64,000 nucleotides of DNA from assembly GCA_937139405.1 (NCBI GenBank), contig CAKZPV010000032.1, positions 1-64,000 of the forward strand, in the 5' to 3' direction. The stretch's first letter is position 1; each line of letters begins with the position of its first letter. A program made the position numbers and the translations under genes. The notes under the pieces were generated by a model. It searched no databases. It worked only from the letters and a program-made list of their open reading frames with translations, and had not been told where the DNA came from. Of the stretch, positions 1 through 64,000 are shown piece after piece. The stretch comes from an uncultured Nitrospirota bacterium. GTDB taxonomy: Bacteria; Nitrospirota; Nitrospiria; Nitrospirales; UBA8639.

Positions 1-353
1 CCACGCCCTTGGGTCTCCCGAAGCTTGCGTATTCCATCCTCAGCCCGTCGTGCCCGATGGGGGAAAAATGACACGAATCCCGCATCGATCGCCATTTTGG
101 CCAACTTTCTATCCTTCCAACTTCTCCGGATATAGGTCATCACGATAATCAGTAACACCGCGACGCCTATTTCCAAAGTGACGAGCGACACTTTTTCTTT
201 TTCCACCTTGGTCCAGTAATCTAGAAAACTTGTGGCGACAATAGGAAGCGACATCGCAATCCCCGCACTCAAACACAACACTATAATATGATAGCCAATC
301 TCCGAGGCGTTCTTGATACCCTCACGGATCTTGGTCACAATCTTTTTCACCAT
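1..353 (-). CDS. Small membrane protein, 3' end outside window
   Basis: This reading frame is open from an ATG at 353 to the left edge, so only the first 117 codons are visible. It begins MVKKIVTKIREG and has two hydrophobic segments (about residues 20-42 and 60-77) separated by a short charged loop, followed by a basic cytoplasmic-looking tail. I do not recognise the family. Its first residues resemble the N-terminus of the SulP protein at 3016 (shared KIREG), and both genes sit downstream of copies of the same leader repeat, so this may be a second member of the same regulon. The product could be an accessory membrane protein; no function is assigned. Confidence 0.6.
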   Translation of the reverse strand, partial: MVKKIVTKIREGIKNASEIGYHIIVLCLSAGIAMSLPIVATSFLDYWTKVEKEKVSLVTLEIGVAVLLIIVMTYIRRSWKDRKLAKMAIDAGFVSFFPHRARRAEDGIRKLRETQGR

Positions 354-431
354 TACTTCACTTACCCTTCTTTCGGTTCCCTAGAGAACCACTCAATCAT
401 TCACACATGTTAGACAAATACAACACATTCA

Positions 432-625
432 GGTGTCGGACCAATCCGACGACCCTTTCTGTTCCTTCACACAACTCCTGGATCCTTGTTGGGATTGTTC
501 CTGCTTTCAGGAGACCACGGAGGGTTTGAACAAAAAAATCGTGCAAGGCCTAGCTTCAATCTCGAGGGATCTGTCGCCCCAAGCAGAAGAGGTCTTACAC
601 GATACTCTTGACGGTATCACAGAGT
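432..625 (-). ncRNA. Structured leader, copy 1 (candidate cis-regulatory RNA)
   Basis: Read on the minus strand this is the 5' region of the gene starting at 353. It is similar along its full length to 3084-3278. Visible helices are GATAC/GTATC (601-605 with 614-618), a long stem CTTACAC/GTGCAAG (594-600 with 541-547) closed by a GGGG/TCCC inner hairpin and followed by seven T (complement of 532-538), a tetraloop hairpin TCCTG/CAGGA (499-512), and GTCGGA/TCCGAC (435-450). The stem plus T-run could be a terminator for usp (stop at 654) or an attenuator. The 354-653 interval has no gene that I trust. RNA class unknown. Confidence 0.5.
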
Positions 626-653
626 TTTCACTCAAACAAGTCAGCCGATTGAT

Positions 654-1517
654 CTATCGGAGCAACAGCGTCGGGACTTTAGCTGAACGCAACAGATCAG
701 AGGTTTTACTACCGAACAAAAGGCTTCGCCATGGAGAATGGCTATACGCACCCATGATCAGCATATCGATGTCTTGTTCACGGATAGCTTTCGCAATGAC
801 GCTCTCCGCGTCACCAGGAATGAGTGAAGGGAAGATGGCAAAGTTTGCAGCCTCCAACGTGGACTTCGCCCATTCTAGTTGCTTTGATGCATTCTGACTT
901 TCTTTCCCCGACATCAGGAGGTGCACCGGCAACCCACGAAAGAGAGGGCTCGCCGCCACCATTTCCACACCTCGGCGAGTAACGATCCCCCCATCGAATG
1001 CGATCATGACCCGACGCGGCTCAATAAATCTATCCGTGACCGCAAGAATCGGTCTGTGCAGAGCGCGCACCACCCGCTCGACATTACGCCCTAAATCACG
1101 CTGAGTCGCCTCAGCCGATTCACCCCGACGGCCAAACACAAACAACCGTACGCCGTCTTCCTGCTCGACCAAAGTCTCTTCCAGCACACCATAGCGTTGG
1201 CGAACATCAGGGGCTTTAACCCCGGCCACAATGGCACGCTCCCGCAAGTCGTTCAGGAAGATTCTGCCACGTTCACGGGCCGCCTTGCTGCGAGACTCAT
1301 CTTCATTAGAGAGTTGATGTAACAGGATTTCTTGCGCGTCGAAACCGATGGCCCCACTATGATCATCCCCAGTGGCAATCTCCGGGTGCCGGTCAATGAC
1401 ATGCAGGAATTCTAATGGTGCCGCCATTCGGCATGCCGCCCAAGCGGCATAATCAGCCACATAATCAGCAAAATGCGATTGATCTACACATGCCAGTACG
1501 GTGTTTTCGTTTTTCAT
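654..1517 (-). CDS. Universal stress protein, tandem UspA domains
   Basis: The 287-residue protein contains two UspA-like alpha/beta domains (about 1-145 and 150-287). The second keeps the nucleotide-binding pattern near its C-terminus (G-A-Y-S-H-S followed by F-G-S), so ATP binding is plausible for that half. Tandem Usp proteins are cytoplasmic stress or metabolic sensors. The gene starts 14 bp after the sulP stop on the same strand, so the two are almost certainly cotranscribed; Usp-SulP pairing is a recurrent arrangement and suggests a role in controlling anion or bicarbonate uptake (inference). Downstream lies the stem plus T-run of leader copy 1, a possible terminator. Confidence 0.9.
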   Translation of the reverse strand: MKNENTVLACVDQSHFADYVADYAAWAACRMAAPLEFLHVIDRHPEIATGDDHSGAIGFDAQEILLHQLSNEDESRSKAARERGRIFLNDLRERAIVAGVKAPDVRQRYGVLEETLVEQEDGVRLFVFGRRGESAEATQRDLGRNVERVVRALHRPILAVTDRFIEPRRVMIAFDGGIVTRRGVEMVAASPLFRGLPVHLLMSGKESQNASKQLEWAKSTLEAANFAIFPSLIPGDAESVIAKAIREQDIDMLIMGAYSHSPWRSLLFGSKTSDLLRSAKVPTLLLR

Positions 1518-1531
1518 GAGGTAAGCCTCTC

Positions 1532-3016
1532 TTAGTGTCCCATTAGTGCTTCTACTGCATCGGGCTTATCATGAACGGCAAAGCGATCAACCATCGTGGC
1601 ACTGGCTTCATTCAGGCCAATCACGTCGACCTCCGTTCCTTCGCGGCGAAACTTGATGACAACTTTATCCAATGCGTTGACTGCCGTAATGTCCCAGAAA
1701 TGCGCACGACTGACATCGATACAAACTCGTTCGATGACTTCCTTGAAATCGAATGAATGGACGAAACGCTCAGCTGAGGCAAAAAAGACCTGTCCAGTGA
1801 CCGTATACGCTCGCATACGACCACTGTCTTCTGACTTTCCAGCAACATGCAAAATTTTTCCGACCTTGTGGGCAAAAAAGAAACCAGACAAGAGCACACC
1901 AACTAGCACACCCTTCGCCAAATCATGCGTGGCGACCACCACCACCACGGTCGCGATCATCTCGACACTTGAACTTTTTGGATGTTCTCGTAGGTTGCGA
2001 ATCGAGGCCCAGTTGAACGTGCCGATAGACACCATGATCATGACGGCCACCAATGCGGCCATTGGAATACGACCTACCCAGTCACCAATGTAGACCACCA
2101 TCAATAGCAAAAATACACCGGCCGCAAGAGTTGAGAGCCGCCCTCGCCCACCTGATTTCACGTTGATGACCGACTGTCCAATCATGGCACATCCGGCCAT
2201 GCCACCGATGAAGCCTGACGCAATATTGGCAATACCCTGTCCGACACATTCACGATTTTTATTACTCGAGGAATCCGTTAAATCATCAACAATGGATGCG
2301 GTCATCATGGATTCCAACAGTCCCACCACGGCCAAAGTAGCCGAAACCGGCAATATGATCATCAACGTCTCCCAGGACAACGGCACATCCGGCAGCAGGA
2401 AAATCGGCAGACTGTCAGGAAGTTGGCCCATGTCGCCGACCGTACGAATGTCCAAGCTTAGACCAATGGACACACCTGTCAGAACCACGATAGCCACCAG
2501 AGGAGAAGGAACGGCCTTCGTGAGATACGGAAAGAGATAAATGATGGCTAAGCCCGCCGCCACCATCGCATAGACCTCCCAGGTCGCACCAATCAGCTCT
2601 GGCAGCTGGGTCACAAAAATCAAGATAGCCAGGGCATTCACAAAACCGGTGATCACAGAACGTGCCACAAAGCGCATGAGGGATCCCAGTCTTAGCCAGC
2701 CTGCAAGGATTTGCAGAACGCCCGTCAGCACCGTGGCAGCCAACAGATATTGTAGCCCGTGATCTTTCACCAGCGTGACCATCAGAAGTGCCATCGCACC
2801 CGTGGCCGCCGAAATCATCCCAGGGCGACCGCCGGAAAAGGCCACAACCGTGGCGAGACAGAACGAGGCGTACAATCCCACCTTGGGGTCGAGTCCTGCG
2901 ATCAGGGAAAACGCTATGGCTTCAGGAATCAATGCCAGTGCCACCACGAGGCCTGCCAGCAAATCATTTCGAATATTCATTCCTTCACGAATTTTGGCTA
3001 CCATCTCTTCAATCAT
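1532..3016 (-). CDS. SulP family anion transporter with C-terminal STAS domain
   Basis: The 494-residue integral membrane protein starts at an ATG preceded by AAGGG. It shows the SulP core of about ten to fourteen hydrophobic segments (residues ~18-390, with the early stretch [19 protein letters not shown] typical of the family) and a C-terminal STAS domain (~400-490). SulP proteins move sulfate, bicarbonate or other anions with Na+ or H+. Substrate cannot be read from sequence; length and the partner Usp gene fit the bicarbonate-transporter branch as well as sulfate permeases. First gene of a two-gene operon, downstream of leader copy 2, which is the likely control point. Confidence 0.92.
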
Positions 3017-3083
3017 TTACAACCCTTCTTTTGATTTTGACAGCTCTTCTTTACAAAAAAATGCACGCTATGAGACCCCTAGG

Positions 3084-3278
3084 GGTGTCAGCTCCAGCCG
3101 ACGACCCTTTCTGTTCCTTCACACAACTCCCGGATGCTTGTTGGGTTGTTCCTACTAACAGGAGATCAAGGAGGGCTTGAACAAAAAAAACGTGTAAGGC
3201 CCTTCTTCGTACTTTCGGGGTTTGTCGCCCCAGAAAAAAAGAGGTCTTACACGATACACTTCAAAGTATCACAGAGTG
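3084..3278 (-). ncRNA. Structured leader, copy 2, upstream of sulP (candidate cis-regulatory RNA)
   Basis: This is the second copy of the 432-625 element, in the same orientation and about 70 nt upstream of the sulP start. The helices are kept although the sequence differs: GATAC/GTATC (3253-3257 with 3266-3270), CTTACAC/GTGTAAG (3246-3252 with 3192-3198) with an inner GGGG/CCCC hairpin and eight T (complement of 3183-3190), TCCTG/TAGGA with a changed tetraloop (3150-3163), and GTCGGC/GCTGAC (3087-3102) where copy 1 has GTCGGA/TCCGAC. A perfect palindrome ACCCCTAGGGGT (3075-3086) and another T-run lie between it and sulP. The rest of 3017-3442 contains no gene. It is not a riboswitch class I recognise. 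Confidence 0.55.
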
Positions 3279-3442
3279 TTTATCCACGCAAGCTGGGCGG
3301 TAGGAAATGAGAAAGGAACGGCTCGAAAGACCCATATTTGGAGATATGAAAGTCGATTGACACCTGGGTGCAAGGAAAAAAGAAATTCAAAACAACGACG
3401 GCAATACAACTTTGGATAAATAGACGCAGGTGGAAAAAATGA

Positions 3443-3630
3443 TTAGACGGTCTCGGGTAAGGCCGCTTTCATGGAGAGGGAGATACGTTTGCGGGAAATG
3501 TCGATCTCCAATAGCATCACGTTGACTTGTTGATTCACCTGGATGCCCATATTGGGCTCGCTCAAAAATTAATTGGCCAGTTGGGTGATGAAAACCAAAC
3601 TATCCTGATGTAGGTCAACATCAACAACGA
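3443..3630 (-). pseudogene. Relic of a second tex gene (C-terminal S1 domain)
   Basis: Translation of the minus strand gives about 60 residues colinear with the C-terminus of the intact Tex protein encoded at 44512-46665: VNQQV, ISRKRISLSMKA and a LPETV terminus against LPSETT. One in-frame TAA replaces a lysine codon after QLAN. The upstream 90% of the gene is missing; similarity stops near 3630. The divergence suggests an old paralogue or horizontally acquired copy, not a recent duplication of the intact gene. No function expected. Confidence 0.8.
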
Positions 3631-3635
3631 GAAGC

Positions 3636-3758
3636 ATGAATCTAATTGAATGGCATACAACGCACGCGCCCGAACTCACCCTTGCCAAAGATCTCTTAAC
3701 ACGCCTAGATAACATCTTCCCTGGCCCCGGTGGCCAAGCCCCCGAAGCCTACGCCTGA
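3636..3758 (+). other. Short 40-codon open frame, doubtful
   Basis: An ATG at 3636 opens 40 codons ending PGGQAPEAYA before TGA. It abuts the broken end of the tex relic and has no convincing ribosome binding site. The amino-acid text looks protein-like (APELTLAKDLLTRLDN), so it may be the tail of another degraded gene. The rest of 3759-3840 shows nothing. Confidence 0.2.
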
Positions 3759-3840
3759 TAAAGCAATTTTCTAAATGACCGGAATACAGCAAGAAGAATC
3801 CCTGCAATCTCGTCCCTAGGAAAGCAGAACGAATAGATCC

Positions 3841-4473
3841 TTACAGATAACTGAGGCGAAAAGTATGTTCGATGGCATCGACGCCACGAAAATCGAACGG
3901 CTGACTATCAAGCATAGTCATAACACATTGACCCTCAAACAGTTTCTTGACAGCCTCGATATCAATGGAAAACGGTGGCCCCTTCAAAGCACCTGGGCGG
4001 TATTCGAAGGTAATCAATAGCGTTTGCGCTTTAACAGGTAAGAGCTCGGCCAACAAATCCACATAATGACGGCGCATATCCGGTGGCAACGCGACCAAAG
4101 CCGCTCGATCATACACACCTGCCACCTCTCGCAAATCTTCAGCAGTGAGAGCAAAACAATCTCCCACCAGAAGTTCAACATTTTTGCCTGAGTAGCATGT
4201 AAAAGAACCTTTTTGATCAACCTTAGGCGGCACCTCCCATTCTTCAAAAAATTCCTGCACAGCTGCTTCGCTTAATTCGACGCCCAATACATGATGGCCT
4301 TGCTCTGACAACCACAAAATATCTTTGGATTTACCACAGAGCGGTACGAAGACAGTGCGATCTCGGGTCAATTCCAAGGTTGACCAATACTGCTTAAGGA
4401 ACCGATTAATTTCTACTTGATGAAATCCGATTTCCCGTTTTTTCCAACGTGCAAGCCAAAAATCCGCATCCAT
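3841..4473 (-). CDS. tpm: Thiopurine S-methyltransferase family protein
   Basis: SAM-dependent methyltransferase of the TPMT family, 210 residues, the usual length for bacterial Tpm. The start at 4473 gives the family N-terminus MDADFWLARW and is preceded by AAGGAAAGG; a longer frame reaching 4566 lacks that context. The motif VFVPLCGKSKDILWL followed by GVELSE is the SAM-binding region. Bacterial members methylate selenite, tellurite or thiol compounds as a detoxification step; which substrate applies here is unknown. It lies 96 bp downstream of the metXW fusion on the same strand and may be cotranscribed with the methionine genes. Confidence 0.9.
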   Translation of the reverse strand: MDADFWLARWKKREIGFHQVEINRFLKQYWSTLELTRDRTVFVPLCGKSKDILWLSEQGHHVLGVELSEAAVQEFFEEWEVPPKVDQKGSFTCYSGKNVELLVGDCFALTAEDLREVAGVYDRAALVALPPDMRRHYVDLLAELLPVKAQTLLITFEYRPGALKGPPFSIDIEAVKKLFEGQCVMTMLDSQPFDFRGVDAIEHTFRLSYL

Positions 4474-4569
4474 CCAGAACCTTTCCTTATCCAATTTGGA
4501 TAAAATATTTGTAAAGCTGCATACCTGTTGAATGTCACCTGATCGATAGCAACGATGACGTCGCAAAGC

Positions 4570-6375
4570 TCAAGACACGATACGTGTGAGCGCAACAACG
4601 GCGACGTCGGCGTTCAGGTTGGGGTCCTCAAGGATCTCTGCTCCGGTGGTGGAGTCAAAATAGATTGCCTCCAGGATGCGGATTCCACGATTGGCACACA
4701 GCTCCTGAAAATCAAGAATCGAAGGGAACCGGCGATTCGGTGTGTCGTGCCACTCGTAGGCGTAGAGCCCCTCCTCCTTTGGAAGTCGTCCCTCTCGTTG
4801 AAACGTCTCACGCATGGGCGCATGAGCAAAATTCGGAAAGCTCACAATCCCGCGTCTCCCGATACGGACAACTTCATCCAGTACACCGGCCACATCGACA
4901 ATCGATTGCAGGGTCTGAGAAAGAAGTGCGACCTCAAAGCTATGATCAGGGATTGCGGAAAGCCCCTGGTCGAGATCCGCGTGAAGGACCGAGAGCCCGC
5001 GTTCGACACAACACACCACCTGACTCTGGTCTCGCTCCACACCCAGAAGTGGTGCATATCCCTGATCACGGAGGATGGAGAGGAGTTCTCCATTCCCAGA
5101 ACCAAGATCCACGACACTCGCATCCCGCGGCATGAGACGGAGAATCATTTTATAGTCGAGGCGCTGCGCATAGAAGATGCTGGTGGGTTCAGCAATGCGA
5201 GATTCATTGCCAAAATGATTTGATGTGCCCGGAGAATCATCGTTTGCCAAGAACGCATGAATCATTCGGCCACTGCCTTCCATCGTCTCTTCGAGCAGAA
5301 AAGAATCGTGACCGGCCAGGCTTTCAATCTCGCAACTACTGACGGATTTAGATTGCGCGACTAACGTATCGACAAGTTGTCGTGATGCCGAGGCGGGATA
5401 CAACCAATCGCTCGAAAAACTGATAAAGAGCCAGCGACATGTCGAGGGTGCCAGTGACGCCGCCAATTTCTCCGCATTGTCACCAAGATCAAAAAGATCC
5501 ATTGCGGTCGAGAGCGTGACATAGCTATTCGCATCGAAACGCTCGACGAAACGGTCCCCTTGATGAGCCAAGTAAGACCCAACAGAGAACGTGCTCTCGA
5601 AAGCAGAATCAACTGTTCGCGGTTGCAACCGTGTGGGGTCGAACTTGGCTCGCATTGAATCATCAGAAAGGTAGGTAATGTGCGCCAGCATGCGGGCCAG
5701 CGCCAGCCCTCCCTCAGGCGCTGGCCCATCGTAGTACTGGCCTCCCGCGAAGTTCGGATCATTTCTGATCGCGTTGCGACCGACCACATCAAAGGCTATT
5801 CCCTGAGAACTCAACCTGGCTGAAGCCGCAATGACAATACTCGACGTCACCATTTGAGGATGGTCAATCGCCCAGGTCAGCACCTGTAATCCACCCAGCG
5901 ATCCTCCAACCACTGCACGCAATCGAGAAATCCCAAGCTGTGCGACAAGACATCGCTGCACTTCCACCATGTCTCGCACGGTGATAACAGGAAAATCCGC
6001 CCCGTAGGGCTGACGGGTTTCCGGATTCAGAAAATTAGGCCCAGTCGTCCCCCGACACCCACCGAGCACATTGGAGCAGATGACAAAATACTGATCGGTA
6101 TTGATCGGCTTACCCGGCCCGACTAAGACTTCCCACCAGCCAGGAGTATCATCTTCATCATGTCGAACGACGTGTGAATCCCCACTCAAGGCATGGCAAA
6201 TAAGCACGGCATTGTTGCCGTCCTCGTTCAGTTTGCCCCATGTCTCATAGCAGATCGTGACGTGTTCGAGACCGCCACCGTTCTCCAGAGCGAGGGAGTC
6301 ATTCGAAGTCCATAGCTTGGCATGGCGCAATGGTGCACCGTATCGCTGAGAATCCGAGCTTGAGGTCAGGCTCAC
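4570..6375 (-). CDS. metX: Fused homoserine O-acetyltransferase (MetX) - MetW methyltransferase-like protein
   Basis: The 601-residue protein joins two enzymes usually encoded separately. Residues ~10-385 are the MetX alpha/beta hydrolase: GGCRGTTGP, nucleophile Ser in VVGGSLGG (about residue 159), then an Asp in FSSDWLYP and a His in AGHDSFLLE completing the triad. Residues ~405-601 are MetW, with the SAM-type motif VVDLGSGNGELL. MetX acetylates homoserine as the first committed step to methionine; MetW is an accessory partner of MetX. The start is GTG. It lies 27 bp after metY, which uses its product, so the pair forms a direct-sulfhydrylation operon. Confidence 0.93.
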   Translation of the reverse strand: MSLTSSSDSQRYGAPLRHAKLWTSNDSLALENGGGLEHVTICYETWGKLNEDGNNAVLICHALSGDSHVVRHDEDDTPGWWEVLVGPGKPINTDQYFVICSNVLGGCRGTTGPNFLNPETRQPYGADFPVITVRDMVEVQRCLVAQLGISRLRAVVGGSLGGLQVLTWAIDHPQMVTSSIVIAASARLSSQGIAFDVVGRNAIRNDPNFAGGQYYDGPAPEGGLALARMLAHITYLSDDSMRAKFDPTRLQPRTVDSAFESTFSVGSYLAHQGDRFVERFDANSYVTLSTAMDLFDLGDNAEKLAASLAPSTCRWLFISFSSDWLYPASASRQLVDTLVAQSKSVSSCEIESLAGHDSFLLEETMEGSGRMIHAFLANDDSPGTSNHFGNESRIAEPTSIFYAQRLDYKMILRLMPRDASVVDLGSGNGELLSILRDQGYAPLLGVERDQSQVVCCVERGLSVLHADLDQGLSAIPDHSFEVALLSQTLQSIVDVAGVLDEVVRIGRRGIVSFPNFAHAPMRETFQREGRLPKEEGLYAYEWHDTPNRRFPSILDFQELCANRGIRILEAIYFDSTTGAEILEDPNLNADVAVVALTRIVS

Positions 6376-6402
6376 AACATCGACTCAAAGGCCTGCCGTC
6401 GC

Positions 6403-7704
6403 CTAGCGGCTTGCCTGCAGCGCCTGTTCCAGATCGGCAATGATGTCGGTCGCATCTTCAATCCCAACCGAGACCCGAATATATTCCGGGGTGACACCTG
6501 CCTTCGCTTGCTCTTCGGCAGAGAGTTGTTGATGAGTCGTTGAAGCCGGGTGAATCACAAGCGTCTTCGCGTCACCGATATTGGCGAGATGACTGGCCAG
6601 TTTGACGGAATTGATAAACTTCTTGCCGGAAGCTTCTCCACCCTTGATGCCAAAGCCCAAAACAGCACCGGCACCCGCACCCAGATACTTCTTCGCCAGA
6701 TTATGATGCGCATGACTTTGAAGACCTGGATAATTGACCCACTCCACGAGGGGATGGGCTTCAAGAAATTTTGCGACGGCTAAGGTATTTTCACAATGTC
6801 TAGGCATGCGTAAGTGCAACGTCTCGAGCCCTTGCAACGTGAGGAAGGAAGCAAACGGGCTCATGGCTGCACCAGTATCACGAAGCCAATGCGTCCGCAT
6901 ATGTAAGATGTAGGCAATATTGCCCATCGGGCGCAGCGCCTCTTCGAAAACAATACCGTGATAGGAGGGGGAAGGCGTACAAAATTCCGGCCAACGCGTG
7001 GGATTATCGGCCCACGGAAACGTTGCGCTGTCGATCACCGCGCCGCCGACATGCACCCCATGGCCACCAATGAACTTTGTCGTGGAATAGATCACAATAT
7101 CAGCACCATGCTCAATCGGTCGCAGGAGGACCGGGGTCATCACCGTGTTATCGCAAATCGTAGGAAGATGGAGCGCATGCGCTGCGTCCGTAATTTTTTT
7201 GTAGTCGGGAACATCGTTTTTCGGATTGCCGATACTCTCGAAAAACACGCAGCGAGTCTTCTCATCAGCCAGTTCAGCAATCTTCTCCGGCTTGGCCGAA
7301 TCAAAGAATCGGACCTCGATTCCAAGGTTTTTAAGGGTCGTCGTGAAGAGGGTCCATGTCCCACCGTAGAGACTCGTGGATGAAAGAAAGTTCTGGCCCG
7401 AGTGGCAAATGGTGAGCAAGGCGGCCATGGTTGCGGCCTGGCCGGATGCAAAACTCAGAGCGGCCGCTCCGCCATCCATCGCCGCAAGACGCTTCTCAAG
7501 CACATCGTTCGTCGGATTCATGATCCGACTGTAGACATTCCCAAACTCGGATAAGGCAAACAGGTTTGCGGCATGATCGGTGTCATTGAAGACGTAGGAC
7601 GTGGTCGCATAGATTGGAACCGCACGCGCATTCGTCGTGGGATCAGGGATTTGACCCGCATGAACAGCCATCGTGCCAAGACCGTGGGGTGTATCGTCGC
7701 TCAT
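6403..7704 (-). CDS. metY: O-acetylhomoserine aminocarboxypropyltransferase (sulfhydrylase)
   Basis: PLP enzyme of the Cys/Met metabolism family, 433 residues. It converts O-acetylhomoserine and sulfide to homocysteine. The PLP lysine lies in STTKFIGGHG, and the AVHAGQ N-terminus and SVGIED C-terminal stretch are typical of the long MetY type. The start at 7704 gives MSDDTPHGLGTMAVHAG and has AGGAG six bases upstream; a frame extended to 7797 has no such support. Upstream of metXW on the same strand, so methionine is made by direct sulfhydrylation. No SAM riboswitch was recognised in 7705-7958. Confidence 0.94.
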   Translation of the reverse strand: MSDDTPHGLGTMAVHAGQIPDPTTNARAVPIYATTSYVFNDTDHAANLFALSEFGNVYSRIMNPTNDVLEKRLAAMDGGAAALSFASGQAATMAALLTICHSGQNFLSSTSLYGGTWTLFTTTLKNLGIEVRFFDSAKPEKIAELADEKTRCVFFESIGNPKNDVPDYKKITDAAHALHLPTICDNTVMTPVLLRPIEHGADIVIYSTTKFIGGHGVHVGGAVIDSATFPWADNPTRWPEFCTPSPSYHGIVFEEALRPMGNIAYILHMRTHWLRDTGAAMSPFASFLTLQGLETLHLRMPRHCENTLAVAKFLEAHPLVEWVNYPGLQSHAHHNLAKKYLGAGAGAVLGFGIKGGEASGKKFINSVKLASHLANIGDAKTLVIHPASTTHQQLSAEEQAKAGVTPEYIRVSVGIEDATDIIADLEQALQASR

Positions 7705-7958
7705 TTCGTGTCTCCTATGAATGTAGAGATGAGAAATAGATAAAAGCCTTTGTAAGTGGGCAGAAAAGTACCAAAGGATCGCAGAAGGGTCAATCAATCC
7801 TCAGGCAAAGAGCTCACCACGGCACACGTATGATCGAGTTTCTAGGAAAAACTGAGGTCAAACATCAGCACATGTTAAACGGTAGGGAAAAAGGCTGGAC
7901 AAGACAAAGAGATTCGACTCCTTGTTCGTCCCTCGAGCCGTTCAACCGAAGATACGAG

Positions 7959-8573
7959 TCAGAACCAACCATCAACCTCATCGTCCAACTCGGCCTTGCA
8001 CGTTTTTAATTGTCGGTTATACCACGTCGCACGTCGTTTCACTTTTTTGGCGACCCGTTTGAGCCAAGGTTTGGCTTCATAGGTTTTTCTCTCATAGCCA
8101 CCACGACCTTCATGATAGGCTAAATATTGCCCATAGGCATCCCACTTGGAAACCTTGAGTCTTTTCTGACTGCCATGGGTATACCATCCAATAAAATCAA
8201 TCGAGTCTTCAAAATCATCACGATCAGCACCAGAATTATCACGTGCGTCTATATATTCTTCCCATACTGGATCCTGAGCCTGTGCATATCCATATGCGGA
8301 AGAACGACGCGGCAAGGGAATAATCCCTAACAACCAGGGACGCGCTGGTTGCGCATCATCAACAAACCGAGACTCCTGGTGCATGATGGCCATCATGACG
8401 AAAATTGGCGTCCCCCATTGCGCCTGTGCGTCACGAGCGGCTTCATACCAATCTGTTTCACCAAAAAAAATACTGCAGATATTATTGAGATGAGGAGGCT
8501 GATAGGTACTACACCCCGATAGCAACAGGAAGCCACTGATGACAAGGTTTCTTATCATATTAATCTTCAGCAT
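7959..8573 (-). CDS. Lipoprotein with lytic-transglycosylase-like domain
   Basis: The ~204-residue product has a lipoprotein signal (LVISGFLLLSGC, lipidated Cys), placing it in the envelope. The mature part carries MAIMHQESRF, which resembles the catalytic Glu motif of SLT-type lytic transglycosylases, and an AYGYAQAQDPVWEEY stretch resembling the following GLMQ-type motif. Such enzymes cleave peptidoglycan glycan strands. The start is uncertain: ATG at 8558, ATG at 8573 and GTG at 8594 are all in frame and none has a strong ribosome binding site. Monocistronic, diverging from the malic enzyme gene. Confidence 0.75.
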   Translation of the reverse strand: MLKINMIRNLVISGFLLLSGCSTYQPPHLNNICSIFFGETDWYEAARDAQAQWGTPIFVMMAIMHQESRFVDDAQPARPWLLGIIPLPRRSSAYGYAQAQDPVWEEYIDARDNSGADRDDFEDSIDFIGWYTHGSQKRLKVSKWDAYGQYLAYHEGRGGYERKTYEAKPWLKRVAKKVKRRATWYNRQLKTCKAELDDEVDGWF

Positions 8574-8807
8574 AGAGAAACGTCTGGTTCCCACTCGAGG
8601 GTTGGTAGTTCATAGTATCAAACGATTCAATCACATCGCGAATTCACCAACGGTCAACGAACTGCTCACCACACATCTGATTGTGAGAAACAGATCTAAA
8701 GGCAAAACCAAATTTCAGCTAGCCTCTCACGACCGACAACATTCGCCCGACCACGTGAACGATTTACCGGCATCAACTGTCTTGACAAGACAGAAATATC
8801 TGCTTGT

Positions 8808-8836
8808 TTGACCTTATTCTATCTAGGGGAGATACT
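8808..8836 (+). promoter_or_regulatory. Candidate sigma-70 promoter for the malic enzyme gene
   Basis: TTGACC (8808-8813) and GATACT (8831-8836) are separated by 17 bp, close to the sigma-70 consensus, and end 47 bp before the start codon at 8884. A second TTGACA at 8782 has no good partner. The remaining 8595-8807 shows nothing else. Confidence 0.4.
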
Positions 8837-8883
8837 GTAGGAAGAAGATGATGCACATATTATAGAGAGAGGAACAAGAAAAA

Positions 8884-10302
8884 ATGCCAGATCAAGCGGT
8901 CATGGAATCCAGAATGGTAAAAAATGATTTTATTCGAATGATCCGCTACAAAAGTGAAAACCAAGTGGGAGTCTTAGCAGAATTTTTGACCACCATCGCA
9001 AACGAAGGCGGAAGCATTGGTGATGTCAAAACACAGAAGCTCGGGAAATTTTACATCTGGCGAGATGTGACCGTCATCGCTCAAGATCGCGAACACTTTG
9101 CGCGAATTCTCAAAGCGATTCGAACCTTAAAGCAGACCAAAGTGCGGCAAATTATCGATGAAGTGTTGGAACGCCATCAAGGTGGAAAAATCAAGATGGA
9201 GGTCAATACGAAAATTGACACAATCAGTGACATGCAGGCGGTGTACACGCCGGGCGTCGCGGAGGTCTGCCGGCTCATCGAGAAGGATCCAAGTGAGGCT
9301 AACAATTATACATGGATTCACAACACGGTGGCCCTCCTGACCAATGGAAGTCGCACCCTAGGGTTAGGGAATATCGGACCTGTAGCCGCCATGCCCGTCA
9401 TGGAAGGAAAGTCCGCGCTCTTTAAAAAATTCACGGGCTACAATATGATCCCAATCCCCATTGATACCACAGACCCGCAGGAATTTATCGAAACGGCCAG
9501 ACGGATTGCACCGGGATTCGGAGCCATCCATCTGGAAGACATTTCAGCGCCAGAATGTTTCGAAATTGAAACAGCCTTGATAGAAGACCTGAACATCCCG
9601 GTCATGCATGATGACCAAAAGGGAACGGCCGTCGTCTGCCTGGCGGCCGTGATCAATGCCTGTCGTGTCATCAATATCAGCCTAGAGAACATTCAGATCG
9701 GGCAAATTGGTCTTGGAGCTGCAGGCAGCGCGATTGCCAAACTGATCATGGCCTATACGAACCGTCCGGTTTGGTGTTGTGATAAGAATCAAGCCGCCGT
9801 CGATCGGCTCAACGTGTTTCGCCAAAACAGCGTGACCCTGGAAGAGGTCATGGCACAATGCGACCTCGTGATTTCAACAACAGGGAGAGAAGGGTTAATT
9901 GACCCGTCGATGGTGAAACCACAACAGATCATCCTGGCATTGACGAATCCTGTTCCAGAAATTACTGAAGAACAAGCGCTACAAGCTGGAGCAGCCTTTT
10001 ACGCTGATGGCCGATACGTCAACAACTTGTTGGCCTATCCTGGGATATTCAAAGGGGCCTTAGAAACGTACTCGACGGAGATTAATGACGCAATGTTGCT
10101 GGCTGCCGTCAACGCCATCGTCGCGACGACGCCTCGAGGCGAAATTGTTCCGAGTCCTTTGGATCCGGCCGTGCATGATGCGGTCGCCAAAGCCGTCGCG
10201 AGAGCAGCCATGGCAAGTGGTGTCGCACAAAAAGACCTAGAGGACGAATCGTTCGAGACGGAAGAAAAATTCCAAGCCGTACATGCCCCTCAAACAACTT
10301 GA
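8884..10302 (+). CDS. NAD(P)-dependent malic enzyme with N-terminal ACT domain
   Basis: The 472-residue protein decarboxylates malate to pyruvate. Residues ~15-95 form an ACT domain (FIRMIRYKSENQVGVLAEF), a small-ligand regulatory module; the catalytic part follows with YTPGVAEVCRLI, the Asp-rich metal site VMHDDQKGTAVV, and the Rossmann segment IGQIGLGAAGSAIAKLI. The length fits the short bacterial type without a phosphotransacetylase tail. The start has GAGAGGA upstream. The ACT domain suggests allosteric control by an amino acid or similar ligand (inference). Stands alone, downstream of the promoter at 8808. Confidence 0.95.
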   Translation: MPDQAVMESRMVKNDFIRMIRYKSENQVGVLAEFLTTIANEGGSIGDVKTQKLGKFYIWRDVTVIAQDREHFARILKAIRTLKQTKVRQIIDEVLERHQGGKIKMEVNTKIDTISDMQAVYTPGVAEVCRLIEKDPSEANNYTWIHNTVALLTNGSRTLGLGNIGPVAAMPVMEGKSALFKKFTGYNMIPIPIDTTDPQEFIETARRIAPGFGAIHLEDISAPECFEIETALIEDLNIPVMHDDQKGTAVVCLAAVINACRVINISLENIQIGQIGLGAAGSAIAKLIMAYTNRPVWCCDKNQAAVDRLNVFRQNSVTLEEVMAQCDLVISTTGREGLIDPSMVKPQQIILALTNPVPEITEEQALQAGAAFYADGRYVNNLLAYPGIFKGALETYSTEINDAMLLAAVNAIVATTPRGEIVPSPLDPAVHDAVAKAVARAAMASGVAQKDLEDESFETEEKFQAVHAPQTT

Positions 10303-10882
10303 GTGCCGGCGTTTTCTTTCATTGGCATGACGAATCCGTCTGGACCACCGGTCAAGATGTCGTTATTCTAGCTCTCTGGCCATCGGAGCTGATCGCGCAT
10401 TCACCCCCCCTGATGACGAAAGATCGAGAGTCGGCACCGTAATCAACAGCAAGTCGAACCACACAACGATCCATTAGGCCCAACATGGTCGTCTAGTATT
10501 CCATGTATTCGTTCAACACATCCCAAGCATACGTCACCCTCCTGTCAAACCTTCAGCAAGCATGATTCTGTACTTTTTTTCAATCAGTTGGGTAGCATGA
10601 CCGCGGAACGGTTGATGAACCAGATTCGCAACGACATAAGACAACTCAAGCGAATGGGACAGAAAAAAATATCAGTTGGACGTTTCCACAAAGAGCATGA
10701 GTAATGGTCGTCGAATTCGCTGCTTCTCGTCCTGGGGTCCATTGAATATGTTTTCAGCAATGCCCACAGAGGCTTTCAAAAATTTTTATGTCGAGAGCCC
10801 ACAGGCATGATCAAAACAATCGCAGGAAGAGCGCAGCCATGTTGACGCACGGAGCGTACTCCCAGCCCATGAACACGTCCAC
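10303..10882. other. Intergenic region with a diverged repeat relic
   Basis: No gene is supported. Positions ~10548-10690 are a diverged copy of the segment that precedes both xth genes (15467-15610 and 18552-18695): shared phrases are the AACCTTCAGCAA start, TTCTGTACTTT, TTGATGAACCAG and TTTCCACAAAG. The rest shows no clear signal. Confidence 0.5.
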
Positions 10883-12274
10883 ATGGTAAGAACGCATCTC
10901 ATGGCTTTTTGCAACATTCCCTACCGCATGTTCTGGCTCATACCGATGCTTGTCCTGTTCGCGCTTCCAGTCATGGCCGAGAACAGCGACTCCGACGTGG
11001 CTGTGGTTGAGGAGGAAGTGGTCTACGACCCCTATCGCGGAGTGGATGAGAATGGCCGGATTCCCAGAATCGACAAGGCCGCGCTGGTCGCCAAGCCCGA
11101 ACGCTGGCGCTATATTCCCGAAGGCCGACTCAAGCCGGGCGGGTTTTTCGAGCGCTTCCTGGTCTCGAGTTTTTTGTTTCCCATCTTCTTCGCCAACTCC
11201 GATGTCGGCGCTGGTGCAGGCGTGGCCTTCACCGACATCGATTTTCGCGCCCAACGTCGTCGCGAATTCATGGGCGTGTTCCTCTCATACACTACCAAGG
11301 GCCAACAGAATTATGTGTTCCGTTGGCAACGCTGGCTCAAGCATCTCGAAGTCCCCACTGGAGGCGTGCTCCAGGAGGAACGCAGCTTCGTCGGCGTGAG
11401 CGGAGGGTATCGCAAAACACTCACCCGCCGGTTCTTTGGCATCGGTCCGTCGACCAAGGAACGTCAGGAGACGAGCTATACCGACCAAGTCGCCTTTCTC
11501 GACCTGGGTCTCTCTCAGTCGCTCGAGGGATTATTTGAAGATATCGTCATCGAACTCAATATACGAGGGGAACACCACTGGCTCAGCGAAGGCGAAGTCG
11601 GAGACGCAGGGCAAACCAAGGAGGAGTTTCCCCAACTCTTCGCCGAAGCGGACCCTTATGGTCTCGGCTGGTTGGGCGGCGGCCTGCGCTGGGACACGCG
11701 CGACAGTCAGCGCAATCCTTACCACGGGACAGTTCTGGGCGCGAGAGTCGATGCCGCATTACTCCAGAAGGATTGGAATCGGGGCGTCATCTACCGACTC
11801 TTCGGCGACCAGCTCATTCCCGTCCCAGGGCTCTTTCACAACGGAGGCGGGCAGGACGAAGAGCATCCGCCGACCGACACCATCGCACTCCACGTCGAGA
11901 GCCAACTGAGCTCCGGCGACTTACCGTTCTTCGCCCGGCCGACGCTCGGAGGCAACCGTGCGCTGCGCGGGTATATCGCCGGTCGTTGGCGAGACGATGC
12001 CGCTTGGGAGGCAGCCACGGAATATCGCGTCTGGGTCTTCCCACGCGGCTTTACAATTTGGCGGTATCTTCGGATCGAGCGCCTGGGAGTGGCGGTCTTC
12101 TACGAAGTGGGGAGTGTCGCAGAGAACGGCATCGAACTCTTCCAGGAACGCGTGCGCCACAGCTACGGATTCAGCGGTCGCTTCACCATGGAGCGCGCAG
12201 CGATCTTTCGCGCCGATTTCGGTTTCTCCGAAGATGGCTTCAATTTCTCAGCCGGTTTCGGCCTCCCCTTTTAA
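10883..12274 (+). CDS. Outer-membrane beta-barrel protein, BamA/TamA surface-antigen family
   Basis: The ~463-residue protein has an N-terminal signal (FWLIPMLVLFALPVMA before ENSDSD), a short periplasmic part and a long barrel-like region with alternating aromatic strands. It ends AGFGLPF, the terminal Phe expected of a BAM substrate. The stretch PTLGGNRALRGY is the loop-6 (V/I)RG(Y/F)-type motif of Omp85 barrels. POTRA domains are not obvious, so it is a short Omp85-like protein (about 400 residues mature), possibly a lipid or protein export pore. The start may be ATG 10883 or 10901. It stands alone. Confidence 0.8.
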   Translation: MVRTHLMAFCNIPYRMFWLIPMLVLFALPVMAENSDSDVAVVEEEVVYDPYRGVDENGRIPRIDKAALVAKPERWRYIPEGRLKPGGFFERFLVSSFLFPIFFANSDVGAGAGVAFTDIDFRAQRRREFMGVFLSYTTKGQQNYVFRWQRWLKHLEVPTGGVLQEERSFVGVSGGYRKTLTRRFFGIGPSTKERQETSYTDQVAFLDLGLSQSLEGLFEDIVIELNIRGEHHWLSEGEVGDAGQTKEEFPQLFAEADPYGLGWLGGGLRWDTRDSQRNPYHGTVLGARVDAALLQKDWNRGVIYRLFGDQLIPVPGLFHNGGGQDEEHPPTDTIALHVESQLSSGDLPFFARPTLGGNRALRGYIAGRWRDDAAWEAATEYRVWVFPRGFTIWRYLRIERLGVAVFYEVGSVAENGIELFQERVRHSYGFSGRFTMERAAIFRADFGFSEDGFNFSAGFGLPF

Positions 12275-12509
12275 CTTATACCCCATGTCATAGAGCCAAA
12301 CTTGGCCGGTGTGCATGCTGTGTCTCGCAGAGTATGGACCGTTATTGTGCCCTGTTCTTTCTTGAGGAAGCTTTGGCCTGGGATAGCCCAACCACTTTGG
12401 GATGAAGGGCTGCATTCGTTGCTCTTCCCCTCCAGCTACAATGATCGACCACCGCTTCCCTGGCTGCGGCATAATTCCCTCCATGGAAAATTATCGCGTT
12501 CCATCGAAT

Positions 12510-12947
12510 TCATGGGGCCCTGCACAACAAAGAGGTTCCTCCATCGAAAACCCTCTCCCGCCCTTCAATTCCCGGGTAGAGTTGATCCCTCACAACAGTC
12601 AAAATGGTGGTCTTCTCATAAGGCTTTGACAGCACCGCTTTGGCACCAGCGTTCAGAGCCCTCTTCCACACGTATGCCAGGACATTTCCTGTGAGCATGA
12701 CTGTCGGAGGCGGTTGGTCGACCGTGCGTGTTAATTCCTCAAGAAACTCACAGCCATTCATGTTGGGCATCTGATAATCGAGAAGAATGAGATCTATAGC
12801 ATGTAGCGGAAGAAGGGCTAATGCCGCAGCACCATTCTCAGCCTCCACACACTCGTAGCCATGGTGTGTCAAGAATGTGGTGAGGATGAGACGACAATCA
12901 GCGTTGTCATCGACGATAAGAAGAATGGGCTGAGAACTTCCCTGCAT
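12510..12947 (-). CDS. Single-domain response regulator (CheY-like)
   Basis: About 145 residues forming one receiver domain. All key residues are visible: acidic pair in LLIVDDNADC, phosphoacceptor Asp in LILLDYQMPNMNG, Thr in TVMLTGN, Lys in AVLSKPYE. There is no output domain, so it acts by protein-protein contact. The ATG at 12947 is preferred; a GTG at 12974 would overlap the upstream gene by 20 bp. It follows the atypical receiver at 12955-13488, probably in one operon. No histidine kinase lies nearby. Confidence 0.85.
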   Translation of the reverse strand: MQGSSQPILLIVDDNADCRLILTTFLTHHGYECVEAENGAAALALLPLHAIDLILLDYQMPNMNGCEFLEELTRTVDQPPPTVMLTGNVLAYVWKRALNAGAKAVLSKPYEKTTILTVVRDQLYPGIEGRERVFDGGTSLLCRAP

Positions 12948-12954
12948 CTCGCTG

Positions 12955-13488
12955 TTACCCAAACAACCGAACACATTTATTTTTCAGCTCTGTGAGGTCA
13001 ATGGGCTTGGTGAGATAATCCATGGCGCCCTGCTCCAAGGATTCGATAATCCGTTTTTTATTCGATGGATTCGCCAGGACCATCACAGGGACGCCAGGGA
13101 TGGTTCGGCGCAATTGCGACACCATCGCAAATCCTCTCAACGAACTGGCTTCAAGATCCCACAGAATGCCATGAATCGTATGCCCCCCTCTCAGGTTCAC
13201 TCCACCGCCGGCTTCGGGGATACTGTGAAGCGTAAATCCCAAATCACTCAGCGTATGGGCCAACCATGCCTCGGTGGAAAGCTTGATCCCGAGTATGACG
13301 ATTCGTTTATCACCTTCCTGTCCGAGACCTTCGGCAATGCCTTCAGACACACCATGCATCAATGGAAGTCGATCAGGATTCACGCCATTCAAATCAACCC
13401 CACTCCCGCATGCAAAGAACGGTGGATCAATTTCAGCGACAGTGGATTCATCACATGGTTGAGGAACAATGTCATCGTGTTGCAACAT
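12955..13488 (-). CDS. Atypical receiver-domain protein
   Basis: The 177-residue protein has an unstructured N-terminal ~60 residues and a receiver-like fold in the rest. The aspartate on strand three (GILWDLEAS) and the lysine (YLTKPIDLTEL) are present, but the acidic pair after strand one is absent (IVILGIKLS) and the Ser/Thr of strand four is replaced (VMVLANPS). It is therefore probably a phosphorylation-independent or altered receiver. It is transcribed just ahead of the canonical receiver at 12510, which suggests that the two work together. Confidence 0.7.
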   Translation of the reverse strand: MLQHDDIVPQPCDESTVAEIDPPFFACGSGVDLNGVNPDRLPLMHGVSEGIAEGLGQEGDKRIVILGIKLSTEAWLAHTLSDLGFTLHSIPEAGGGVNLRGGHTIHGILWDLEASSLRGFAMVSQLRRTIPGVPVMVLANPSNKKRIIESLEQGAMDYLTKPIDLTELKNKCVRLFG

Positions 13489-14102
13489 TTGCTGTCCTCC
13501 CCAGTCGACTAGCCACGGTTGTTGGTCGGATTCTCCACAAACTCATGCAAGCCATCTGGTTTCTTCACGAAAGAGGAAATGACTCAAAGGTCCCGAGCCA
13601 TTGTCAAAATTTAGGCACAGCCATCGCCTTGAGAACAATGGCCCACGCCAGGAAAGACGATACGCGCCACGGGCTTCCTGCCCCTCTCATCAGCTATCGA
13701 TGAAAAGATTCTATGAAATGTAAAAAGAGCAACGCCGATGCCAATCTCATACATTTTTGAAGAAAATAATTTCGTATGAACTTTCAACAGCTTGATCGAC
13801 TTATAAACAACCTCACCATTGGACGCGACAAAAAAGATGAGCGAAATTTCACCATTCCGCCGTGCAAATTCGCTCACCTTCACACATTCCTGTGGTCGTT
13901 AAAAAGTTTGTCAATAAGAATCAAAAGGAGGGTCTGTGTATCGTTTGGGTGTGGTAGTAACGGATGGTCCCGAACAGACGCCTGTGATCAAGGGAACCAA
14001 CTGGAGGCAATAACGCAATCAGGCTCAGGAAAAAAGCAAGATCTGTTCCCGGGCAAACCCGCCCACTTTGATTGCCGGAAAAGGAAGACAACCGTGTCAG
14101 AA
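13489..14102. other. Intergenic, no supported gene
   Basis: About 610 bp between the receiver operon and the YfdX-like gene. Short open frames on both strands lack ribosome binding sites and recognisable products. No tRNA or strong terminator was seen. Confidence 0.4.
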
Positions 14103-14975
14103 TTAATACCAGGACTCGACGATTTTTCTCCAGCCCAGAAATTGGCGACCCACTCGCTGCATCAATGTGGGGTCCTTGTTTTCTAGCGCCGTAGCAAGGC
14201 GAGCAATTTCTCCTTGGAGTCTGCCCACCCCTGTCGCGTGGCGTGCGGCGCTTGAATCTTTTTTCCATTGGTCTAATCCATTTTTGATATTGACGACGGT
14301 CAGGCTGGCGCTGGGATAGAGTCCATTTTGAATAAAATTTTTGGCCAGGGCTAAGTTGTCATAGATGACCAGGCGCGGGTCCGTGTTGACCAGCTCTTCC
14401 ACAATCGCCTCTCGAAAGATTTCTCCGAAAGCTTGTTGAGCCTTCTCATAGTGTGCCTTGATGAGATGCTGCTTCCCATCATTGAGTGCCGCCGCGAGCG
14501 TTCGAAGGTCAACGAAAAAATCAAGTCCCACGACGCCGGCATAGGTCTGTTTGATGTCAAAGGACTGCAGGTGGTGATACACGGTGTCATACTCGCTGAG
14601 AAGAAAGAGATCATCCAACACCGGAACATAGTAATGTTTGGTCGTATTCCGTGATTCAAAGGTCACCTTTCCATACTTGAGTGTCGAATCGATTGTCATC
14701 GAAGGCAGATCTCGCTTGAGCTGTCCAACCAACGCTTCGGCCTGTTCGATATGGTGGAGGGCATCATCCGGCAGATCGATATCCAGCGCTAAATACGCGA
14801 GATTGATATGCCCCATCATTTTATGGATTTCCAGGCCCGTGGGAGACCGGTGCTTTGCCAAGGGTGACACTCCCGACGATTCCGCAGGAGTTTGGGAGCC
14901 TGGTGTTTCCCCATAGGCGGAGTGCCCGCACAGCAGGATGCCTAACGCGATCAACAGGAATCGTTTCATTATCAT
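14103..14975 (-). CDS. Secreted YfdX-like protein
   Basis: About 290 residues with a signal peptide (MKRFLLIALGILLCGHSAYG). The mature part is mostly helical; the early segment MMGHINLAYLALDIDLPDDALHHIEQAEALV and the ending resemble the YfdX family, acid- or stress-associated periplasmic proteins of unknown mechanism. The assignment rests on overall pattern and is not certain. Two in-frame ATGs (14975 and 14969) precede the signal; GAAGG lies upstream of the first. The gene is alone on its strand. Confidence 0.65.
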   Translation of the reverse strand: MIMKRFLLIALGILLCGHSAYGETPGSQTPAESSGVSPLAKHRSPTGLEIHKMMGHINLAYLALDIDLPDDALHHIEQAEALVGQLKRDLPSMTIDSTLKYGKVTFESRNTTKHYYVPVLDDLFLLSEYDTVYHHLQSFDIKQTYAGVVGLDFFVDLRTLAAALNDGKQHLIKAHYEKAQQAFGEIFREAIVEELVNTDPRLVIYDNLALAKNFIQNGLYPSASLTVVNIKNGLDQWKKDSSAARHATGVGRLQGEIARLATALENKDPTLMQRVGRQFLGWRKIVESWY

Positions 14976-15231
14976 CAATACAACCTTCGTTGAAGATACA
15001 TGTTCCGTGTGCCGCTCCCGTACCACCAAATTAAGCGATTTCCCATCCAGCCCATCGAGCCTAGCACAATCAAGCCGTGAACCGTCTCTTTAAAAAGCCA
15101 ATGACGACTAGTGCAAAAGGATCTGTGGAAAATGTTGAGGCGGTGGGCCTGAAATCAAAGAGGCGTGGCCGCGCTGCCTTCACATAATACTACCGAACGG
15201 ACACACGACTCACCACTAGCAAGAACCCTTG

Positions 15232-15475
15232 GTTCCCTCTTCAACCTCCCCTGGCGGTCTGACATGGCCCAGACGTGCCACCGGCAATGGAAAACAGACG
15301 AGCAACGTGTGAGCGGAGCAAGTTGGCTCACCGCCGGTGTTGGGGAACTGTGCAGAACACCTGAAAGGTCATGGCACGGCCAACACGGTTTTGGGCATGT
15401 TTGCCGCAACAACAGTGGCTCGGCTGCCGGGCCGAACCCCGGCTTCCACTTCCTCAGCGACAAACCTTCAGCAAC
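15232..15475 (+). repeat. R1 mosaic repeat, plus-orientation copy
   Basis: This is a member of a dispersed family (R1) whose core reads, in this orientation, a GGTCATGGCACGGCCAACA-like block, a block around GGTTTTGGGC, and a GGCTCGGCTGCCGGGCCGAA palindrome-containing end. It covers most of the noncoding stretch 14976-15718 and its right part belongs to the 1.24-kb direct repeat. Open frames inside it are repeat-derived. The remainder of 14976-15231 shows nothing. Confidence 0.7.
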
Positions 15476-16549
15476 AATAATTCTGTACTTTCGTTCATGA
15501 GACAAGTAGCATTGCCGAGGTCTCGTTGATGAACCAGGTTCACACCAAACCATACTAATCAACTGCTTGAGAGAGGCAAAGAAAATAAATCGAAAATTTC
15601 CACAAAGGGAAGACCTATGTATGAATCTTTCTTGTTCTCCGCTAAGTGAAGAGATCAGTCATCAGTCAACAACAGACTTAACCGGTACGTCGTCCTTTCA
15701 TTAAGCATAAGAAGACAGATGAAACTCATATCCTGGAACGTGAACGGCATTCGGGCGGCCATCAAAAAAGAATTTGCGGCCTCGCTTGGAAGCATGAACC
15801 CTGATGTGCTGTGTCTGCAAGAAACCAAAGCCCAAGATGAGCAAGTATTGGAAGCCTTACAGGATATTTTCGGCTATCATATGTATACGAACTCCGCCAT
15901 CAAAAAAGGGTATTCCGGGACAGCGATTCTTTCGAAAACGCAACCGCTGAACGTAAGCAAAGGAATCGGGATACCAGAACACGATCAAGAAGGACGGGTA
16001 TTGACGGCAGAGTTCAAAGACTATTTTCTGGTCAATACCTATGTACCGAATTCCCAGAACGGCTTAAAACGCTTACCGTATAGACAACAGTGGGATCGGG
16101 ACATGTTAGCGTATCTGACACGGTTGGACACGAAGAAGCCTGTGATGTGGTGTGGTGATTTGAATGTCGCCCACAAACCAATCGATCTGAAAAACGTTAA
16201 GGCCAACTACAACAAGACAGCCGGGTATACCCAGCAAGAGATTGACGGAATGGATCAGTATCACAAGAAAGGATTCGTCGACTCGTTCAGACATTTTTAT
16301 CCGGAAGAAGAGAAATACTCGTGGTGGAGCTATCGGATGAATGCCAGAGAGAAAAATGTGGGGTGGAGAATCGATTACTTTTTGATTTCTGCGCCATTCA
16401 TGTCAAAAATTGAGAACGCCTTTATCCTCAATGACATCTACGGCTCAGACCATTGTCCCGTTGGAGTAGAGTTATAGGCAGTGTTGAATAAGACTGCCCT
16501 CTACTGGCAAAAAATGTCCGCATTCACGTTGAATATCAGAGCCACGGGT
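15309..16549 (+). repeat. 1.24-kb direct repeat, copy 1, carrying xth
   Basis: This segment is repeated at 18394-19633, offset 3085 bp. The first ~1070 bp appear identical by eye; differences begin near 16382 (within the last 100 bp of xth) and increase after the stop, where the copies also differ by an indel. The repeat contains an R1 end, a noncoding spacer and the whole xth gene. No terminal inverted repeats or transposase are visible. Confidence 0.9.
15719..16477 (+). CDS. xth: Exodeoxyribonuclease III / AP endonuclease, copy 1
   Basis: The 252-residue enzyme belongs to the ExoIII family, which cuts 5' of abasic sites and removes 3' blocks in base excision repair. The family motifs are all present: SWNVNGIRAA, CLQETKAQ, WCGDLNVAHKPIDL, GWRIDYFLIS and the terminal SDHCPVGVEL with catalytic Asp-His. 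The protein differs from the second copy at 18804 by one visible residue (Lys versus Gln in FMSKIE/FMSQIE). The duplicate gene with its upstream region suggests that both are expressed. Upstream AAGAAGACAG can act as ribosome binding site. Confidence 0.95.
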   Translation: MKLISWNVNGIRAAIKKEFAASLGSMNPDVLCLQETKAQDEQVLEALQDIFGYHMYTNSAIKKGYSGTAILSKTQPLNVSKGIGIPEHDQEGRVLTAEFKDYFLVNTYVPNSQNGLKRLPYRQQWDRDMLAYLTRLDTKKPVMWCGDLNVAHKPIDLKNVKANYNKTAGYTQQEIDGMDQYHKKGFVDSFRHFYPEEEKYSWWSYRMNAREKNVGWRIDYFLISAPFMSKIENAFILNDIYGSDHCPVGVEL

Positions 16550-16757
16550 GCGGTTGGATATTTTACTTGAGGACAGCCATGTAGACCCAGTCCTCAACTC
16601 CCTACGGAAGACAGCAAAAGGAATTGAAGGCCAGGGTATCTTCTGGGTCACCGCCGTAGAGCAAAGCGGGCACTTGTCACTGAAACGTGGCAACGTCAGC
16701 TTCCGGGAAAAAAGTGATGAGCGGAAGACAATCACACCGCGAGCACTTCGCGTTTGA
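16548..16757 (+). pseudogene. C-terminal fragment of a P-II (GlnB/GlnK-like) signalling protein
   Basis: The frame reads VRLDILLEDSHVDPVLNSL and then a segment with GIEGQGIFWVTAVEQ, which aligns with the second half of P-II proteins (strand, helix and the GDGKIFV-type signature region). The first ~55 residues, including the T-loop, are missing, and the fragment begins exactly where the xth repeat ends (16549). The C-terminal residues after SLKRG do not look like P-II. It is best read as a gene truncated by the repeat; a divergent P-II-like short protein is the less likely alternative. Confidence 0.55.
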
Positions 16758-16799
16758 AACATGGGTATTACACCAAATGCGAATCTAGGAAAGTCATTA

Positions 16800-17972
16800 A
16801 TGTTATCCAGAACACATATCTTTACTCGTGTTTTTTGCCTGAGTGCAGGCCTGCTACTGTTTGGGCTGTGTTCTGACTTCGCCTATGCACACGGCATGTC
16901 CGAGGCTGAAAAACTCTCAATAATTGAAGGCGGTAATCTGCGCTATATGTGGATCGGCGCAACCCACATGTTGTCCGGTTACGACCACCTGGCATTTGTT
17001 TTCGGGATCATCTTTTTCCTGACCAGTTTTCGTGATATCGCCAAATATGTCACCGCGTTTACGCTTGGACATAGCGTCACCCTGATCTACGCCACGTTTA
17101 ACGCGATTCAGCTGAACTACTTTGCCATCGATGCGGTGATTGGCCTGAGTGTCAGTTACATCGCCTTTGCCAACATTGACGGGTTTCGTAAATACCTCAA
17201 CATCAATCCACCCAACATAATGGTGATGATTATCGGTTTAGGCCTGATTCACGGTTTTGGGTTGTCCACCCGTTTACAGGAACTGCCGTTGAGTGAAGAC
17301 CACCTGCTGCTCAATATCATCTCATTTAATGTTGGCATCGAACTGGGGCAAGTCAGTGCATTAGCTCTGATGCTGCTGCTGATGGCCGCCTGGCGAAAAA
17401 CCCACGCCTTCCAAACCTTCAGTCTTGTGGCAAACTATGGTCTTATTCTGATGGGAGGCCTACTGTTCCTTATGCAGATGCACGGGTATGAGCACACCGC
17501 CAATCCTGAAGAGTTTATGGTAAGCACAGAATCCTCTGCACCACGAGCAAAGAGTGAAATGGTAAGCAATCATGCCATGGTCCAGCCGACGTGGCAAGAT
17601 TCAATCAGTATCACCATCCCAGCGCAGGGCGATACTGAATACAAATTTTACATGGAAAAAGACGCAACACTTGACTATGCATGGGAAACCGACGGGACAG
17701 AGCTGTTTTTTGATTTTCACGGCGAACCCGCAGGCGATACAACGGGGTATTTTGAGAGCTTTACAAAAGGTATCGACAGCCAGTCAAATGGCTCGTTAAC
17801 CACGTCCTTTGAAGGCACGCATGGGTGGTACTGGAAAAACGACACCCCGTCCCCGGTGACCATCGAATTGAAAGTGACAGGTGCGTATCGGCGCCTGGAT
17901 GTAAATAAGACGTCACAACAAACTGAAACAACACAACCCCTCATTCCAACAACCCACGATAGCATTGATTAA
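16800..17972 (+). CDS. HupE/UreJ-family membrane protein fused to a 'transmembrane anchor protein'-type domain
   Basis: The 390-residue protein begins at an ATG with AGGAAAG upstream. A signal peptide ends ...FAYA and the mature protein starts His-Gly, as in HupE-like metal transporters. Residues ~40-235 hold about six membrane segments with the family motifs GYDHLAFVFGIIFF, TLGHSVTL and LIHGFGLS. Residues ~265-380 form a soluble beta-rich domain with FDFHGEP and GTHGWYWKN, like the separate 'transmembrane anchor protein' often encoded next to HupE/UreJ genes. Metal (Ni, Co or other) uptake is a possible role. A frame extending to ATG 16761 is less well supported. Confidence 0.75.
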   Translation: MLSRTHIFTRVFCLSAGLLLFGLCSDFAYAHGMSEAEKLSIIEGGNLRYMWIGATHMLSGYDHLAFVFGIIFFLTSFRDIAKYVTAFTLGHSVTLIYATFNAIQLNYFAIDAVIGLSVSYIAFANIDGFRKYLNINPPNIMVMIIGLGLIHGFGLSTRLQELPLSEDHLLLNIISFNVGIELGQVSALALMLLLMAAWRKTHAFQTFSLVANYGLILMGGLLFLMQMHGYEHTANPEEFMVSTESSAPRAKSEMVSNHAMVQPTWQDSISITIPAQGDTEYKFYMEKDATLDYAWETDGTELFFDFHGEPAGDTTGYFESFTKGIDSQSNGSLTTSFEGTHGWYWKNDTPSPVTIELKVTGAYRRLDVNKTSQQTETTQPLIPTTHDSID

Positions 17973-18393
17973 CTGTAAGAGATTTGTATCATACAACGAC
18001 AAACATGTGGACTTGAGTGTATGTGAGAATCGAATCATTCCACCAACGTGTTTCCCCCCACTCAGATCCCTAATACTCCATGTCAAAAGAAACGGCATCA
18101 TAACAATGTGGCGGACAATGGCAGCCGTAATTGGTTTCCTGGAAAAGGAAAAGGAGTCAAATCATTTGTTGATGAATGATCTGTCCGCCACAGACAAAAA
18201 TGGCCAGATGGATTTAAGGTTTGACAAATCTCGCTTTGCGTGTAGCCAAGCTGCAGAATCCAATTCGACCCCCAAACATTACCGACAGATACTTGCGTCT
18301 AACTAAAAGAGAGTTGCCTTCTCTACCAAACTCCCTTGGCCTGGCGACATGGCCGAGCAGTGCAACCGGCACGGGAGAGCAGGCGAGCAATGT
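17973..18393. other. Intergenic, R1 end at its right
   Basis: No gene is supported. Positions ~18316-18560 are an R1 repeat copy in plus orientation (GACATGGCCGAGCAGTG block onward) that runs into the second xth repeat. 17973-18315 contains no recognised element. Confidence 0.45.
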
Positions 18394-19633
18394 GTGAGCG
18401 GAGCAAGTTGGCTCACCGCCGGTGTTGGGGAACTGTGCAGAACACCTGAAAGGTCATGGCACGGCCAACACGGTTTTGGGCATGTTTGCCGCAACAACAG
18501 TGGCTCGGCTGCCGGGCCGAACCCCGGCTTCCACTTCCTCAGCGACAAACCTTCAGCAACAATAATTCTGTACTTTCGTTCATGAGACAAGTAGCATTGC
18601 CGAGGTCTCGTTGATGAACCAGGTTCACACCAAACCATACTAATCAACTGCTTGAGAGAGGCAAAGAAAATAAATCGAAAATTTCCACAAAGGGAAGACC
18701 TATGTATGAATCTTTCTTGTTCTCCGCTAAGTGAAGAGATCAGTCATCAGTCAACAACAGACTTAACCGGTACGTCGTCCTTTCATTAAGCATAAGAAGA
18801 CAGATGAAACTCATATCCTGGAACGTGAACGGCATTCGGGCGGCCATCAAAAAAGAATTTGCGGCCTCGCTTGGAAGCATGAACCCTGATGTGCTGTGTC
18901 TGCAAGAAACCAAAGCCCAAGATGAGCAAGTATTGGAAGCCTTACAGGATATTTTCGGCTATCATATGTATACGAACTCCGCCATCAAAAAAGGGTATTC
19001 CGGGACAGCGATTCTTTCGAAAACGCAACCGCTGAACGTAAGCAAAGGAATCGGGATACCAGAACACGATCAAGAAGGACGGGTATTGACGGCAGAGTTC
19101 AAAGACTATTTTCTGGTCAATACCTATGTACCGAATTCCCAGAACGGCTTAAAACGCTTACCGTATAGACAACAGTGGGATCGGGACATGTTAGCGTATC
19201 TGACACGGTTGGACACGAAGAAGCCTGTGATGTGGTGTGGTGATTTGAATGTCGCCCACAAACCAATCGATCTGAAAAACGTTAAGGCCAACTACAACAA
19301 GACAGCCGGGTATACCCAGCAAGAGATTGACGGAATGGATCAGTATCACAAGAAAGGATTCGTCGACTCGTTCAGACATTTTTATCCGGAAGAAGAGAAA
19401 TACTCGTGGTGGAGCTATCGGATGAATGCCAGAGAGAAAAATGTGGGGTGGAGAATCGATTACTTCTTGATTTCTGCGCCATTCATGTCACAAATCGAGA
19501 ACGCCTTTATCCTCAATGACATCTACGGCTCAGACCATTGTCCCGTTGGAGTAGAGCTATAGGAAGTGTTGAATACTACTGCCCTCTCATGGCAAAAAAG
19601 TTCACAATCACGTTAAATATCAGAGCCACGGGT
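18394..19633 (+). repeat. 1.24-kb direct repeat, copy 2, carrying xth
   Basis: Second copy of 15309-16549 in the same orientation. Its right end continues into a long hairpin repeat (19629-19752) that is absent after copy 1, where a P-II fragment follows. The two copies bracket 1.84 kb that contains the HupE-like gene. Confidence 0.9.
18804..19562 (+). CDS. xth: Exodeoxyribonuclease III / AP endonuclease, copy 2
   Basis: This 252-residue enzyme has the same motifs as copy 1 and near-identical DNA, including more than 400 bp upstream. The visible nucleotide changes are clustered in the last ~100 bp, giving one amino-acid change (Gln instead of Lys in FMSQIE). Both copies have intact frames and the same ribosome-binding context, so two functional AP endonucleases are predicted. 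Which copy is ancestral cannot be told from the window. Confidence 0.95.
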   Translation: MKLISWNVNGIRAAIKKEFAASLGSMNPDVLCLQETKAQDEQVLEALQDIFGYHMYTNSAIKKGYSGTAILSKTQPLNVSKGIGIPEHDQEGRVLTAEFKDYFLVNTYVPNSQNGLKRLPYRQQWDRDMLAYLTRLDTKKPVMWCGDLNVAHKPIDLKNVKANYNKTAGYTQQEIDGMDQYHKKGFVDSFRHFYPEEEKYSWWSYRMNAREKNVGWRIDYFLISAPFMSQIENAFILNDIYGSDHCPVGVEL

Positions 19634-19752
19634 CTGTTCAAAAAAGTCCGTCCAGCAAGGCCGCAACCATTTTTGAGCGCGGAGCGTACCTTTCGTACGT
19701 GAGCACGGAAAAATGGCGAGAACGATGCTGGCGGGTTTTTTCAACGGACCCC
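19629..19752. terminator. Long hairpin repeat, possible bidirectional terminator
   Basis: The element starts TTCAAAAAAGTCCGTCCAGCA and ends TGCTGGCGGGTTTTTTCAA, so the arms pair (CCAGCA with TGCTGG, flanked by A-run and T-run), with a nested stem around CGTAC in the middle. It matches the style of hairpin repeats I recall from Nitrospira genomes. It lies downstream of xth copy 2. No further feature is seen in 19753-19968; 19969-20019 is a short R1 fragment adjoining the higB relic. Confidence 0.6.
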
Positions 19753-20019
19753 TATAAGAAAAGGGGCAGAGCAGAAAGCTAGTGCTGAAGGTGAAACTCA
19801 AAAGGTTTTCCTAGAAGCTCTGGTTGTGAGGAAAAGATAAATCGAAAATTCCGACAAATTCATTGATGACCTGTGAGCACTTCTTGTTCTCCGCCAACTA
19901 ACGGAATGAGTGAGTAGACAACAATAGACTTGCCCCGTAGCTCAGAAAACTAGACGTAACACCCTTTTTTCTTTCTTGAGAAATCCTTGGCCGTGTGACA
20001 GGGCCGGGCCGGGCAGCAC

Positions 20020-20106
20020 AGCATCCGTATCAATGATCAATGGCGACTATGTATTGTATGGAAGGAAGATGGACCATATGAAGTTGAGAGTACCGATGAT
20101 CATTAG
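20020..20106 (+). pseudogene. higB: Truncated higB toxin gene (C-terminal 28 codons)
   Basis: The frame reads IRINDQWRLCIVWKEDG then ends TDDH and a stop. This is the conserved C-terminus of HigB/RelE-type toxins, normally RINDQ..I.F.W...DYH. The first two thirds, with most of the fold, are gone; an R1 fragment (19969-20019) abuts the break. The stop lies 12 bp before the higA start, the normal operon spacing. Confidence 0.8.
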
Positions 20107-20118
20107 GGAGACGGCAAC

Positions 20119-20439
20119 ATGATAAAAAATGGGATGCGCCCAATTCATCCAGGAGAGATATTACAGGAAGAGTTCTTACATCCTTCTGATCCATGGCTGG
20201 ATGCCAACACGTTGGCCAAGGCGCTTGCTGTGCCTGCCAACCGAATCACCGCCATCCTCAACGGACAGCGTGGAATCACGGGCGATACGGCGTTACGACT
20301 TGGAACCTTTTTCAATACCTCTCCTGGATTCTGGATGAACTTGCAGAAGACCTATGAGCTCCGCCTTGCCGAAAAAGCTCTGGCCGGCAAGGTCAAAAAA
20401 CACATCCAAAAAAGCCGGGACTCCTTGATTTCAGAGTAA
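20119..20439 (+). CDS. higA: HigA-family antitoxin (XRE helix-turn-helix)
   Basis: The 106-residue HigA-type antitoxin has an N-terminal PIHPGEILQEEFL motif, a helix-turn-helix in residues ~25-75 (LAKALAVPANRITAILNGQRG, then TALRLGTFFNTSPGFWMNLQ), and a basic tail. HigA normally binds HigB and represses the operon. The toxin upstream is truncated, so this is an orphan antitoxin that may now act only as a DNA-binding regulator or neutralise a HigB elsewhere. The ribosome binding site AGGGAG precedes the ATG. Confidence 0.9.
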   Translation: MIKNGMRPIHPGEILQEEFLHPSDPWLDANTLAKALAVPANRITAILNGQRGITGDTALRLGTFFNTSPGFWMNLQKTYELRLAEKALAGKVKKHIQKSRDSLISE

Positions 20440-20571
20440 TTTAAACGTAAACCCAACTGGCCGATTTGTTCTCTCAAAACCGCCAGACACTCTACCAGCA
20501 ACCCTTGAACGGAAGAGATAAACAGGGTATCTTCTTAGAGAGTAGCCCTTTTCTATAGAGAACATTTCGAC

Positions 20572-20868
20572 ATGGCAAATCCCAAACAAGAATTACTGAA
20601 AGCCAAACGAAAAGAAATCCTGGCCTTAGCCGAAGCACACGGAGCCGCCAACATTCGTCTTTTTGGCTCAATCGTCCGAGGTGAAAACACCGAACTCAGC
20701 GATGTGGACTTTTTAGTTCAAATGAACGAAGGGCGGAATCTATGGGACTTAATAGGCCTGACACAAAATCTGGAAGAACTACTCCATTGTAACGTCGATG
20801 TGGTCACTGAAGGAGGATTGAGCCCCTACCTGAGAGAGCATATTCTTGCCAGTGCGGCGCCCTTATGA
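20572..20868 (+). CDS. mntA: MntA-type nucleotidyltransferase antitoxin
   Basis: The 98-residue minimal nucleotidyltransferase has the signature FGSIVRGENTELSDVDFLV (GSx10DxD). In MntA-HepT modules this protein adds AMP to the HEPN toxin and so inactivates it. The stop overlaps the next start by 4 bp (ATGA), so the two are translationally coupled. It is part of a run of toxin-antitoxin loci from 20 to 24 kb. Confidence 0.9.
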   Translation: MANPKQELLKAKRKEILALAEAHGAANIRLFGSIVRGENTELSDVDFLVQMNEGRNLWDLIGLTQNLEELLHCNVDVVTEGGLSPYLREHILASAAPL

Positions 20869-21221
20869 AGGAGGATCGCGTCTACCTCCTGCATATTCGC
20901 GATGCCCTTACCAACATTCAAGAATACACAAGTTCCGGACGAGAGTTCTTCTTCAAGGACAAGAAAACCCAGGATGCCGTCGTCCGTAACCTTGAAATCA
21001 TTGGCGAGGCCGTTAAACATCTATCGGCGTCCTTGACCGCTTCTCATCCGTCTATTCCGTGGAAGCAAATTGCGGGCATGCGCGACAAACTCATTCACGA
21101 ATATTTCGGAGTCGACCTGAATCTGGTCTGGGATGTCGTGGCCACAGGCCTTCCAGATTTGAATCGAAAAATATCGGAAATTCTCAAAAGCCTCTACCCA
21201 TCGCAATCGCCTGAGACGTAA
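20865..21221 (+). CDS. hepT: HepT-like HEPN ribonuclease toxin (DUF86)
   Basis: The 118-residue DUF86/HepT protein carries the HEPN active-site pattern R-x4-H-x-Y in MRDKLIHEYFGVDL (about residues 79-92) and the GEAVKHLS helix typical of the family. HepT proteins cleave RNA and are neutralised by the MNT partner, here encoded immediately upstream with a 4-bp overlap. An intact module. Confidence 0.92.
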   Translation: MKEDRVYLLHIRDALTNIQEYTSSGREFFFKDKKTQDAVVRNLEIIGEAVKHLSASLTASHPSIPWKQIAGMRDKLIHEYFGVDLNLVWDVVATGLPDLNRKISEILKSLYPSQSPET

Positions 21222-21279
21222 CAAGAAGCTCGGGTTATAGACACAATCACTTCTTCCCAGTCGCCCCTTCCCTTCCACT

Positions 21280-21770
21280 TTAGCCTCCCTTGGTCTGGTG
21301 GCATGACCGAGCCGTGCACCTGGCACCGGAGAACAGGCGGGCACTGTGTGCGCACTTCGAGAAGACTCAGAACAGCCTCCGCGAGTTTCTCTCCGTATAC
21401 TGCAATGTTGATCCGACGCCTGCCGGCTGGCCCTAGGGAGGGGCGCGCTTATCAGCGTGCGGGCCTTGTTTGAGCGAAGCGAGTTGGGCCGCTCTCTGCA
21501 GAGTTGCCGGCCTGCCCCTCCTCAAAGCAGCCAGACGGGGCGTCAATGGTGTTGGCCACTTCCTTTCTTGAAGAATCACTGGTCTGGTGGCATGGCCGAG
21601 CAGTGGAACCGGCATTGGAAGAAGGCGGGCACTGTGTGAGCAAAGCGAGTTTGCACGCCGCCGGTGCCGGTGAACGGCGCAGGGCACCCGAAGGGCCACG
21701 CCACGACCAACATGGTTTTGGGCCCTTTTGCCGAAACAAAAAGACCTCGCCTGCCGGGACGAAACCCAGC
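21280..21770 (+). repeat. R1 mosaic repeat, plus orientation (longest left copy)
   Basis: This region contains nearly all R1 modules in order: a fragment at 21280-21355, then from 21376 the TATACTGCAATGTTGATCCG lead-in, the GACGCCTGCCGGCTGGCCCT block, GAGCGAAGCGAGT tracts, a GGTCTGGTGGCATGGCCGAG block and the GGTTTTGGGCCCTTTTGCCG end. It fills the gap between hepT and the parD promoter region. Open frames here are repeat-derived and not genes. 21771-21911 has no other feature. Confidence 0.8.
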
Positions 21771-21911
21771 ATCATTAATGAGTTCTTCAAATTATCCCAG
21801 ACATTCCTTAACAAACATATTGTTTTTGCTGCCTACCCATTCACAGCACGCGCAGGGTCTTATTGGCAGACATTGTCAATGTATGCCATAATAAAAAGAG
21901 GAGGATATGCT

Positions 21912-22148
21912 ATGGCAACCATGAATGTCTCTATTCCCGATCCAATGAAAGACTGGGTTCAAGATCAAATTGAAACCGGGAAATACGCAAATGCTAGTGA
22001 TTACGTTCGAGATCTCATCCGGCGAGATCAGGAAAAAGTAGAAGTGTTGCGTCAGGCACTTCTTGAAGGAGAACGTAGCGGAGTGAGCCGCCGAAAAGTT
22101 GAGGAAATTATGCGCGATGGCAAAAAACGGCACCTCCGCAATGGGTGA
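21912..22148 (+). CDS. parD: ParD-type antitoxin (ribbon-helix-helix)
   Basis: The 78-residue protein begins MATMNVSIPDPMKDWVQ and contains ASDYVRDLIRRDQE, the canonical ribbon-helix-helix DNA-binding region of ParD/CopG antitoxins; the C-terminal tail is charged and would bind ParE. An AGGAGGA ribosome binding site lies just upstream, which fixes the start. It overlaps the toxin gene by 8 bp. Autorepression of the operon is expected for the family. Confidence 0.93.
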   Translation: MATMNVSIPDPMKDWVQDQIETGKYANASDYVRDLIRRDQEKVEVLRQALLEGERSGVSRRKVEEIMRDGKKRHLRNG

Positions 22149-22431
22149 CTATCAACTTTCTGGAAAGGCCGATCAGGATCTCGATGAAATCTATGAATAT
22201 TCGATTAAGCAATTCGGGGAACACGTAGCGGATGAATATTTCCTCTCCCTACGGGATTGTCTTTTGAAACTGGCTGATAGTCCAAAATTAGGAAAGGATT
22301 GCAGTGGCATTGTGCCCGGGTATTTTCGGTTTGAATGTGGCCGCCACTCAATTTTTTATAAGGTGCAAAAGAAAGGTATTTTTGTCATCAGAGTGTTACA
22401 TCAACGGATGAACCCGGACAGGCACATGTGA
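22141..22431 (+). CDS. parE: ParE-type toxin (RelE/ParE superfamily)
   Basis: The 96-residue toxin begins MGDYQLSGKADQDLDEIYEY and continues with the ParE-typical FRFECGRHSIFYKV and VIRVLHQRMNP C-terminus. ParE toxins poison DNA gyrase. The start ATG lies inside the end of parD (overlap 8 bp), giving coupled translation. A longer frame beginning 42 bp earlier inside parD is less likely. Confidence 0.92.
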   Translation: MGDYQLSGKADQDLDEIYEYSIKQFGEHVADEYFLSLRDCLLKLADSPKLGKDCSGIVPGYFRFECGRHSIFYKVQKKGIFVIRVLHQRMNPDRHM

Positions 22432-22511
22432 TCCAGCGAGACAGACCGTATGAGGTCGAAGTCCATCACAAATACCCGATCGATCTGGGCCATCAAAAGG
22501 TTGAACAATAA
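22428..22511 (+). other. 27-codon coupled leader frame or gene remnant
   Basis: A GTG at 22428 opens 27 codons (VIQRDRPYEVEVHHKYP...) that end in TAATG, with the stop sharing bases with the start of the next gene. It also overlaps the parE stop. It may be the tail of a partner gene lost when the parDE module arrived, or a short coupling peptide. No family recognised. Confidence 0.3.
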
Positions 22512-22774
22512 TGGAAGTAATTACCCGCCAAACAGTCGTCGATAAGCTCGGGGCTTACTTACAACATGAACTCACACTGCCCACTCTCGTGACGTGGGCA
22601 GAAACAGCCATCATGGAAGGTGAATTTGACCCCAAACATTTCGGAGAAATTCGAGATGTCGTGGCAAGGCTTGGAGTCGCTGATGTGCGCGCCTTTGGCC
22701 TGACTTGGGAAGACTGCGAACAATTGCTTCAACGATTAGGCTATGCAGCGCATGTCCACATCGAAGCAACCTAG
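22511..22774 (+). CDS. Small conserved-looking acidic protein of unknown function
   Basis: The 87-residue protein runs from ITRQTVVDKLGAYLQHELTL through WAETAIMEGEFD to LTWEDCEQLLQRLGY. It is predicted mostly alpha-helical and acidic, without signal or membrane segment. I have an impression of similar small proteins elsewhere but cannot name a family. The start is coupled to the preceding 27-codon frame by TAATG. Its place in a run of toxin-antitoxin loci suggests that it could be half of a broken module (inference). Confidence 0.7.
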   Translation: MEVITRQTVVDKLGAYLQHELTLPTLVTWAETAIMEGEFDPKHFGEIRDVVARLGVADVRAFGLTWEDCEQLLQRLGYAAHVHIEAT

Positions 22775-22935
22775 CCGAGAAAATCTCACAGCATAATTTT
22801 CTATGTTATGCCTGACATAAGTCCCTAGTTTTTCTCTTTACTTCTAACAAATCAACAACTGCAGATCGGCCGACTGGGCTGACGTTGTATGTGTGAAACG
22901 GCCCGTGTCCTAGGCTAGTGAATTGATCCAGCCTT

Positions 22936-23163
22936 CGCGAGTTTCTCTCCGTATACTGCAATGTTGATCCGACGCCTGCCCGCTGGCCCTAGGGAGGGAC
23001 GCGCTTATCAGCGTACGGGCCTTGTGTGAGCGAAGCGAGTTGGGCCGCTCTCTGCAGAGTTGGCGTCCCTCCCTTCCTCAAAGAAGCCAGACCGGGCGTC
23101 AATGGTGTTGGCCACGTTTGCCGAAACAAAAGTGGCTCGGCTGCCGGGCCGAAACTCCGGCTC
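22936..23163 (+). repeat. R1 mosaic repeat, plus orientation, shortened copy
   Basis: This copy repeats the 21376 lead-in (TATACTGCAATGTTGATCCG) and the GACGCC block, then jumps from TGTTGGCCACG directly to TTTGCCGAAACAAAAGTGG, omitting the middle module present at 21557-21720. It shows that the modules can be lost cleanly. The rest of 22775-23322 has no gene; ~23160-23224 resembles the spacer that follows R1 before xth. Confidence 0.75.
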
Positions 23164-23322
23164 TACAAAATTATGTACTTTAGTTCATAGGTTGGGTACC
23201 ATTGGATTCAATAGATTGAACTCTTCGTAAAATTACACACTGAATTGCAACAACTATTTTTGCTCGCTGCTCGTTTCAAAGAAATTTCCAGAATCTTTTG
23301 CTCAATCCCCAAAAGGTGCCCC

Positions 23323-23640
23323 ATGACCCAAGACGCTTTACTCGAACAGGTGACCCGCACGATCGTCGAACGTTTTCACCCCAAACGCATCCTCCTCTTT
23401 GGAAGTCACGCTCGAGGCGACGCGGGATCAAACAGTGATCTGGACGTATTCATTGAAATGCAGACAACACGACGTCCTCCTGAACGAGCCATCGAAGTTA
23501 GTGCCGCATTTGGCCTTCGGCCATGGCCGCTCGACGTGGTCGTCTACACACCAGAAGAAGTGCAACGTCTTCGGGGAGTGAGTGGTACCCTCTTGTCAGT
23601 CATCGAGAAAGAGGGAAAAGTGCTCTATGAACAACCCTGA
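23323..23640 (+). CDS. Nucleotidyltransferase-domain antitoxin (MNT), second module
   Basis: The 105-residue protein has the nucleotidyltransferase signature LLFGSHARGDAGSNSDLDVFI (GS...DxD). It is paired with the HEPN protein that starts 14 bp before its stop. It differs from the MntA at 20572, so this is an independent module. The start is the ATG at 23323 with AAGG upstream; an 78-bp longer frame has no ribosome binding site. Confidence 0.88.
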   Translation: MTQDALLEQVTRTIVERFHPKRILLFGSHARGDAGSNSDLDVFIEMQTTRRPPERAIEVSAAFGLRPWPLDVVVYTPEEVQRLRGVSGTLLSVIEKEGKVLYEQP

Positions 23641-24025
23641 ATCAAATTTCGCCTCATGGCTCCACAAAGCAGATCATGACCTGTTAAATATTACGAATAA
23701 TTTGGCTGCCAGTCAGATCCCCTGGGATACCATTTGCTTTCATGCACAACAAATAGCAGAAAAAGTGTTAAAAGGATTTCTGGTCTACCATGGACGAGAT
23801 CTCCTGAAGACGCACGATTTGATCGCCCTGTTAGCACAATGCGTGACTCTTGATTCCCAACTAACTACCCTGGAATCAGACTGTCGAGCCTTAACCTCAT
23901 TTGGCGTGGCAGCACGCTATCCCGATGACCTCTTTGAGCCAACAGAGAGAGACGGACGCGAGATGGTGGAAGCCGCCCAACGAGTGCGGACAGCCATCCT
24001 GGCCAAACTTCCTCGATCTACCTAA
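23627..24025 (+). CDS. HEPN-domain protein, partner of the MNT at 23323
   Basis: The 132-residue HEPN protein has CFHAQQIAEKVLKGFLVYHG and LKTHDLIALL helices, and FGVAARYPDD near residue 100, the usual R-Y-P ending of this HEPN class. The HepT R-x4-6-H RNase motif is not obvious, so toxicity is less certain than for 20865. These HEPN/MNT operons are common in prokaryotic genomes. Its start lies within the MNT gene (14-bp overlap). Confidence 0.88.
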   Translation: MNNPESNFASWLHKADHDLLNITNNLAASQIPWDTICFHAQQIAEKVLKGFLVYHGRDLLKTHDLIALLAQCVTLDSQLTTLESDCRALTSFGVAARYPDDLFEPTERDGREMVEAAQRVRTAILAKLPRST

Positions 24026-24070
24026 AAAGCTTGCCAAGTTGCAGGCAATGCGACCCTCCACTTTTTCCTT

Positions 24071-24430
24071 CCGACGCCTGCCGGCTGGCCTAGGGAGGGA
24101 CGCGCTTATCAGCGTGCGGGTGTTGTTTGAGCGAAGCGAGTTGGTCCGCTCTCTGCAGAGTTGGCGTCCCGCCCCTCCTCAAAGCAGCCAGACGGGGCGT
24201 CAATGGTGTTGTCCACTTCCTTTCTTGAAGAATCACTGGTCTGGTGGCATGGCCGAGCAGTGGAACCGGCACTGGAGAGAAGGCGGGCACTGTGTGAGCA
24301 AAGCGAGTTTGCACGCCGCCGGTGCCGGTGAACGGCGCAGGGGACCCGAAGGGCCACGCCACGACCAACATGGTTTTGGGCCCTTTTGCCGAAACAAAAG
24401 GGCCTCGTCGTTCGGGGACGAAACCCCGTC
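24071..24430 (+). repeat. R1 mosaic repeat, plus orientation, directly left of the MZA-like block
   Basis: Nearly complete R1 copy, very similar to 21413-21770. It is the last plus-oriented copy; all copies beyond the restriction-like block (from 35.4 kb) are inverted. Confidence 0.8.
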
Positions 24431-24537
24431 CTAAATCCCCCCTCGAAATTTCAAGGGCAACATTCGTCTTCGCTGGCATGCGTGTAAGCAGTTTTGTTGT
24501 TGTAAATTCTCGCAACCTTAAGGTACATTTCTTTGCA

Positions 24538-24690
24538 TTAGTTTTCTTCACAATCCGCGAACCAGCTTGGATATGACCTGATCACCCCCAACAGGCCCAT
24601 GCCAACACCAGAAGACCAAGCCACCACCCCAAAGACAATTCCCACACCTACTAGGTGCTTCCATAAATTCGTCTGCGTATCAGATTCGAA
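24538..24690 (-). pseudogene. C-terminal remnant of a small membrane protein
   Basis: A minus-strand frame without a start codon reads LWKHLVGVGIVFGVVAWSSG and continues through GMGLLGVIRSYP to a stop. It is one clear membrane helix with a short tail. It is cut off upstream by stops, so it looks like the end of a degraded gene left of the MZA-like block. A chance open frame is possible. Confidence 0.3.
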
Positions 24691-24758
24691 TACCTTTTAT
24701 AGTCCGCACTCCAAACAATAAATTCACACAAACATTTGTATGGAAATTTTTCAGTTAA

Positions 24759-26234
24759 ATGAATTATGAAATAACCAATCCTGATCCCTCATCATTAATA
24801 GAGGCATTAAGGGCCCTTGGCTACAACCTCCCCACTGCAATCGCAGATATAGTCGATAACAGCATCACGGCCCAAGCAAAAAATATTAAAATTAATTTCC
24901 ACTGGGCTGGTAAGGACTCGAGTATATCAATTCTTGATGATGGAGTCGGTATGTCTGAGACCGAACTCTCTGATGCGATGCGGCCTGGTAGCCGCAATCC
25001 TCTTGATCAGCGTGAAAGGAGCGATCTTGGGAGGTTTGGCCTCGGCTTGAAGACAGCCTCCTTTTCACAGTGTCGTAAGTTATGCGTTGCTTCAAAAACT
25101 GCAGGCGGTTGCCTGTGTGTTCGGTCGTGGGACCTTGATTATGTTACTCAAACTAAAGAGTGGCGTCTGAGAAAAGAACCGACTCTTGCAGCCGAAAAAA
25201 TTCTTGGAGAACTTTCCGGTGAAAATTCCTGGACATTGGTTGTCTGGAACGATCTCGACCGCCTGGTTGGCAATGTCTCTGCCCATGATCCTGGAGCCCA
25301 GTCCAAGTTTCTCTATGCCGCTGATCATGTCATTGAACATCTGGCTCTTACCTTCCACCGTTTTCTAGAGAATAGAGTACTGTCTATTTTGATCAATAAA
25401 AGAGAATTAAAGCCATGGAACCCCTTCATGGAAACCCATGATTTTACCTACCAGACTCCGGAAGAAAGAATTCCCCTTGGCAATTCCGAGGTGTTGTTTA
25501 AAGGATTCATTCTTCCACACAAAGATCATCTGAGCTCGGAGGAATATGATTTGAATGGCGGTCCGCGGGGTTGGAATGGAGAACAGGGATTTTTTATTTA
25601 CAGAAACCGACGTCTTCTCATACACGGCGACTGGTTACGTTTGGGGAGCCCGAATCCCTTGAGAAGGGAAGAGCAATTTAAGCTTGCGAGGATTCGTCTA
25701 GACCTCACCAATAGTACCGATAGTGAGTGGCAATTAGATGTAAAAAAGTCTACAGCCCGCCCGCCGAGCATCATTCGTGAACGCTTGACAGATCTAGCGG
25801 CGGCAATCAGATCTCAAGCTCGAGGGGTATTTGCCCATCGCGGCCAGTATGGCCCGAAGTCCGAACCTCAAACTCTTGAACGGCCATGGAGCCCGAGGAA
25901 ACGTAATGGACAACATGTTTATCTGATAGACCGCGCTCATCCTATGGTTAACGGTCTAATGAAAAAATTTAATTCGGCTAAACCAGAGATTGAATCACTG
26001 CTTCGTTTTCTTGAAGAAACCGTTCCAGTTCAACAAATCTGGCTTGATACGGCTGAACAGGTTCAGGGACAAGGCATTCCCTATGATGGGGTTGATTTCG
26101 AAAATCTGCGCGCTGATATGCGCATACTTTTCGAATACCTGGTGCAATCAGGAATTAATGCAGAATCCGCCCGCCAGAGGTTACGGGCAATGGAACCCTG
26201 GAATCGCTATCGGGACTTAATAGGAGACCTTTAA
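24759..26234 (+). CDS. GHKL (MutL/MORC-like) ATPase of an MZA-type system
   Basis: The 491-residue protein has an N-terminal GHKL ATPase: AIADIVDNSIT (N box, ~27-37), ILDDGVGM (G1, ~57-64) and DLGRFGLGLKTAS (G2, ~89-101). The rest is a S5-like and helical region with no nuclease motif visible. MORC/MutL-like ATPases of this kind occur as the first gene of restriction-like operons with Z1, DUF4420 and AIPR proteins; they are thought to act as ATP-driven clamps on DNA. Weakly supported upstream signals include an AT-rich stretch with TTTATAGT near 24696. The next gene starts 2 bp after its stop. Confidence 0.92.
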   Translation: MNYEITNPDPSSLIEALRALGYNLPTAIADIVDNSITAQAKNIKINFHWAGKDSSISILDDGVGMSETELSDAMRPGSRNPLDQRERSDLGRFGLGLKTASFSQCRKLCVASKTAGGCLCVRSWDLDYVTQTKEWRLRKEPTLAAEKILGELSGENSWTLVVWNDLDRLVGNVSAHDPGAQSKFLYAADHVIEHLALTFHRFLENRVLSILINKRELKPWNPFMETHDFTYQTPEERIPLGNSEVLFKGFILPHKDHLSSEEYDLNGGPRGWNGEQGFFIYRNRRLLIHGDWLRLGSPNPLRREEQFKLARIRLDLTNSTDSEWQLDVKKSTARPPSIIRERLTDLAAAIRSQARGVFAHRGQYGPKSEPQTLERPWSPRKRNGQHVYLIDRAHPMVNGLMKKFNSAKPEIESLLRFLEETVPVQQIWLDTAEQVQGQGIPYDGVDFENLRADMRILFEYLVQSGINAESARQRLRAMEPWNRYRDLIGDL

Positions 26235-26236
26235 CT

Positions 26237-29113
26237 ATGTCTGTGGATGGAGTCTCTGAACAAAAATTCAAGTTGGCTTTAGGTATGTGTCAAATGTTAC
26301 TCCGCAACCAGATGCCGGCGAATTCTACTGTCTTGCCACCTGATGCCATTCATAACACTGTTGAAGAAGTCGTGGTTCTTGCGGCGTGTTCCGGTGTCGA
26401 CAAAAATCGTCTTATTAAAGTCCTTGAGGAACGTTTTACGGTTCAGGCCCCAATCCACCGAACGCTTGGGAGCAACGACCAGCACATCGCATGGTTCCAT
26501 CAAAAGCGCGGCCAGATTCAGTGGCGTCGCTGGGACCGATACCAGTTGTATCTAGGGGAACAAATTTCCGATTCCGTTATTAAAAGCCACGAAGACGTTG
26601 TGGATGATATTCTCGCACGATTGGAAGATCCTGATGATCTTAGTGGGAGGGAAGTTTGGGATCGTCGTGGCCTTGTTATGGGCCACGTGCAATCAGGCAA
26701 AACCGCCAACTATTGCGGATTAATATGTAAGGCTGCGGATGCAGGTTATAAAGTTATAATCGTTCTTTCTGGCATTCACAGTAGCCTTCGGAGTCAGACA
26801 CAGATACGGCTTGATGAGGGGTTCCTCGGGTTCATGAGTGAACCTGGCGGCGGTGAAAGCCCACAAGCATTCCATCCAGTCGGGGTAGGCTTAATTGATT
26901 CCTCGGTCCGTGCTAATACCGCCACAAATCGCTCTCAAAAAGGTGATTTCCATAGGGCAAGTGCAAATAGGTTCGGGATTAATCCAGGCGGCCTGCCTCT
27001 TCTTTTTGTTGTTAAAAAAAATGCGACGGTTCTAGGACACCTTCTCAAGTGGATTCGTTCCTATACTGATGGTTCAGATTCCCAAGTGGATCGTCATTAT
27101 ATAAAAAATGTCCCTGCTCTAATTGTTGATGATGAAGCTGATCTTGCGTCAATCGATACGCGTCAGCAAACGTTTGACGAAAATAACAATCCAGATCTTG
27201 ATCATGACCCGACAAAGATTAATCAGTTAATCCGCAAAATTCTCCGACATTTCGGGAAGGTAGCTTATGTCGGGTATACCGCGACTCCCTTCGCGAATAT
27301 TTTCATTCATGAGCGTGGGTTTACATCGGAACTTGGAGAGGACCTTTTTCCACGTAGCTTTATAGTAAACATTCCACCTCCTACTAATTACATGGGACCA
27401 AAAAGGCTTTTCGGTATCGCGGGGGATGATATTGCCGGTCAGGAGGAAGTCGAGCAACTCCCTCTTTTGAGACCTATTCTAGATCATGCAGCATCCGAAG
27501 CTGTAGATGAAGAGCATGGGTGGATGCCTCCTAAATTAGTCAGACGCACTGAACACCAGCCCCTCTACAACGGAGAAAATTGCGTCCCTCCATCTTTGCG
27601 AGAGGCAATGATGGCCTTTATTCTGGCAACGAGCGTTCGGAGGATTCGGGAGTCTGGGCCTCTTTACAATTCAATGCTTGTACATGTAACCAGGTTTACC
27701 GAGGTTCAACGCCTAGTTTCTAAACAGATAGAAATCGCTCTCCGGGAAATTCTTCGACGGCTACAGTATGGTGATGGTGACCGTTTGCCCAGCATTGAGG
27801 ATGAATTCAAAAGTCTTTGGGACAGGGATTTTATACCTGCCAGTCAAAAGTGCCGCCAAACTCTCGGTGAAACAGAGGTGCCCGCTACACCCAACTGGGA
27901 TGAAGTGTTGGCGTTTTTGTACGAGGTGACAGCATCCATTCGTGTAAAGACTATAAACGGAACAGCCAAGGATGTACTAGACTATCTTGAGCACCGGACA
28001 ACGGGGATGAATGTCATTGCCATTGGTGGTGATAAACTCTCACGTGGGCTGACCCTGGAAGGGCTGAGTGTTAGCTATTTCCTCCGCTCCTCAAAGATGT
28101 ATGACACATTGATGCAAATGGGCCGCTGGTTTGGGTATCGCGTCGGATATATAGATCTTTGCCGATTATACTCCACGACTGAACTGTTGGGGTGGTTTGC
28201 GGATATAGCACTGGCAAGTGAGGAGCTTCAGGTGGAGTTCAAGAATATGGATCAAATTGGAGGCACGCCCCGAGATTATGGACTGAAGATTCGGTCGCAT
28301 CCGATCATGCTTGTCACGTCTGCCGTCAAGATGCGCCATGGTTCACAAATGAGATGTTCTTTTTCTGGGAGTGTCAGTGAAACAATAAAATTCCATCGCA
28401 ATCCTGATTGGATCGCACGAAATTTTTCAGCAGTTGACAAATGGTTAGCTTCCCTTGGGAGACCTTCGGCGGGAACAAGGATTGGTGGGTACACTTGGAA
28501 AGATGTCCCAGCTCAGAAAGTTATTGATTTTCTGCACTCTTATTCCACGCATGAAGTCTTTCGTTTGGCCGATGCCGGCTTGTTCATTAAATACATTAAC
28601 GCGCAACTTCCGCACAACGAATTGGAAAAATGGATAGTACGGCTTTGTTCCTCAGGAGCAGCCAATGCCCAAGTGGCAGAGTTGAACGGATTAAACATTG
28701 GGTTGATCAAGAGAACCCCGTTTCCAAAGGAACAGCAGAAGGATAGTTATGGAATTCGCCAGTTGGTCAGTCCCAGCGACGAGCTTGCCTATTTGAACGA
28801 CGAACAGCGGAAAGAAGCATTGCGGCTAACTGTTGAAAGATGGCGGGAGGATCCTGAACGAAAATCCGAAGATGTCCCCCCCACCAAACCTGGCCGTGAG
28901 GAAGCAAGAAAAGCAAGGGGGACGGTTTCCCCAATCGGGATAGGATTACTTTTGTTATATCCCCTCGACCAGGTACATGCCGGACTAGATAGAACCGTAA
29001 AACCGGTTATGGGAATAGCCCTCAGCTTTCCAAAAAGCGATACTGCTGTGGAAATTGCCTATACAGCCAACAATATCTTTACCAGTGGTGGTGGAGATGA
29101 CGAAAGTCTCTAA
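26237..29113 (+). CDS. Z1-domain superfamily II helicase/translocase
   Basis: The 958-residue protein has a Walker A GHVQSGKT (about residue 150), Walker B/DEAD-equivalent LIVDDEAD (~295), VGYTATPFAN (motif III-like, ~345) and QMGRWFGYRVGY (motif VI with arginine finger, ~630). This set defines the Z1 domain. The C-terminal ~250 residues are helical and unassigned. It would couple ATP hydrolysis to DNA translocation in the restriction complex. It starts 2 bp after the ATPase gene with GGAG upstream, and its end overlaps the next gene by 17 bp. Confidence 0.95.
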   Translation: MSVDGVSEQKFKLALGMCQMLLRNQMPANSTVLPPDAIHNTVEEVVVLAACSGVDKNRLIKVLEERFTVQAPIHRTLGSNDQHIAWFHQKRGQIQWRRWDRYQLYLGEQISDSVIKSHEDVVDDILARLEDPDDLSGREVWDRRGLVMGHVQSGKTANYCGLICKAADAGYKVIIVLSGIHSSLRSQTQIRLDEGFLGFMSEPGGGESPQAFHPVGVGLIDSSVRANTATNRSQKGDFHRASANRFGINPGGLPLLFVVKKNATVLGHLLKWIRSYTDGSDSQVDRHYIKNVPALIVDDEADLASIDTRQQTFDENNNPDLDHDPTKINQLIRKILRHFGKVAYVGYTATPFANIFIHERGFTSELGEDLFPRSFIVNIPPPTNYMGPKRLFGIAGDDIAGQEEVEQLPLLRPILDHAASEAVDEEHGWMPPKLVRRTEHQPLYNGENCVPPSLREAMMAFILATSVRRIRESGPLYNSMLVHVTRFTEVQRLVSKQIEIALREILRRLQYGDGDRLPSIEDEFKSLWDRDFIPASQKCRQTLGETEVPATPNWDEVLAFLYEVTASIRVKTINGTAKDVLDYLEHRTTGMNVIAIGGDKLSRGLTLEGLSVSYFLRSSKMYDTLMQMGRWFGYRVGYIDLCRLYSTTELLGWFADIALASEELQVEFKNMDQIGGTPRDYGLKIRSHPIMLVTSAVKMRHGSQMRCSFSGSVSETIKFHRNPDWIARNFSAVDKWLASLGRPSAGTRIGGYTWKDVPAQKVIDFLHSYSTHEVFRLADAGLFIKYINAQLPHNELEKWIVRLCSSGAANAQVAELNGLNIGLIKRTPFPKEQQKDSYGIRQLVSPSDELAYLNDEQRKEALRLTVERWREDPERKSEDVPPTKPGREEARKARGTVSPIGIGLLLLYPLDQVHAGLDRTVKPVMGIALSFPKSDTAVEIAYTANNIFTSGGGDDESL

Positions 29114-30107
29114 AGCCCTCACTGTAGCGTGGGAAGCAGTTTCTGCTGAGCTGGGTCGGAGCCCTGGGTATTACCATCGGCGGTTACAACTCCAAATTAG
29201 CCTGCCGGCATACGCAGGGGTAGTTGTCCCCGGAAACTTCCGCCGTTTATCGTTTGATTTTGAGGAATTATCACTACGTGGGTTGAACCTACAGGACCAG
29301 ACTCAGGGTTATCTGGTTGAAATTGAGCAGCAAATTGACAAAAAAAGGAAATTCGTACACCTCCAGCAAACCCCAGCTGCCTTACCTGAAGACTTGTTCA
29401 GAATTTTCTGTACAGATGTCCTCCTACACGTCGCCAATTGTGGATCCGAATCCGAATCCGGGAAAACTCTTCGCAACCGGCTGGAGCACTGGAGGCGCTT
29501 TTTTCAAAAACGTACCCAGGGAGGGCTTTCTCGCGAAGAATACATCGGCCTTTTTGCTGAAATCGAATTCTTCGAAATGTGCCTTCAACGGAATTTAAGC
29601 CCCGCAATTCTTTCTGATGCATGGCAGGGAGTACTGGGCGGAAATCAAGATTTTATGTTTGGAGAGATAGCTGTAGAGGTAAAAGCTGTTACGGCTAATG
29701 ATGCGGGATTCTTCCATGTTTCAAATCTTCGCCAGCTTGATGGTACTGGACTAAGGCATCTTTTCCTCAGTCATTTTGCATATGATTTCCGTGAAGGGGC
29801 AGGGCGCAGTATGACATTACTGATCCAATCAGTAAGAACAATGCTAAACTCAGATCCCAGTGCTCTAGCGATATTCGATGATCGTCTGGTTGCCGCAGGC
29901 TATATAGAACCTGATCATTCTCCATTTTCCGGTTGTGGATTTACAGAGCGGCGGCGTTCGTATTTTATGGTCCGTGAGGGCTTCCCGCGTATTCTCGAAT
30001 CATCTCTGGCTCCAGGTGTCTTTAATGTCTGCTATGCAGTTTACCTGGCTGCCTGCTCAGAATTTGTCATAACAGAGACTGACCTCATTGGTTCACTGCC
30101 ACGTTAG
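29097..30107 (+). CDS. DUF4420-type PD-(D/E)XK endonuclease
   Basis: The 336-residue protein matches the DUF4420 family. A nuclease core is visible as GLFAEIEFFE, then GGNQDFMFGEIAVEVKA (Asp, then E-x-K, ~185-196), the PD-(D/E)XK arrangement. It is the best candidate for the DNA-cutting subunit. The start at 29097 lies within the Z1 gene; a longer frame from 29055 is less likely because GGTGGAG precedes the 29097 ATG. The AIPR gene begins 6 bp after its stop. Confidence 0.85.
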   Translation: MTKVSKALTVAWEAVSAELGRSPGYYHRRLQLQISLPAYAGVVVPGNFRRLSFDFEELSLRGLNLQDQTQGYLVEIEQQIDKKRKFVHLQQTPAALPEDLFRIFCTDVLLHVANCGSESESGKTLRNRLEHWRRFFQKRTQGGLSREEYIGLFAEIEFFEMCLQRNLSPAILSDAWQGVLGGNQDFMFGEIAVEVKAVTANDAGFFHVSNLRQLDGTGLRHLFLSHFAYDFREGAGRSMTLLIQSVRTMLNSDPSALAIFDDRLVAAGYIEPDHSPFSGCGFTERRRSYFMVREGFPRILESSLAPGVFNVCYAVYLAACSEFVITETDLIGSLPR

Positions 30108-30113
30108 GTTATT

Positions 30114-32207
30114 ATGTCCCAAGAAACGGAATTGACCATTTTTCTTTACGAGCTAGAAAGCGATATTACGGAGATTGCGAATCCAGACGGAGATCCTTCG
30201 AGTGCTAATTTTCGTGAATCCGTCTTTACTGAAATTATCTCGGAAGAATTGGCTGTTTCGGGCATTCTGGAGTCCCCTGTTGTTTGCCACTTCGAGGGGG
30301 GAACAGGTTCGGGATCATTCAAGGTTAATGGTTATAGTCTTCCGGAAGAGGATTCCCGCCTCGACCTATTCGTCACCCACCACGTGAATTCATCAGATCG
30401 TCTGCAAACAATCAACGCTTCACATATTGAGGCGGCCTTTAACAAACTTGAACGTTATCTGGGTAAGGCAATGACTGGACACCATACAAACCTTGAGCCT
30501 GGACTTGATCCATACCTCATGACGGAGAGGATTTATGGGCGGCGTGAACGCATTGACCGGGTAAACTTTTCACTCTTTACGAATGCTCGCCTTGCGCAGC
30601 GACGGGAACGAGAGCGGAAAAGGGAGGTCCATGGATTAACAGCCACATTCGAAGTCTGGGATCTTGAACGTTTCCGCCGTTTGAGGGCAAGCGGAATGAG
30701 CTCTGAGCCTCTGAATGTAGGATTAAAGGGTTTGCCAAAAGGGGGACTACCCGCAGTGAAACTAGATTTGGGGGCAGGCGGGTGCCAAACCTGGGTGACT
30801 GTTTTCCCAGGTAAGTTATTGTTTGATCTTTATGAAGAGTATGGATCTCAACTTTTAGACCTTAACGTCCGTTCCTATTTGCAGGCCCGTGGTAAGGTGA
30901 ACAAGGGCATACTTGAAACTCTTCGTCAAAGCCCAGAGGATTTCATGGCATACAATAACGGGATCACAGTTGTTGCAGAAGGTGTAGAGGCCGGAGAACT
31001 ACCAGATGGATCAGTAAGAATCCTGGAGCTAAAGGGTATGCAGATTGTCAACGGTGGCCAGACGACTGCTTCCATTCATCGTGCGGTGAAGGATTTCCAG
31101 GTTGATCTTTCTCGTGTCTACGTTCAAGGGAAAATTACAGTGGTTGAACAGTCGAGATTCCAAGAAGTGGTTCCTCTCATCTCCAGGTATTCAAATTCTC
31201 AGAACAAAGTCAGTGAATCCGATCTTCGTGCCAATCATCCATTTCACGTGGGCATGGAAAGGGTAGCGCGCCGTGAGTGGGCACCAGACCAGAAGACGCG
31301 CTGGTTCTACGAGCGGGCACGCGGAAGTTATCAAACAGCAAGGTCTCGCGAAGGTACTACTCCCTCAAGGCGCAACGAGTTCGATAAACGGTATCCTTCC
31401 AGCCAACGGTTCACAAAGGAGGACCTGGCAAAGTTTGAGCATGTCTGGATGGGATTTCCACATTTGGTAAGTCGAGGTGCCCAGAAGAATTTCGTCCATT
31501 TCATGCAAAATCTCCATCCCTGTCCCGATGGGTGGGAACCGACGGTTGAGGAATACCGCAGATACATAGCGAAAGGCATTATATTTAAGGAAGTCCGGCG
31601 GATCGTGAGTCGAAATGAAGCAATTACGGCCTACAGGATCAATGTAACTGCCTACACTGTGGCATTGGTTGCCGATAGAACAGTCCGTAGAATTGATCTG
31701 GACGGGATCTGGAAGAATCAGGGTATCTCCTTAGCTCTCCAGGATACTATAGAGACCTGGGCCCCTGCAGTGTTCAACCATTTACCCGAGAAGGGTCGTA
31801 GCGAGGGGCACCACATCGAAGAATCTTTTAAAAAACCGGCATGCTGGCAATACATTCGTTCTCTCAAATGGGATGTTCCTACAGATCTTCAAAAGGAACT
31901 TGTTTCTTCAGTTAGATCGGCCGGCGCATCTGCAACTATTTTAGCCGCTACCAATTCAGGGCTTAACAATCTTGACCACAACAACATTGCTTTGTGCAAG
32001 GAATTGGATGAGGCGCAATGGCTTAAGATTACTAAATGGGGGCAGGAAACTGGAGAAATCGATGAGTGGAACCGAGGTATTGCCAGAACCCTTGCTGGTT
32101 ATGCAGCAGAGGGCTGGAGGCAGGCACCTTCGGTCAAACAAGCCAAACGGGGGGCAGCTATGATTGAGAAGGCCCGTAAGGCTGGCATGTCTGGCAATGA
32201 GTCATAG
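30114..32207 (+). CDS. AIPR (abortive infection phage resistance) protein
   Basis: The 697-residue protein belongs to the AIPR family (first noted in lactococcal AbiR-type systems). Hallmarks are FMAYNNGITVVAEGVE (~278-293) and MQIVNGGQTTASIHRA (~310-325), and VPLISRYSNSQNKVSESD further on. The molecular activity of AIPR is unknown; its constant linkage to Z1 and DUF4420 genes shows it is part of the same machine. It lies 6 bp downstream of the DUF4420 gene and 115 bp upstream of the methyltransferase. Confidence 0.93.
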   Translation: MSQETELTIFLYELESDITEIANPDGDPSSANFRESVFTEIISEELAVSGILESPVVCHFEGGTGSGSFKVNGYSLPEEDSRLDLFVTHHVNSSDRLQTINASHIEAAFNKLERYLGKAMTGHHTNLEPGLDPYLMTERIYGRRERIDRVNFSLFTNARLAQRRERERKREVHGLTATFEVWDLERFRRLRASGMSSEPLNVGLKGLPKGGLPAVKLDLGAGGCQTWVTVFPGKLLFDLYEEYGSQLLDLNVRSYLQARGKVNKGILETLRQSPEDFMAYNNGITVVAEGVEAGELPDGSVRILELKGMQIVNGGQTTASIHRAVKDFQVDLSRVYVQGKITVVEQSRFQEVVPLISRYSNSQNKVSESDLRANHPFHVGMERVARREWAPDQKTRWFYERARGSYQTARSREGTTPSRRNEFDKRYPSSQRFTKEDLAKFEHVWMGFPHLVSRGAQKNFVHFMQNLHPCPDGWEPTVEEYRRYIAKGIIFKEVRRIVSRNEAITAYRINVTAYTVALVADRTVRRIDLDGIWKNQGISLALQDTIETWAPAVFNHLPEKGRSEGHHIEESFKKPACWQYIRSLKWDVPTDLQKELVSSVRSAGASATILAATNSGLNNLDHNNIALCKELDEAQWLKITKWGQETGEIDEWNRGIARTLAGYAAEGWRQAPSVKQAKRGAAMIEKARKAGMSGNES

Positions 32208-32322
32208 GCAAATTAAAAATCTTGGCAGAGCTGGAATGAAAATTTTTTCTACTTCTTTCCAGGACCCAAAACTTTTACTCCGATTTCCCATACTGGTGAT
32301 AAAATTTTGAGGTAAGTTCCCA

Positions 32323-33588
32323 ATGGCGATTGACTTTAATGAGGCATTTCGTGTTGTTTTGGCCTTAATGAACAATGGCGTTCCTGTTCCAGAGCATTTT
32401 CGGAGTGAACTTCCAGCTATTGTGTCACACTGGTTGCACAACCCGATAAAAGATCCGCTAATCCTTGGAAATGTCGAGGGTGAGAAATGGCGAAGATTTC
32501 TATCGGCTTATGGAAAACTAAATCATGAGAGGTTTTTCATTTTAAAAAAATCTGCATACCTAACTCGAAACGGGTTTAAGGTTGATTTCACAGATTTCCC
32601 TTTTCCACCGACAAGTAAAAAGCCAAAGTTCAAGTTCATTGATCTGTTTTCTGGCATAGGTGGATTCCGCATTGCACTTCAAAGCTTGGGTGGTAAATGT
32701 GTATTTTCATGTGAAAATGATCCCATGGCTAAAGAAACCTATTTTAAGAATTTTGGTGAATATCCTTTCGGTGACATAAGAAAATTCACTGGGAAAGGTA
32801 TCACGGACCAAGAGTTGGCTGAGTTCATACCTGATCATGACATCCTGTCTGCTGGATTCCCGTGCCAACCATTCAGCAAGGCAGGTGTGTCAGCACGAAA
32901 TGCCCTGGAGAAGGAGAACGGGTTTTCATGTAGAGATCAAGGGGCTTTATTTTATGATATTCTTCGTATTGCTAAGATAAAACGACCTAAAGTCCTTTTT
33001 CTAGAGAATGTGAGAAACCTTGAAAGACACGATGGGGGAAGAACAATTCAAAAGATAAAAAATGCAATAGAATGTGATCTGGGTTATTCGTTTTATATGG
33101 AAGTCATCGATGCCTCATCTGTGGTTCCCCAAAAACGAGAACGTTGTTACATGGTGTGTTTTCGAAATAAAAGGCTGAAATTTTCATTTCCTAAAATTAA
33201 TGGCGCACCCAAACCGTTGAGAGAGATCCTTGAACCATCTCCTTCCGCTTCGTACACAATTTCGAAACGACTATGGGTTGGGCATCAGAACCGGACTGTC
33301 CGTAACCTTAGTCGTGGTGTAGGTTTCACAGCTTTCAAGGCAGACTTGAATAAACCGGCGAACACTCTTGTTTCCCGTTATGGAAAAGATGGAAAAGAAT
33401 GTCTGGTGCCACAGAGAGGGAAGAAGCCTAGATTACTTACTCCCAGGGAATGTGCTCGTCTTCAGGGCTTTCCGGAAAGTTTTATCCTTCCCCAATTTAA
33501 GCTTACAGCCTATAAAAAATTTGGGAATTCGGTTGTGGTTCCTCTCGTTAGAAAAATTGCATTTAAAATTACTCAAAAATGTTTTTAA
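32323..33588 (+). CDS. DNA (cytosine-5) methyltransferase
   Basis: The 421-residue Dcm-type enzyme has an N-terminal ~100-residue extension, then FIDLFSGIGGFRIAL (motif I, ~104), AGFPCQPFSKAG (motif IV with catalytic Cys, ~178), FLENVRNL (motif VI, ~226), QKRERCYMV (motif VIII, ~269), and RLQGFPESF plus GNSVVVPL (motifs IX-X). The short target-recognition region lies around residues 300-360; recognition sequence unknown. It should protect host DNA from the associated nuclease. The GC content of this gene is visibly lower than in surrounding core genes, suggesting transfer. Confidence 0.95.
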   Translation: MAIDFNEAFRVVLALMNNGVPVPEHFRSELPAIVSHWLHNPIKDPLILGNVEGEKWRRFLSAYGKLNHERFFILKKSAYLTRNGFKVDFTDFPFPPTSKKPKFKFIDLFSGIGGFRIALQSLGGKCVFSCENDPMAKETYFKNFGEYPFGDIRKFTGKGITDQELAEFIPDHDILSAGFPCQPFSKAGVSARNALEKENGFSCRDQGALFYDILRIAKIKRPKVLFLENVRNLERHDGGRTIQKIKNAIECDLGYSFYMEVIDASSVVPQKRERCYMVCFRNKRLKFSFPKINGAPKPLREILEPSPSASYTISKRLWVGHQNRTVRNLSRGVGFTAFKADLNKPANTLVSRYGKDGKECLVPQRGKKPRLLTPRECARLQGFPESFILPQFKLTAYKKFGNSVVVPLVRKIAFKITQKCF

Positions 33589-33807
33589 ATATAATCGGCC
33601 CTGGAAAACAAAAAGTTCCTGGCATTTCAAAGAGTGGCACTAGACCTTTAGTGTGAACTAAAAAAAATGTATTCGAATAAAAATATCCAAATTCCGCGCC
33701 CTCTTTTAAAAAGAGTACTTTTTCTTGTTGAAAAATATTTTGGTGCTGTGAAAATATTCCAGGATTGTCGAGGAGAACTTTTTTAAACATGTATTCATAA
33801 AAGAATT

Positions 33808-34233
33808 TTATTTTGTGCAGGCTTCCTTAGTAGCAAGAAACCGAAAAAGTTTTTTAGTAAGCTGTTCTGTTTTCGTAGTTTCACATTCCCATATAACTAA
33901 TACCTTCCACCCGAGAATACGAAGGGCGCGTTCCTTAGCCCTGTCTCGGGCAGCATTCCCTTCTAGTTTATTACGCCAGAAGGTGCGTCGTGTTTTTGGC
34001 AGCGTAGCATCCTTGCATCCCTTATGACGGTGCCAGAAACACCCATGTACGAAAACCACAGTCTGGTATTTTGTTAGAGTTATATCGGGTTTTCCTGGAA
34101 GATCTTTGCGTTGAAGCCTGAAACGGTAACCCATGCTGTGCAGGACTGAACGAACTATTCGCTCTGGGCCTGTGTTGGAGCCCTTGATCCGGCTCATGTT
34201 CCAACTGCGTCGTTCCTTAGTCAGATTGTCCAT
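33808..34233 (-). CDS. vsr: Very short patch repair endonuclease
   Basis: The 141-residue Vsr protein begins with a SWNMSRIKGSNT segment and has GKPDITLTKYQTVVFVHGCFWHRH (nuclease core with Asp and the zinc/metal site) and a KLEGNAARD stretch. Vsr nicks T:G mismatches that arise by deamination of 5-methylcytosine, so it accompanies the cytosine methyltransferase. It is convergent with that gene and 219 bp from it; the A/T-rich spacer 33589-33807 holds possible terminator-like inverted runs but no gene. Confidence 0.93.
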   Translation of the reverse strand: MDNLTKERRSWNMSRIKGSNTGPERIVRSVLHSMGYRFRLQRKDLPGKPDITLTKYQTVVFVHGCFWHRHKGCKDATLPKTRRTFWRNKLEGNAARDRAKERALRILGWKVLVIWECETTKTEQLTKKLFRFLATKEACTK

Positions 34234-34379
34234 TGAGAGGGTTCTTTCCGATAGGTAACCACTTTGGCTTCAACCAGTAAAAGACTCAACTTAAGGGCCT
34301 CATTATATATATTTTAGATGTATGGATTAAGACTTACATGTGCCCACATTGGTCAGTGCTAAGAGGAATATGGGGTCAG

Positions 34380-34470
34380 CTTTTGAATTCACACATTCTC
34401 CCAACCCTCTTCCCACCTTCCTACTTGTTCAAAATAAGTCACTGTTCTCTGCGGGTTCTCGTGAGGAAAA
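34380..34470 (+). repeat. R2 repeat copy
   Basis: Member of a second dispersed family whose consensus phrases are ATTCATACATTCTCCCAGAC, CCTTCCCACCTTCCT and ATTCACTGTTCTCTGCGGGT. It is preceded by GGGGTCAGCTTT, like the GGGGTCAGGTCTTGCATT lead of other copies. No gene lies in 34234-34550. Confidence 0.65.
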
Positions 34471-34550
34471 GTTTGAGCATCGCGAGTGTGGTCGCGCCAT
34501 TTATTGAATCTCTAGATCATGGTCATGGGGTCACCCATTCGCAGGATGTC

Positions 34551-35300
34551 CTAGGCCAGCATGTTCAGTAATCCCAATCCGCTGATGAGCACGAGCATGC
34601 CTCCGATGACCTGTTTGAACCACTGATCATTTTTCAATATCGCATCATGAAATGTGAGCCCGATGACGTGGCCGATGGCTGCGATGGGCAGGAGTGCGAG
34701 GGCGGTGAGCAGATGCAGCTCGACTCCGAGCATCACGAATGTACTCATTTTAATCGCGACAATGGTAAACCAGAGCACGTACAAGGTGTTCCGGAGTTGA
34801 TGGGTCGCAACATGTTTCATGATGACCGCCACCATGAGTGGTCCACCGGTCAGTGTTGTTCCCGCTACATACCCCCCCAGCGCCAGCAACAGCATGTCGC
34901 TCCAGCTCTGCTTGCTCGTGATGGCAAGATTCAAAAGCCACATCAACCCATACGCGAGAGAGATGGAATATATAAAGATGAGCAGCCACGCCGTCGGTAA
35001 CGTGATGAGGCCGAACACCCCAATCAACGTCGTGGGGATGACAAACAGCGTGGCGTGCCGCAAATAGCGCCAATCGACATCGTGAATACCCGTCCGTAAG
35101 GTCAGCGCTGAAAAAAACAGGAGATGCGCTCCGATGACTGGCAACCAAAAGAGTGGTTGGTCATAGAGAAACAGCATGAGTGGGAGTCCAAGTGCAGCAC
35201 CACCGAACCCCAGCCCGCTGCGGACAAACCCTGTCCAGACAAACAGGATTCCCACCAGGAGGAGCTGAAGGATCGTGAAGTCAAAGAGGATGTTCGTCAT
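34551..35300 (-). CDS. TauE/SafE (TSUP) family membrane transporter
   Basis: The 249-residue protein has about eight hydrophobic segments in two related halves, each starting with a Gly-rich GFGGAALGLPLML / GTTLTGGPLM motif typical of TSUP (TauE/SafE) anion exporters. Members export sulfite, sulfoacetate or related organosulfur anions; substrate here unknown. It stands alone between the Vsr gene and R1/R2 repeats, and its start has only a weak ribosome binding site. Confidence 0.88.
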   Translation of the reverse strand: MTNILFDFTILQLLLVGILFVWTGFVRSGLGFGGAALGLPLMLFLYDQPLFWLPVIGAHLLFFSALTLRTGIHDVDWRYLRHATLFVIPTTLIGVFGLITLPTAWLLIFIYSISLAYGLMWLLNLAITSKQSWSDMLLLALGGYVAGTTLTGGPLMVAVIMKHVATHQLRNTLYVLWFTIVAIKMSTFVMLGVELHLLTALALLPIAAIGHVIGLTFHDAILKNDQWFKQVIGGMLVLISGLGLLNMLA

Positions 35301-35447
35301 GGATTATAAGTCGGTTGAAAAAAATCCGCGTGTCCAGAATGTTTTGAGAAAGAGCGCGGACTCATAGATGTTCATTCAAGAATACCTGCCTAGGGGACAG
35401 GGCTTGCATTCTATTCCTAGAACAGAGGGATGCTACAGGTCTTTTAG

Positions 35448-35926
35448 ATGCCGGGTCTCGGCCCGGCAGCCGAGGTCCTTTTGTTTCGGCAAAAGGACCC
35501 AAAACCATGTTGGCCGTGGCATGGCCCTTCGGGTGCCCTCCGCGGTTCACCGACACCGGCAGCGCGCAAACTCGCTTCGCTCAAACAATGCCCGCCTCTT
35601 CTCCGGTGCCGGCTGCACTGCTCGGCCATGCCACCAGGCCAGGGATTCCTCAAGAAAAAAAGTAGCCAAAACCATTGACGCCCCGTCTGGCCTCATTGAA
35701 GAGGAGGGACGCCAACCCTGCGGAGAGCGGACCAACTCGCTTCGCTCAAACAAGGCCCGCACGCTGATAAGCGCGTCCCTCCCTAGGGCCAGCCGGCAGG
35801 CGTCGGATCAAAATCAAAGCGTACCGAGACACACTCGCGGAGCTCACACACTGCGCACCTGTTCTCCGGAGTCAGCTGCACGGCTCGGCCTTGCCGCCAG
35901 GCCAATGATTCCTCCAGAAAAAAAGG
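35448..35926 (-). repeat. R1 mosaic repeat, inverted orientation, with extra 3' module
   Basis: Reverse complement of the R1 copies left of 25 kb: GCCGGGTCTCGGCCCGGC, then CCTTTTGTTTCGGCAAAAGG, the GGCATGGCCCTTCGGGTGCC block, GCTTCGCTCAAAC tracts, the GGCCAGCCGGCAGGCGTCGG block. A second partial end (35843-35926) follows. Open frames in both strands here are repeat products. Confidence 0.8.
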
Positions 35927-36025
35927 CATGGGGTTAACTCTTACATTCATACATTCCCCCAGACCCCTTCCCATCATCCTCCTTATTCCGAATAATTCAC
36001 TGTTCTCTGAGGGATTTTGTGAGTA
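35927..36025 (+). repeat. R2 repeat copy adjoining R1
   Basis: Starts ATGGGGTTAACTCTTACATT and continues CATACATTCCCCCAGACCCC to AATTCACTGTTCTCTGAGGG. It is joined directly to the R1 end at the AAAAAAAGGC boundary. The following 36026-36218 carries no recognised gene and includes the vapB ribosome binding site. Confidence 0.65.
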
Positions 36026-36218
36026 AGAAGTTTGCACGGAGTGAGATGGAGAGGTCTCACATTTCCATATTCGTCGTGCCTGGCCTACGAATATCCAGCG
36101 AGGGCGGCCAGGTCTGCCTGAGCTGATCTTTGAATCATTCTGTGTGAAACCACGCGCTTGACGGCTCGATATTATGCCGATAGCCTGATCGATCAGCAAT
36201 GAGTAAGGAGGTTTTCAG

Positions 36219-36428
36219 ATGGCCACGACCACAATTTCATCGAAATTTCAAATTGTGATCCCCAAGGACGTGCGAGAGAAGCTTCACCTCTGTCCGCAGC
36301 AGCGCTTACACGTCGTTGAAAAGGGTGGCGTGATAAACCTTGTGCCGGAAGTGCCGCTCAAAAATCTGAAGGGAGCCCTCAAGGGGATGTCCAAGACCAG
36401 CATTCGAGAAAAGAAAGACCGCCTGTGA
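36219..36428 (+). CDS. vapB: VapB-type antitoxin (AbrB/MazE fold)
   Basis: The 69-residue protein begins MATTTISSKFQIVIPKDVRE, the swapped-hairpin AbrB/SpoVT DNA-binding domain, followed by a flexible tail that would wrap the toxin. A strong AAGGAGG precedes it. Its stop overlaps the toxin start by 4 bp, so the two are co-translated, and it should autoregulate the operon. Confidence 0.93.
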   Translation: MATTTISSKFQIVIPKDVREKLHLCPQQRLHVVEKGGVINLVPEVPLKNLKGALKGMSKTSIREKKDRL

Positions 36429-36796
36429 AGATTGTCATGGATTCCAGCGGATGGATCGAATTCTTTACAGGAGGCCCACTCGCCAATCACTATGCCGCCT
36501 ATTTCGCCTCTCGGTATGACCGCATTACGCCAACTATCGTCATTTATGAAGTTTATAAAATCATTAAACGAGAAAAAGGTGAAGAGACCGCCTTATTATT
36601 TTCAGCCCAACTCAGTGCGAGTCATATTGTTGAACTGACAGAATCCATTGCCTATCTCGCCGCAGACCTGAGCCTCAGACACGGATTAGCCATGGCCGAC
36701 GCGATTGTGTATGCGACGGCACAAGATCAGGACGCACAAGTGTTCACGGGAGATGCGGACCTGAAGGACTTACCTGGAGTCATCTATGTCAAATAA
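36425..36796 (+). CDS. vapC: VapC-type toxin (PIN ribonuclease)
   Basis: The 123-residue PIN-domain ribonuclease has the metal-binding acidic residues in IVMDSSGWIEFF (first Asp), YEVYKII (Glu), LAMADAIVYATA (Asp) and VFTGDADL (Asp). VapC toxins cut tRNA or rRNA. The start is GTG at 36425, coupled to vapB. An intact, self-contained module at the right side of the defence island. Confidence 0.93.
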   Translation: MKIVMDSSGWIEFFTGGPLANHYAAYFASRYDRITPTIVIYEVYKIIKREKGEETALLFSAQLSASHIVELTESIAYLAADLSLRHGLAMADAIVYATAQDQDAQVFTGDADLKDLPGVIYVK

Positions 36797-36811
36797 AAAC
36801 AGCGTGCCAAA

Positions 36812-36915
36812 GGCTTGGGGCAGGTCTTGCATTCACCCATGCTCCTAGACCCCTTCCCACCTTCCTGTTTGTTTAGAAGAATTCACTGTTCTCTTTGGGT
36901 TCGTGTGGTATTTGT
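36812..36915 (+). repeat. R2 repeat copy after vapC
   Basis: GGGGCAGGTCTTGCATTCAC then the CCCCTTCCCACCTTCCTG and ATTCACTGTTCTCTTTGGGT phrases. It runs directly into the inverted R1 copy at 36929. Confidence 0.65.
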
Positions 36916-36928
36916 CTTGTAGATGTCG

Positions 36929-37143
36929 ATGCCGGGTCTCGGCCCGGCAGCCGAGGTCCTTTTGTTTCGGCAAAAGGACCCAAAACCATGTTGGCCGTGG
37001 CATGGCCCTTCGGGTGCCCTCCGCGGTTCACCGACACCGGCAGCGCGCAAACTCGCTTCGCTCAAACAATGCCCGCCTCTTCTCCGGTGCCGGCTGCACT
37101 GCTCGGCCATGCCACCAGGCCAAGGAATCTTCAAGAAAAAAAA
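36929..37143 (-). repeat. R1 repeat, inverted orientation, short form
   Basis: Identical by eye to 35448-35660 over ~200 bp but lacking the GCCAGCCGGCAGGCG module. It is followed by an A-run and then another R2 copy, so R1 is sandwiched between two R2 units. Confidence 0.8.
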
Positions 37144-37147
37144 AGGC

Positions 37148-37243
37148 TGGGGGTCAAGTCTTGTATTCATACATTCTCCCAGACCCTTTCCCACCTTTCT
37201 CCTTGTTCTGAATCGTTCACAAATCTTTGCGGGTTCTTCTTAT
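37148..37243 (+). repeat. R2 repeat copy before the deaminase gene
   Basis: GGGGGTCAAGTCTTGTATTC lead, then CATACATTCTCCCAGACCC and CTTGTTCTGAATCGTTCAC. With the two preceding repeats it fills 36797-37243; 37244-37358 has no further feature except the ribosome binding site AGGAGG at 37338-37343. Confidence 0.65.
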
Positions 37244-37358
37244 GGGGGCTTCGCCTAACAGACGGATGCCCAGTGGACAATGTCCTGCATGAGAGAACAG
37301 ACGTTGGAATACTCTAGGGGCTATACTGGTTAGAAGTAGGAGGAACACTTAACAGCCC

Positions 37359-37817
37359 ATGAGCCCCGAAGAGTACATGCGTCTGGCCATTGTTATGGCG
37401 CAGAAGGTCCCCCGGTATCCATTCGGGGCGGTGATCGTTCGACGAGAAACCGGCGAGGTCCTCGCCAAAGGGTTCAACCGTTCTTCTCGTAATCCTCTCG
37501 TCCACGGTGAAATCGATGTCATCAATCGCTGTGCGGCCAAGCATGCACCGGTGGATTGGACCGCACTCGATTTGTACACGACGGCGGAACCGTGCCCAAT
37601 GTGTCAGGGTGCAATCGAATGGTCAGGCATTGCCACCGTCTACTTTGGCACGTCGATTCCGTTTCTCCAACAACACGGGTGGCGGCAAATCGATATTCGA
37701 GCCGAGGAGGTAGCGCGACGGACTCCGTTTCGGCACACCACCGTTATTGGCGGGATTCTGGAACGCCAGTGCAATGCGCTATTTGAAGCCGCACAGCGCA
37801 GTGCCTCTACGCCCTAA
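37359..37817 (+). CDS. Nucleoside/cytidine deaminase family protein
   Basis: The 152-residue zinc deaminase has the catalytic HGE in NPLVHGEIDVI and the zinc cysteines in TTAEPCPMCQGAIEWSGI. The length and motif order fit the guanine deaminase / tRNA adenosine deaminase-like branch of the cytidine deaminase fold. Substrate uncertain: guanine, CMP or adenosine are all possible. AGTAGGAGG precedes the start with a long spacer. Confidence 0.9.
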   Translation: MSPEEYMRLAIVMAQKVPRYPFGAVIVRRETGEVLAKGFNRSSRNPLVHGEIDVINRCAAKHAPVDWTALDLYTTAEPCPMCQGAIEWSGIATVYFGTSIPFLQQHGWRQIDIRAEEVARRTPFRHTTVIGGILERQCNALFEAAQRSASTP

Positions 37818-37898
37818 GTTTCTCGATCACATTGCCGACCCGTTCGAGAACACAGGGATCTCACCTGAAGCATGTTCGGTGTTTTTTTTCCGGCACGA

Positions 37899-38450
37899 CT
37901 AATCCTCCAGCAGCAAATGCCCAAACACCGAAAAGATGCCGATCATGATCCCGGTAAAAAATTGCGCATGCACCACGTAGGCGGCCTTTTTCAACTCCTC
38001 CGGGGAAAATCGCCATGTCAAGAAAAAGCCAAACACGCCTTGCCACAGCACCAGCGCCAGGACGGCCGGGAAAAATAAGATGTCTGCGTGCAGGCCAACC
38101 ATCGCGATGTGCAACACGATGACCGCGATGGCGGCAACCCCCACATAGACGTGCGTGCGATTCAACACATTGAGCAGGGTGCTGAATGGTGGGATCGCCG
38201 ATACGTCATACTCGTCCGGGACGAGTCGTTGCGCGAGGCCACCCTGCCCAATCGCCAATTTGACCAAGGTCCTTCCATAAATAATGACGAGTGCCCAGAC
38301 CCCGAGTGTGCCGAAGGCTTCGCCCATTTCATGCAGCAATGTTTCGTGCTCGCGATCCTCAGGACGATTCGGATAGATGGCGAGGAAGTACACCAAGGAT
38401 GAGAGAAACACGCCGGCTGTAAATGTGAGGAGGTGTTTAAGTTTTTTCAT
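37899..38450 (-). CDS. Four-helix membrane protein with paired histidines
   Basis: The 183-residue protein has about four membrane segments. The third carries RTHVYVGVAAIAVIVLH and the fourth VVHAQFFTGIMIG...FGH, each with two histidines 14-17 residues apart, an arrangement compatible with two b-type hemes as in cytochrome b561 or ferric-reductase-like proteins. I do not recognise the exact family, so the redox role is an inference. It is alone on its strand and converges with the deaminase gene. Confidence 0.7.
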   Translation of the reverse strand: MKKLKHLLTFTAGVFLSSLVYFLAIYPNRPEDREHETLLHEMGEAFGTLGVWALVIIYGRTLVKLAIGQGGLAQRLVPDEYDVSAIPPFSTLLNVLNRTHVYVGVAAIAVIVLHIAMVGLHADILFFPAVLALVLWQGVFGFFLTWRFSPEELKKAAYVVHAQFFTGIMIGIFSVFGHLLLED

Positions 38451-38605
38451 GAGAAGGCTTGATTGGATATTCGTGTTGCTCCCGATGGGGTAGTGGTCAT
38501 GTTAGGGGATTAGAACGCAATTGGGAATGGGACAGCAGGACAAACTTTTGTCGGAATGACAGATGAGGCTTGTATGGCATTGAGAAAGGTAGGATCTACA
38601 TACCG

Positions 38606-38725
38606 GAGGGCTTGGAGGCAGGTCAGGCATTCACCCATCACTCCCCAGCCCTAGCCCACATTCCTGAACCTTCAGAATGGTTCACTGTTCTCTCCGGGTT
38701 CTTGTGGTAGTTGTCTTTTAGATGT
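38606..38725 (+). repeat. R2 repeat copy joined to R1
   Basis: GGAGGCAGGTCAGGCATTCAC lead in a diverged form, then TTCAGAATGGTTCACTGTTC and TCTCCGGGTTCTTGTGGTAG, ending at the R1 copy that follows. 38451-38605 shows nothing. Confidence 0.6.
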
Positions 38726-38727
38726 AG

Positions 38728-38956
38728 ATGCCGGGTCTCGGCCCGGCAGCCGAGGTCCTTTTGTTTCGGCAAAAGGACCCAAAACCATTGACGCCCCGTC
38801 TGGCCTCATTGAAGAGGAGGGACGCCAACTCTGCGGAGAGCGGACCAACTCGCTTCGCTCAAACAAGGCCCGCAAGCTGATAAGAGCATCCCTCCCTAGG
38901 GCCAGCCGGCAGGCGTCGGATCAAAATTAAAGTGTACCGAGACAAACTCGCAGGGT
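38728..38956 (-). repeat. R1 repeat, inverted orientation, internal deletion
   Basis: ATGCCGGGTCTCGGCCCGGC to AAAGGACCCAAAACCATTGA, where it jumps straight to the GACGCCCCGTCTGGC module; the middle block found at 35510-35670 is missing. The deletion joins R1 modules at the same kind of boundary as in 22936-23163 (opposite strand). 38957-39279 has no supported gene. Confidence 0.75.
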
Positions 38957-39279
38957 TCAAACACGGACCGCCTGTGATGTTTAGCCTCAACGTGGGTGCC
39001 TGCTCTGTGTGTTCCTTAATACAGGAGCCAGACTCGAATGAAATGCACTCGAATTATGTGATCCGCAAAATGGTATTTCGAATCTGTCCCCAACCCTTGC
39101 CGATATGAAATTGCGTGGCCAATGTTGAAGTCCAACACCAAAGATTGGCATCATGTCACAAATGCTACCCATGAACGACGTGCAGCAACAGCTGTGACCC
39201 GTTCTCCCCATTACCCTTGGACAAGTCCGAGAGGTAAACCAGAGAACGCGGTGGCGTCAAATGATCTGGAGCTTTTCCC

Positions 39280-39594
39280 ATGCGATTCTATATTTTACGT
39301 AATCAGGAAGTGGTGTTGGCTTCTGGTGCGAAGGAATTTGGCGAATGGGTGGAAACGGCTGATCGGGTGGTAAGTCGCACAGAGGTCGGCGATGTTGAAG
39401 TATCAACGGTGTTTCTTGGCATCGATCATCAGTTCTTTTCCGGCCCTCCTCTCTTGTTTGAAACCATGGTGTTTGGTGGCGATCTTGATCAAACCTGCCG
39501 CCGCTGTTCCACGTGGGATGAAGCCGAGGCGCAACATGAAGCGATCTTGTCAGAAGTGTTAAACCGCATGTATGGCTATTATAAGCCAGGTTGA
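39280..39594 (+). CDS. Conserved-looking hypothetical protein
   Basis: The 104-residue soluble protein reads MRFYILRNQEVV, then VSTVFLGIDHQFFSGPPLLFETMVFGG and a Cys pair TCRRCS before an Ala/Glu-rich C-terminus (STWDEAEAQHEAIL). It resembles short proteins seen in phage and actinobacterial genomes, but I cannot name a family. No strong ribosome binding site; alone between repeats. Confidence 0.6.
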   Translation: MRFYILRNQEVVLASGAKEFGEWVETADRVVSRTEVGDVEVSTVFLGIDHQFFSGPPLLFETMVFGGDLDQTCRRCSTWDEAEAQHEAILSEVLNRMYGYYKPG

Positions 39595-39624
39595 ACTCGT
39601 ATCTGTCGTGCCGATTGTTCGGCC

Positions 39625-39716
39625 TGGCATTCGCAGCCACTCCCAAGCCCCATTCACTATTCTTGATCGTGCAGAATGATTCACGTTTCTCTGCGGTCTC
39701 TTGTGGGGAAAATGTA
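39625..39716 (+). repeat. Diverged R2 repeat copy
   Basis: CATTCGCAGCCACTCCCAAG, then GCAGAATGATTCACGTTTC and TCTGCGGTCTCTTGTGGGGA. It is the most diverged copy in the window, so the family has been present for some time. Confidence 0.5.
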
Positions 39717-39827
39717 AACAATCAAAGATGCCTGCCCATTGACTATGCCGGGCATGACGAGTTTGGGATAGCATGAAAGGTTGTTCAATCTTTCGCTTTG
39801 CGCGCTCAATTGCGGTATGATTTTTCT

Positions 39828-40319
39828 ATGATGATCTCGTCATGGTGGGGGGCACTCACCATCATATTCGGGATGGTTGTGTTGGCCAGCTGCCAGTCCG
39901 TCACGCCGGTGGCCTTACAACATGAATCGCCTGAAGTCCTGTTGGTGAATATTGTCCCCTTGGACACGACGATGTTTGAACACCGACTCAAGGTCGACCT
40001 GCGCGTTCGAAATCCGAATGATTATGATTTAGAGGTCACCGGCCTTGATTTTACGCTGCACCTGAATGACCAACGCCTGGCCCGCGGCCTGACTAATCAA
40101 TCCTTGACGATTCCCAGATTAGGCGAGGCCGTGCTTTCCGTGGAGACAACAACCTCCATTCTCGACGTCGTGCGGCAATTCTTAAATTTTCGCCAAAACC
40201 AGGACCTGACCTATCAGATGAATGGTGTGGTCCATGTCCAGGGCTCACGATTGCCCTTTGACAATACGGGCGTCTTACTGGACGCCAGCCCATCTTCCGA
40301 CTCCGCTACCGGATTGTAG
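39828..40319 (+). CDS. LEA type 2-family lipoprotein
   Basis: The 163-residue protein has a lipoprotein signal (MVVLASC) and a mature beta-sandwich of the LEA_2/WHy type: KVDLRVRNPNDYDLEVTGLDFTLHLNDQRLARG. Such proteins are linked to desiccation or envelope stress; the molecular role is unclear. ATG 39828 is preferred over an upstream TTG at 39798. Transcribed alone, toward the kelch gene. Confidence 0.85.
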   Translation: MMISSWWGALTIIFGMVVLASCQSVTPVALQHESPEVLLVNIVPLDTTMFEHRLKVDLRVRNPNDYDLEVTGLDFTLHLNDQRLARGLTNQSLTIPRLGEAVLSVETTTSILDVVRQFLNFRQNQDLTYQMNGVVHVQGSRLPFDNTGVLLDASPSSDSATGL

Positions 40320-40360
40320 CGATCGCGTTGTTTATTCCAATTTGTCGGTGATGAGGGAGA

Positions 40361-40430
40361 GCGGCCGGGTTTCGGCCCGGCAACCGAGATCTTTTTGGTT
40401 TGGGAACAGGACCCCAAACCATGTTCAGTG
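40361..40430 (-). repeat. R1 fragment, degenerate, inverted orientation
   Basis: GCCGGGTTTCGGCCCGGC followed by ACCGAGATCTTTTTGGTTTG and CCCCAAACCATGTT. A decayed left end of R1, without the remaining modules. Confidence 0.65.
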
Positions 40431-40568
40431 TGTCTTGAACTCGGAGGGTGTGGGTCGTCAAGGGATCGCACGTCGTTTTTCTGTCTGATTCTGGTTCGGC
40501 ACAACAAGCTTGCTGGGGCCAATGAGCCTCGAAGACTTTGCTTTCCTTGATTCAGTATAATTCCGACC

Positions 40569-41615
40569 ATGCGGCATCAGATGATAGCGGCGATGCGACG
40601 CCACATGACCATTGTGACATCGACGGCAGTCCTTGTGCCGTTCCTCACCGTGTGCTGTCTCATCGTGCTGCCGGTATTTGGACAATCGATACAGCCCGAG
40701 GTCGATCAAGGAACCTGGCGCACGGCTTCGCCTGCACTGACAACGCGGACCGAGGTAGCCGTCGCTGCCTTGCATGATAAGATTTATGTCGTGGGCGGGT
40801 TTGAGGAGCCCGGCCTGAGCAATATCCTGAATTTTGCGATTACGCCTATCCTCGAAGAATTTGATCCCCTCACCAACCGATGGACATCCAAAGCGTCAAT
40901 GCCCGTCGGCCTGCACCATGTCGGTATCGGGGTGGTCGGCGGCAAGCTGTATGTCATCGGCGGTTATACACAGTCGGGACTCAGCGTTTGGCAACCCGTG
41001 GCCACGGTGTACGCCTATGATCCAGCCACAGATACCTGGGCCGAGCGCGCACCCATGCCGACTCCTCGCGGCGCATTGTCCGTGTCCGAACACAACGGAA
41101 CACTCTATGCCATTGGGGGTTACGATCGGGAAGCTAATAACGCCGCAGTCGAGGTCTACGATCCGGAACGCAACACCTGGGCTGCGCGCGCGCCGCTGCC
41201 GACCCCTCGCGATCATCTCGCAACCGCGACCGTGTCAGGCAAGGTGCATGCGATCGGCGGACGCTTGAACGGTGATTATGGCAGGAATCTTTCTGTCACG
41301 GAAGTCTACGATCCCGTCACCGACCGCTGGTCTCGGGCTGCCGATCTTCCGACTGCTCGAAGTGGCATCACCGTCTCCGTGGTTGGCAATCGGATCTACG
41401 TGTTTGGCGGTGAAGGGGAAAAAGGGACATTCCGTGAAAACGAGATGTATGATCCAGCGCATGACGCCTGGCAGACCATGGCACCGATGCCGACCGGGCG
41501 TCACGGCCTCGGATCCGCGGTGGTGCATGGACACATTTACGTCATCAGTGGCGGGCCGACTCCAGGCGGCTCCTTTAGCACGTTGAACGAAGTCTTTACC
41601 CCGCCGAGTCCGTGA
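40569..41615 (+). CDS. Secreted kelch-repeat protein
   Basis: The 348-residue protein has an N-terminal hydrophobic signal (VLVPFLTVCCLIVLPVFG before QS) and about six kelch repeats (e.g. KIYVVGGF, KLYVIGGYTQ, TLYAIGGYD, KVHAIGGRLN, RIYVFGGEGE, HIYVISGG), forming a beta-propeller. It probably binds a carbohydrate or protein partner in the periplasm or outside; enzymatic residues are not visible. Several in-frame ATGs (40569, 40593, 40605) precede the signal. Confidence 0.9.
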   Translation: MRHQMIAAMRRHMTIVTSTAVLVPFLTVCCLIVLPVFGQSIQPEVDQGTWRTASPALTTRTEVAVAALHDKIYVVGGFEEPGLSNILNFAITPILEEFDPLTNRWTSKASMPVGLHHVGIGVVGGKLYVIGGYTQSGLSVWQPVATVYAYDPATDTWAERAPMPTPRGALSVSEHNGTLYAIGGYDREANNAAVEVYDPERNTWAARAPLPTPRDHLATATVSGKVHAIGGRLNGDYGRNLSVTEVYDPVTDRWSRAADLPTARSGITVSVVGNRIYVFGGEGEKGTFRENEMYDPAHDAWQTMAPMPTGRHGLGSAVVHGHIYVISGGPTPGGSFSTLNEVFTPPSP

Positions 41616-41679
41616 CCGCTCAATCCTCGCGATCTGGTGCATGCTTCGAACGCCCTCAAGCTTCTGATTGAAACCTCCG

Positions 41680-42153
41680 CTATAGTGTGTCCCCCAACAT
41701 GCCTCGCAGATCCTCAATGCGTTTCCGGTTGACCCCGAAGTCGTAATAGCCCGTGCGTGCGGCCGAACGGAAGTGAATGGTTTTTGTTGCCTCATCAAAC
41801 ACAAACTCGACGTCATCCACAAAACCCAAGAGGAAACTCTTCACTTCGAAATGCAGATATGCCTCTTCTTCCTTCACCAAGTCTGTGCGCGGGAATCCAC
41901 CGAAAATCTGTATCAACAACGCTTTGGCTTCATAAAGCGGCTTGTTGTATTGGAAAGGTGTGATGGTCTGGGATTCGGTCGTCTCCATTGTGGAGATGCA
42001 GTTGGGTGTGTTCGGACAGGCTAGGTGACTCTTCGCGTTCTCTGTCATATTCTCCTCCGTCGCTCCCTGCGCGATGACGGCCGACCCGATCAGGCACAGG
42101 AGCACCAAGCCCTGTGAAAACTTCTTTGTGCCTCGGAAGCGTATCATCCCCAT
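41680..42153 (-). CDS. DUF1499-family secreted protein
   Basis: The 157-residue protein has a signal sequence (LVLLCLIGSAVIAQG) followed by CPNTPNCIST, FGGFPRT and FVDDVEFVFDEATKTIHFRS, all characteristic of DUF1499. The motif SAARTGYYDFGVNRKR ends the domain. Function unknown; members are often near membrane-associated genes. ATG 42153 is preferred over a TTG at 42159. The neighbours are the kelch gene (convergent) and the sterol-desaturase gene (same strand, 50 bp upstream). Confidence 0.85.
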   Translation of the reverse strand: MGMIRFRGTKKFSQGLVLLCLIGSAVIAQGATEENMTENAKSHLACPNTPNCISTMETTESQTITPFQYNKPLYEAKALLIQIFGGFPRTDLVKEEEAYLHFEVKSFLLGFVDDVEFVFDEATKTIHFRSAARTGYYDFGVNRKRIEDLRGMLGDTL

Positions 42154-42203
42154 CAACAATCTTTGGACCTTTTTCCTTGAGATAACGTCACAGATTTACT
42201 CGT

Positions 42204-43049
42204 TCATTTCTTAGGACCGGTCACCTGTGCGTCTTCTGCCTGCCAGGTGGGGTACTTCCCCAATTTTCCCACAAAAGGTAAGGCCAGCAGATTCAACCAG
42301 GTGAGCCGGGCCGGGTCTTGGTACTCTTCCAGGCCGATCGTCATTGCGGTGTGTCCACGGCTGGGTTCAGGCAAATAGGTGCCCAGCACCCGATCCCACC
42401 AGGGCAGATTAAACCCGAAGTTCCGGTTCGTCTCCCGGGGAATCACCGAATGATGGATCCGGTGCATGTCCGGTGTAACCAGGAACCACCTGAGGAGCCG
42501 ATCCAACGGTCCGGGAATGTGCACATTGCTATGGTTGAACATGGAGGTGGCATTGAGCAGGACTTCGAAGGCCACCACCGCGCCGGGTGACGCGCCAATG
42601 ACCAGCACCGCGGCAATCTTGATGAACATGGACAGGAGGATTTCGAGCGGATGAAATCGCACGCCGGTGGTGACATCAAAATCCACATCGGTATGGTGCA
42701 CCATGTGCAAGCGCCAGAGGATGGGAACTGCATGCATCAGCACATGCTGCACATACACCACCAGGTCCAACAGGATGACGGCGAAGGTGAGTTCCATCCA
42801 CCAGGGCCACTCCACCTGATTGAACAGCCCGACCTGCCCCTCCCCCGCCAAGAGCGCCGCCCCAAACGCGCCGGATGCGAGGAGCAGCCGGATCACCACC
42901 GTGTTGAGCCCGCCCAGAGCCAGATTGATTCCCCAACGCATGGACCGGGCTGTCGTCCATCCACGACGCGGAGCCAGCCGTTCCCACGTGGCCATGATGG
43001 CGAATATGCCGATAAACGCGCTGATGCGGATGATGAGTTCAAAGTTCAT
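42204..43049 (-). CDS. Sterol desaturase / fatty-acid hydroxylase family membrane protein
   Basis: The 281-residue di-iron membrane enzyme has three to four hydrophobic segments. The eight-His pattern is visible as HVLMH (~85), LHMVHHTDVDFD (~98) and DMHRIHHS (~195). Members hydroxylate or desaturate lipids such as sterols, hopanoids or carotenoids. The substrate is not determinable from sequence. The same-strand neighbour downstream is the DUF1499 gene. Confidence 0.88.
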   Translation of the reverse strand: MNFELIIRISAFIGIFAIMATWERLAPRRGWTTARSMRWGINLALGGLNTVVIRLLLASGAFGAALLAGEGQVGLFNQVEWPWWMELTFAVILLDLVVYVQHVLMHAVPILWRLHMVHHTDVDFDVTTGVRFHPLEILLSMFIKIAAVLVIGASPGAVVAFEVLLNATSMFNHSNVHIPGPLDRLLRWFLVTPDMHRIHHSVIPRETNRNFGFNLPWWDRVLGTYLPEPSRGHTAMTIGLEEYQDPARLTWLNLLALPFVGKLGKYPTWQAEDAQVTGPKK

Positions 43050-43267
43050 ACAGGTGATTGACGATTCACACTCTACTCTACCTCACCTCCCCTTTTCCGA
43101 GAAAGAAAAAGCACGCGATTCCTTCTACACATTTGATGCTGACGGAAGGAGGGTGGAGTCATCGTGGCATGTTGTGACCGGAGCACAGATTCTTCAACTG
43201 CGCCTCAGCATACCAAGAAGGGAGAGAAAAAGAGATGCTTGATTGAATATGTCGGACAGGACGGAGG

Positions 43268-43310
43268 GAAGGGAGTAGGGTCAGGTCTTACATTCATACC
43301 TCACTCTAAG
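43268..43310 (+). repeat. R2 fragment
   Basis: GAGTAGGGTCAGGTCTTACATTC followed by ATACCTCACTC; only the lead and first phrase of R2 remain. The rest of 43050-43341 shows nothing. Confidence 0.5.
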
Positions 43311-43341
43311 TAGGCTCTAACGACTTTCCCCCAACACCCGT

Positions 43342-44256
43342 TTATTTGGCTGCCAGGGTTTTGGAAGAGACAGAACGTGTTCGTTTGGGTTTTTTCCGAT
43401 CGCTGTTGATCGCCGTCATTTTTCTTTCCACCCACTCGCCTAATTCCCGCCAAAGGGTTTGCTCTCCACTATCCTGAGAGGTGACCTCTTGCGCGAGCCT
43501 GAGAATTTCTTGATACGACTGCACGTGCAAGGACACAAGATCCTGCCGTACAGTTTTGGTGAATGCGGTCCAGTCTCGGGATCTGACTTTTTGTGCCAAG
43601 GGCAGGCCTGGATGGTCGGCATAGACAATAGCTACGGCTGGCTGCTTGTTTTTCTGTCGCCCCATTTTATAGGCCACCACCAGATTGCGCATCCATTGGT
43701 AGGCCGGTCCTGCGAAGGGGCATGGCTGATAATCTGTGTCGGCATCAAGATGAAAGACCTTCGGAATGATGTCCCAATATTGAATGCCTTTGTCGGTTAA
43801 TGCACAACGACTACTTATGTCGTGCTCATCAGTACGGTTTTCCTCGTAGTTGCCATCGCATGGAGCAGCGCCCTTTCGCTTCACCGTTTGCGAACACGCA
43901 CCTCCATCTGGCTCAGTAAATTTACATTCAAACAACATGATCGACTGGGAACTTTCCGCATACACATCCACTTGAGTCGGACGAGGTTCGTTGAACAATG
44001 TTGGGCGTGCCGTCCATTCCAGCGTGATATCCCAGGGACCACCTGTGGGGAGCCCCATGGTCTTTGCGAGGGCATCAACAATGCTGTCTCGGTGTGCAGA
44101 GGTTTTGATGGTACCAAAGACATCGATGGCCAGCGCCTGAGATGAATGCGCCACATGTGCCTTCGTATGCCAGGGAAATCTTTCCCATGGTACACAGGCT
44201 TGATGCGCAGCGGGGAAAATGTTGCCTTCGAGACGTGTTCTGGTGGCTTGGTCCAT
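43342..44256 (-). CDS. Orphan PD-(D/E)XK nuclease-like protein
   Basis: The 304-residue protein contains QVDVYAESSQSIMLFECKFTE (Asp, then E-x-K), the core of a PD-(D/E)XK nuclease. It has a Cys-containing region (~130-180) that might bind a metal, and a basic C-terminal tail (KKPKRTRSVS). It resembles putative restriction endonucleases of the PGN_0703 type, but I cannot confirm this. No methyltransferase lies next to it, so it may be a repair or single-gene defence nuclease. Alone on its strand. Confidence 0.6.
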   Translation of the reverse strand: MDQATRTRLEGNIFPAAHQACVPWERFPWHTKAHVAHSSQALAIDVFGTIKTSAHRDSIVDALAKTMGLPTGGPWDITLEWTARPTLFNEPRPTQVDVYAESSQSIMLFECKFTEPDGGACSQTVKRKGAAPCDGNYEENRTDEHDISSRCALTDKGIQYWDIIPKVFHLDADTDYQPCPFAGPAYQWMRNLVVAYKMGRQKNKQPAVAIVYADHPGLPLAQKVRSRDWTAFTKTVRQDLVSLHVQSYQEILRLAQEVTSQDSGEQTLWRELGEWVERKMTAINSDRKKPKRTRSVSSKTLAAK

Positions 44257-44511
44257 GGAGGTCAGCTTGTTCTCTAAGTAGCAGGATTGAGAGTTTGTCG
44301 CTTGTTACTATATCTATCGGTCAATGAAGAGGGGATCTGAAAATGGCCGTAAAATGGGTCTATGTCGTTTTTTTCTCTTGACGGGGTGCGTGGATGAAGA
44401 TGGATGCCCGATGACACATGTCGGGCATGAAGAAGAGGGGGAGTTTTTGGCACAGTTCCCTCGCATTCGGCTCAGGATCTCTATTAGAGGAAAAAACCTG
44501 CCTACGCTTAT

Positions 44512-46665
44512 TTACGTTGTTTCGCTTGGGAGGGCTTTCATGGAGAGGGAGATGCGTTTGCGCGGAATATCGACTTCCAACACCGTGACTTTGACCTGTT
44601 GGTTCACCTGGACAATCGTATTGGGGTCACTGACAAATTTGTTGGCCAGTTGACTGATATGAACCAGTCCATCTTGATGCACGCCAACATCAACAAATGC
44701 CCCAAAAGCTGTGACATTGGTGACCACCCCAGTCAAGACCATGCCGGGGGTGACTTGTTCAATCGATTGCACACCGTCATCAAATTTCACAGCTTCAAAT
44801 TGCTGACGAGGATCACGGCCCGGCTTGGCTAATTCGGTTAGAATATCCGTGAGCGTTGGTTTGCCCACTTCGTCTGTGATGTATTGATTGAGATCAATGG
44901 CGCGTTGTCGATCCTGATCGCTCATTAAATCTTTTACCGTGCAACCTAAGTCCGCGGCCATGGTCTTCACCACAGCATACCGCTCTGGATGAACGGCGCT
45001 GGCATCTAACGGATGGTCGCCATTCATGATCCGTAAGAATCCAGCCGCTTGTTCAAACGCTTTCGCTCCCAAGCGGGGAACGTTCTTTAATGCCGTTCGG
45101 CTTTTGAAGGGTCCATTCTCCTGACGATAGGCGACGATATTGGTGGCCAGTTGCGGGCCCACCCCTGAGACGGCCGTCAGTAATTGAGGACTGGCCATAT
45201 TCACGTCCACCCCTACCCTGTTCACACAACTAATAACGACATCCTGCAGCCGCTGTTTCAAGATACCTTGATCCACATCATGTTGGTATTGGCCAACCCC
45301 AATTGCTTTGGGGTCGATCTTGACCAGTTCAGCCAAGGGATCCATCAGTCGCCGGCCAATCGAGACAGCTCCTCGCACGGTGATATCTTGATCGGGGAAT
45401 TCCTCTCGAGCCACCGCTGATGCCGAGTAAATAGACGCCCCACTTTCGTTAACCATCACAATGGGAATGGTCGATGGCAATTGTAGGGAACGAAGAAAGG
45501 TTTCGGTTTCTCTCCCTGCTGTTCCGTTACCGATGGCAATCGCTTCAATGTGAAATCGTGTGACCAAACTCTGAATCGTGTCACCAGCCTTGGCCACACC
45601 TCCGGGCCCCTGATGAGGATAGATCAGATCGGTATGCTGCAACGTGCCTTGACGATCAAGGCAGACCACTTTACAACCGGTACGAAACCCCGGATCAATT
45701 GCTAACACGGCTTTGTGACCTAAGGGAGACGCCATGAGCAATTGCTGAACGTTATGTGCAAACACGTCAATGGCGGTTTCGTCTGCCTTGATCTTGGTCT
45801 GCAGACGAGCTTCCGTTTCCATCGAGAGAGACAACAATCGGATCAAACAATCGTGTATGGCCATCGTCACCTGCGCCGATGCCTGACTACTCCCTTTCAG
45901 GAACAGGCGAGATAATATTGCCAGCGCTTCCGGTTCGGACACGACGACTCGAAACGTCAGATACCCTTCTTGTTCTCCCCGGCGCATGGCCAAGACACGA
46001 TGGGAGGGCGCCGTGGCAACAGGTTCTTCCCATTCAACGTAGTCTCGGTATTTGCTTCCTTGCACATCTTTCCCGCGCACCCCGGTCGTCTTGAAAAGGC
46101 CCTGCTCTAAATACAGCGTTCGCATCGCGACACGTGCCTGCTGATCTTCATTGATCCATTCGGCCATGATATCGCGTGCTCCTGCTACGGCATCGTCCAC
46201 TGTCTCAACATGCTGTTCTGGATTGAGATAGTTCGCTGCTTCAGCGAAGACATCCAATGTTGCATCTTGGGCCCAGAGACGTTCTGCGAGCGGTTCCAAC
46301 CCTCGTTCCTTGGCGATCATGGCCTTGGTCCGACGCTTGGGCCGATATGGGAGATAGAGGTCTTCCAATTCTGTCATCGTCGCCGCAGCATCAATCTGCC
46401 CTTGCAGCAGATCGGTCAGTTTGCCCTGCTCTTCAAGGGACGAGAGAATGGCTTTCCGACGTTTATCTAACTCTCGCAATTGAGCGACGCGATCTCGAAT
46501 GGCCGTAATGACGACCTCATCTAACCCACCCGTGACTTCTTTGCGGTAACGGGCGAGAAACGGCACGGTCGCACCATTGTCCAGCAACTCTACCGTGGCC
46601 GTGACCTGCTTCACCGCAATGCTTAGTTCCGACGCTATCGTGCTGTCATGTCCTATGACGATCAT
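44512..46665 (-). CDS. tex: Tex family RNA-binding transcription accessory protein
   Basis: The 717-residue Tex has the N-terminal helical region (VPFLARYRKEVTGGLDE), a YqgF-like nuclease fold (LAIDPGFRTGCKVVCLD), helix-hairpin-helix repeats (GVGPQLATNIVAYR, ~500-560) and a C-terminal S1 RNA-binding domain (TAFGAFVDVGVHQDGLVHIS, ~630-700). Length and architecture are normal. Tex binds nucleic acid and affects transcription. A degraded second copy of its S1 end is at 3443-3630. 44257-44511 downstream has no gene. Confidence 0.95.
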   Translation of the reverse strand: MIVIGHDSTIASELSIAVKQVTATVELLDNGATVPFLARYRKEVTGGLDEVVITAIRDRVAQLRELDKRRKAILSSLEEQGKLTDLLQGQIDAAATMTELEDLYLPYRPKRRTKAMIAKERGLEPLAERLWAQDATLDVFAEAANYLNPEQHVETVDDAVAGARDIMAEWINEDQQARVAMRTLYLEQGLFKTTGVRGKDVQGSKYRDYVEWEEPVATAPSHRVLAMRRGEQEGYLTFRVVVSEPEALAILSRLFLKGSSQASAQVTMAIHDCLIRLLSLSMETEARLQTKIKADETAIDVFAHNVQQLLMASPLGHKAVLAIDPGFRTGCKVVCLDRQGTLQHTDLIYPHQGPGGVAKAGDTIQSLVTRFHIEAIAIGNGTAGRETETFLRSLQLPSTIPIVMVNESGASIYSASAVAREEFPDQDITVRGAVSIGRRLMDPLAELVKIDPKAIGVGQYQHDVDQGILKQRLQDVVISCVNRVGVDVNMASPQLLTAVSGVGPQLATNIVAYRQENGPFKSRTALKNVPRLGAKAFEQAAGFLRIMNGDHPLDASAVHPERYAVVKTMAADLGCTVKDLMSDQDRQRAIDLNQYITDEVGKPTLTDILTELAKPGRDPRQQFEAVKFDDGVQSIEQVTPGMVLTGVVTNVTAFGAFVDVGVHQDGLVHISQLANKFVSDPNTIVQVNQQVKVTVLEVDIPRKRISLSMKALPSETT

Positions 46666-46690
46666 TTCTTTATCTCATCCAGAATGTGAT

Positions 46691-46752
46691 TATTGAAAAC
46701 ATCTACCAGTTGCGTTTTTGCCGTTGCTGGACGAACTTTTTTGAACATTCTT
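46691..46752. terminator. Hairpin repeat between helicase and tex genes
   Basis: ATTGAAAACATCTACCAG and GCTGGACGAACTTTTTTGAA are the arms of a shorter version of the 19629-19752 element; CCAG pairs with CTGG and the A- and T-runs flank them. It lies between the helicase stop (46880) and the tex start (46665), where it could end the helicase transcript. A half-copy is visible near 50432-50480. Confidence 0.45.
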
Positions 46753-46879
46753 TCTCATTGCTGCGTGATGTCTTCCCTGAGGCATCTATGGTTCATGGAC
46801 CTCAATGATTCAACAGGACCAGAATACGTAACCTACCGTCTTTTCTTTACGTCTTTGGGGGAATCGAACAATGGCCGCT

Positions 46880-49800
46880 CTACTCCAACAAGAATTCAAA
46901 ATCTTTCTGAGAAAGCGAGGTTCCGCCTCCTCGATGAGCCGCACCTTCTAACACGGCATCGTAGAGCTCCATTTTTTGTTGTTTGAGTGCCATCATTTTT
47001 TCTTCAATCGTATGTCGCATGAGCAACCGCATAATAGACACTTTCTGTTTTTGCCCAATGCGATGAGCACGATCTGAGGCTTGATTCTCAACCGCTGGAT
47101 TCCACCATGGGTCTAAATGAAACACGTAGGAGGCTTTCGTCAAATTTAATCCCTGCCCTCCCGCTTTGAGGCTGAGCAAAAAAACGAACGGCTTTTTCTC
47201 ATCTTGAAATTGCTGAACAATTTTTTTGCGGGTCGCCGTGGGCGTCGAACCGTCCAGTCGGACAAAGGGGATATGGTGCGTCTGAAATTCATGTTCGACC
47301 AGATCTAAATAGGAGGTAAATTGTGAAAAGACGAGCGCACTATGTCCTTCATCCATCAGCTCCTGAAGCCGCTCCACAACACATCCCAATTTGGGCGACG
47401 TGTCGGTACTGTCTTTCTGAATGAGTCTGGGCGAGAGACAAATTTGTCGCAATTTCAAAATGGCCGTCAGGGCAATGACTCGCGCTTGGGAAGATGATTT
47501 CGTGCGATAGGCTGATGCTATAGTGGATCGAATCGTGGCCACCGTCTGTTGGTAGAGGGCTTTCTGGCGATCCGTGAGTTCTAAGTAAATATCGGTTTCT
47601 GTTTTTGAAGGCAGCTCCTTCAGAATTTGTTTTTTCGTGCGACGCAAGACAAACGGCTTCGTTCGTTGCATGATGGTATTGAGCAAGTCAGGTGATGGCG
47701 TTTTCAGTTTTCCTTTCATCGTGTCATATTCACCGAGGAGTCCCGGCACACACAGATCCATAAGAGAATAATATTCCCCGACATGATTTTCTAATGGCGT
47801 CCCTGTCATGACACATTTAAAATACCCTTTGAGGCGTCGAGCTGCTCCAGTGGTCCCCGCGACAATATTTTTAACCGCCTGTGCTTCATCAAACAAAATG
47901 ACATGAAACGCCATCTGTTCAAGAATGGCAATATCCCGGCGCACCAACCCATAGGTGGTCAGCACCACATCCGCATGGGAAAAATCTTTCTGGCGTTCTT
48001 TTCCGATATAACTGTGAATTTTTAAGTCGGGATAAAATCGGGCAATTTCCTGTTCCCAATTAAATATTAAACTCGGCGGGAGCACGACCAAATGCGGCCC
48101 TTGAATCGGAATCGAAGCGTCAAGTATTCCCTCATGAATGCCGGCTAACAAGCTAATCGCTTGGATAGTTTTTCCCAACCCCATATCGTCCGCCAGACAC
48201 GCCCCTAGCCGATGCTGATATAAAAATCCCAACCAGCGATAGCCTTCTTGCTGATAGGGACGCAATGTGGCTTTTAGCTCTTGTGGCAGAGGCTTCGATT
48301 CAATCCGTTCAAAATTCAACAGACGTTCGACTAATGCTTCATCCTCAGGCGGAAGCTTCACTCGAACTCCACGTTTGCGCAGCGCCACCCAATCTAAAAT
48401 CTGCAATTTTGGTACGTGCACGACGACCGGTTTATCGTCGGCAGATTTTTTTGATGACTTTGATGAAGACAATGCCGTGAACGCACGCAAGATTTCCTGC
48501 GTATTCTGATCCACAATGCGGACCTGCCCATCGACCTCCATGAGGCCACCGCGTTTCAGAATCGCTTGGACTTCTTGAGCCTCAAGACGCACCCCATCAC
48601 ACATAATTTCTGGGCGAAGCTCAAACCAATCAATAGTCGGCGGCCGACGGGCATCCACAGAACAATCCCAGTCTGCCGTCGCCACGGGTTTATCTTGAAA
48701 AAAGAGTTCTATCCCTGCCTCAGCAGCTTTGGCATAACATTCCGGCAGCCCAGCATAGAGCACATCCTGTGACAGGGTCATGGCATCATGCCCACTCATT
48801 TTTTCGAAGGCTTGCAATCCCCAAATTTCATAGGGAATGAGATACAACAGTGCTTCCTTCGCCCAATCGTTCGGCACGACACACCATTGTCCCTCGTGCA
48901 CGAGTAACCGCACGCTTTCTTCCAGCAGCGGCGCAGCAAACATCTGCAAGACATCTTCTGCTTCGGCTTTTAACCGGAAAGGGCGAAATTCCTCACGTCT
49001 TAATGCGGCTTTAATGAGTCTCTTCCCTTCAATGGCTGTCTTCACACGACACAGTTGAAAGAATGTGTCATACAGCGCCGCTCGTCGTTTTTTCATGCGT
49101 AACCCACTGGAGACAGACGCACTCTGCTCGAGAAAAGGGAAAACATTAAACACCTGCTCACTCGTTCCACTCAAGCTGTTTCCTTGCCAGCATTCTGCAA
49201 CAAGCGCCGCGACGTTTGGCTCGAGAAGCGGCATATCCACCAACCAGGCTTCTGGCATCACCGTCAAACGATACTGTTTATGCGGAAAGTTTTCCGCCAA
49301 ATCAGATTGCACGAGAGCCACGTCTTGTCCCTCAACCTTAAACTGGACGGTCCGAAGCATATGCGGCAGATCTTTTGCTGGAAGATCAATTTGTAAGCCA
49401 GCTATTTCTTTGACAGGGATCGATAAGAGCGGCCGGGTATCTCTCCCTTCAGGTTGTTCATGACGTTTGAAGGATTGTGCCTCTCGCTGGCCTCTTCCTC
49501 TCTTGCTCAAGCTCTGCGCAGGCACTTCGTCTTTCTCATGAAAATTTTCGGACAATACATCATAGAATGCCCACCCCAACTCATTATCTAAGGGTGCAAG
49601 CTTGTACGCATCGAGATCAACCACTAATCCCATAAACAGTTGTGCATTCTCCTGAGCAATGCCAAATCGGAAACTCCGCGCAGCTACCATGACTTCCTCT
49701 CCGCGTACATCCAATTCTGTTTTAATGGTATAGGTCATTGTAGGGGCCCATTCCACTAACGTTCGTCCTTCAGTATTCTCAAAGTAAATGGGGAATGCCT

Positions 49801-50410
49801 GTCCATGATGTTTAAGGAAATCTCGAAGAGCATCTTGCACTGACCACGCCGGATCCTGTGTCGCACGCAAGAGTACAGCCAATTCTGTTGGCATGCCCAA
49901 GAACGTCTGACAGACCATTCCATGATTGGTGATGGTAATGGACCCCTGGCCTTGGCAATCAACTAAATTCAATTCGAACTGTGGGCGGGTGGAGCTTGAG
50001 TGAGTCACAGGTTGCGAGACAGCAACTCCTTGCAACAATTGCTCGGAGAGTGCTTCATGATTCGTCTTTCGTGTGGTGGCGACACGAAAAGTGTCGGGAA
50101 CGAGTAAATTGACTGTCGTCAACAAGGCACAAATGACATGCTTGCATTGCGTTGAGGCTGTCCATGCGGCACAACGGCATGAATAGACCAATTGCCCACT
50201 CACCACAGAAAACGTCACGGCATAATATTTTGAGCCTCTCACCGATGCGGCAAGAATCGTTCTTGAGTGATTCCAGCTATACGATTCCAATCGTCCTTGC
50301 GCATGATATTCATAGCCGCGCAAGACAAACGCTTTGGGAGCGAGAAAATAAATGTGATTGGGAGAGAGGGCTTTCAGCTGTTCTAAAATACTTGAAGAAT
50401 CTATGGCCAT
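46880..50410 (-). CDS. SWIM zinc-finger SNF2-family helicase
   Basis: The 1176-residue protein has an N-terminal SWIM zinc finger (CRCAAW...CKHVICALL, ~75-100), a long middle region, and a C-terminal SNF2 ATPase: ADDMGLGKTIQAISLL (motif I, ~740), LFDEAQAVKN (II, ~840), VMTGTPLENH (III) and SDRAHRIGQKQ (VI, ~1130). SNF2 enzymes remodel protein-DNA complexes; the bacterial SWIM type is often linked to RNA polymerase recycling (RapA-like) or repair, but a specific role is not known. ATG at 50410 is preferred over GTG at 50416. Confidence 0.92.
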   Translation of the reverse strand: MAIDSSSILEQLKALSPNHIYFLAPKAFVLRGYEYHAQGRLESYSWNHSRTILAASVRGSKYYAVTFSVVSGQLVYSCRCAAWTASTQCKHVICALLTTVNLLVPDTFRVATTRKTNHEALSEQLLQGVAVSQPVTHSSSTRPQFELNLVDCQGQGSITITNHGMVCQTFLGMPTELAVLLRATQDPAWSVQDALRDFLKHHGQAFPIYFENTEGRTLVEWAPTMTYTIKTELDVRGEEVMVAARSFRFGIAQENAQLFMGLVVDLDAYKLAPLDNELGWAFYDVLSENFHEKDEVPAQSLSKRGRGQREAQSFKRHEQPEGRDTRPLLSIPVKEIAGLQIDLPAKDLPHMLRTVQFKVEGQDVALVQSDLAENFPHKQYRLTVMPEAWLVDMPLLEPNVAALVAECWQGNSLSGTSEQVFNVFPFLEQSASVSSGLRMKKRRAALYDTFFQLCRVKTAIEGKRLIKAALRREEFRPFRLKAEAEDVLQMFAAPLLEESVRLLVHEGQWCVVPNDWAKEALLYLIPYEIWGLQAFEKMSGHDAMTLSQDVLYAGLPECYAKAAEAGIELFFQDKPVATADWDCSVDARRPPTIDWFELRPEIMCDGVRLEAQEVQAILKRGGLMEVDGQVRIVDQNTQEILRAFTALSSSKSSKKSADDKPVVVHVPKLQILDWVALRKRGVRVKLPPEDEALVERLLNFERIESKPLPQELKATLRPYQQEGYRWLGFLYQHRLGACLADDMGLGKTIQAISLLAGIHEGILDASIPIQGPHLVVLPPSLIFNWEQEIARFYPDLKIHSYIGKERQKDFSHADVVLTTYGLVRRDIAILEQMAFHVILFDEAQAVKNIVAGTTGAARRLKGYFKCVMTGTPLENHVGEYYSLMDLCVPGLLGEYDTMKGKLKTPSPDLLNTIMQRTKPFVLRRTKKQILKELPSKTETDIYLELTDRQKALYQQTVATIRSTIASAYRTKSSSQARVIALTAILKLRQICLSPRLIQKDSTDTSPKLGCVVERLQELMDEGHSALVFSQFTSYLDLVEHEFQTHHIPFVRLDGSTPTATRKKIVQQFQDEKKPFVFLLSLKAGGQGLNLTKASYVFHLDPWWNPAVENQASDRAHRIGQKQKVSIMRLLMRHTIEEKMMALKQQKMELYDAVLEGAAHRGGGTSLSQKDFEFLLE

Positions 50411-50581
50411 AGGCACTTACATACAGGGAATGTTGAAAAAATCCACCAGCTGCGTTCTCGCGATGTTGTCGCGCTCACGTATTGCAAAACAAGGCCATAC
50501 ATGTCTTACCGCCATTAATATTCATGATCACTCGTAAGGCAGCGCCAAGACACATTCATGCGAGTATCTCTTCTCGTGATA

Positions 50582-52357
50582 TTAGAGAATGGGCACGACT
50601 GCAACATGCTTGCTCTTTTTCTTCTTTATTTTTTCGGCCACAATTTGTGCGGCAGGTGTTGCCGTAAAAAGCTCTAGCGTATCGAGCTCCTCGAGCCGGA
50701 CAGGTTGCATCGCGGCATCATCTGACCCTGGTCGCAAGCCATGCAGGACATGTCGATACGCCCGATGAAACATCACATAGAGCGCCACATAACGAAGGTG
50801 TTTCGAGAGAATCTCCCAAGCATATCGAGCATAAAAGAGCATGGGATGTTCTGCCGGCAACCCAACACGTCGATCACGACGATACTTTCGACGAAAGACC
50901 CCGCTATCCATTGGATGGACGCCTTCAATTGTTGCTGCCGCGTAAAACGAGAGCATCATCCATTTCACTTTATTCATACTGAATTGCCAGGCTTTCGCTC
51001 GCCGAATAACCGTCTCGACATGCTCAGGGGTATAATAGGTATCCCACGCACACCGATAGGCCTGTAACAATTCCGACTCAGACATTCGAATATGCGGCAT
51101 GGTGACATGGACGGAGTCGTAACTATTCATGTCCGATGCCAAGGGCACACCCTGTTCGTAGAGTTCCTTGTGATCTTGTGAACCTGGCAATGGCGTCAAT
51201 ATAAAAAAGTACAACAGATCAATCGGTAGTTCTTTTTGAATGATCTGAATATCGCGAGTAATGCTTTCAGGTGTATCGGTAGGAAACCCAAGGATTAATC
51301 CAGCCAATGTCAACGCGCCAACGTTATGCCACGCTTGCAGCATACCCCGATATTCTGTGATTTTATTTTGATGTTTTCGAGATCCTTCTAATGAGTCAGG
51401 GTTGATACTCTCCAGACCAATAAATACCCGATCCACACCCGCCCGGCCTGCTTTCTCAATAAACCGGGGAATCTTATGACACATCGTATCCACTTGAATG
51501 GTGATCGTAAATTGAAGATGCTCCTCTTCTCGCAACTGGATCATGCGATCCAAAATCGGCTCCCAGGCTTGATTCCTTGCAAAATTATCATCTGTCACAA
51601 AAAACTTATGGATATCTTGCGCCAAATTGGTTCGCACTAAATGCTCAATATCATCCGGTGAACGAAATCGAGATGTGCGGCCCTGAACATTAATAATCGT
51701 GCAGAAGCTACACAGAAACGGACAGCCACGACCCGCATCAAAACTGGTGCGCGCACCGGACATGCGATGAACCAAATGGGCAGGAAGATACGGCACCGGT
51801 TGACCTTCAAGTCCAGGAGGATCCGTCATGACATTATAGAGGGGCTGCAATTTTCCGGAATAGGCATCTTGGAGGAGCTTGGCGACATACCCTTCTACCT
51901 CTCCGGCAAATAAAGAAATGCCTTCATCCATCGCTTCTTGGAGGTCAGGTGGAATGGTCGGCAACATCGCCAAACAACCACTTACGTGAAATCCCCCAAT
52001 GCAGACGGAGAGGTCTGCCCGACGGAATGTCCTTGCCAGATCCATGGCTCTGGGGAACTGATTGGTTTGAACACCAACCATCGCAATCAGACCATGCCCA
52101 CCGGATTGTTGAATCATGTCTATCAATTGACGAGGTTTGATACGCGTATTGGTCTCATCAAGGGCAGTAATAGATACCTGCACATCACTTCCCAGAACCT
52201 GTTGTTCGGCACAGTCAAGCGCAAGCCCGTATATGGCCGCCATGGTGTTAGATGGGATGGACGAACGCACCCACTGAATCACATATCCCTCATCATCATA
52301 ATGAGAAGGCTTAATGAGAATAAGATGAAAGGGTGTTGGGGGAGCGGCCAGATTCAC
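50582..52357 (-). CDS. B12-binding-type radical SAM protein
   Basis: The 591-residue protein has an N-terminal region with a cobalamin-binding-like Rossmann fold (~65-165: GLIAMVGVQTNQFP, VCIGGFHVSG) and a radical SAM core with the CxxxCxxC cluster in RGCPFLCSFCTIINVQG (~213-230). The length and the LPGSQDHKELYEQG stretch fit the large family that modifies lipids, tetrapyrroles or antibiotics. Substrate unknown. The start is GTG. It precedes the helicase gene on the same strand with a 171-bp gap (50411-50581). Confidence 0.88.
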   Translation of the reverse strand: MNLAAPPTPFHLILIKPSHYDDEGYVIQWVRSSIPSNTMAAIYGLALDCAEQQVLGSDVQVSITALDETNTRIKPRQLIDMIQQSGGHGLIAMVGVQTNQFPRAMDLARTFRRADLSVCIGGFHVSGCLAMLPTIPPDLQEAMDEGISLFAGEVEGYVAKLLQDAYSGKLQPLYNVMTDPPGLEGQPVPYLPAHLVHRMSGARTSFDAGRGCPFLCSFCTIINVQGRTSRFRSPDDIEHLVRTNLAQDIHKFFVTDDNFARNQAWEPILDRMIQLREEEHLQFTITIQVDTMCHKIPRFIEKAGRAGVDRVFIGLESINPDSLEGSRKHQNKITEYRGMLQAWHNVGALTLAGLILGFPTDTPESITRDIQIIQKELPIDLLYFFILTPLPGSQDHKELYEQGVPLASDMNSYDSVHVTMPHIRMSESELLQAYRCAWDTYYTPEHVETVIRRAKAWQFSMNKVKWMMLSFYAAATIEGVHPMDSGVFRRKYRRDRRVGLPAEHPMLFYARYAWEILSKHLRYVALYVMFHRAYRHVLHGLRPGSDDAAMQPVRLEELDTLELFTATPAAQIVAEKIKKKKSKHVAVVPIL

Positions 52358-52488
52358 AATGTCAATTCCGAGAAACTCTCATGATAACACTGCTGCACCT
52401 ATTAGGTCATCTGCAACGAGTCATCATCCTCAACGAGAAGAGGTTCTAGAAGTGAAAAACACTGAATTGGAGAATGGCGAGTAGAATA

Positions 52489-53343
52489 CTAGCGGGTCCC
52501 TCGAACCACCACGGTCCCTTGCATGGACCCAAGATGAAGATCACAATGATAGGGAAAGACCCCTGGGTTATTGAAAACCTGTTCAAAACGCTGCCCGGGT
52601 TTGTTGACCGTCAATCCGCTATTAAACGCCTTGCCACCTCCTGAACAATCGTTCACTCGGCAGCCGCCGCTCGTGACACTGTGCGGTTCTTGCGCTCCAT
52701 CAGCATAGACCCACACGACCTTTTCTCCGGGTTTAATCGTGACCTCCTTTGGCACAAAAAACGTGGTTGCCCGAAAAGTGATCACGACTGCGCCAATGGG
52801 AGCTGGAGAAAGTCCCTCTTCGACAGAAACAGAAGCACGAGGCTCTCTGGCAATGACCAAGAATTCATCGTGCGATGGATCAATCTCACAATGTTTTCCT
52901 TCAGCAGCCTTCACCATGACAGCCTCAACTTGCTGAAAACGAGCATGGGAGACGACGCCATTTAATAACCCATCATCGCTGACGTTTTTAGTCGTCACGG
53001 TATTTCCTAGCCCCGTTGATTCTTGAATCTGTACCACACAATTTTCTGCGTTGAGTTTCCAGGTTAATTCGACAAAAAATGGTTCCCCCACTTCGTATTT
53101 GTCGACTAACACCACTTCATCGCCAGACTCCAGATCAAGCCCAAAATCCAGTACCATATCGCCAATTTCCCATCCCACCGTAGCTTGAACAAAAGGTGGT
53201 TGGACAGACCAGCATATGAACATGAGACATGTGACGAATAAGGGAAGAAGTCTTGCTTGACCGGTTACTTCAGTGACTTGGCTGGATAAAGCGCCGCGAC
53301 TTTGAACCTGCTGTTCAGAGGCACATTTCAATGACTCTATCAT
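52489..53343 (-). CDS. Secreted cupredoxin (plastocyanin-like) protein
   Basis: The 284-residue protein has a signal-like hydrophobic stretch (LLPLFVTCLMFICW, ~30-45), an unassigned N-terminal beta domain and a C-terminal cupredoxin fold. Copper ligands are visible: His in PHSVTSG, Cys and His in PYHCDLH, Met in LGSM. It is therefore a type-1 copper electron carrier in the periplasm. The start overlaps the stop of the PNPOx-family gene (ATGA), so the two form an operon. Its redox partner is unknown. Confidence 0.85.
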   Translation of the reverse strand: MIESLKCASEQQVQSRGALSSQVTEVTGQARLLPLFVTCLMFICWSVQPPFVQATVGWEIGDMVLDFGLDLESGDEVVLVDKYEVGEPFFVELTWKLNAENCVVQIQESTGLGNTVTTKNVSDDGLLNGVVSHARFQQVEAVMVKAAEGKHCEIDPSHDEFLVIAREPRASVSVEEGLSPAPIGAVVITFRATTFFVPKEVTIKPGEKVVWVYADGAQEPHSVTSGGCRVNDCSGGGKAFNSGLTVNKPGQRFEQVFNNPGVFPYHCDLHLGSMQGTVVVRGTR

Positions 53344-53999
53344 TGTTGGCCGGGAACGATCTCGGGCACCAATTTGGTTCGAAAGAAATTCCCGCCTTTA
53401 TGTTGCTCATCATCGGTTCCCCAGTGGACCTTCTTATCCTTTTTTTCTAACAAAGGAATATGCTTGGAACAATGAATATAGGCTTCTTCTACATGGACGA
53501 TGACCCAACATTCCGGTTGATGCGTACCCTTTGTCCCAGAGTCTTTGATACCCGCTGGGTTTTTGCCGGTTAATCCAATTTGAGGCGCATGATCGGTCAC
53601 CTCGGTCTTCCCATTCACGTGAAGTCCTATTGTTGTTTTAAAAAAATCAATAAACATCAACCCAACATGCGGATTTTCCAACATATTTCCAATACTAGCC
53701 ATCACGCCATTGCCGCGGTATTCAGGAAAAGCCAATTGTTTGGAATTCAGAATGTGAATAAAGCCGGGAGGTCCTGCGCGAAACGATGAGTCTGCATTCC
53801 CCTGACTATCGGAGGTTGCCATAAAGAAAAATTCTTGCTGAAGAATGAATTTCTGCATCACGTCATTCAGCTCAGAACAGACTTGTTGTCGGTAAAATGC
53901 TTGCGCACGTTGAGAGGTTTCAAAACGTGATTGCGCAAGATGCTCACCTGAGGTTCTTAACAAGGAACCACTCTGCTCTCGAATACGTGACTCGCTCAT
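53340..53999 (-). CDS. Pyridoxamine 5'-phosphate oxidase-family flavin protein
   Basis: The 219-residue split-barrel flavin protein carries FFFMATSDSQGNADSSFRAGPPGFI and LAFPEYRGNGVMASIGNMLENPHVGLMFID, the classical PNPOx-like FMN-binding stretch. These enzymes reduce small molecules or bind F420/FMN; true PdxH activity is unlikely from the sequence. It is upstream of and overlaps the cupredoxin gene by 4 bp, suggesting a shared redox task (inference). AGG lies upstream of the start. Confidence 0.85.
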   Translation of the reverse strand: MSESRIREQSGSLLRTSGEHLAQSRFETSQRAQAFYRQQVCSELNDVMQKFILQQEFFFMATSDSQGNADSSFRAGPPGFIHILNSKQLAFPEYRGNGVMASIGNMLENPHVGLMFIDFFKTTIGLHVNGKTEVTDHAPQIGLTGKNPAGIKDSGTKGTHQPECWVIVHVEEAYIHCSKHIPLLEKKDKKVHWGTDDEQHKGGNFFRTKLVPEIVPGQQ

Positions 54000-54098
54000 A
54001 TACGGTACCTACTTGATTTGAAATATGGATCAAACTTGTCTATGACAAATGCCTCACTGGAAGTCAGTTCCCATGAGGTCAACATATCGACATTCATC

Positions 54099-54659
54099 TT
54101 AAAATCCAATCCCAATACTGACCCCTCCACCAACTCGTCCTCCCGTTCCGCCTCCACCGAAGATGCCAAAACTCGGCCCTGCAGATTCTGCTTGATCAAA
54201 TCCAGGTTCTGGCCAAACGTGCAGATGTTTCATCGTGAGAGTCGGATAACGATAGGCCATCTCATCAAGGCTCGCATCCGTGGCGCCTGTGACTTCGCCA
54301 ACCACCGTCACTCGGGTCTGTGGAGGGAGCGTGGCTGGATCGAGAAAAGAAGACTCAAACACCAAAAACCGACCTTGAGAAGAGGTCTTATCAACAACAG
54401 GCTTTTCCGATCCATCTAACGGAAGTTGGAGAATTTCCAAACGGGTTCCTTCGGGTAAACGTTTGGCCGACAGAACTTCTCCACCTATGAGCACGACAGC
54501 CCCTTGATGAGCTGTCGGTTCGCTCAGGATCTGCGTGAACGTGACGGCAGGATCAATTTGCGTCTTCAGCGTCTCAGGTACCACATCGGGACCCAACGCA
54601 CAGCCAAATCCAACCAACAACACCGAACCAAGTACCATTCTCGATAACCACCTGTTCAT
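54099..54659 (-). CDS. slp: Slp-family outer-membrane lipoprotein
   Basis: The 186-residue protein has a lipobox in VLLVGFGCALG and the Slp domain: VTFTQILSEPTAHQGAVVLIGGEVL, GTRLEILQLPL, GRFLVF. Slp proteins are starvation- or acid-induced lipoproteins; function unclear. The C-terminus is glycine-rich (FGIFGGGGTGGRVGGG). Upstream of the PNPOx gene with a 99-bp gap on the same strand. Confidence 0.88.
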   Translation of the reverse strand: MNRWLSRMVLGSVLLVGFGCALGPDVVPETLKTQIDPAVTFTQILSEPTAHQGAVVLIGGEVLSAKRLPEGTRLEILQLPLDGSEKPVVDKTSSQGRFLVFESSFLDPATLPPQTRVTVVGEVTGATDASLDEMAYRYPTLTMKHLHVWPEPGFDQAESAGPSFGIFGGGGTGGRVGGGVSIGIGF

Positions 54660-54772
54660 CGTGATTGTATTCTATCAGATAGCATTCGCGTCTGACTTTA
54701 CCATAACGTCTTAGACGCTAGACTACGTTCTCGAAATTGTGAGGGAAAGAAGGGAGGCCCCAGAAGAGACGT

Positions 54773-54961
54773 CTAGTATAACGGGGCCTGAGGGCCGGGC
54801 CGTAAACCAATTAAGTCAGGATCTTCTCCATCCAGGACCGGACGGAGTTCTTCGTTTTCTGCTTTGCGTTGCTCTCGACGAGCTTCTTTATCTTGTTGCT
54901 TCATGCGTTTCTGCATCTCACGATTACGCTTTGCCTGAGTCACTTTAGCTGGTCGTCCCAT
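54773..54961 (-). CDS. Small highly basic protein
   Basis: The 62-residue protein starts MGRPAKVTQAKRNREMQKRM and is rich in Lys, Arg, Gln and Glu, ending in an acidic GEDPDLIGL stretch. AAGGGGG upstream fixes the ATG at 54961; a longer frame to 55033 has no such site. I have seen similar short basic proteins annotated only as hypothetical. Nucleic-acid binding is conceivable from composition (inference). Alone on its strand. Confidence 0.65.
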   Translation of the reverse strand: MGRPAKVTQAKRNREMQKRMKQQDKEARREQRKAENEELRPVLDGEDPDLIGLRPGPQAPLY

Positions 54962-55196
54962 ATGGGGGCCCCCTTTCATGATCAAGCCTACAAGCACCAC
55001 GATAGGCTGATTTATGAAACTCTTAAAAAACACGAATTGTATGAATACGCACGACAGGCTCTAACGCCGTCTTCCCAAGACGAGATGATCAGACTAACAC
55101 CCTGTCAGAAAGGAGTCAAATTCAAGAGACCCTTGTAAAAAATGACAAGAGAAACGTGTGTTGTCTAAAGAGGAAACCTCAAATATGCTGAAGAGT

Positions 55197-55796
55197 TTAG
55201 AGCGTCACCTCTTCACCTTTTGGACTCCATTCCTTTGCTAATCGTTTGGCTTCTTGAATCTGCTCAGGACTCAACTCTTGTTCTAAAAATTTCACCGCCA
55301 TCATCGCCGGTTCCACCCCCTGCTCCGCCGACAGATAGGCCCACTTATAGGCTTCAATTTCATCTTTGGCGATGCCCTCACCTTCGAAATACATTAGACC
55401 CAAATGGTTTTGCGCCCCACCATTCCCCTGCTCTGCGGCACGACGAAACCACCGCAACGCTTCTACATAATCTTGAGGGATCCCTAAGCCCTGGCGATAC
55501 ATGGCTCCTAAATTATTTTGGGCTCGAGCATGTCCCTGATCTGCCGCTAAACGATACCAATGACGAGCTTGCTCAAAATCCTGTGGTACGCCTTGCCCAT
55601 ACCGATACATATAGCCCAACATATTTTGCGCTTCAACATTTCCACGCTTGGCTAACGGACGCCATTCTTCCAACGCTCTATCATAATCTTCACGTAAATA
55701 GGCATCTTCACCAGCAAGAAAATTTGCCCACGCCGGCACCAGACTTACGAGCATCCACACAAGAAAGATGATCTTCATTATGAGCATTTTCTTCAT
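55197..55796 (-). CDS. Secreted Sel1-repeat protein
   Basis: The 199-residue protein has a signal peptide (IIFLVWMLVSLVPAWA) and four to five Sel1 repeats (e.g. AQNMLGYMYRYGQGVPQD, AQNNLGAMYRQGLGIPQD, AQNHLGLMYFEGEGIAKD), an alpha-alpha superhelix for protein binding. AAGGAGGGC precedes the ATG at 55796; a longer upstream frame is not real. Cotranscription with the upstream ABC-F gene (71-bp gap) is possible. Confidence 0.9.
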   Translation of the reverse strand: MKKMLIMKIIFLVWMLVSLVPAWANFLAGEDAYLREDYDRALEEWRPLAKRGNVEAQNMLGYMYRYGQGVPQDFEQARHWYRLAADQGHARAQNNLGAMYRQGLGIPQDYVEALRWFRRAAEQGNGGAQNHLGLMYFEGEGIAKDEIEAYKWAYLSAEQGVEPAMMAVKFLEQELSPEQIQEAKRLAKEWSPKGEEVTL

Positions 55797-55867
55797 CACA
55801 GCCCTCCTTCTTCGTGCAGATAGACCAACCCGACTCCTGTGACATTGTACCAAAATTCTTTGTCGCT

Positions 55868-57688
55868 TCACCTGTCTGAATAGGCTTGGTGTTTCGCCTC
55901 CAGTTCGGCCCATCTGGCATAGAGTTTCGCGACTTTCTGCTCGGCTTCCTTCAGCACGACATAGGCTTCTTGAAGACGAAGGTGGTCGGTTACCACTGAT
56001 GGATCCTCCACATTCGTCCGGCACGTTCCAAGTACCGTCTCAGCTTGAAAGATGTTCGCCTCCATCTGATCATATTCTTTTTGTTCTTTATACGAGAGTT
56101 TTTTCGGTTTAGGACCTCCGGATGTTCCCTTGATTTTTTCAGAAGAAGTCAGCTTCTGCTTCTTGTCTTGCAGTTGACGCCTCAGCCAGGCTTCCCATTG
56201 TTCATAACTCGCAAAATTCCCATAACCCCCGTGACCATCCAAGCCCACAAACTCCCCACACACCTCTTCGAGCATGTACCGATCATGCGTGACCAAAATT
56301 AAGGCCCCAGGAAATTCCTTGAAACTTTCTTCTAAGATTTCTCGAGTTGGGATATCCAGATCGTTGGTCGGTTCGTCTACGATAAGCACATCTGCAGGCT
56401 TCAGCATAAACTGCGCCATGGCGGCACGCGCTTGTTCGCCACCTGACAATAACTCAACGGGCAGATCTAATTGTTCCGGCTCAAAACGAAAGCGTTTAGC
56501 CCATCCGACCAAATGAACCAGTTGTCCTCGATACATGACGGAATCTCCCGAATCTGAGAGCGTCCGTCGTAACGTCATCGTCGGATCTAACTGCGCACGA
56601 TGTTGATCGAAATACACCATCTGCAAATTATCTGCATACTTCACCTCTCCTTGATCAGGAGCGAACTCTTTCGCTAACAGCTTTAACAATGTCGATTTGC
56701 CTGAGCCATTGTGTCCGATAATCCCTACCGCTCTTCCAGGTGACACCATCATTTCCAGATTGTGAATGATCTGACGAGAATCAAAGGCTTTCGATAGACC
56801 CGTTACTTCGATCAATTGCTTAGTTTTTCGACCAGATCCCACAAAATCAATGGAGACATCTTGCTGACGTAATCGCGTTGACGTTTCAGCTAATTCGGCT
56901 TGTAAGGCATGGGCAGTCTCTACTCGATACTTCGCTTTCGTTGTACGCGCCTTCGGCCCACGCCGAAGCCAGGCCTCTTCACGTCGCACCTTACCAGCCA
57001 GGGCCTGGGCCTGTTGCTCCTGATTATTCTGATGCGCATCCCGTTTTTCGAGAAAGCTTGAGTAGTTCCCTGGAAAGACTAAAATTCCATCGACATAGCG
57101 GCTATGGAGTTCAGCCATTTTATTTGTGGCTTGTTCTAAAAACCACCGATCATGGCTGACCAGAACCCACGCCCAAGGAGCCTGCGCCATGAGTTGTGCC
57201 AACCACTGCAAGCCCTCTACATCCATATGGTTGGTAGGCTCATCAAGTAAGATCACATCGGGATCCTGAACCATGGCACAAGCAATGGCCAGACGTTTTT
57301 TCCAACCTCCCGAGAGCACGGACACTTGCTGTTCTCCATCGTCAAACCCCACTCGTCCTAGGATTTCGTAGACTCGAATTTGGCTCTCTCCTTCAGGCAA
57401 TCCAGACTTCAATGCCGACTCGAGTAACATAACTCCAACTGTTGTGTCTGTTGAGTAGAATGTGTCTTGTGGGACATACGCGACACGGAGCCGTTGCCGT
57501 CGCGTCACCGTGCCTTCATCTGGAGTCTCGAACCCTGCCAAGATTTTTAAAAACGTCGATTTCCCAGATCCATTGGGACCAATAATCCCCACCCGGTCAT
57601 TTTCAGTAATGCCAAATGTGATTCCCTGAAATAACCGTTTCGCGCCGAATGACTTTTGTATTTTTTGTGCATAGATTAATGCTGACAT
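55868..57688 (-). CDS. ABC-F family ATPase (Uup-like)
   Basis: The 606-residue protein has two ABC ATPase domains: GPNGSGKSTFLKIL (Walker A 1, ~37-50), VLSGGWKKRLAIACAM signature 1 and LLDEPTNHMD; GHNGSGKSTLLKLL (Walker A 2), LLSGGEQARAAMAQ signature 2 and IVDEPTNDLD. No membrane segments. The C-terminal ~70 residues form a coiled coil, as in Uup. ABC-F proteins act on the ribosome or on branched DNA in the Uup branch. It diverges from the gene at 57808; the 119-bp spacer should hold both promoters. Confidence 0.92.
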   Translation of the reverse strand: MSALIYAQKIQKSFGAKRLFQGITFGITENDRVGIIGPNGSGKSTFLKILAGFETPDEGTVTRRQRLRVAYVPQDTFYSTDTTVGVMLLESALKSGLPEGESQIRVYEILGRVGFDDGEQQVSVLSGGWKKRLAIACAMVQDPDVILLDEPTNHMDVEGLQWLAQLMAQAPWAWVLVSHDRWFLEQATNKMAELHSRYVDGILVFPGNYSSFLEKRDAHQNNQEQQAQALAGKVRREEAWLRRGPKARTTKAKYRVETAHALQAELAETSTRLRQQDVSIDFVGSGRKTKQLIEVTGLSKAFDSRQIIHNLEMMVSPGRAVGIIGHNGSGKSTLLKLLAKEFAPDQGEVKYADNLQMVYFDQHRAQLDPTMTLRRTLSDSGDSVMYRGQLVHLVGWAKRFRFEPEQLDLPVELLSGGEQARAAMAQFMLKPADVLIVDEPTNDLDIPTREILEESFKEFPGALILVTHDRYMLEEVCGEFVGLDGHGGYGNFASYEQWEAWLRRQLQDKKQKLTSSEKIKGTSGGPKPKKLSYKEQKEYDQMEANIFQAETVLGTCRTNVEDPSVVTDHLRLQEAYVVLKEAEQKVAKLYARWAELEAKHQAYSDR

Positions 57689-57807
57689 ACTAGACTCTAC
57701 TCCTTGTCCACCCCTCTAACGAAGGGAAAAGATGTTTCTTTTTCCCATTCCCATTTCTACTGCCTCTTCCGGTACAATAGTGGACTATTCTTTCTCAACA
57801 GGTGAGC

Positions 57808-58398
57808 ATGATGGGCATTGTACTTTCTGAAGGTTCCAAACAATTTCATGTGCCGTATGGTCCCGCCATGAGCGATGGATCGCTAGACGCTCGCTTCATT
57901 GACCTCAAAACGAATCCACAGATGATTCCTGTGTTGTCGCCTTGTGTCGGATGGCCGGAAACGCAGGAGCTCTTGACCCAAATCAATAAGGCTTGCTCAC
58001 CCTTCATGACGCTTGCAGCGGATCAACGTTATGCGAAAGGGCCTGACCCTGAGCGACCAGTCATATTAGTTTCGTTTGTGTCGTTGTGCTTTGCAGAAAT
58101 TTCCCACAATGCCAAAGATTTCGTATCAGATCTTGTGAGTTTTTTGCAGCAACAAATGGATGTCATTCTCAATGACGCCAGCACCATGTTGGACAATACC
58201 CTTGATCTTGAAATCATCCTAGAGATTCAACCCACGCAATTCCATTACCATAAGATTGAGGGTTGGAGCCTCACCGTCATGATGATCGCCTCTGGGCAAG
58301 AACACCATACTGTGCGTGGAACCTGGGGATGGGGTATTCAAGCTCTCCTTGATGGATTGAACGCCTATGCCCCTCAAGATGACTGGGCCTCTTCTTGA
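57808..58398 (+). CDS. Hypothetical protein of about 196 residues
   Basis: The protein runs from MMGIVLSEGSKQFHVPYGP through CSPFMTLAADQRYAKG to FHYHKIEGWSLTVMMIASGQ. It is soluble, with no signal or membrane segment, and shows an alternating alpha/beta pattern. No family recognised. The AGGTG just before ATG 57808 supports this start over GTG 57802. It converges with the flavoprotein gene, stops 49 bp apart. Confidence 0.7.
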   Translation: MMGIVLSEGSKQFHVPYGPAMSDGSLDARFIDLKTNPQMIPVLSPCVGWPETQELLTQINKACSPFMTLAADQRYAKGPDPERPVILVSFVSLCFAEISHNAKDFVSDLVSFLQQQMDVILNDASTMLDNTLDLEIILEIQPTQFHYHKIEGWSLTVMMIASGQEHHTVRGTWGWGIQALLDGLNAYAPQDDWASS

Positions 58399-58447
58399 AC
58401 GCCATCTACAACCTGATTTATCCCGCACTTCTTTTCTTCGAATATGT

Positions 58448-59644
58448 CTATGCAAAAGGCCAATACATTCGTTGAAGAATGCGATTCCAGAGACTTTGAT
58501 AGGTTTCCTTACCTTGCAACACTTCACAATATCGATGAAGCACACGTTGATACGCACCTGGGAATCGTTGCCCGGCCCAACGATGTGTTGATCGAGGCAG
58601 ACCATAAATAATTTTTCCTAATCGACCGGCCACTCGAAATTCCTGGCCAAACTCATTTTCCACGAATCGTTCATAGTCACTCAATCTATGCGTAGATGGG
58701 TTGGCTACCATGTCAATCACACTTCTCGCCGCCAATTGCCCTGATCGAATGGCATAATAAATACCTTCCCCCAATAACGGATCAACGAGATGCCCCGCAT
58801 CTCCCACCAACATGGTTCGACCACACACTAACCGTCCTGCCCATGCCTGTCTCTTACGATAGGCTTGCGCTGAAGCAACCGGAATTGGATATCCCATTGG
58901 CGCGGGAACCATCAAGCCAGACAACAATGCTTCATGGTCGATAAAATCACGGAAGCTTTGCTTTGGACGCTTCGTTCCCTTCACAAATTCACCAACACCT
59001 AATGAAAGACCCTGTTGCTTCGGAAAGATCCACCCATAGCCTTTTTTCGCTGCTTGCAAACTGATTAAGGCGGTCGGAGTCTGTTGAAACGCATGCAAGC
59101 TTTCTCCAGGCACTTCACTCTCTAAAGCCGGAATGTTTCGCAGAAATCGCCTTGGGAAACATTGTTGCGCTACCGAACTCATCACCCCATCGGCACCAAT
59201 AACCACACGGCTTCGATACCGTTTTTCTTTTGTCAAAACATCAACCCCTTGGTCTCCGCTTTGAATCTCCAGAACCGCCTCGTCCTCATGAATGACCGTT
59301 CCCACTTGACGAGCCTTCTCAACTAACCATTGGTCGAAATTTTGCCTCATGACCATATAGGCGATTGGCTCTGATGATTGAATCAGGAAGGATTCTTGCT
59401 CCCCATATGTAAATCTCACTCGATTGACCGATTGTTCTACAACGCTCAGAAAATCATCAGGCAGAATCTTTGTAATTCGAGCTGAGAGCCCTCCTCCACA
59501 AACTTTGTACCGAGGATGAGCCTGTTTATCAAAAGCCAAGACTGAGAGACCGCCTTGACTGAGCTCATAGGCTGCAGACGCACCCGCTGGCCCCATTCCC
59601 ACGACAATCACATCATACGCGGGTGAAGAAAAAGAAGTACTCAT
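58448..59644 (-). CDS. Geranylgeranyl reductase-family FAD oxidoreductase
   Basis: The 398-residue flavoprotein has an N-terminal FAD dinucleotide-binding motif (VIVVGMGPAGASAAYELS), the family stretch YKVCGGGLSARI (~45-56), VVIGADGVMSSVAQ (~147) and a third FAD contact MLVGDAGHLVDPLLGEGI (~285). It reduces isoprenoid double bonds in the family; likely roles include saturating lipid or pigment side chains (e.g. quinone or archaeal-type lipids are alternatives). Alone on its strand. Confidence 0.9.
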   Translation of the reverse strand: MSTSFSSPAYDVIVVGMGPAGASAAYELSQGGLSVLAFDKQAHPRYKVCGGGLSARITKILPDDFLSVVEQSVNRVRFTYGEQESFLIQSSEPIAYMVMRQNFDQWLVEKARQVGTVIHEDEAVLEIQSGDQGVDVLTKEKRYRSRVVIGADGVMSSVAQQCFPRRFLRNIPALESEVPGESLHAFQQTPTALISLQAAKKGYGWIFPKQQGLSLGVGEFVKGTKRPKQSFRDFIDHEALLSGLMVPAPMGYPIPVASAQAYRKRQAWAGRLVCGRTMLVGDAGHLVDPLLGEGIYYAIRSGQLAARSVIDMVANPSTHRLSDYERFVENEFGQEFRVAGRLGKIIYGLPRSTHRWAGQRFPGAYQRVLHRYCEVLQGKETYQSLWNRILQRMYWPFA

Positions 59645-59836
59645 CAGGAATTATTTGATGGCAAGAAAGTATTCACAAATGACTACGTCCCGATCACCAA
59701 CATAGTGAACTCACCTGAATATTTGCAATGACCCATTCTTATTCGTGACACCACTGTACTGGAATCTCTGTTTCCATGACTACCAACACACACGTGGACC
59801 GTTGAGGAAAAGATGGAAGAGGTAGGTGAGGCAGAA

Positions 59837-60175
59837 CTACAATTCAGTAAATTGGGAATAGGCTTCGTCAGTCTTATACATGGGAACAATTTTCTCGAAA
59901 TTTATTCCTAAAAATATTGATTTCACTTGTTCTTGAGGATTAACAAGAATCACTCGCCCCTTCAATTTCTGAAAGGTCTTTGCCACAATTGTCAAAATTC
60001 CTAGACCGACACTATCCACAAAGGTGATTCCTGCAAAATCTAAAATTAATCCCTTTGCCCCATTTGCTTGATATTTTTCTGCAGTTTCCTTAAAGGCATT
60101 TTTAGAAAAAATATCGAGTTTTCCGTTGAGACTCAAGACTGGCAATCCGTTCACAGTTTTTTCTTTGATAATCAT
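59837..60175 (-). CDS. STAS-domain anti-sigma factor antagonist
   Basis: The 112-residue single STAS domain resembles SpoIIAA/RsbV. The phosphorylatable Ser lies in GITFVDSVGLGILTIV (~58). Such proteins bind anti-sigma kinases to free a sigma factor, or regulate membrane transporters. No kinase or phosphatase partner lies nearby. 59645-59836 has no gene. Confidence 0.88.
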   Translation of the reverse strand: MIIKEKTVNGLPVLSLNGKLDIFSKNAFKETAEKYQANGAKGLILDFAGITFVDSVGLGILTIVAKTFQKLKGRVILVNPQEQVKSIFLGINFEKIVPMYKTDEAYSQFTEL

Positions 60176-60307
60176 AAATTCTAAACGATACCTGACAATT
60201 CGCGAATCTGTGGGCTTTTGTTGACATGATCGGAAGGTTAGTGTGAGATCTTGAGAGTTCTTAAATGAAGCAGCGAGAAAATCAAAAGCACAAAGCCTCA
60301 GGCAGCT

Positions 60308-61327
60308 TTACGATTTCCCTAGCTTCACCGAAATATCACGATGGATATCCCCACGCTGTACCCGAAGGACGACCGTCTGCCCAGGTTGCGTGTGTTCAAT
60401 AAGATAGTTTTTTAATTGAGCCGAGCTGGTTATTTTCAACTCATCAATGGCAACCAAGATATCGCCTTTTCGAAATCCCGCATGTCGGGAGGGTCCTGTG
60501 GCTTTGGCAACACCCAACTTCCAACGGCCTCCCTCTTTAAGAGTTTCAAGGTGAATACCTAATACCGAAAATCCTGGAATCTTTCCGTTTAGCACGGTAT
60601 CGACCACACGTTTCACTAACATTCCGGGCAAGGCGAATCCCAACCGGCTACACCCTCGCTCTGCCTTCAATGTCTCGGTTTGAATGATCGCGTGCACAAG
60701 ACCCACCAACTGTCCTTCATGATTTAGAAGACCTCCACCTGAATTGCCACGACAGGCCAAAAGATCTACCTGGACTAACCGACTTTGCACCGTCGGCAAA
60801 AATGTATTGGGATTTCCTACTCGTCCAAAGGTCAACGCAGGACCACGACCCATGGGAAAACCAACTGTAAAAACCTCATCTCCATATGTCACCTCAGCCT
60901 CTGAAAATTGTACATGTGAGAGAGGCCAATCGGCTTCATCGCCTTGGAGACTATACACCGCAACATCCATATAGGTATTAGCTCCTCGACGGATCGCCGG
61001 TACTTCTCGAAAATCGTCAGTCAACACATGAATCTCTTCAGGAACAACCCTTTTACCCCCTTCTGACCGCTCCACAGCATGGCGTGCGGTCACAATGACA
61101 CCATCACCTACATGAATTCCTGAACCTCGAATTTTTACGGAGAGACGATAATCAAGGGCCTCGGTATTTGTGGCAAGAGTTGGGAGAATGCCGACAGTCG
61201 CAAGCTTTGCTTGTTCAATCGCACGAGCATACATGTTCGAGGCAGAGTCATCAGCCAGTGCGGGGGAGAGCCCCACACCAAGACAAAAAACTAAACTGCC
61301 AACGATGAGGAAAGAATGAAGCCGCAT
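60308..61327 (-). CDS. HtrA/DegP-like periplasmic serine protease with PDZ domain
   Basis: The 339-residue protein has a signal peptide (LIVGSLVFCLGVGLSPALA). The trypsin-like triad is visible: His in IVTARHAVER (~82), Asp in YMDVAVYSL (~122), Ser in CRGNSGGGLLN (~196). A C-terminal PDZ follows (RKGDILVAIDELKIT, ~270-330). It is a periplasmic quality-control protease or chaperone with a single PDZ domain. ATG 61327 is preferred because the longer frame to 61390 would put residues before the signal. Confidence 0.88.
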   Translation of the reverse strand: MRLHSFLIVGSLVFCLGVGLSPALADDSASNMYARAIEQAKLATVGILPTLATNTEALDYRLSVKIRGSGIHVGDGVIVTARHAVERSEGGKRVVPEEIHVLTDDFREVPAIRRGANTYMDVAVYSLQGDEADWPLSHVQFSEAEVTYGDEVFTVGFPMGRGPALTFGRVGNPNTFLPTVQSRLVQVDLLACRGNSGGGLLNHEGQLVGLVHAIIQTETLKAERGCSRLGFALPGMLVKRVVDTVLNGKIPGFSVLGIHLETLKEGGRWKLGVAKATGPSRHAGFRKGDILVAIDELKITSSAQLKNYLIEHTQPGQTVVLRVQRGDIHRDISVKLGKS

Positions 61328-61404
61328 GTTCTTACGAAACGTTATAGGCCCAGGAATACCATATGTTAAACCGACCCGGTCAATGATCATCGTATCAAGA
61401 GAGA

Positions 61405-61980
61405 TTACCGTCGAATAGCCCCTGATAATTGAAGCGAAACGGCCTTTAATTCACGAAAAATATCGCCCATTTTCTGATAAGAATAATGAGCATTGCGCCC
61501 ACTAGGATTTGGCAACACAAAGACAGGAATACCTTCCAACAATTCACTCTGAAGGCCCGTCTGAACAGGATCGCTCGCTAACCGCTTTTTCGAAGTCGTG
61601 GACAGTACGAGAGGAAACATAGTGCGAGCCACGCTGATTCCTAACAACGCCACGAGTGTTGGTTGAAATTTTGTAATTTTCGCGACCAACGCCCGCCGCC
61701 CTCGTAGACAATCTTGTCTTGATAAATTATGAAGACCCCTTGTTGGCTTCGCGACAAGATTCGTGAATCCATACCCATAATCCAGCAACAGTCCATCATC
61801 GCGACATGTCATTTGATAGGGAGTTAAGCCGGATTCAAATAACAATTTCCAAAATCGATTCGAGGGACCGGCAAAATGATGCCCGACCTCAGAGGAGCGC
61901 AGTCCAGGGTTAATCCCGACAAAGAGGATAGAAAGACCCGGGACAAGATAGTCAGGAAGTCTACCGCGAATACGAGCCAT
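61405..61980 (-). CDS. mug: Mismatch-specific uracil/thymine-DNA glycosylase
   Basis: The 191-residue glycosylase of the MUG/TDG family has FVGINPGLRSSEVGHHFAGP (motif with catalytic Asn, ~20-40) and FVLPNPSGRNAHYSY (~145-160, substrate loop). It removes uracil or ethenocytosine from G mismatches in base excision repair. GAGGG precedes ATG 61980. The neighbouring HtrA gene begins 77 bp downstream on the same strand, so they may share a transcript. Confidence 0.93.
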   Translation of the reverse strand: MARIRGRLPDYLVPGLSILFVGINPGLRSSEVGHHFAGPSNRFWKLLFESGLTPYQMTCRDDGLLLDYGYGFTNLVAKPTRGLHNLSRQDCLRGRRALVAKITKFQPTLVALLGISVARTMFPLVLSTTSKKRLASDPVQTGLQSELLEGIPVFVLPNPSGRNAHYSYQKMGDIFRELKAVSLQLSGAIRR

Positions 61981-62053
61981 AACCCTCAAAGGCAGAGTCC
62001 GCGTAGGGAAAGATCTGGGGACAAGACGGAGGGGAATAAAAAAATACGTTGAT

Positions 62054-62695
62054 TTAACGTGCCATGAGTTGAGTCTGAATCTCAGAAAACGTTTCTTCAG
62101 CTTCAGGAATGAGATCTTCTCGCTGTTGGTTTTTCGCTAATTCCAAGGCCCGCTTGGACAGTTCATACGCTTCTTGGTGTTCACCTCGTTCGGCACATTG
62201 ACGAGCGACAACCATCCGCGCATTGATTGATTCCGGTTCATCTTTAATCACTTGCCGCAACATGACTTCGCCTTTTGCATCATCCCCACCAAGAAATTCA
62301 GGAACCTCAATAAGAATCGTGCCTTTGGAAGACAAGGCATCAAGATGATTCGGGTTCAGGGCCAACGTTTGATCCAGGGCATCCATCATAGTCCCATAGT
62401 CCAACACAGAGAACACAACTTCTCCATTGGAACGCATCCGTTCCCCAATACTACAAAACAAGGCAAAATGTGCGTCAGCCGACTTATCATTAAGAGCTAC
62501 AGCTTTTTCTGCAAGCGCGCGCCCACGATCAAAATACGCCCCACGACTTTCGGCATCTTTCGCACGCCGTCCTTTTTGACATTCTTCCATGGCTTGACTC
62601 GTTAATACTTCGACTGACTCCTCTGCCCACACACTTGTTCCGCTCAACACCGAGCATATGAGTCCGATACAGACAATACCTAGTCCTCGTCGCAT
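62054..62695 (-). CDS. Secreted TPR-type helical protein
   Basis: The 213-residue protein has a signal peptide (IVCIGLICSVLSGTSVWA) and TPR-like helix pairs: ALAEKAVALNDKSADAHFAL (~58-77), ALDQTLALNPNHLDALSSKG and CAERGEHQEAYELSKRALEL (~165-184). It is probably a periplasmic scaffold. The AAGGGGA site 6 bp upstream of ATG 62695 supports this start against a frame 219 bp longer. Alone on its strand. Confidence 0.85.
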   Translation of the reverse strand: MRRGLGIVCIGLICSVLSGTSVWAEESVEVLTSQAMEECQKGRRAKDAESRGAYFDRGRALAEKAVALNDKSADAHFALFCSIGERMRSNGEVVFSVLDYGTMMDALDQTLALNPNHLDALSSKGTILIEVPEFLGGDDAKGEVMLRQVIKDEPESINARMVVARQCAERGEHQEAYELSKRALELAKNQQREDLIPEAEETFSEIQTQLMAR

Positions 62696-63066
62696 AACTA
62701 TCCCCTTAATCTGTAACATTGGCAATCTGGTTCTTTTCGGATGATTTCCTGAAATTCTGAGCCTAGAAAGAGAGGGCTCATTTTTATACCATATTCTTCT
62801 TTCCTTGCCAATATTTGTCATAAATATCACTTTTTGCTTGTTCCCAGACGAATGCATCACCATTCTTTTTTCAATAGCGCGTCCTCCAAACTTACTAAAT
62901 GATGATATAGGCATAGACTCGCCTTCAGTTCGCCCTCTTTTTTGACGAAATACTCTTTAAGCACATAATTGGTAGAAAACGATTTTGCTCATTACCTTGT
63001 TTAGACAACATCCCCCTCTCAAACACTAGAATAAATTTCGAACACGAAAAAAAGGACCACGTTGCA

Positions 63067-63234
63067 ATGGATGAAGAGGAAATTCGTCAACTATGGGCCG
63101 AGGGCGAAGATTGGGTCATCAAACGTCGCAATCATGAATATTCTCATCGCCCCGATGGTAAATATGGAGAGTGGGTGACAGGCCTTCCTCCAGGCGTGTT
63201 TACTCCTGATGTTGAAACTCTTTTCGATGATTAA
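63067..63234 (+). CDS. 55-residue acidic hypothetical protein
   Basis: ATG 63067 opens 55 codons: MDEEEIRQLWAEGEDWVI, then a positively charged middle (KRRNHEYSHRPDGK) and an ending GLPPGVFTPDVETLFDD. AAAAGGA lies about ten bases upstream. The amino-acid text looks like real protein and is strongly acidic at both ends. Family not recognised. Confidence 0.5.
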   Translation: MDEEEIRQLWAEGEDWVIKRRNHEYSHRPDGKYGEWVTGLPPGVFTPDVETLFDD

Positions 63235-63338
63235 CGACTCTTGTCTGAGATTCCTGGCCCAATACTGGCTAAGGCAGTAAAACCAGGTTCACTTCGCACG
63301 CTCTTCACAATACCCTATCCTTCCAGCTACTCTTCTTG

Positions 63339-63734
63339 ATGCGTTTGTCTGGACGAATCATCGGCCTTCTCAAAGAATATATGCATGACCTCGTCGAACA
63401 GGCTAAACAGGAAGAAATGTCTCACGCCGCCTTTGGTTTTGCGACTCTGCCATATCGAGCAGACCAAGCCATTTCCGATTTGCTTGCAATCTTGGATGAC
63501 CGCATCGAGTCAGAGGGAGTCCAAGTCGGGCTTCCTGTTGAATTTCTCCATCAGATGTGGACCGTATGCAATACGGCCAGCGCGCACATTTCGGAAATAG
63601 TTTGGCTGCAAAAGAATATCGAGGGAGGGAATGGATCAAAAGCCGAAGTGAGACAACAGACCTATCACGCACTCATCATGTTTCTTGAATCCTTACCTGA
63701 AGACGATCAGGGAGAAGACGCCACAGTAAATTGA
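63339..63734 (+). CDS. Hypothetical helical protein
   Basis: The ~131-residue soluble protein is predicted all-helical: IIGLLKEYMHDLVEQAKQEE, then DQAISDLLAILDDRI and AEVRQQTYHALIMFLESL. No known motif. ATG 63339 is preferred over TTG 63336. It converges on the prmA gene, and the stop overlaps the end of prmA by 28 bp. Confidence 0.6.
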   Translation: MRLSGRIIGLLKEYMHDLVEQAKQEEMSHAAFGFATLPYRADQAISDLLAILDDRIESEGVQVGLPVEFLHQMWTVCNTASAHISEIVWLQKNIEGGNGSKAEVRQQTYHALIMFLESLPEDDQGEDATVN

Positions 63735-64000
63735 AGAGCAATCCAGCCTTCTCGATTCCGGATAGCCTGTTGCATCCAACCTTGGCCTGTGAACTGTTCT
63801 ACGATATCAACCTGATCTTCTTCCAAAAGTCCTGAAAGAAACAATTGCGTCGCAGAAGAGCGCAGTCTCAACAATTCATGCGAGATTTCAAGAATCGTCT
63901 TTCGGTCAATATTGGCCACAATGATTTCAAATGATTCCGAACCAAGCTCTTCGATTCGTGCACATCGAAAATCCAATTCTTCCCCAAAGCCATTGATGAT
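63707..64000 (-). CDS. prmA: Ribosomal protein L11 methyltransferase, C-terminal part
   Basis: The frame is open to the right edge, so the 5' end lies outside the window. The visible 97 residues match the PrmA C-terminus: SFEIIVANIDRKTILEI (the NI motif in the SAM pocket) and LFLSGLLEEDQVDIVEQF. PrmA methylates L11. The Leu-Ser-Gly-Leu-Leu-Glu-Glu-Asp-Gln pattern is specific to it. Convergent with the 63339 gene (28-bp overlap). Confidence 0.85.
   Translation of the reverse strand: MINGFGEELDFRCARIEELGSESFEIIVANIDRKTILEISHELLRLRSSATQLFLSGLLEEDQVDIVEQFTGQGWMQQAIRNREGWIALQFTVASSP

Follow-up and report, generated by a model that had tools for sequence, protein, structure and literature searches.

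The six genes at positions 24759-34233 of a 64,000-nucleotide stretch of DNA from an uncultured Nitrospirota bacterium (the whole stretch is referred to here as the window) raise the question of whether DNA can be restricted according to the absence of C5 methylation by a block that couples a MORC-type ATPase and a Z1 helicase to a cytosine methyltransferase. A check of the open reading frames (ORFs) in the window recovered all six, in the following order:

24759..26234, + strand: MzaB-like MORC-family GHKL ATPase, 491 aa (Pfam HATPase_c_3, 1e-32; PADLOC MzaB, 1.3e-120)
26237..29113, + strand: MzaC-like Z1-domain SF2 helicase, 958 aa (Pfam Z1, 2.6e-77; PADLOC MzaC, 2e-223)
29097..30107, + strand: MzaD-like DUF4420 protein, predicted PD-(D/E)XK nuclease, 336 aa (Pfam DUF4420, 1.1e-56; PADLOC MzaD, 1.5e-20)
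30114..32207, + strand: MzaE-like AIPR protein, 697 aa (Pfam AIPR, 5.9e-94, and AIPR_N, 1.3e-35; PADLOC MzaE, 6.6e-106)
32323..33588, + strand: C5-cytosine DNA methyltransferase, 421 aa (Pfam DNA_methylase, 2.6e-75)
33808..34233, - strand, convergent: Vsr very-short-patch-repair endonuclease, 141 aa (Pfam Vsr, 4.6e-30; TIGR00632, 144.6 bits against a cut-off of 97.85)

Pfam, PADLOC, and NCBIfam were concordant on the family of all six genes, and the PADLOC run matched each of the models MzaB, MzaC, MzaD, and MzaE. Together with the ORF check, these searches bore out the coordinates, order, spacing, and family assignments given by an earlier, sequence-only reading of this DNA. The GHKL and Z1 genes are separated by 2 bp, the DUF4420 and AIPR genes by 6 bp, and the AIPR and methyltransferase genes by 115 bp; from its ATG at 29097, the DUF4420 gene overlaps the Z1 gene by 17 bp, with an alternative TTG start at 29055. 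GC content was 0.43 over the methyltransferase gene and 0.40 over vsr, compared to about 0.48. No promoter-like site turned up in the 115-bp gap in a promoter scan, in which such sites were rarer than in shuffles, and no family was found in an Rfam search of positions 19000-40000.

Integrity of the motifs was assessed for the core proteins using alignments of 72 relatives. The GHKL protein keeps its ATP-binding residues (N-box D33/N34, DDGVGM, and GRFGLGLKT), and the MORC S5 motif GhXhhpXXRhl is satisfied by GFFIYRNRRLL from G277. The Z1 helicase carries Walker A (GHVQSGKT, with K155), DDEAD, and DTLMQMGRWFG at 623-633, the last corresponding to the DThhQXuRhFG box. The DUF4420 protein retains E155, D185, E194-x-K196, and Q213, which are invariant across 43 homologues. 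Motifs I, IV (FPCQPFS), VI (ENV), VIII, IX, and X of the methyltransferase are intact, and Vsr keeps 28/28 positions that are near-invariant among 63 Vsr homologues. Inactivating changes in the Z1 or GHKL motifs, of which the sequence-only reading had seen none, were likewise not found in the alignments with relatives. Judged by sequence, none of the six genes shows a sign of decay, and the block is a real and apparently intact six-gene bacterial defense cluster.

A locus of this type was predicted in 2008, and the window is a further instance of the described arrangement. Iyer et al. used the motif GhXhhpXXRhl to define the MORC proteins of prokaryotes and described a third MORC restriction-modification (RM) operon type that pairs an SF2 helicase bearing DThhQXuRhFG with an E-D-ExK nuclease, often together with C5 methylases and Vsr; AIPR is commonly encoded by RM operons (PMC2292703). 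Every sequence motif of this type is present in the window, namely MORC S5, DThhQXuRhFG, and E-D-ExK, as are the C5 methylase and Vsr, and no tested feature differs from the 2008 account, itself a prediction without experiment. The description of the block as restriction-like was right. The putative "Type II" systems of Miller et al. 2022 have a core of Z1, PD-(D/E)XK, and cytosine methyltransferase proteins with AIPR and a MORC neighbor (PMC9523054), all of which the window shares, whereas Vsr is an addition in the window. Because both the 2008 motifs and the 2022 core are present, the block belongs to an already described kind. In the CglI and NgoAVII RM systems, as in the window, a Z1-containing DEAD helicase is separate from the nuclease and accompanied by a DNA methyltransferase, and cleavage by the separate nuclease requires ATP hydrolysis by the Z1 protein (PMC4267653). 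Unlike the window, CglI and NgoAVII use a PLD-B3 nuclease rather than DUF4420 and have neither MORC nor AIPR (PMC4267653).

The sequence-only reading had called the block MZA-like, correctly: the window matches B, C, D, and E of the MZA of Gao et al. 2020 (PADLOC/NCBIfam models) in order, but a search with the MzaA model gave no match in the window for this sigma-like fifth component, an absence the earlier reading had passed over. The mzaA gene, a sigma factor, occurs in only a few of the "Type II" systems of Miller et al. (PMC9523054). In an MzaC tree of 90 loci, a few of them incomplete (a quick LG+G4 short search with SH-aLRT support and no bootstrap), every MzaA-bearing locus fell inside one clade of 60 (SH-aLRT 100), where MzaA lies beside the core, while MzaA was found in 0/30 loci outside it. 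The window grouped outside that clade, with L032 and with L020, a locus from a second genome within the same order. Because MzaA is absent and the locus sits outside the MzaA-bearing clade, we regard it as MZA-related rather than MZA proper, and the sequences point to an MzaA-less sister form of MZA. MzaB to MzaE scored well under the NCBIfam equivalog cut-offs (501/850, 867/1500, 145/420, and 471/1050, score/cut-off); tested MzaA-bearing relatives also missed the MzaC cut-off, so these scores alone do not discriminate. L020 has counterparts of all six genes, identically ordered and oriented, at 59-71% protein identity, a recurrence that places the arrangement far beyond chance. The genome has one MzaC gene, and few genomes of the phylum have the family (9/296). 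Some relatives showed variant layouts. A second, longer AIPR-like gene directly follows AIPR in four MZA loci of the Massilia/Duganella/Burkholderiaceae group (L066, L073, L084, and L096); in Archangium (L029:12853-15534), about 2.7 kb, an apparent insertion of one or more genes, separates the Z1 and DUF4420 genes that overlap in relatives; and L028 has the order Vsr-MzaB-MzaD-MzaC with a window-type methyltransferase nearby and no AIPR found.

Companion genes were counted around 58 loci from many phyla, each with all four core genes and no less than 3 kb of sequence to either side. A C5 methyltransferase lay within 5 kb in 53/58, Vsr within 6 kb in 50/58, and both were present in 47/58. Across phyla, these figures are too regular for chance, and they suggest that METHYLTRANSFERASE and Vsr are regular companions of the core and part of the system. 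The proposal that the methyltransferase supplies self-marking and Vsr repairs its side product thus gains good support from family-wide co-occurrence. The methyltransferases beside cores belong to several families, with position, strand, and family varying among relatives, as do the position and strand of Vsr, and the methyltransferase family changes at least 18 times on the MzaC tree. L055 and L044 illustrate such a change: MzaC is 90%, MzaD 79%, and AIPR 80% identical between them, compared to 28% for their methyltransferases. Their DNA homology spans the sigma gene and the core, ends at the L044 methyltransferase, and restarts in Vsr, while the methyltransferase of L055 is unrelated and lies upstream of sigma. 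From these alignments, the methyltransferase family appears exchangeable, L055/L044 representing one clean swap in which core and Vsr were kept. Retention of the same Vsr suggests that both methyltransferases may share a methylated site. The methyltransferase family of the window and L020 also differs from that of their core sister L032, and between these no local domain replacement was seen in MzaD or AIPR, divergence being spread along the proteins. A shuffled-label test of subunit covariation with methyltransferase type, which might mark the recognition subunit, favored MzaD and MzaB; among 30 disjoint pairs, 7 of them with different methyltransferases, only MzaB gave a low p value (p = 0.007, compared to 0.14 for MzaD). 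One tentative reading, to which we give little weight, is that the core might lack a fixed sequence specificity, being coupled to whichever C5 methyltransferase is co-encoded or reading the C5-methylation state generally, so that a methyltransferase swap would change the target while core and Vsr stay.

The recognition sequence, which the earlier reading had left open, can be narrowed. The window methyltransferase shares 44% identity with M.Ecl18kI of plasmid pECL18 and 37% with E. coli Dcm, and its target-recognition region aligns with both around RYxKDG. In SsoII-like systems the recognition sequence is CCNGG, of which the inner C is methylated (PMC3695355). The closest enzymes sharing this region are M.SsoII/M.Ecl18kI (CCNGG) and Dcm (CCWGG); the dcm-vsr pairing of E. 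coli also parallels the methyltransferase and Vsr of the window. The window enzyme differs from these relatives in its N-terminal region and in having RYG in place of RYY. By homology, the target is most likely CCNGG or CCWGG, although the RYG substitution would leave room for another site. Over 400 kb of the genome, under-representation of these sites was not exceptional, with observed/expected values of 0.93 for CCWGG and 0.89 for CCSGG. The site statistics leave CCNGG/CCWGG neither favored nor excluded; a recent gain would leave no avoidance.

Structure models shed some light on AIPR, the role of which had also been left open. In the AIPR model (pLDDT 85, pTM 0.54), the N-terminal domain is of the alpha/beta type, and in a second-look alignment residues 1-195 best matched restriction endonuclease (REase) folds: AF1548 (Z 9.8), FokI (9.4), AspBHI (8.9), HamA (7.9), and MspJI (7.4). 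An N-terminal HEPN domain has been proposed for AIPR (PMC3506569), in contrast to the REase-like alpha/beta domain predicted here from one model; other AIPRs may differ. Among 44 AIPRs, no lysine is conserved in residues 1-200, and the canonical (D/E)xK triad is therefore absent from this domain. Conserved residues instead cluster at 240-460, invariant ones including N281, N313, and Q316, and residues about 220-370 weakly matched ParB-N domains (Z 5.7-5.9). The model suggests that AIPR probably has a DNA-binding or sensing role, possibly with a ParB-like domain after the N-terminal fold; a non-canonical nuclease is also possible. For DUF4420, the AF2 model (pLDDT 94) has an EcoRV/PvuII-like C-terminal half, with Z values of 5.3-5.7 that lie in the range of chance arrangements, and its invariant catalytic set points to a complete nuclease active site. 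For neither DUF4420 nor AIPR did Foldseek against the PDB return a match with E under 0.001, and sequence relatives of AIPR or Z1 were not found in the PDB.

Inverted copies of an interspersed repeat, 358 bp long, lie on either side of the block (24070-24426 and 35453-35807), and MzaC is absent from two same-genus genomes, an arrangement compatible with horizontal acquisition. Interspersed repeats, roughly 200-358 bp long and 82-99% similar to one another, lie at 24070-24426, 21412-21767, 22929-23167, 35447-35862 (-), 36928-37142, and 38723-38975, between toxin-antitoxin type genes, and dozens of related copies occur in clusters across two same-genus genomes. The surrounding island is rich in toxin-antitoxin genes, comprising HepT-like, nucleotidyltransferase-HEPN pair, and PIN genes at 20865-21221, 23323-24025, and 36425-36796, as well as an antitoxin-like gene. 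Farther out, a 1.3-kb direct repeat (15242-16549 and 18327-19633; 97.6% identical) holds an endonuclease/exonuclease/phosphatase-family gene in each copy, with a HupE/UreJ-like gene between the copies. A restriction-endonuclease-like gene of the REase-ARP family (PF22558, 8.5e-22) at 43342-44256 (-) had no PADLOC match. A large SNF2 helicase at 46880-50416 (-) scored against DpdE (3.6e-131) and ZorD (1.2e-107); other genes of those systems were not identified, and it is possibly an SNF2 protein of general function.

From the gene content, the intact motifs, the conserved co-occurrence, and the predicted folds, we propose, at a probability of roughly 0.7, that the block is a chromosomal ATP-dependent RM-type defense of the MORC-Z1-DUF4420-AIPR family, restricting DNA without the C5 mark. 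The methylation target, the activities, and their order are put forward conditionally. Host DNA would be marked with 5-methylcytosine by the methyltransferase, most likely at sites of the CCNGG or CCWGG type, and T:G mismatches arising from deamination of marked cytosines would be repaired by Vsr. On DNA without the mark, the core would assemble: the Z1 protein would supply SF2 ATPase/translocase activity, the MORC ATPase may act as an ATP-driven clamp or DNA-remodeling switch, as in MutL, and DUF4420 would be the nuclease, with AIPR probably serving not as a standard nuclease but as a scaffold that senses DNA or the mark. We favor this reading because the catalytic motifs are intact in all six proteins, those of the MORC, helicase, and nuclease being exactly as in the third MORC RM type (PMC2292703); because methyltransferase and Vsr accompany most cores (53/58 and 50/58) and all six genes are syntenic in L020 at 59-71% identity; because the target region aligns with M.Ecl18kI (CCNGG) and Dcm; and because CglI/NgoAVII cleavage depends on Z1 ATP hydrolysis (PMC4267653). 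Against it stand the close cores with unrelated methyltransferases (L055/L044), which would be unusual in a system that requires one site common to nuclease and methylase, the lack of strong CCNGG avoidance in 400 kb of genome, and the scores of MzaB-E below the NCBIfam equivalog cut-offs.

The same variation invites another explanation, in which the four-gene core is an abortive-infection or DNA-damage-sensing defense with a trigger other than methylation, and the methyltransferase and Vsr form a separate, neighboring dcm-vsr-like pair. The 115-bp gap before the methyltransferase, the GC drop over both genes, their changes of position, strand, and family among relatives, and the derivation of the AIPR name from abortive infection all fit a separate pair, but the frequency with which both genes accompany complete cores across phyla and their conserved order and strand in L020 do not, and we consider it rather unlikely. 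A complete, strict MZA (MzaABCDE) with its sigma-like MzaA encoded elsewhere would accommodate the PADLOC matches to MzaB-E, and sigma-type MzaA matches do exist elsewhere in the genome. These are, however, sigma-70-type matches to the C-terminal half only (positions 422-670 of 683), seen likewise in 10/14 control genomes, as expected for housekeeping sigma factors; with MzaA adjoining the core wherever its clade has it and missing from all 30 loci outside, a strict MZA is very improbable. Least credible is a restriction system that has decayed or survives as a silent relic: the repeats and toxin-antitoxin genes of the island would suit one, but full-length ORFs, tight operon joints, and the retention of all key motifs argue against it.

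Restriction of unmarked DNA by this block would bear on a little-studied group of proteins: ATPases of the MORC type have eukaryotic chromatin as a substrate as well, and hardly any experimental work exists on Z1/MORC/AIPR systems. The additions made here are modest: the MzaA-less state, the exchange of methyltransferases with core and Vsr kept, the predicted CCNGG/CCWGG target, and the predicted AIPR fold. With parts that appear intact and a methyltransferase target that can be predicted (CCNGG/CCWGG), the question of restriction by absent C5 methylation becomes testable.
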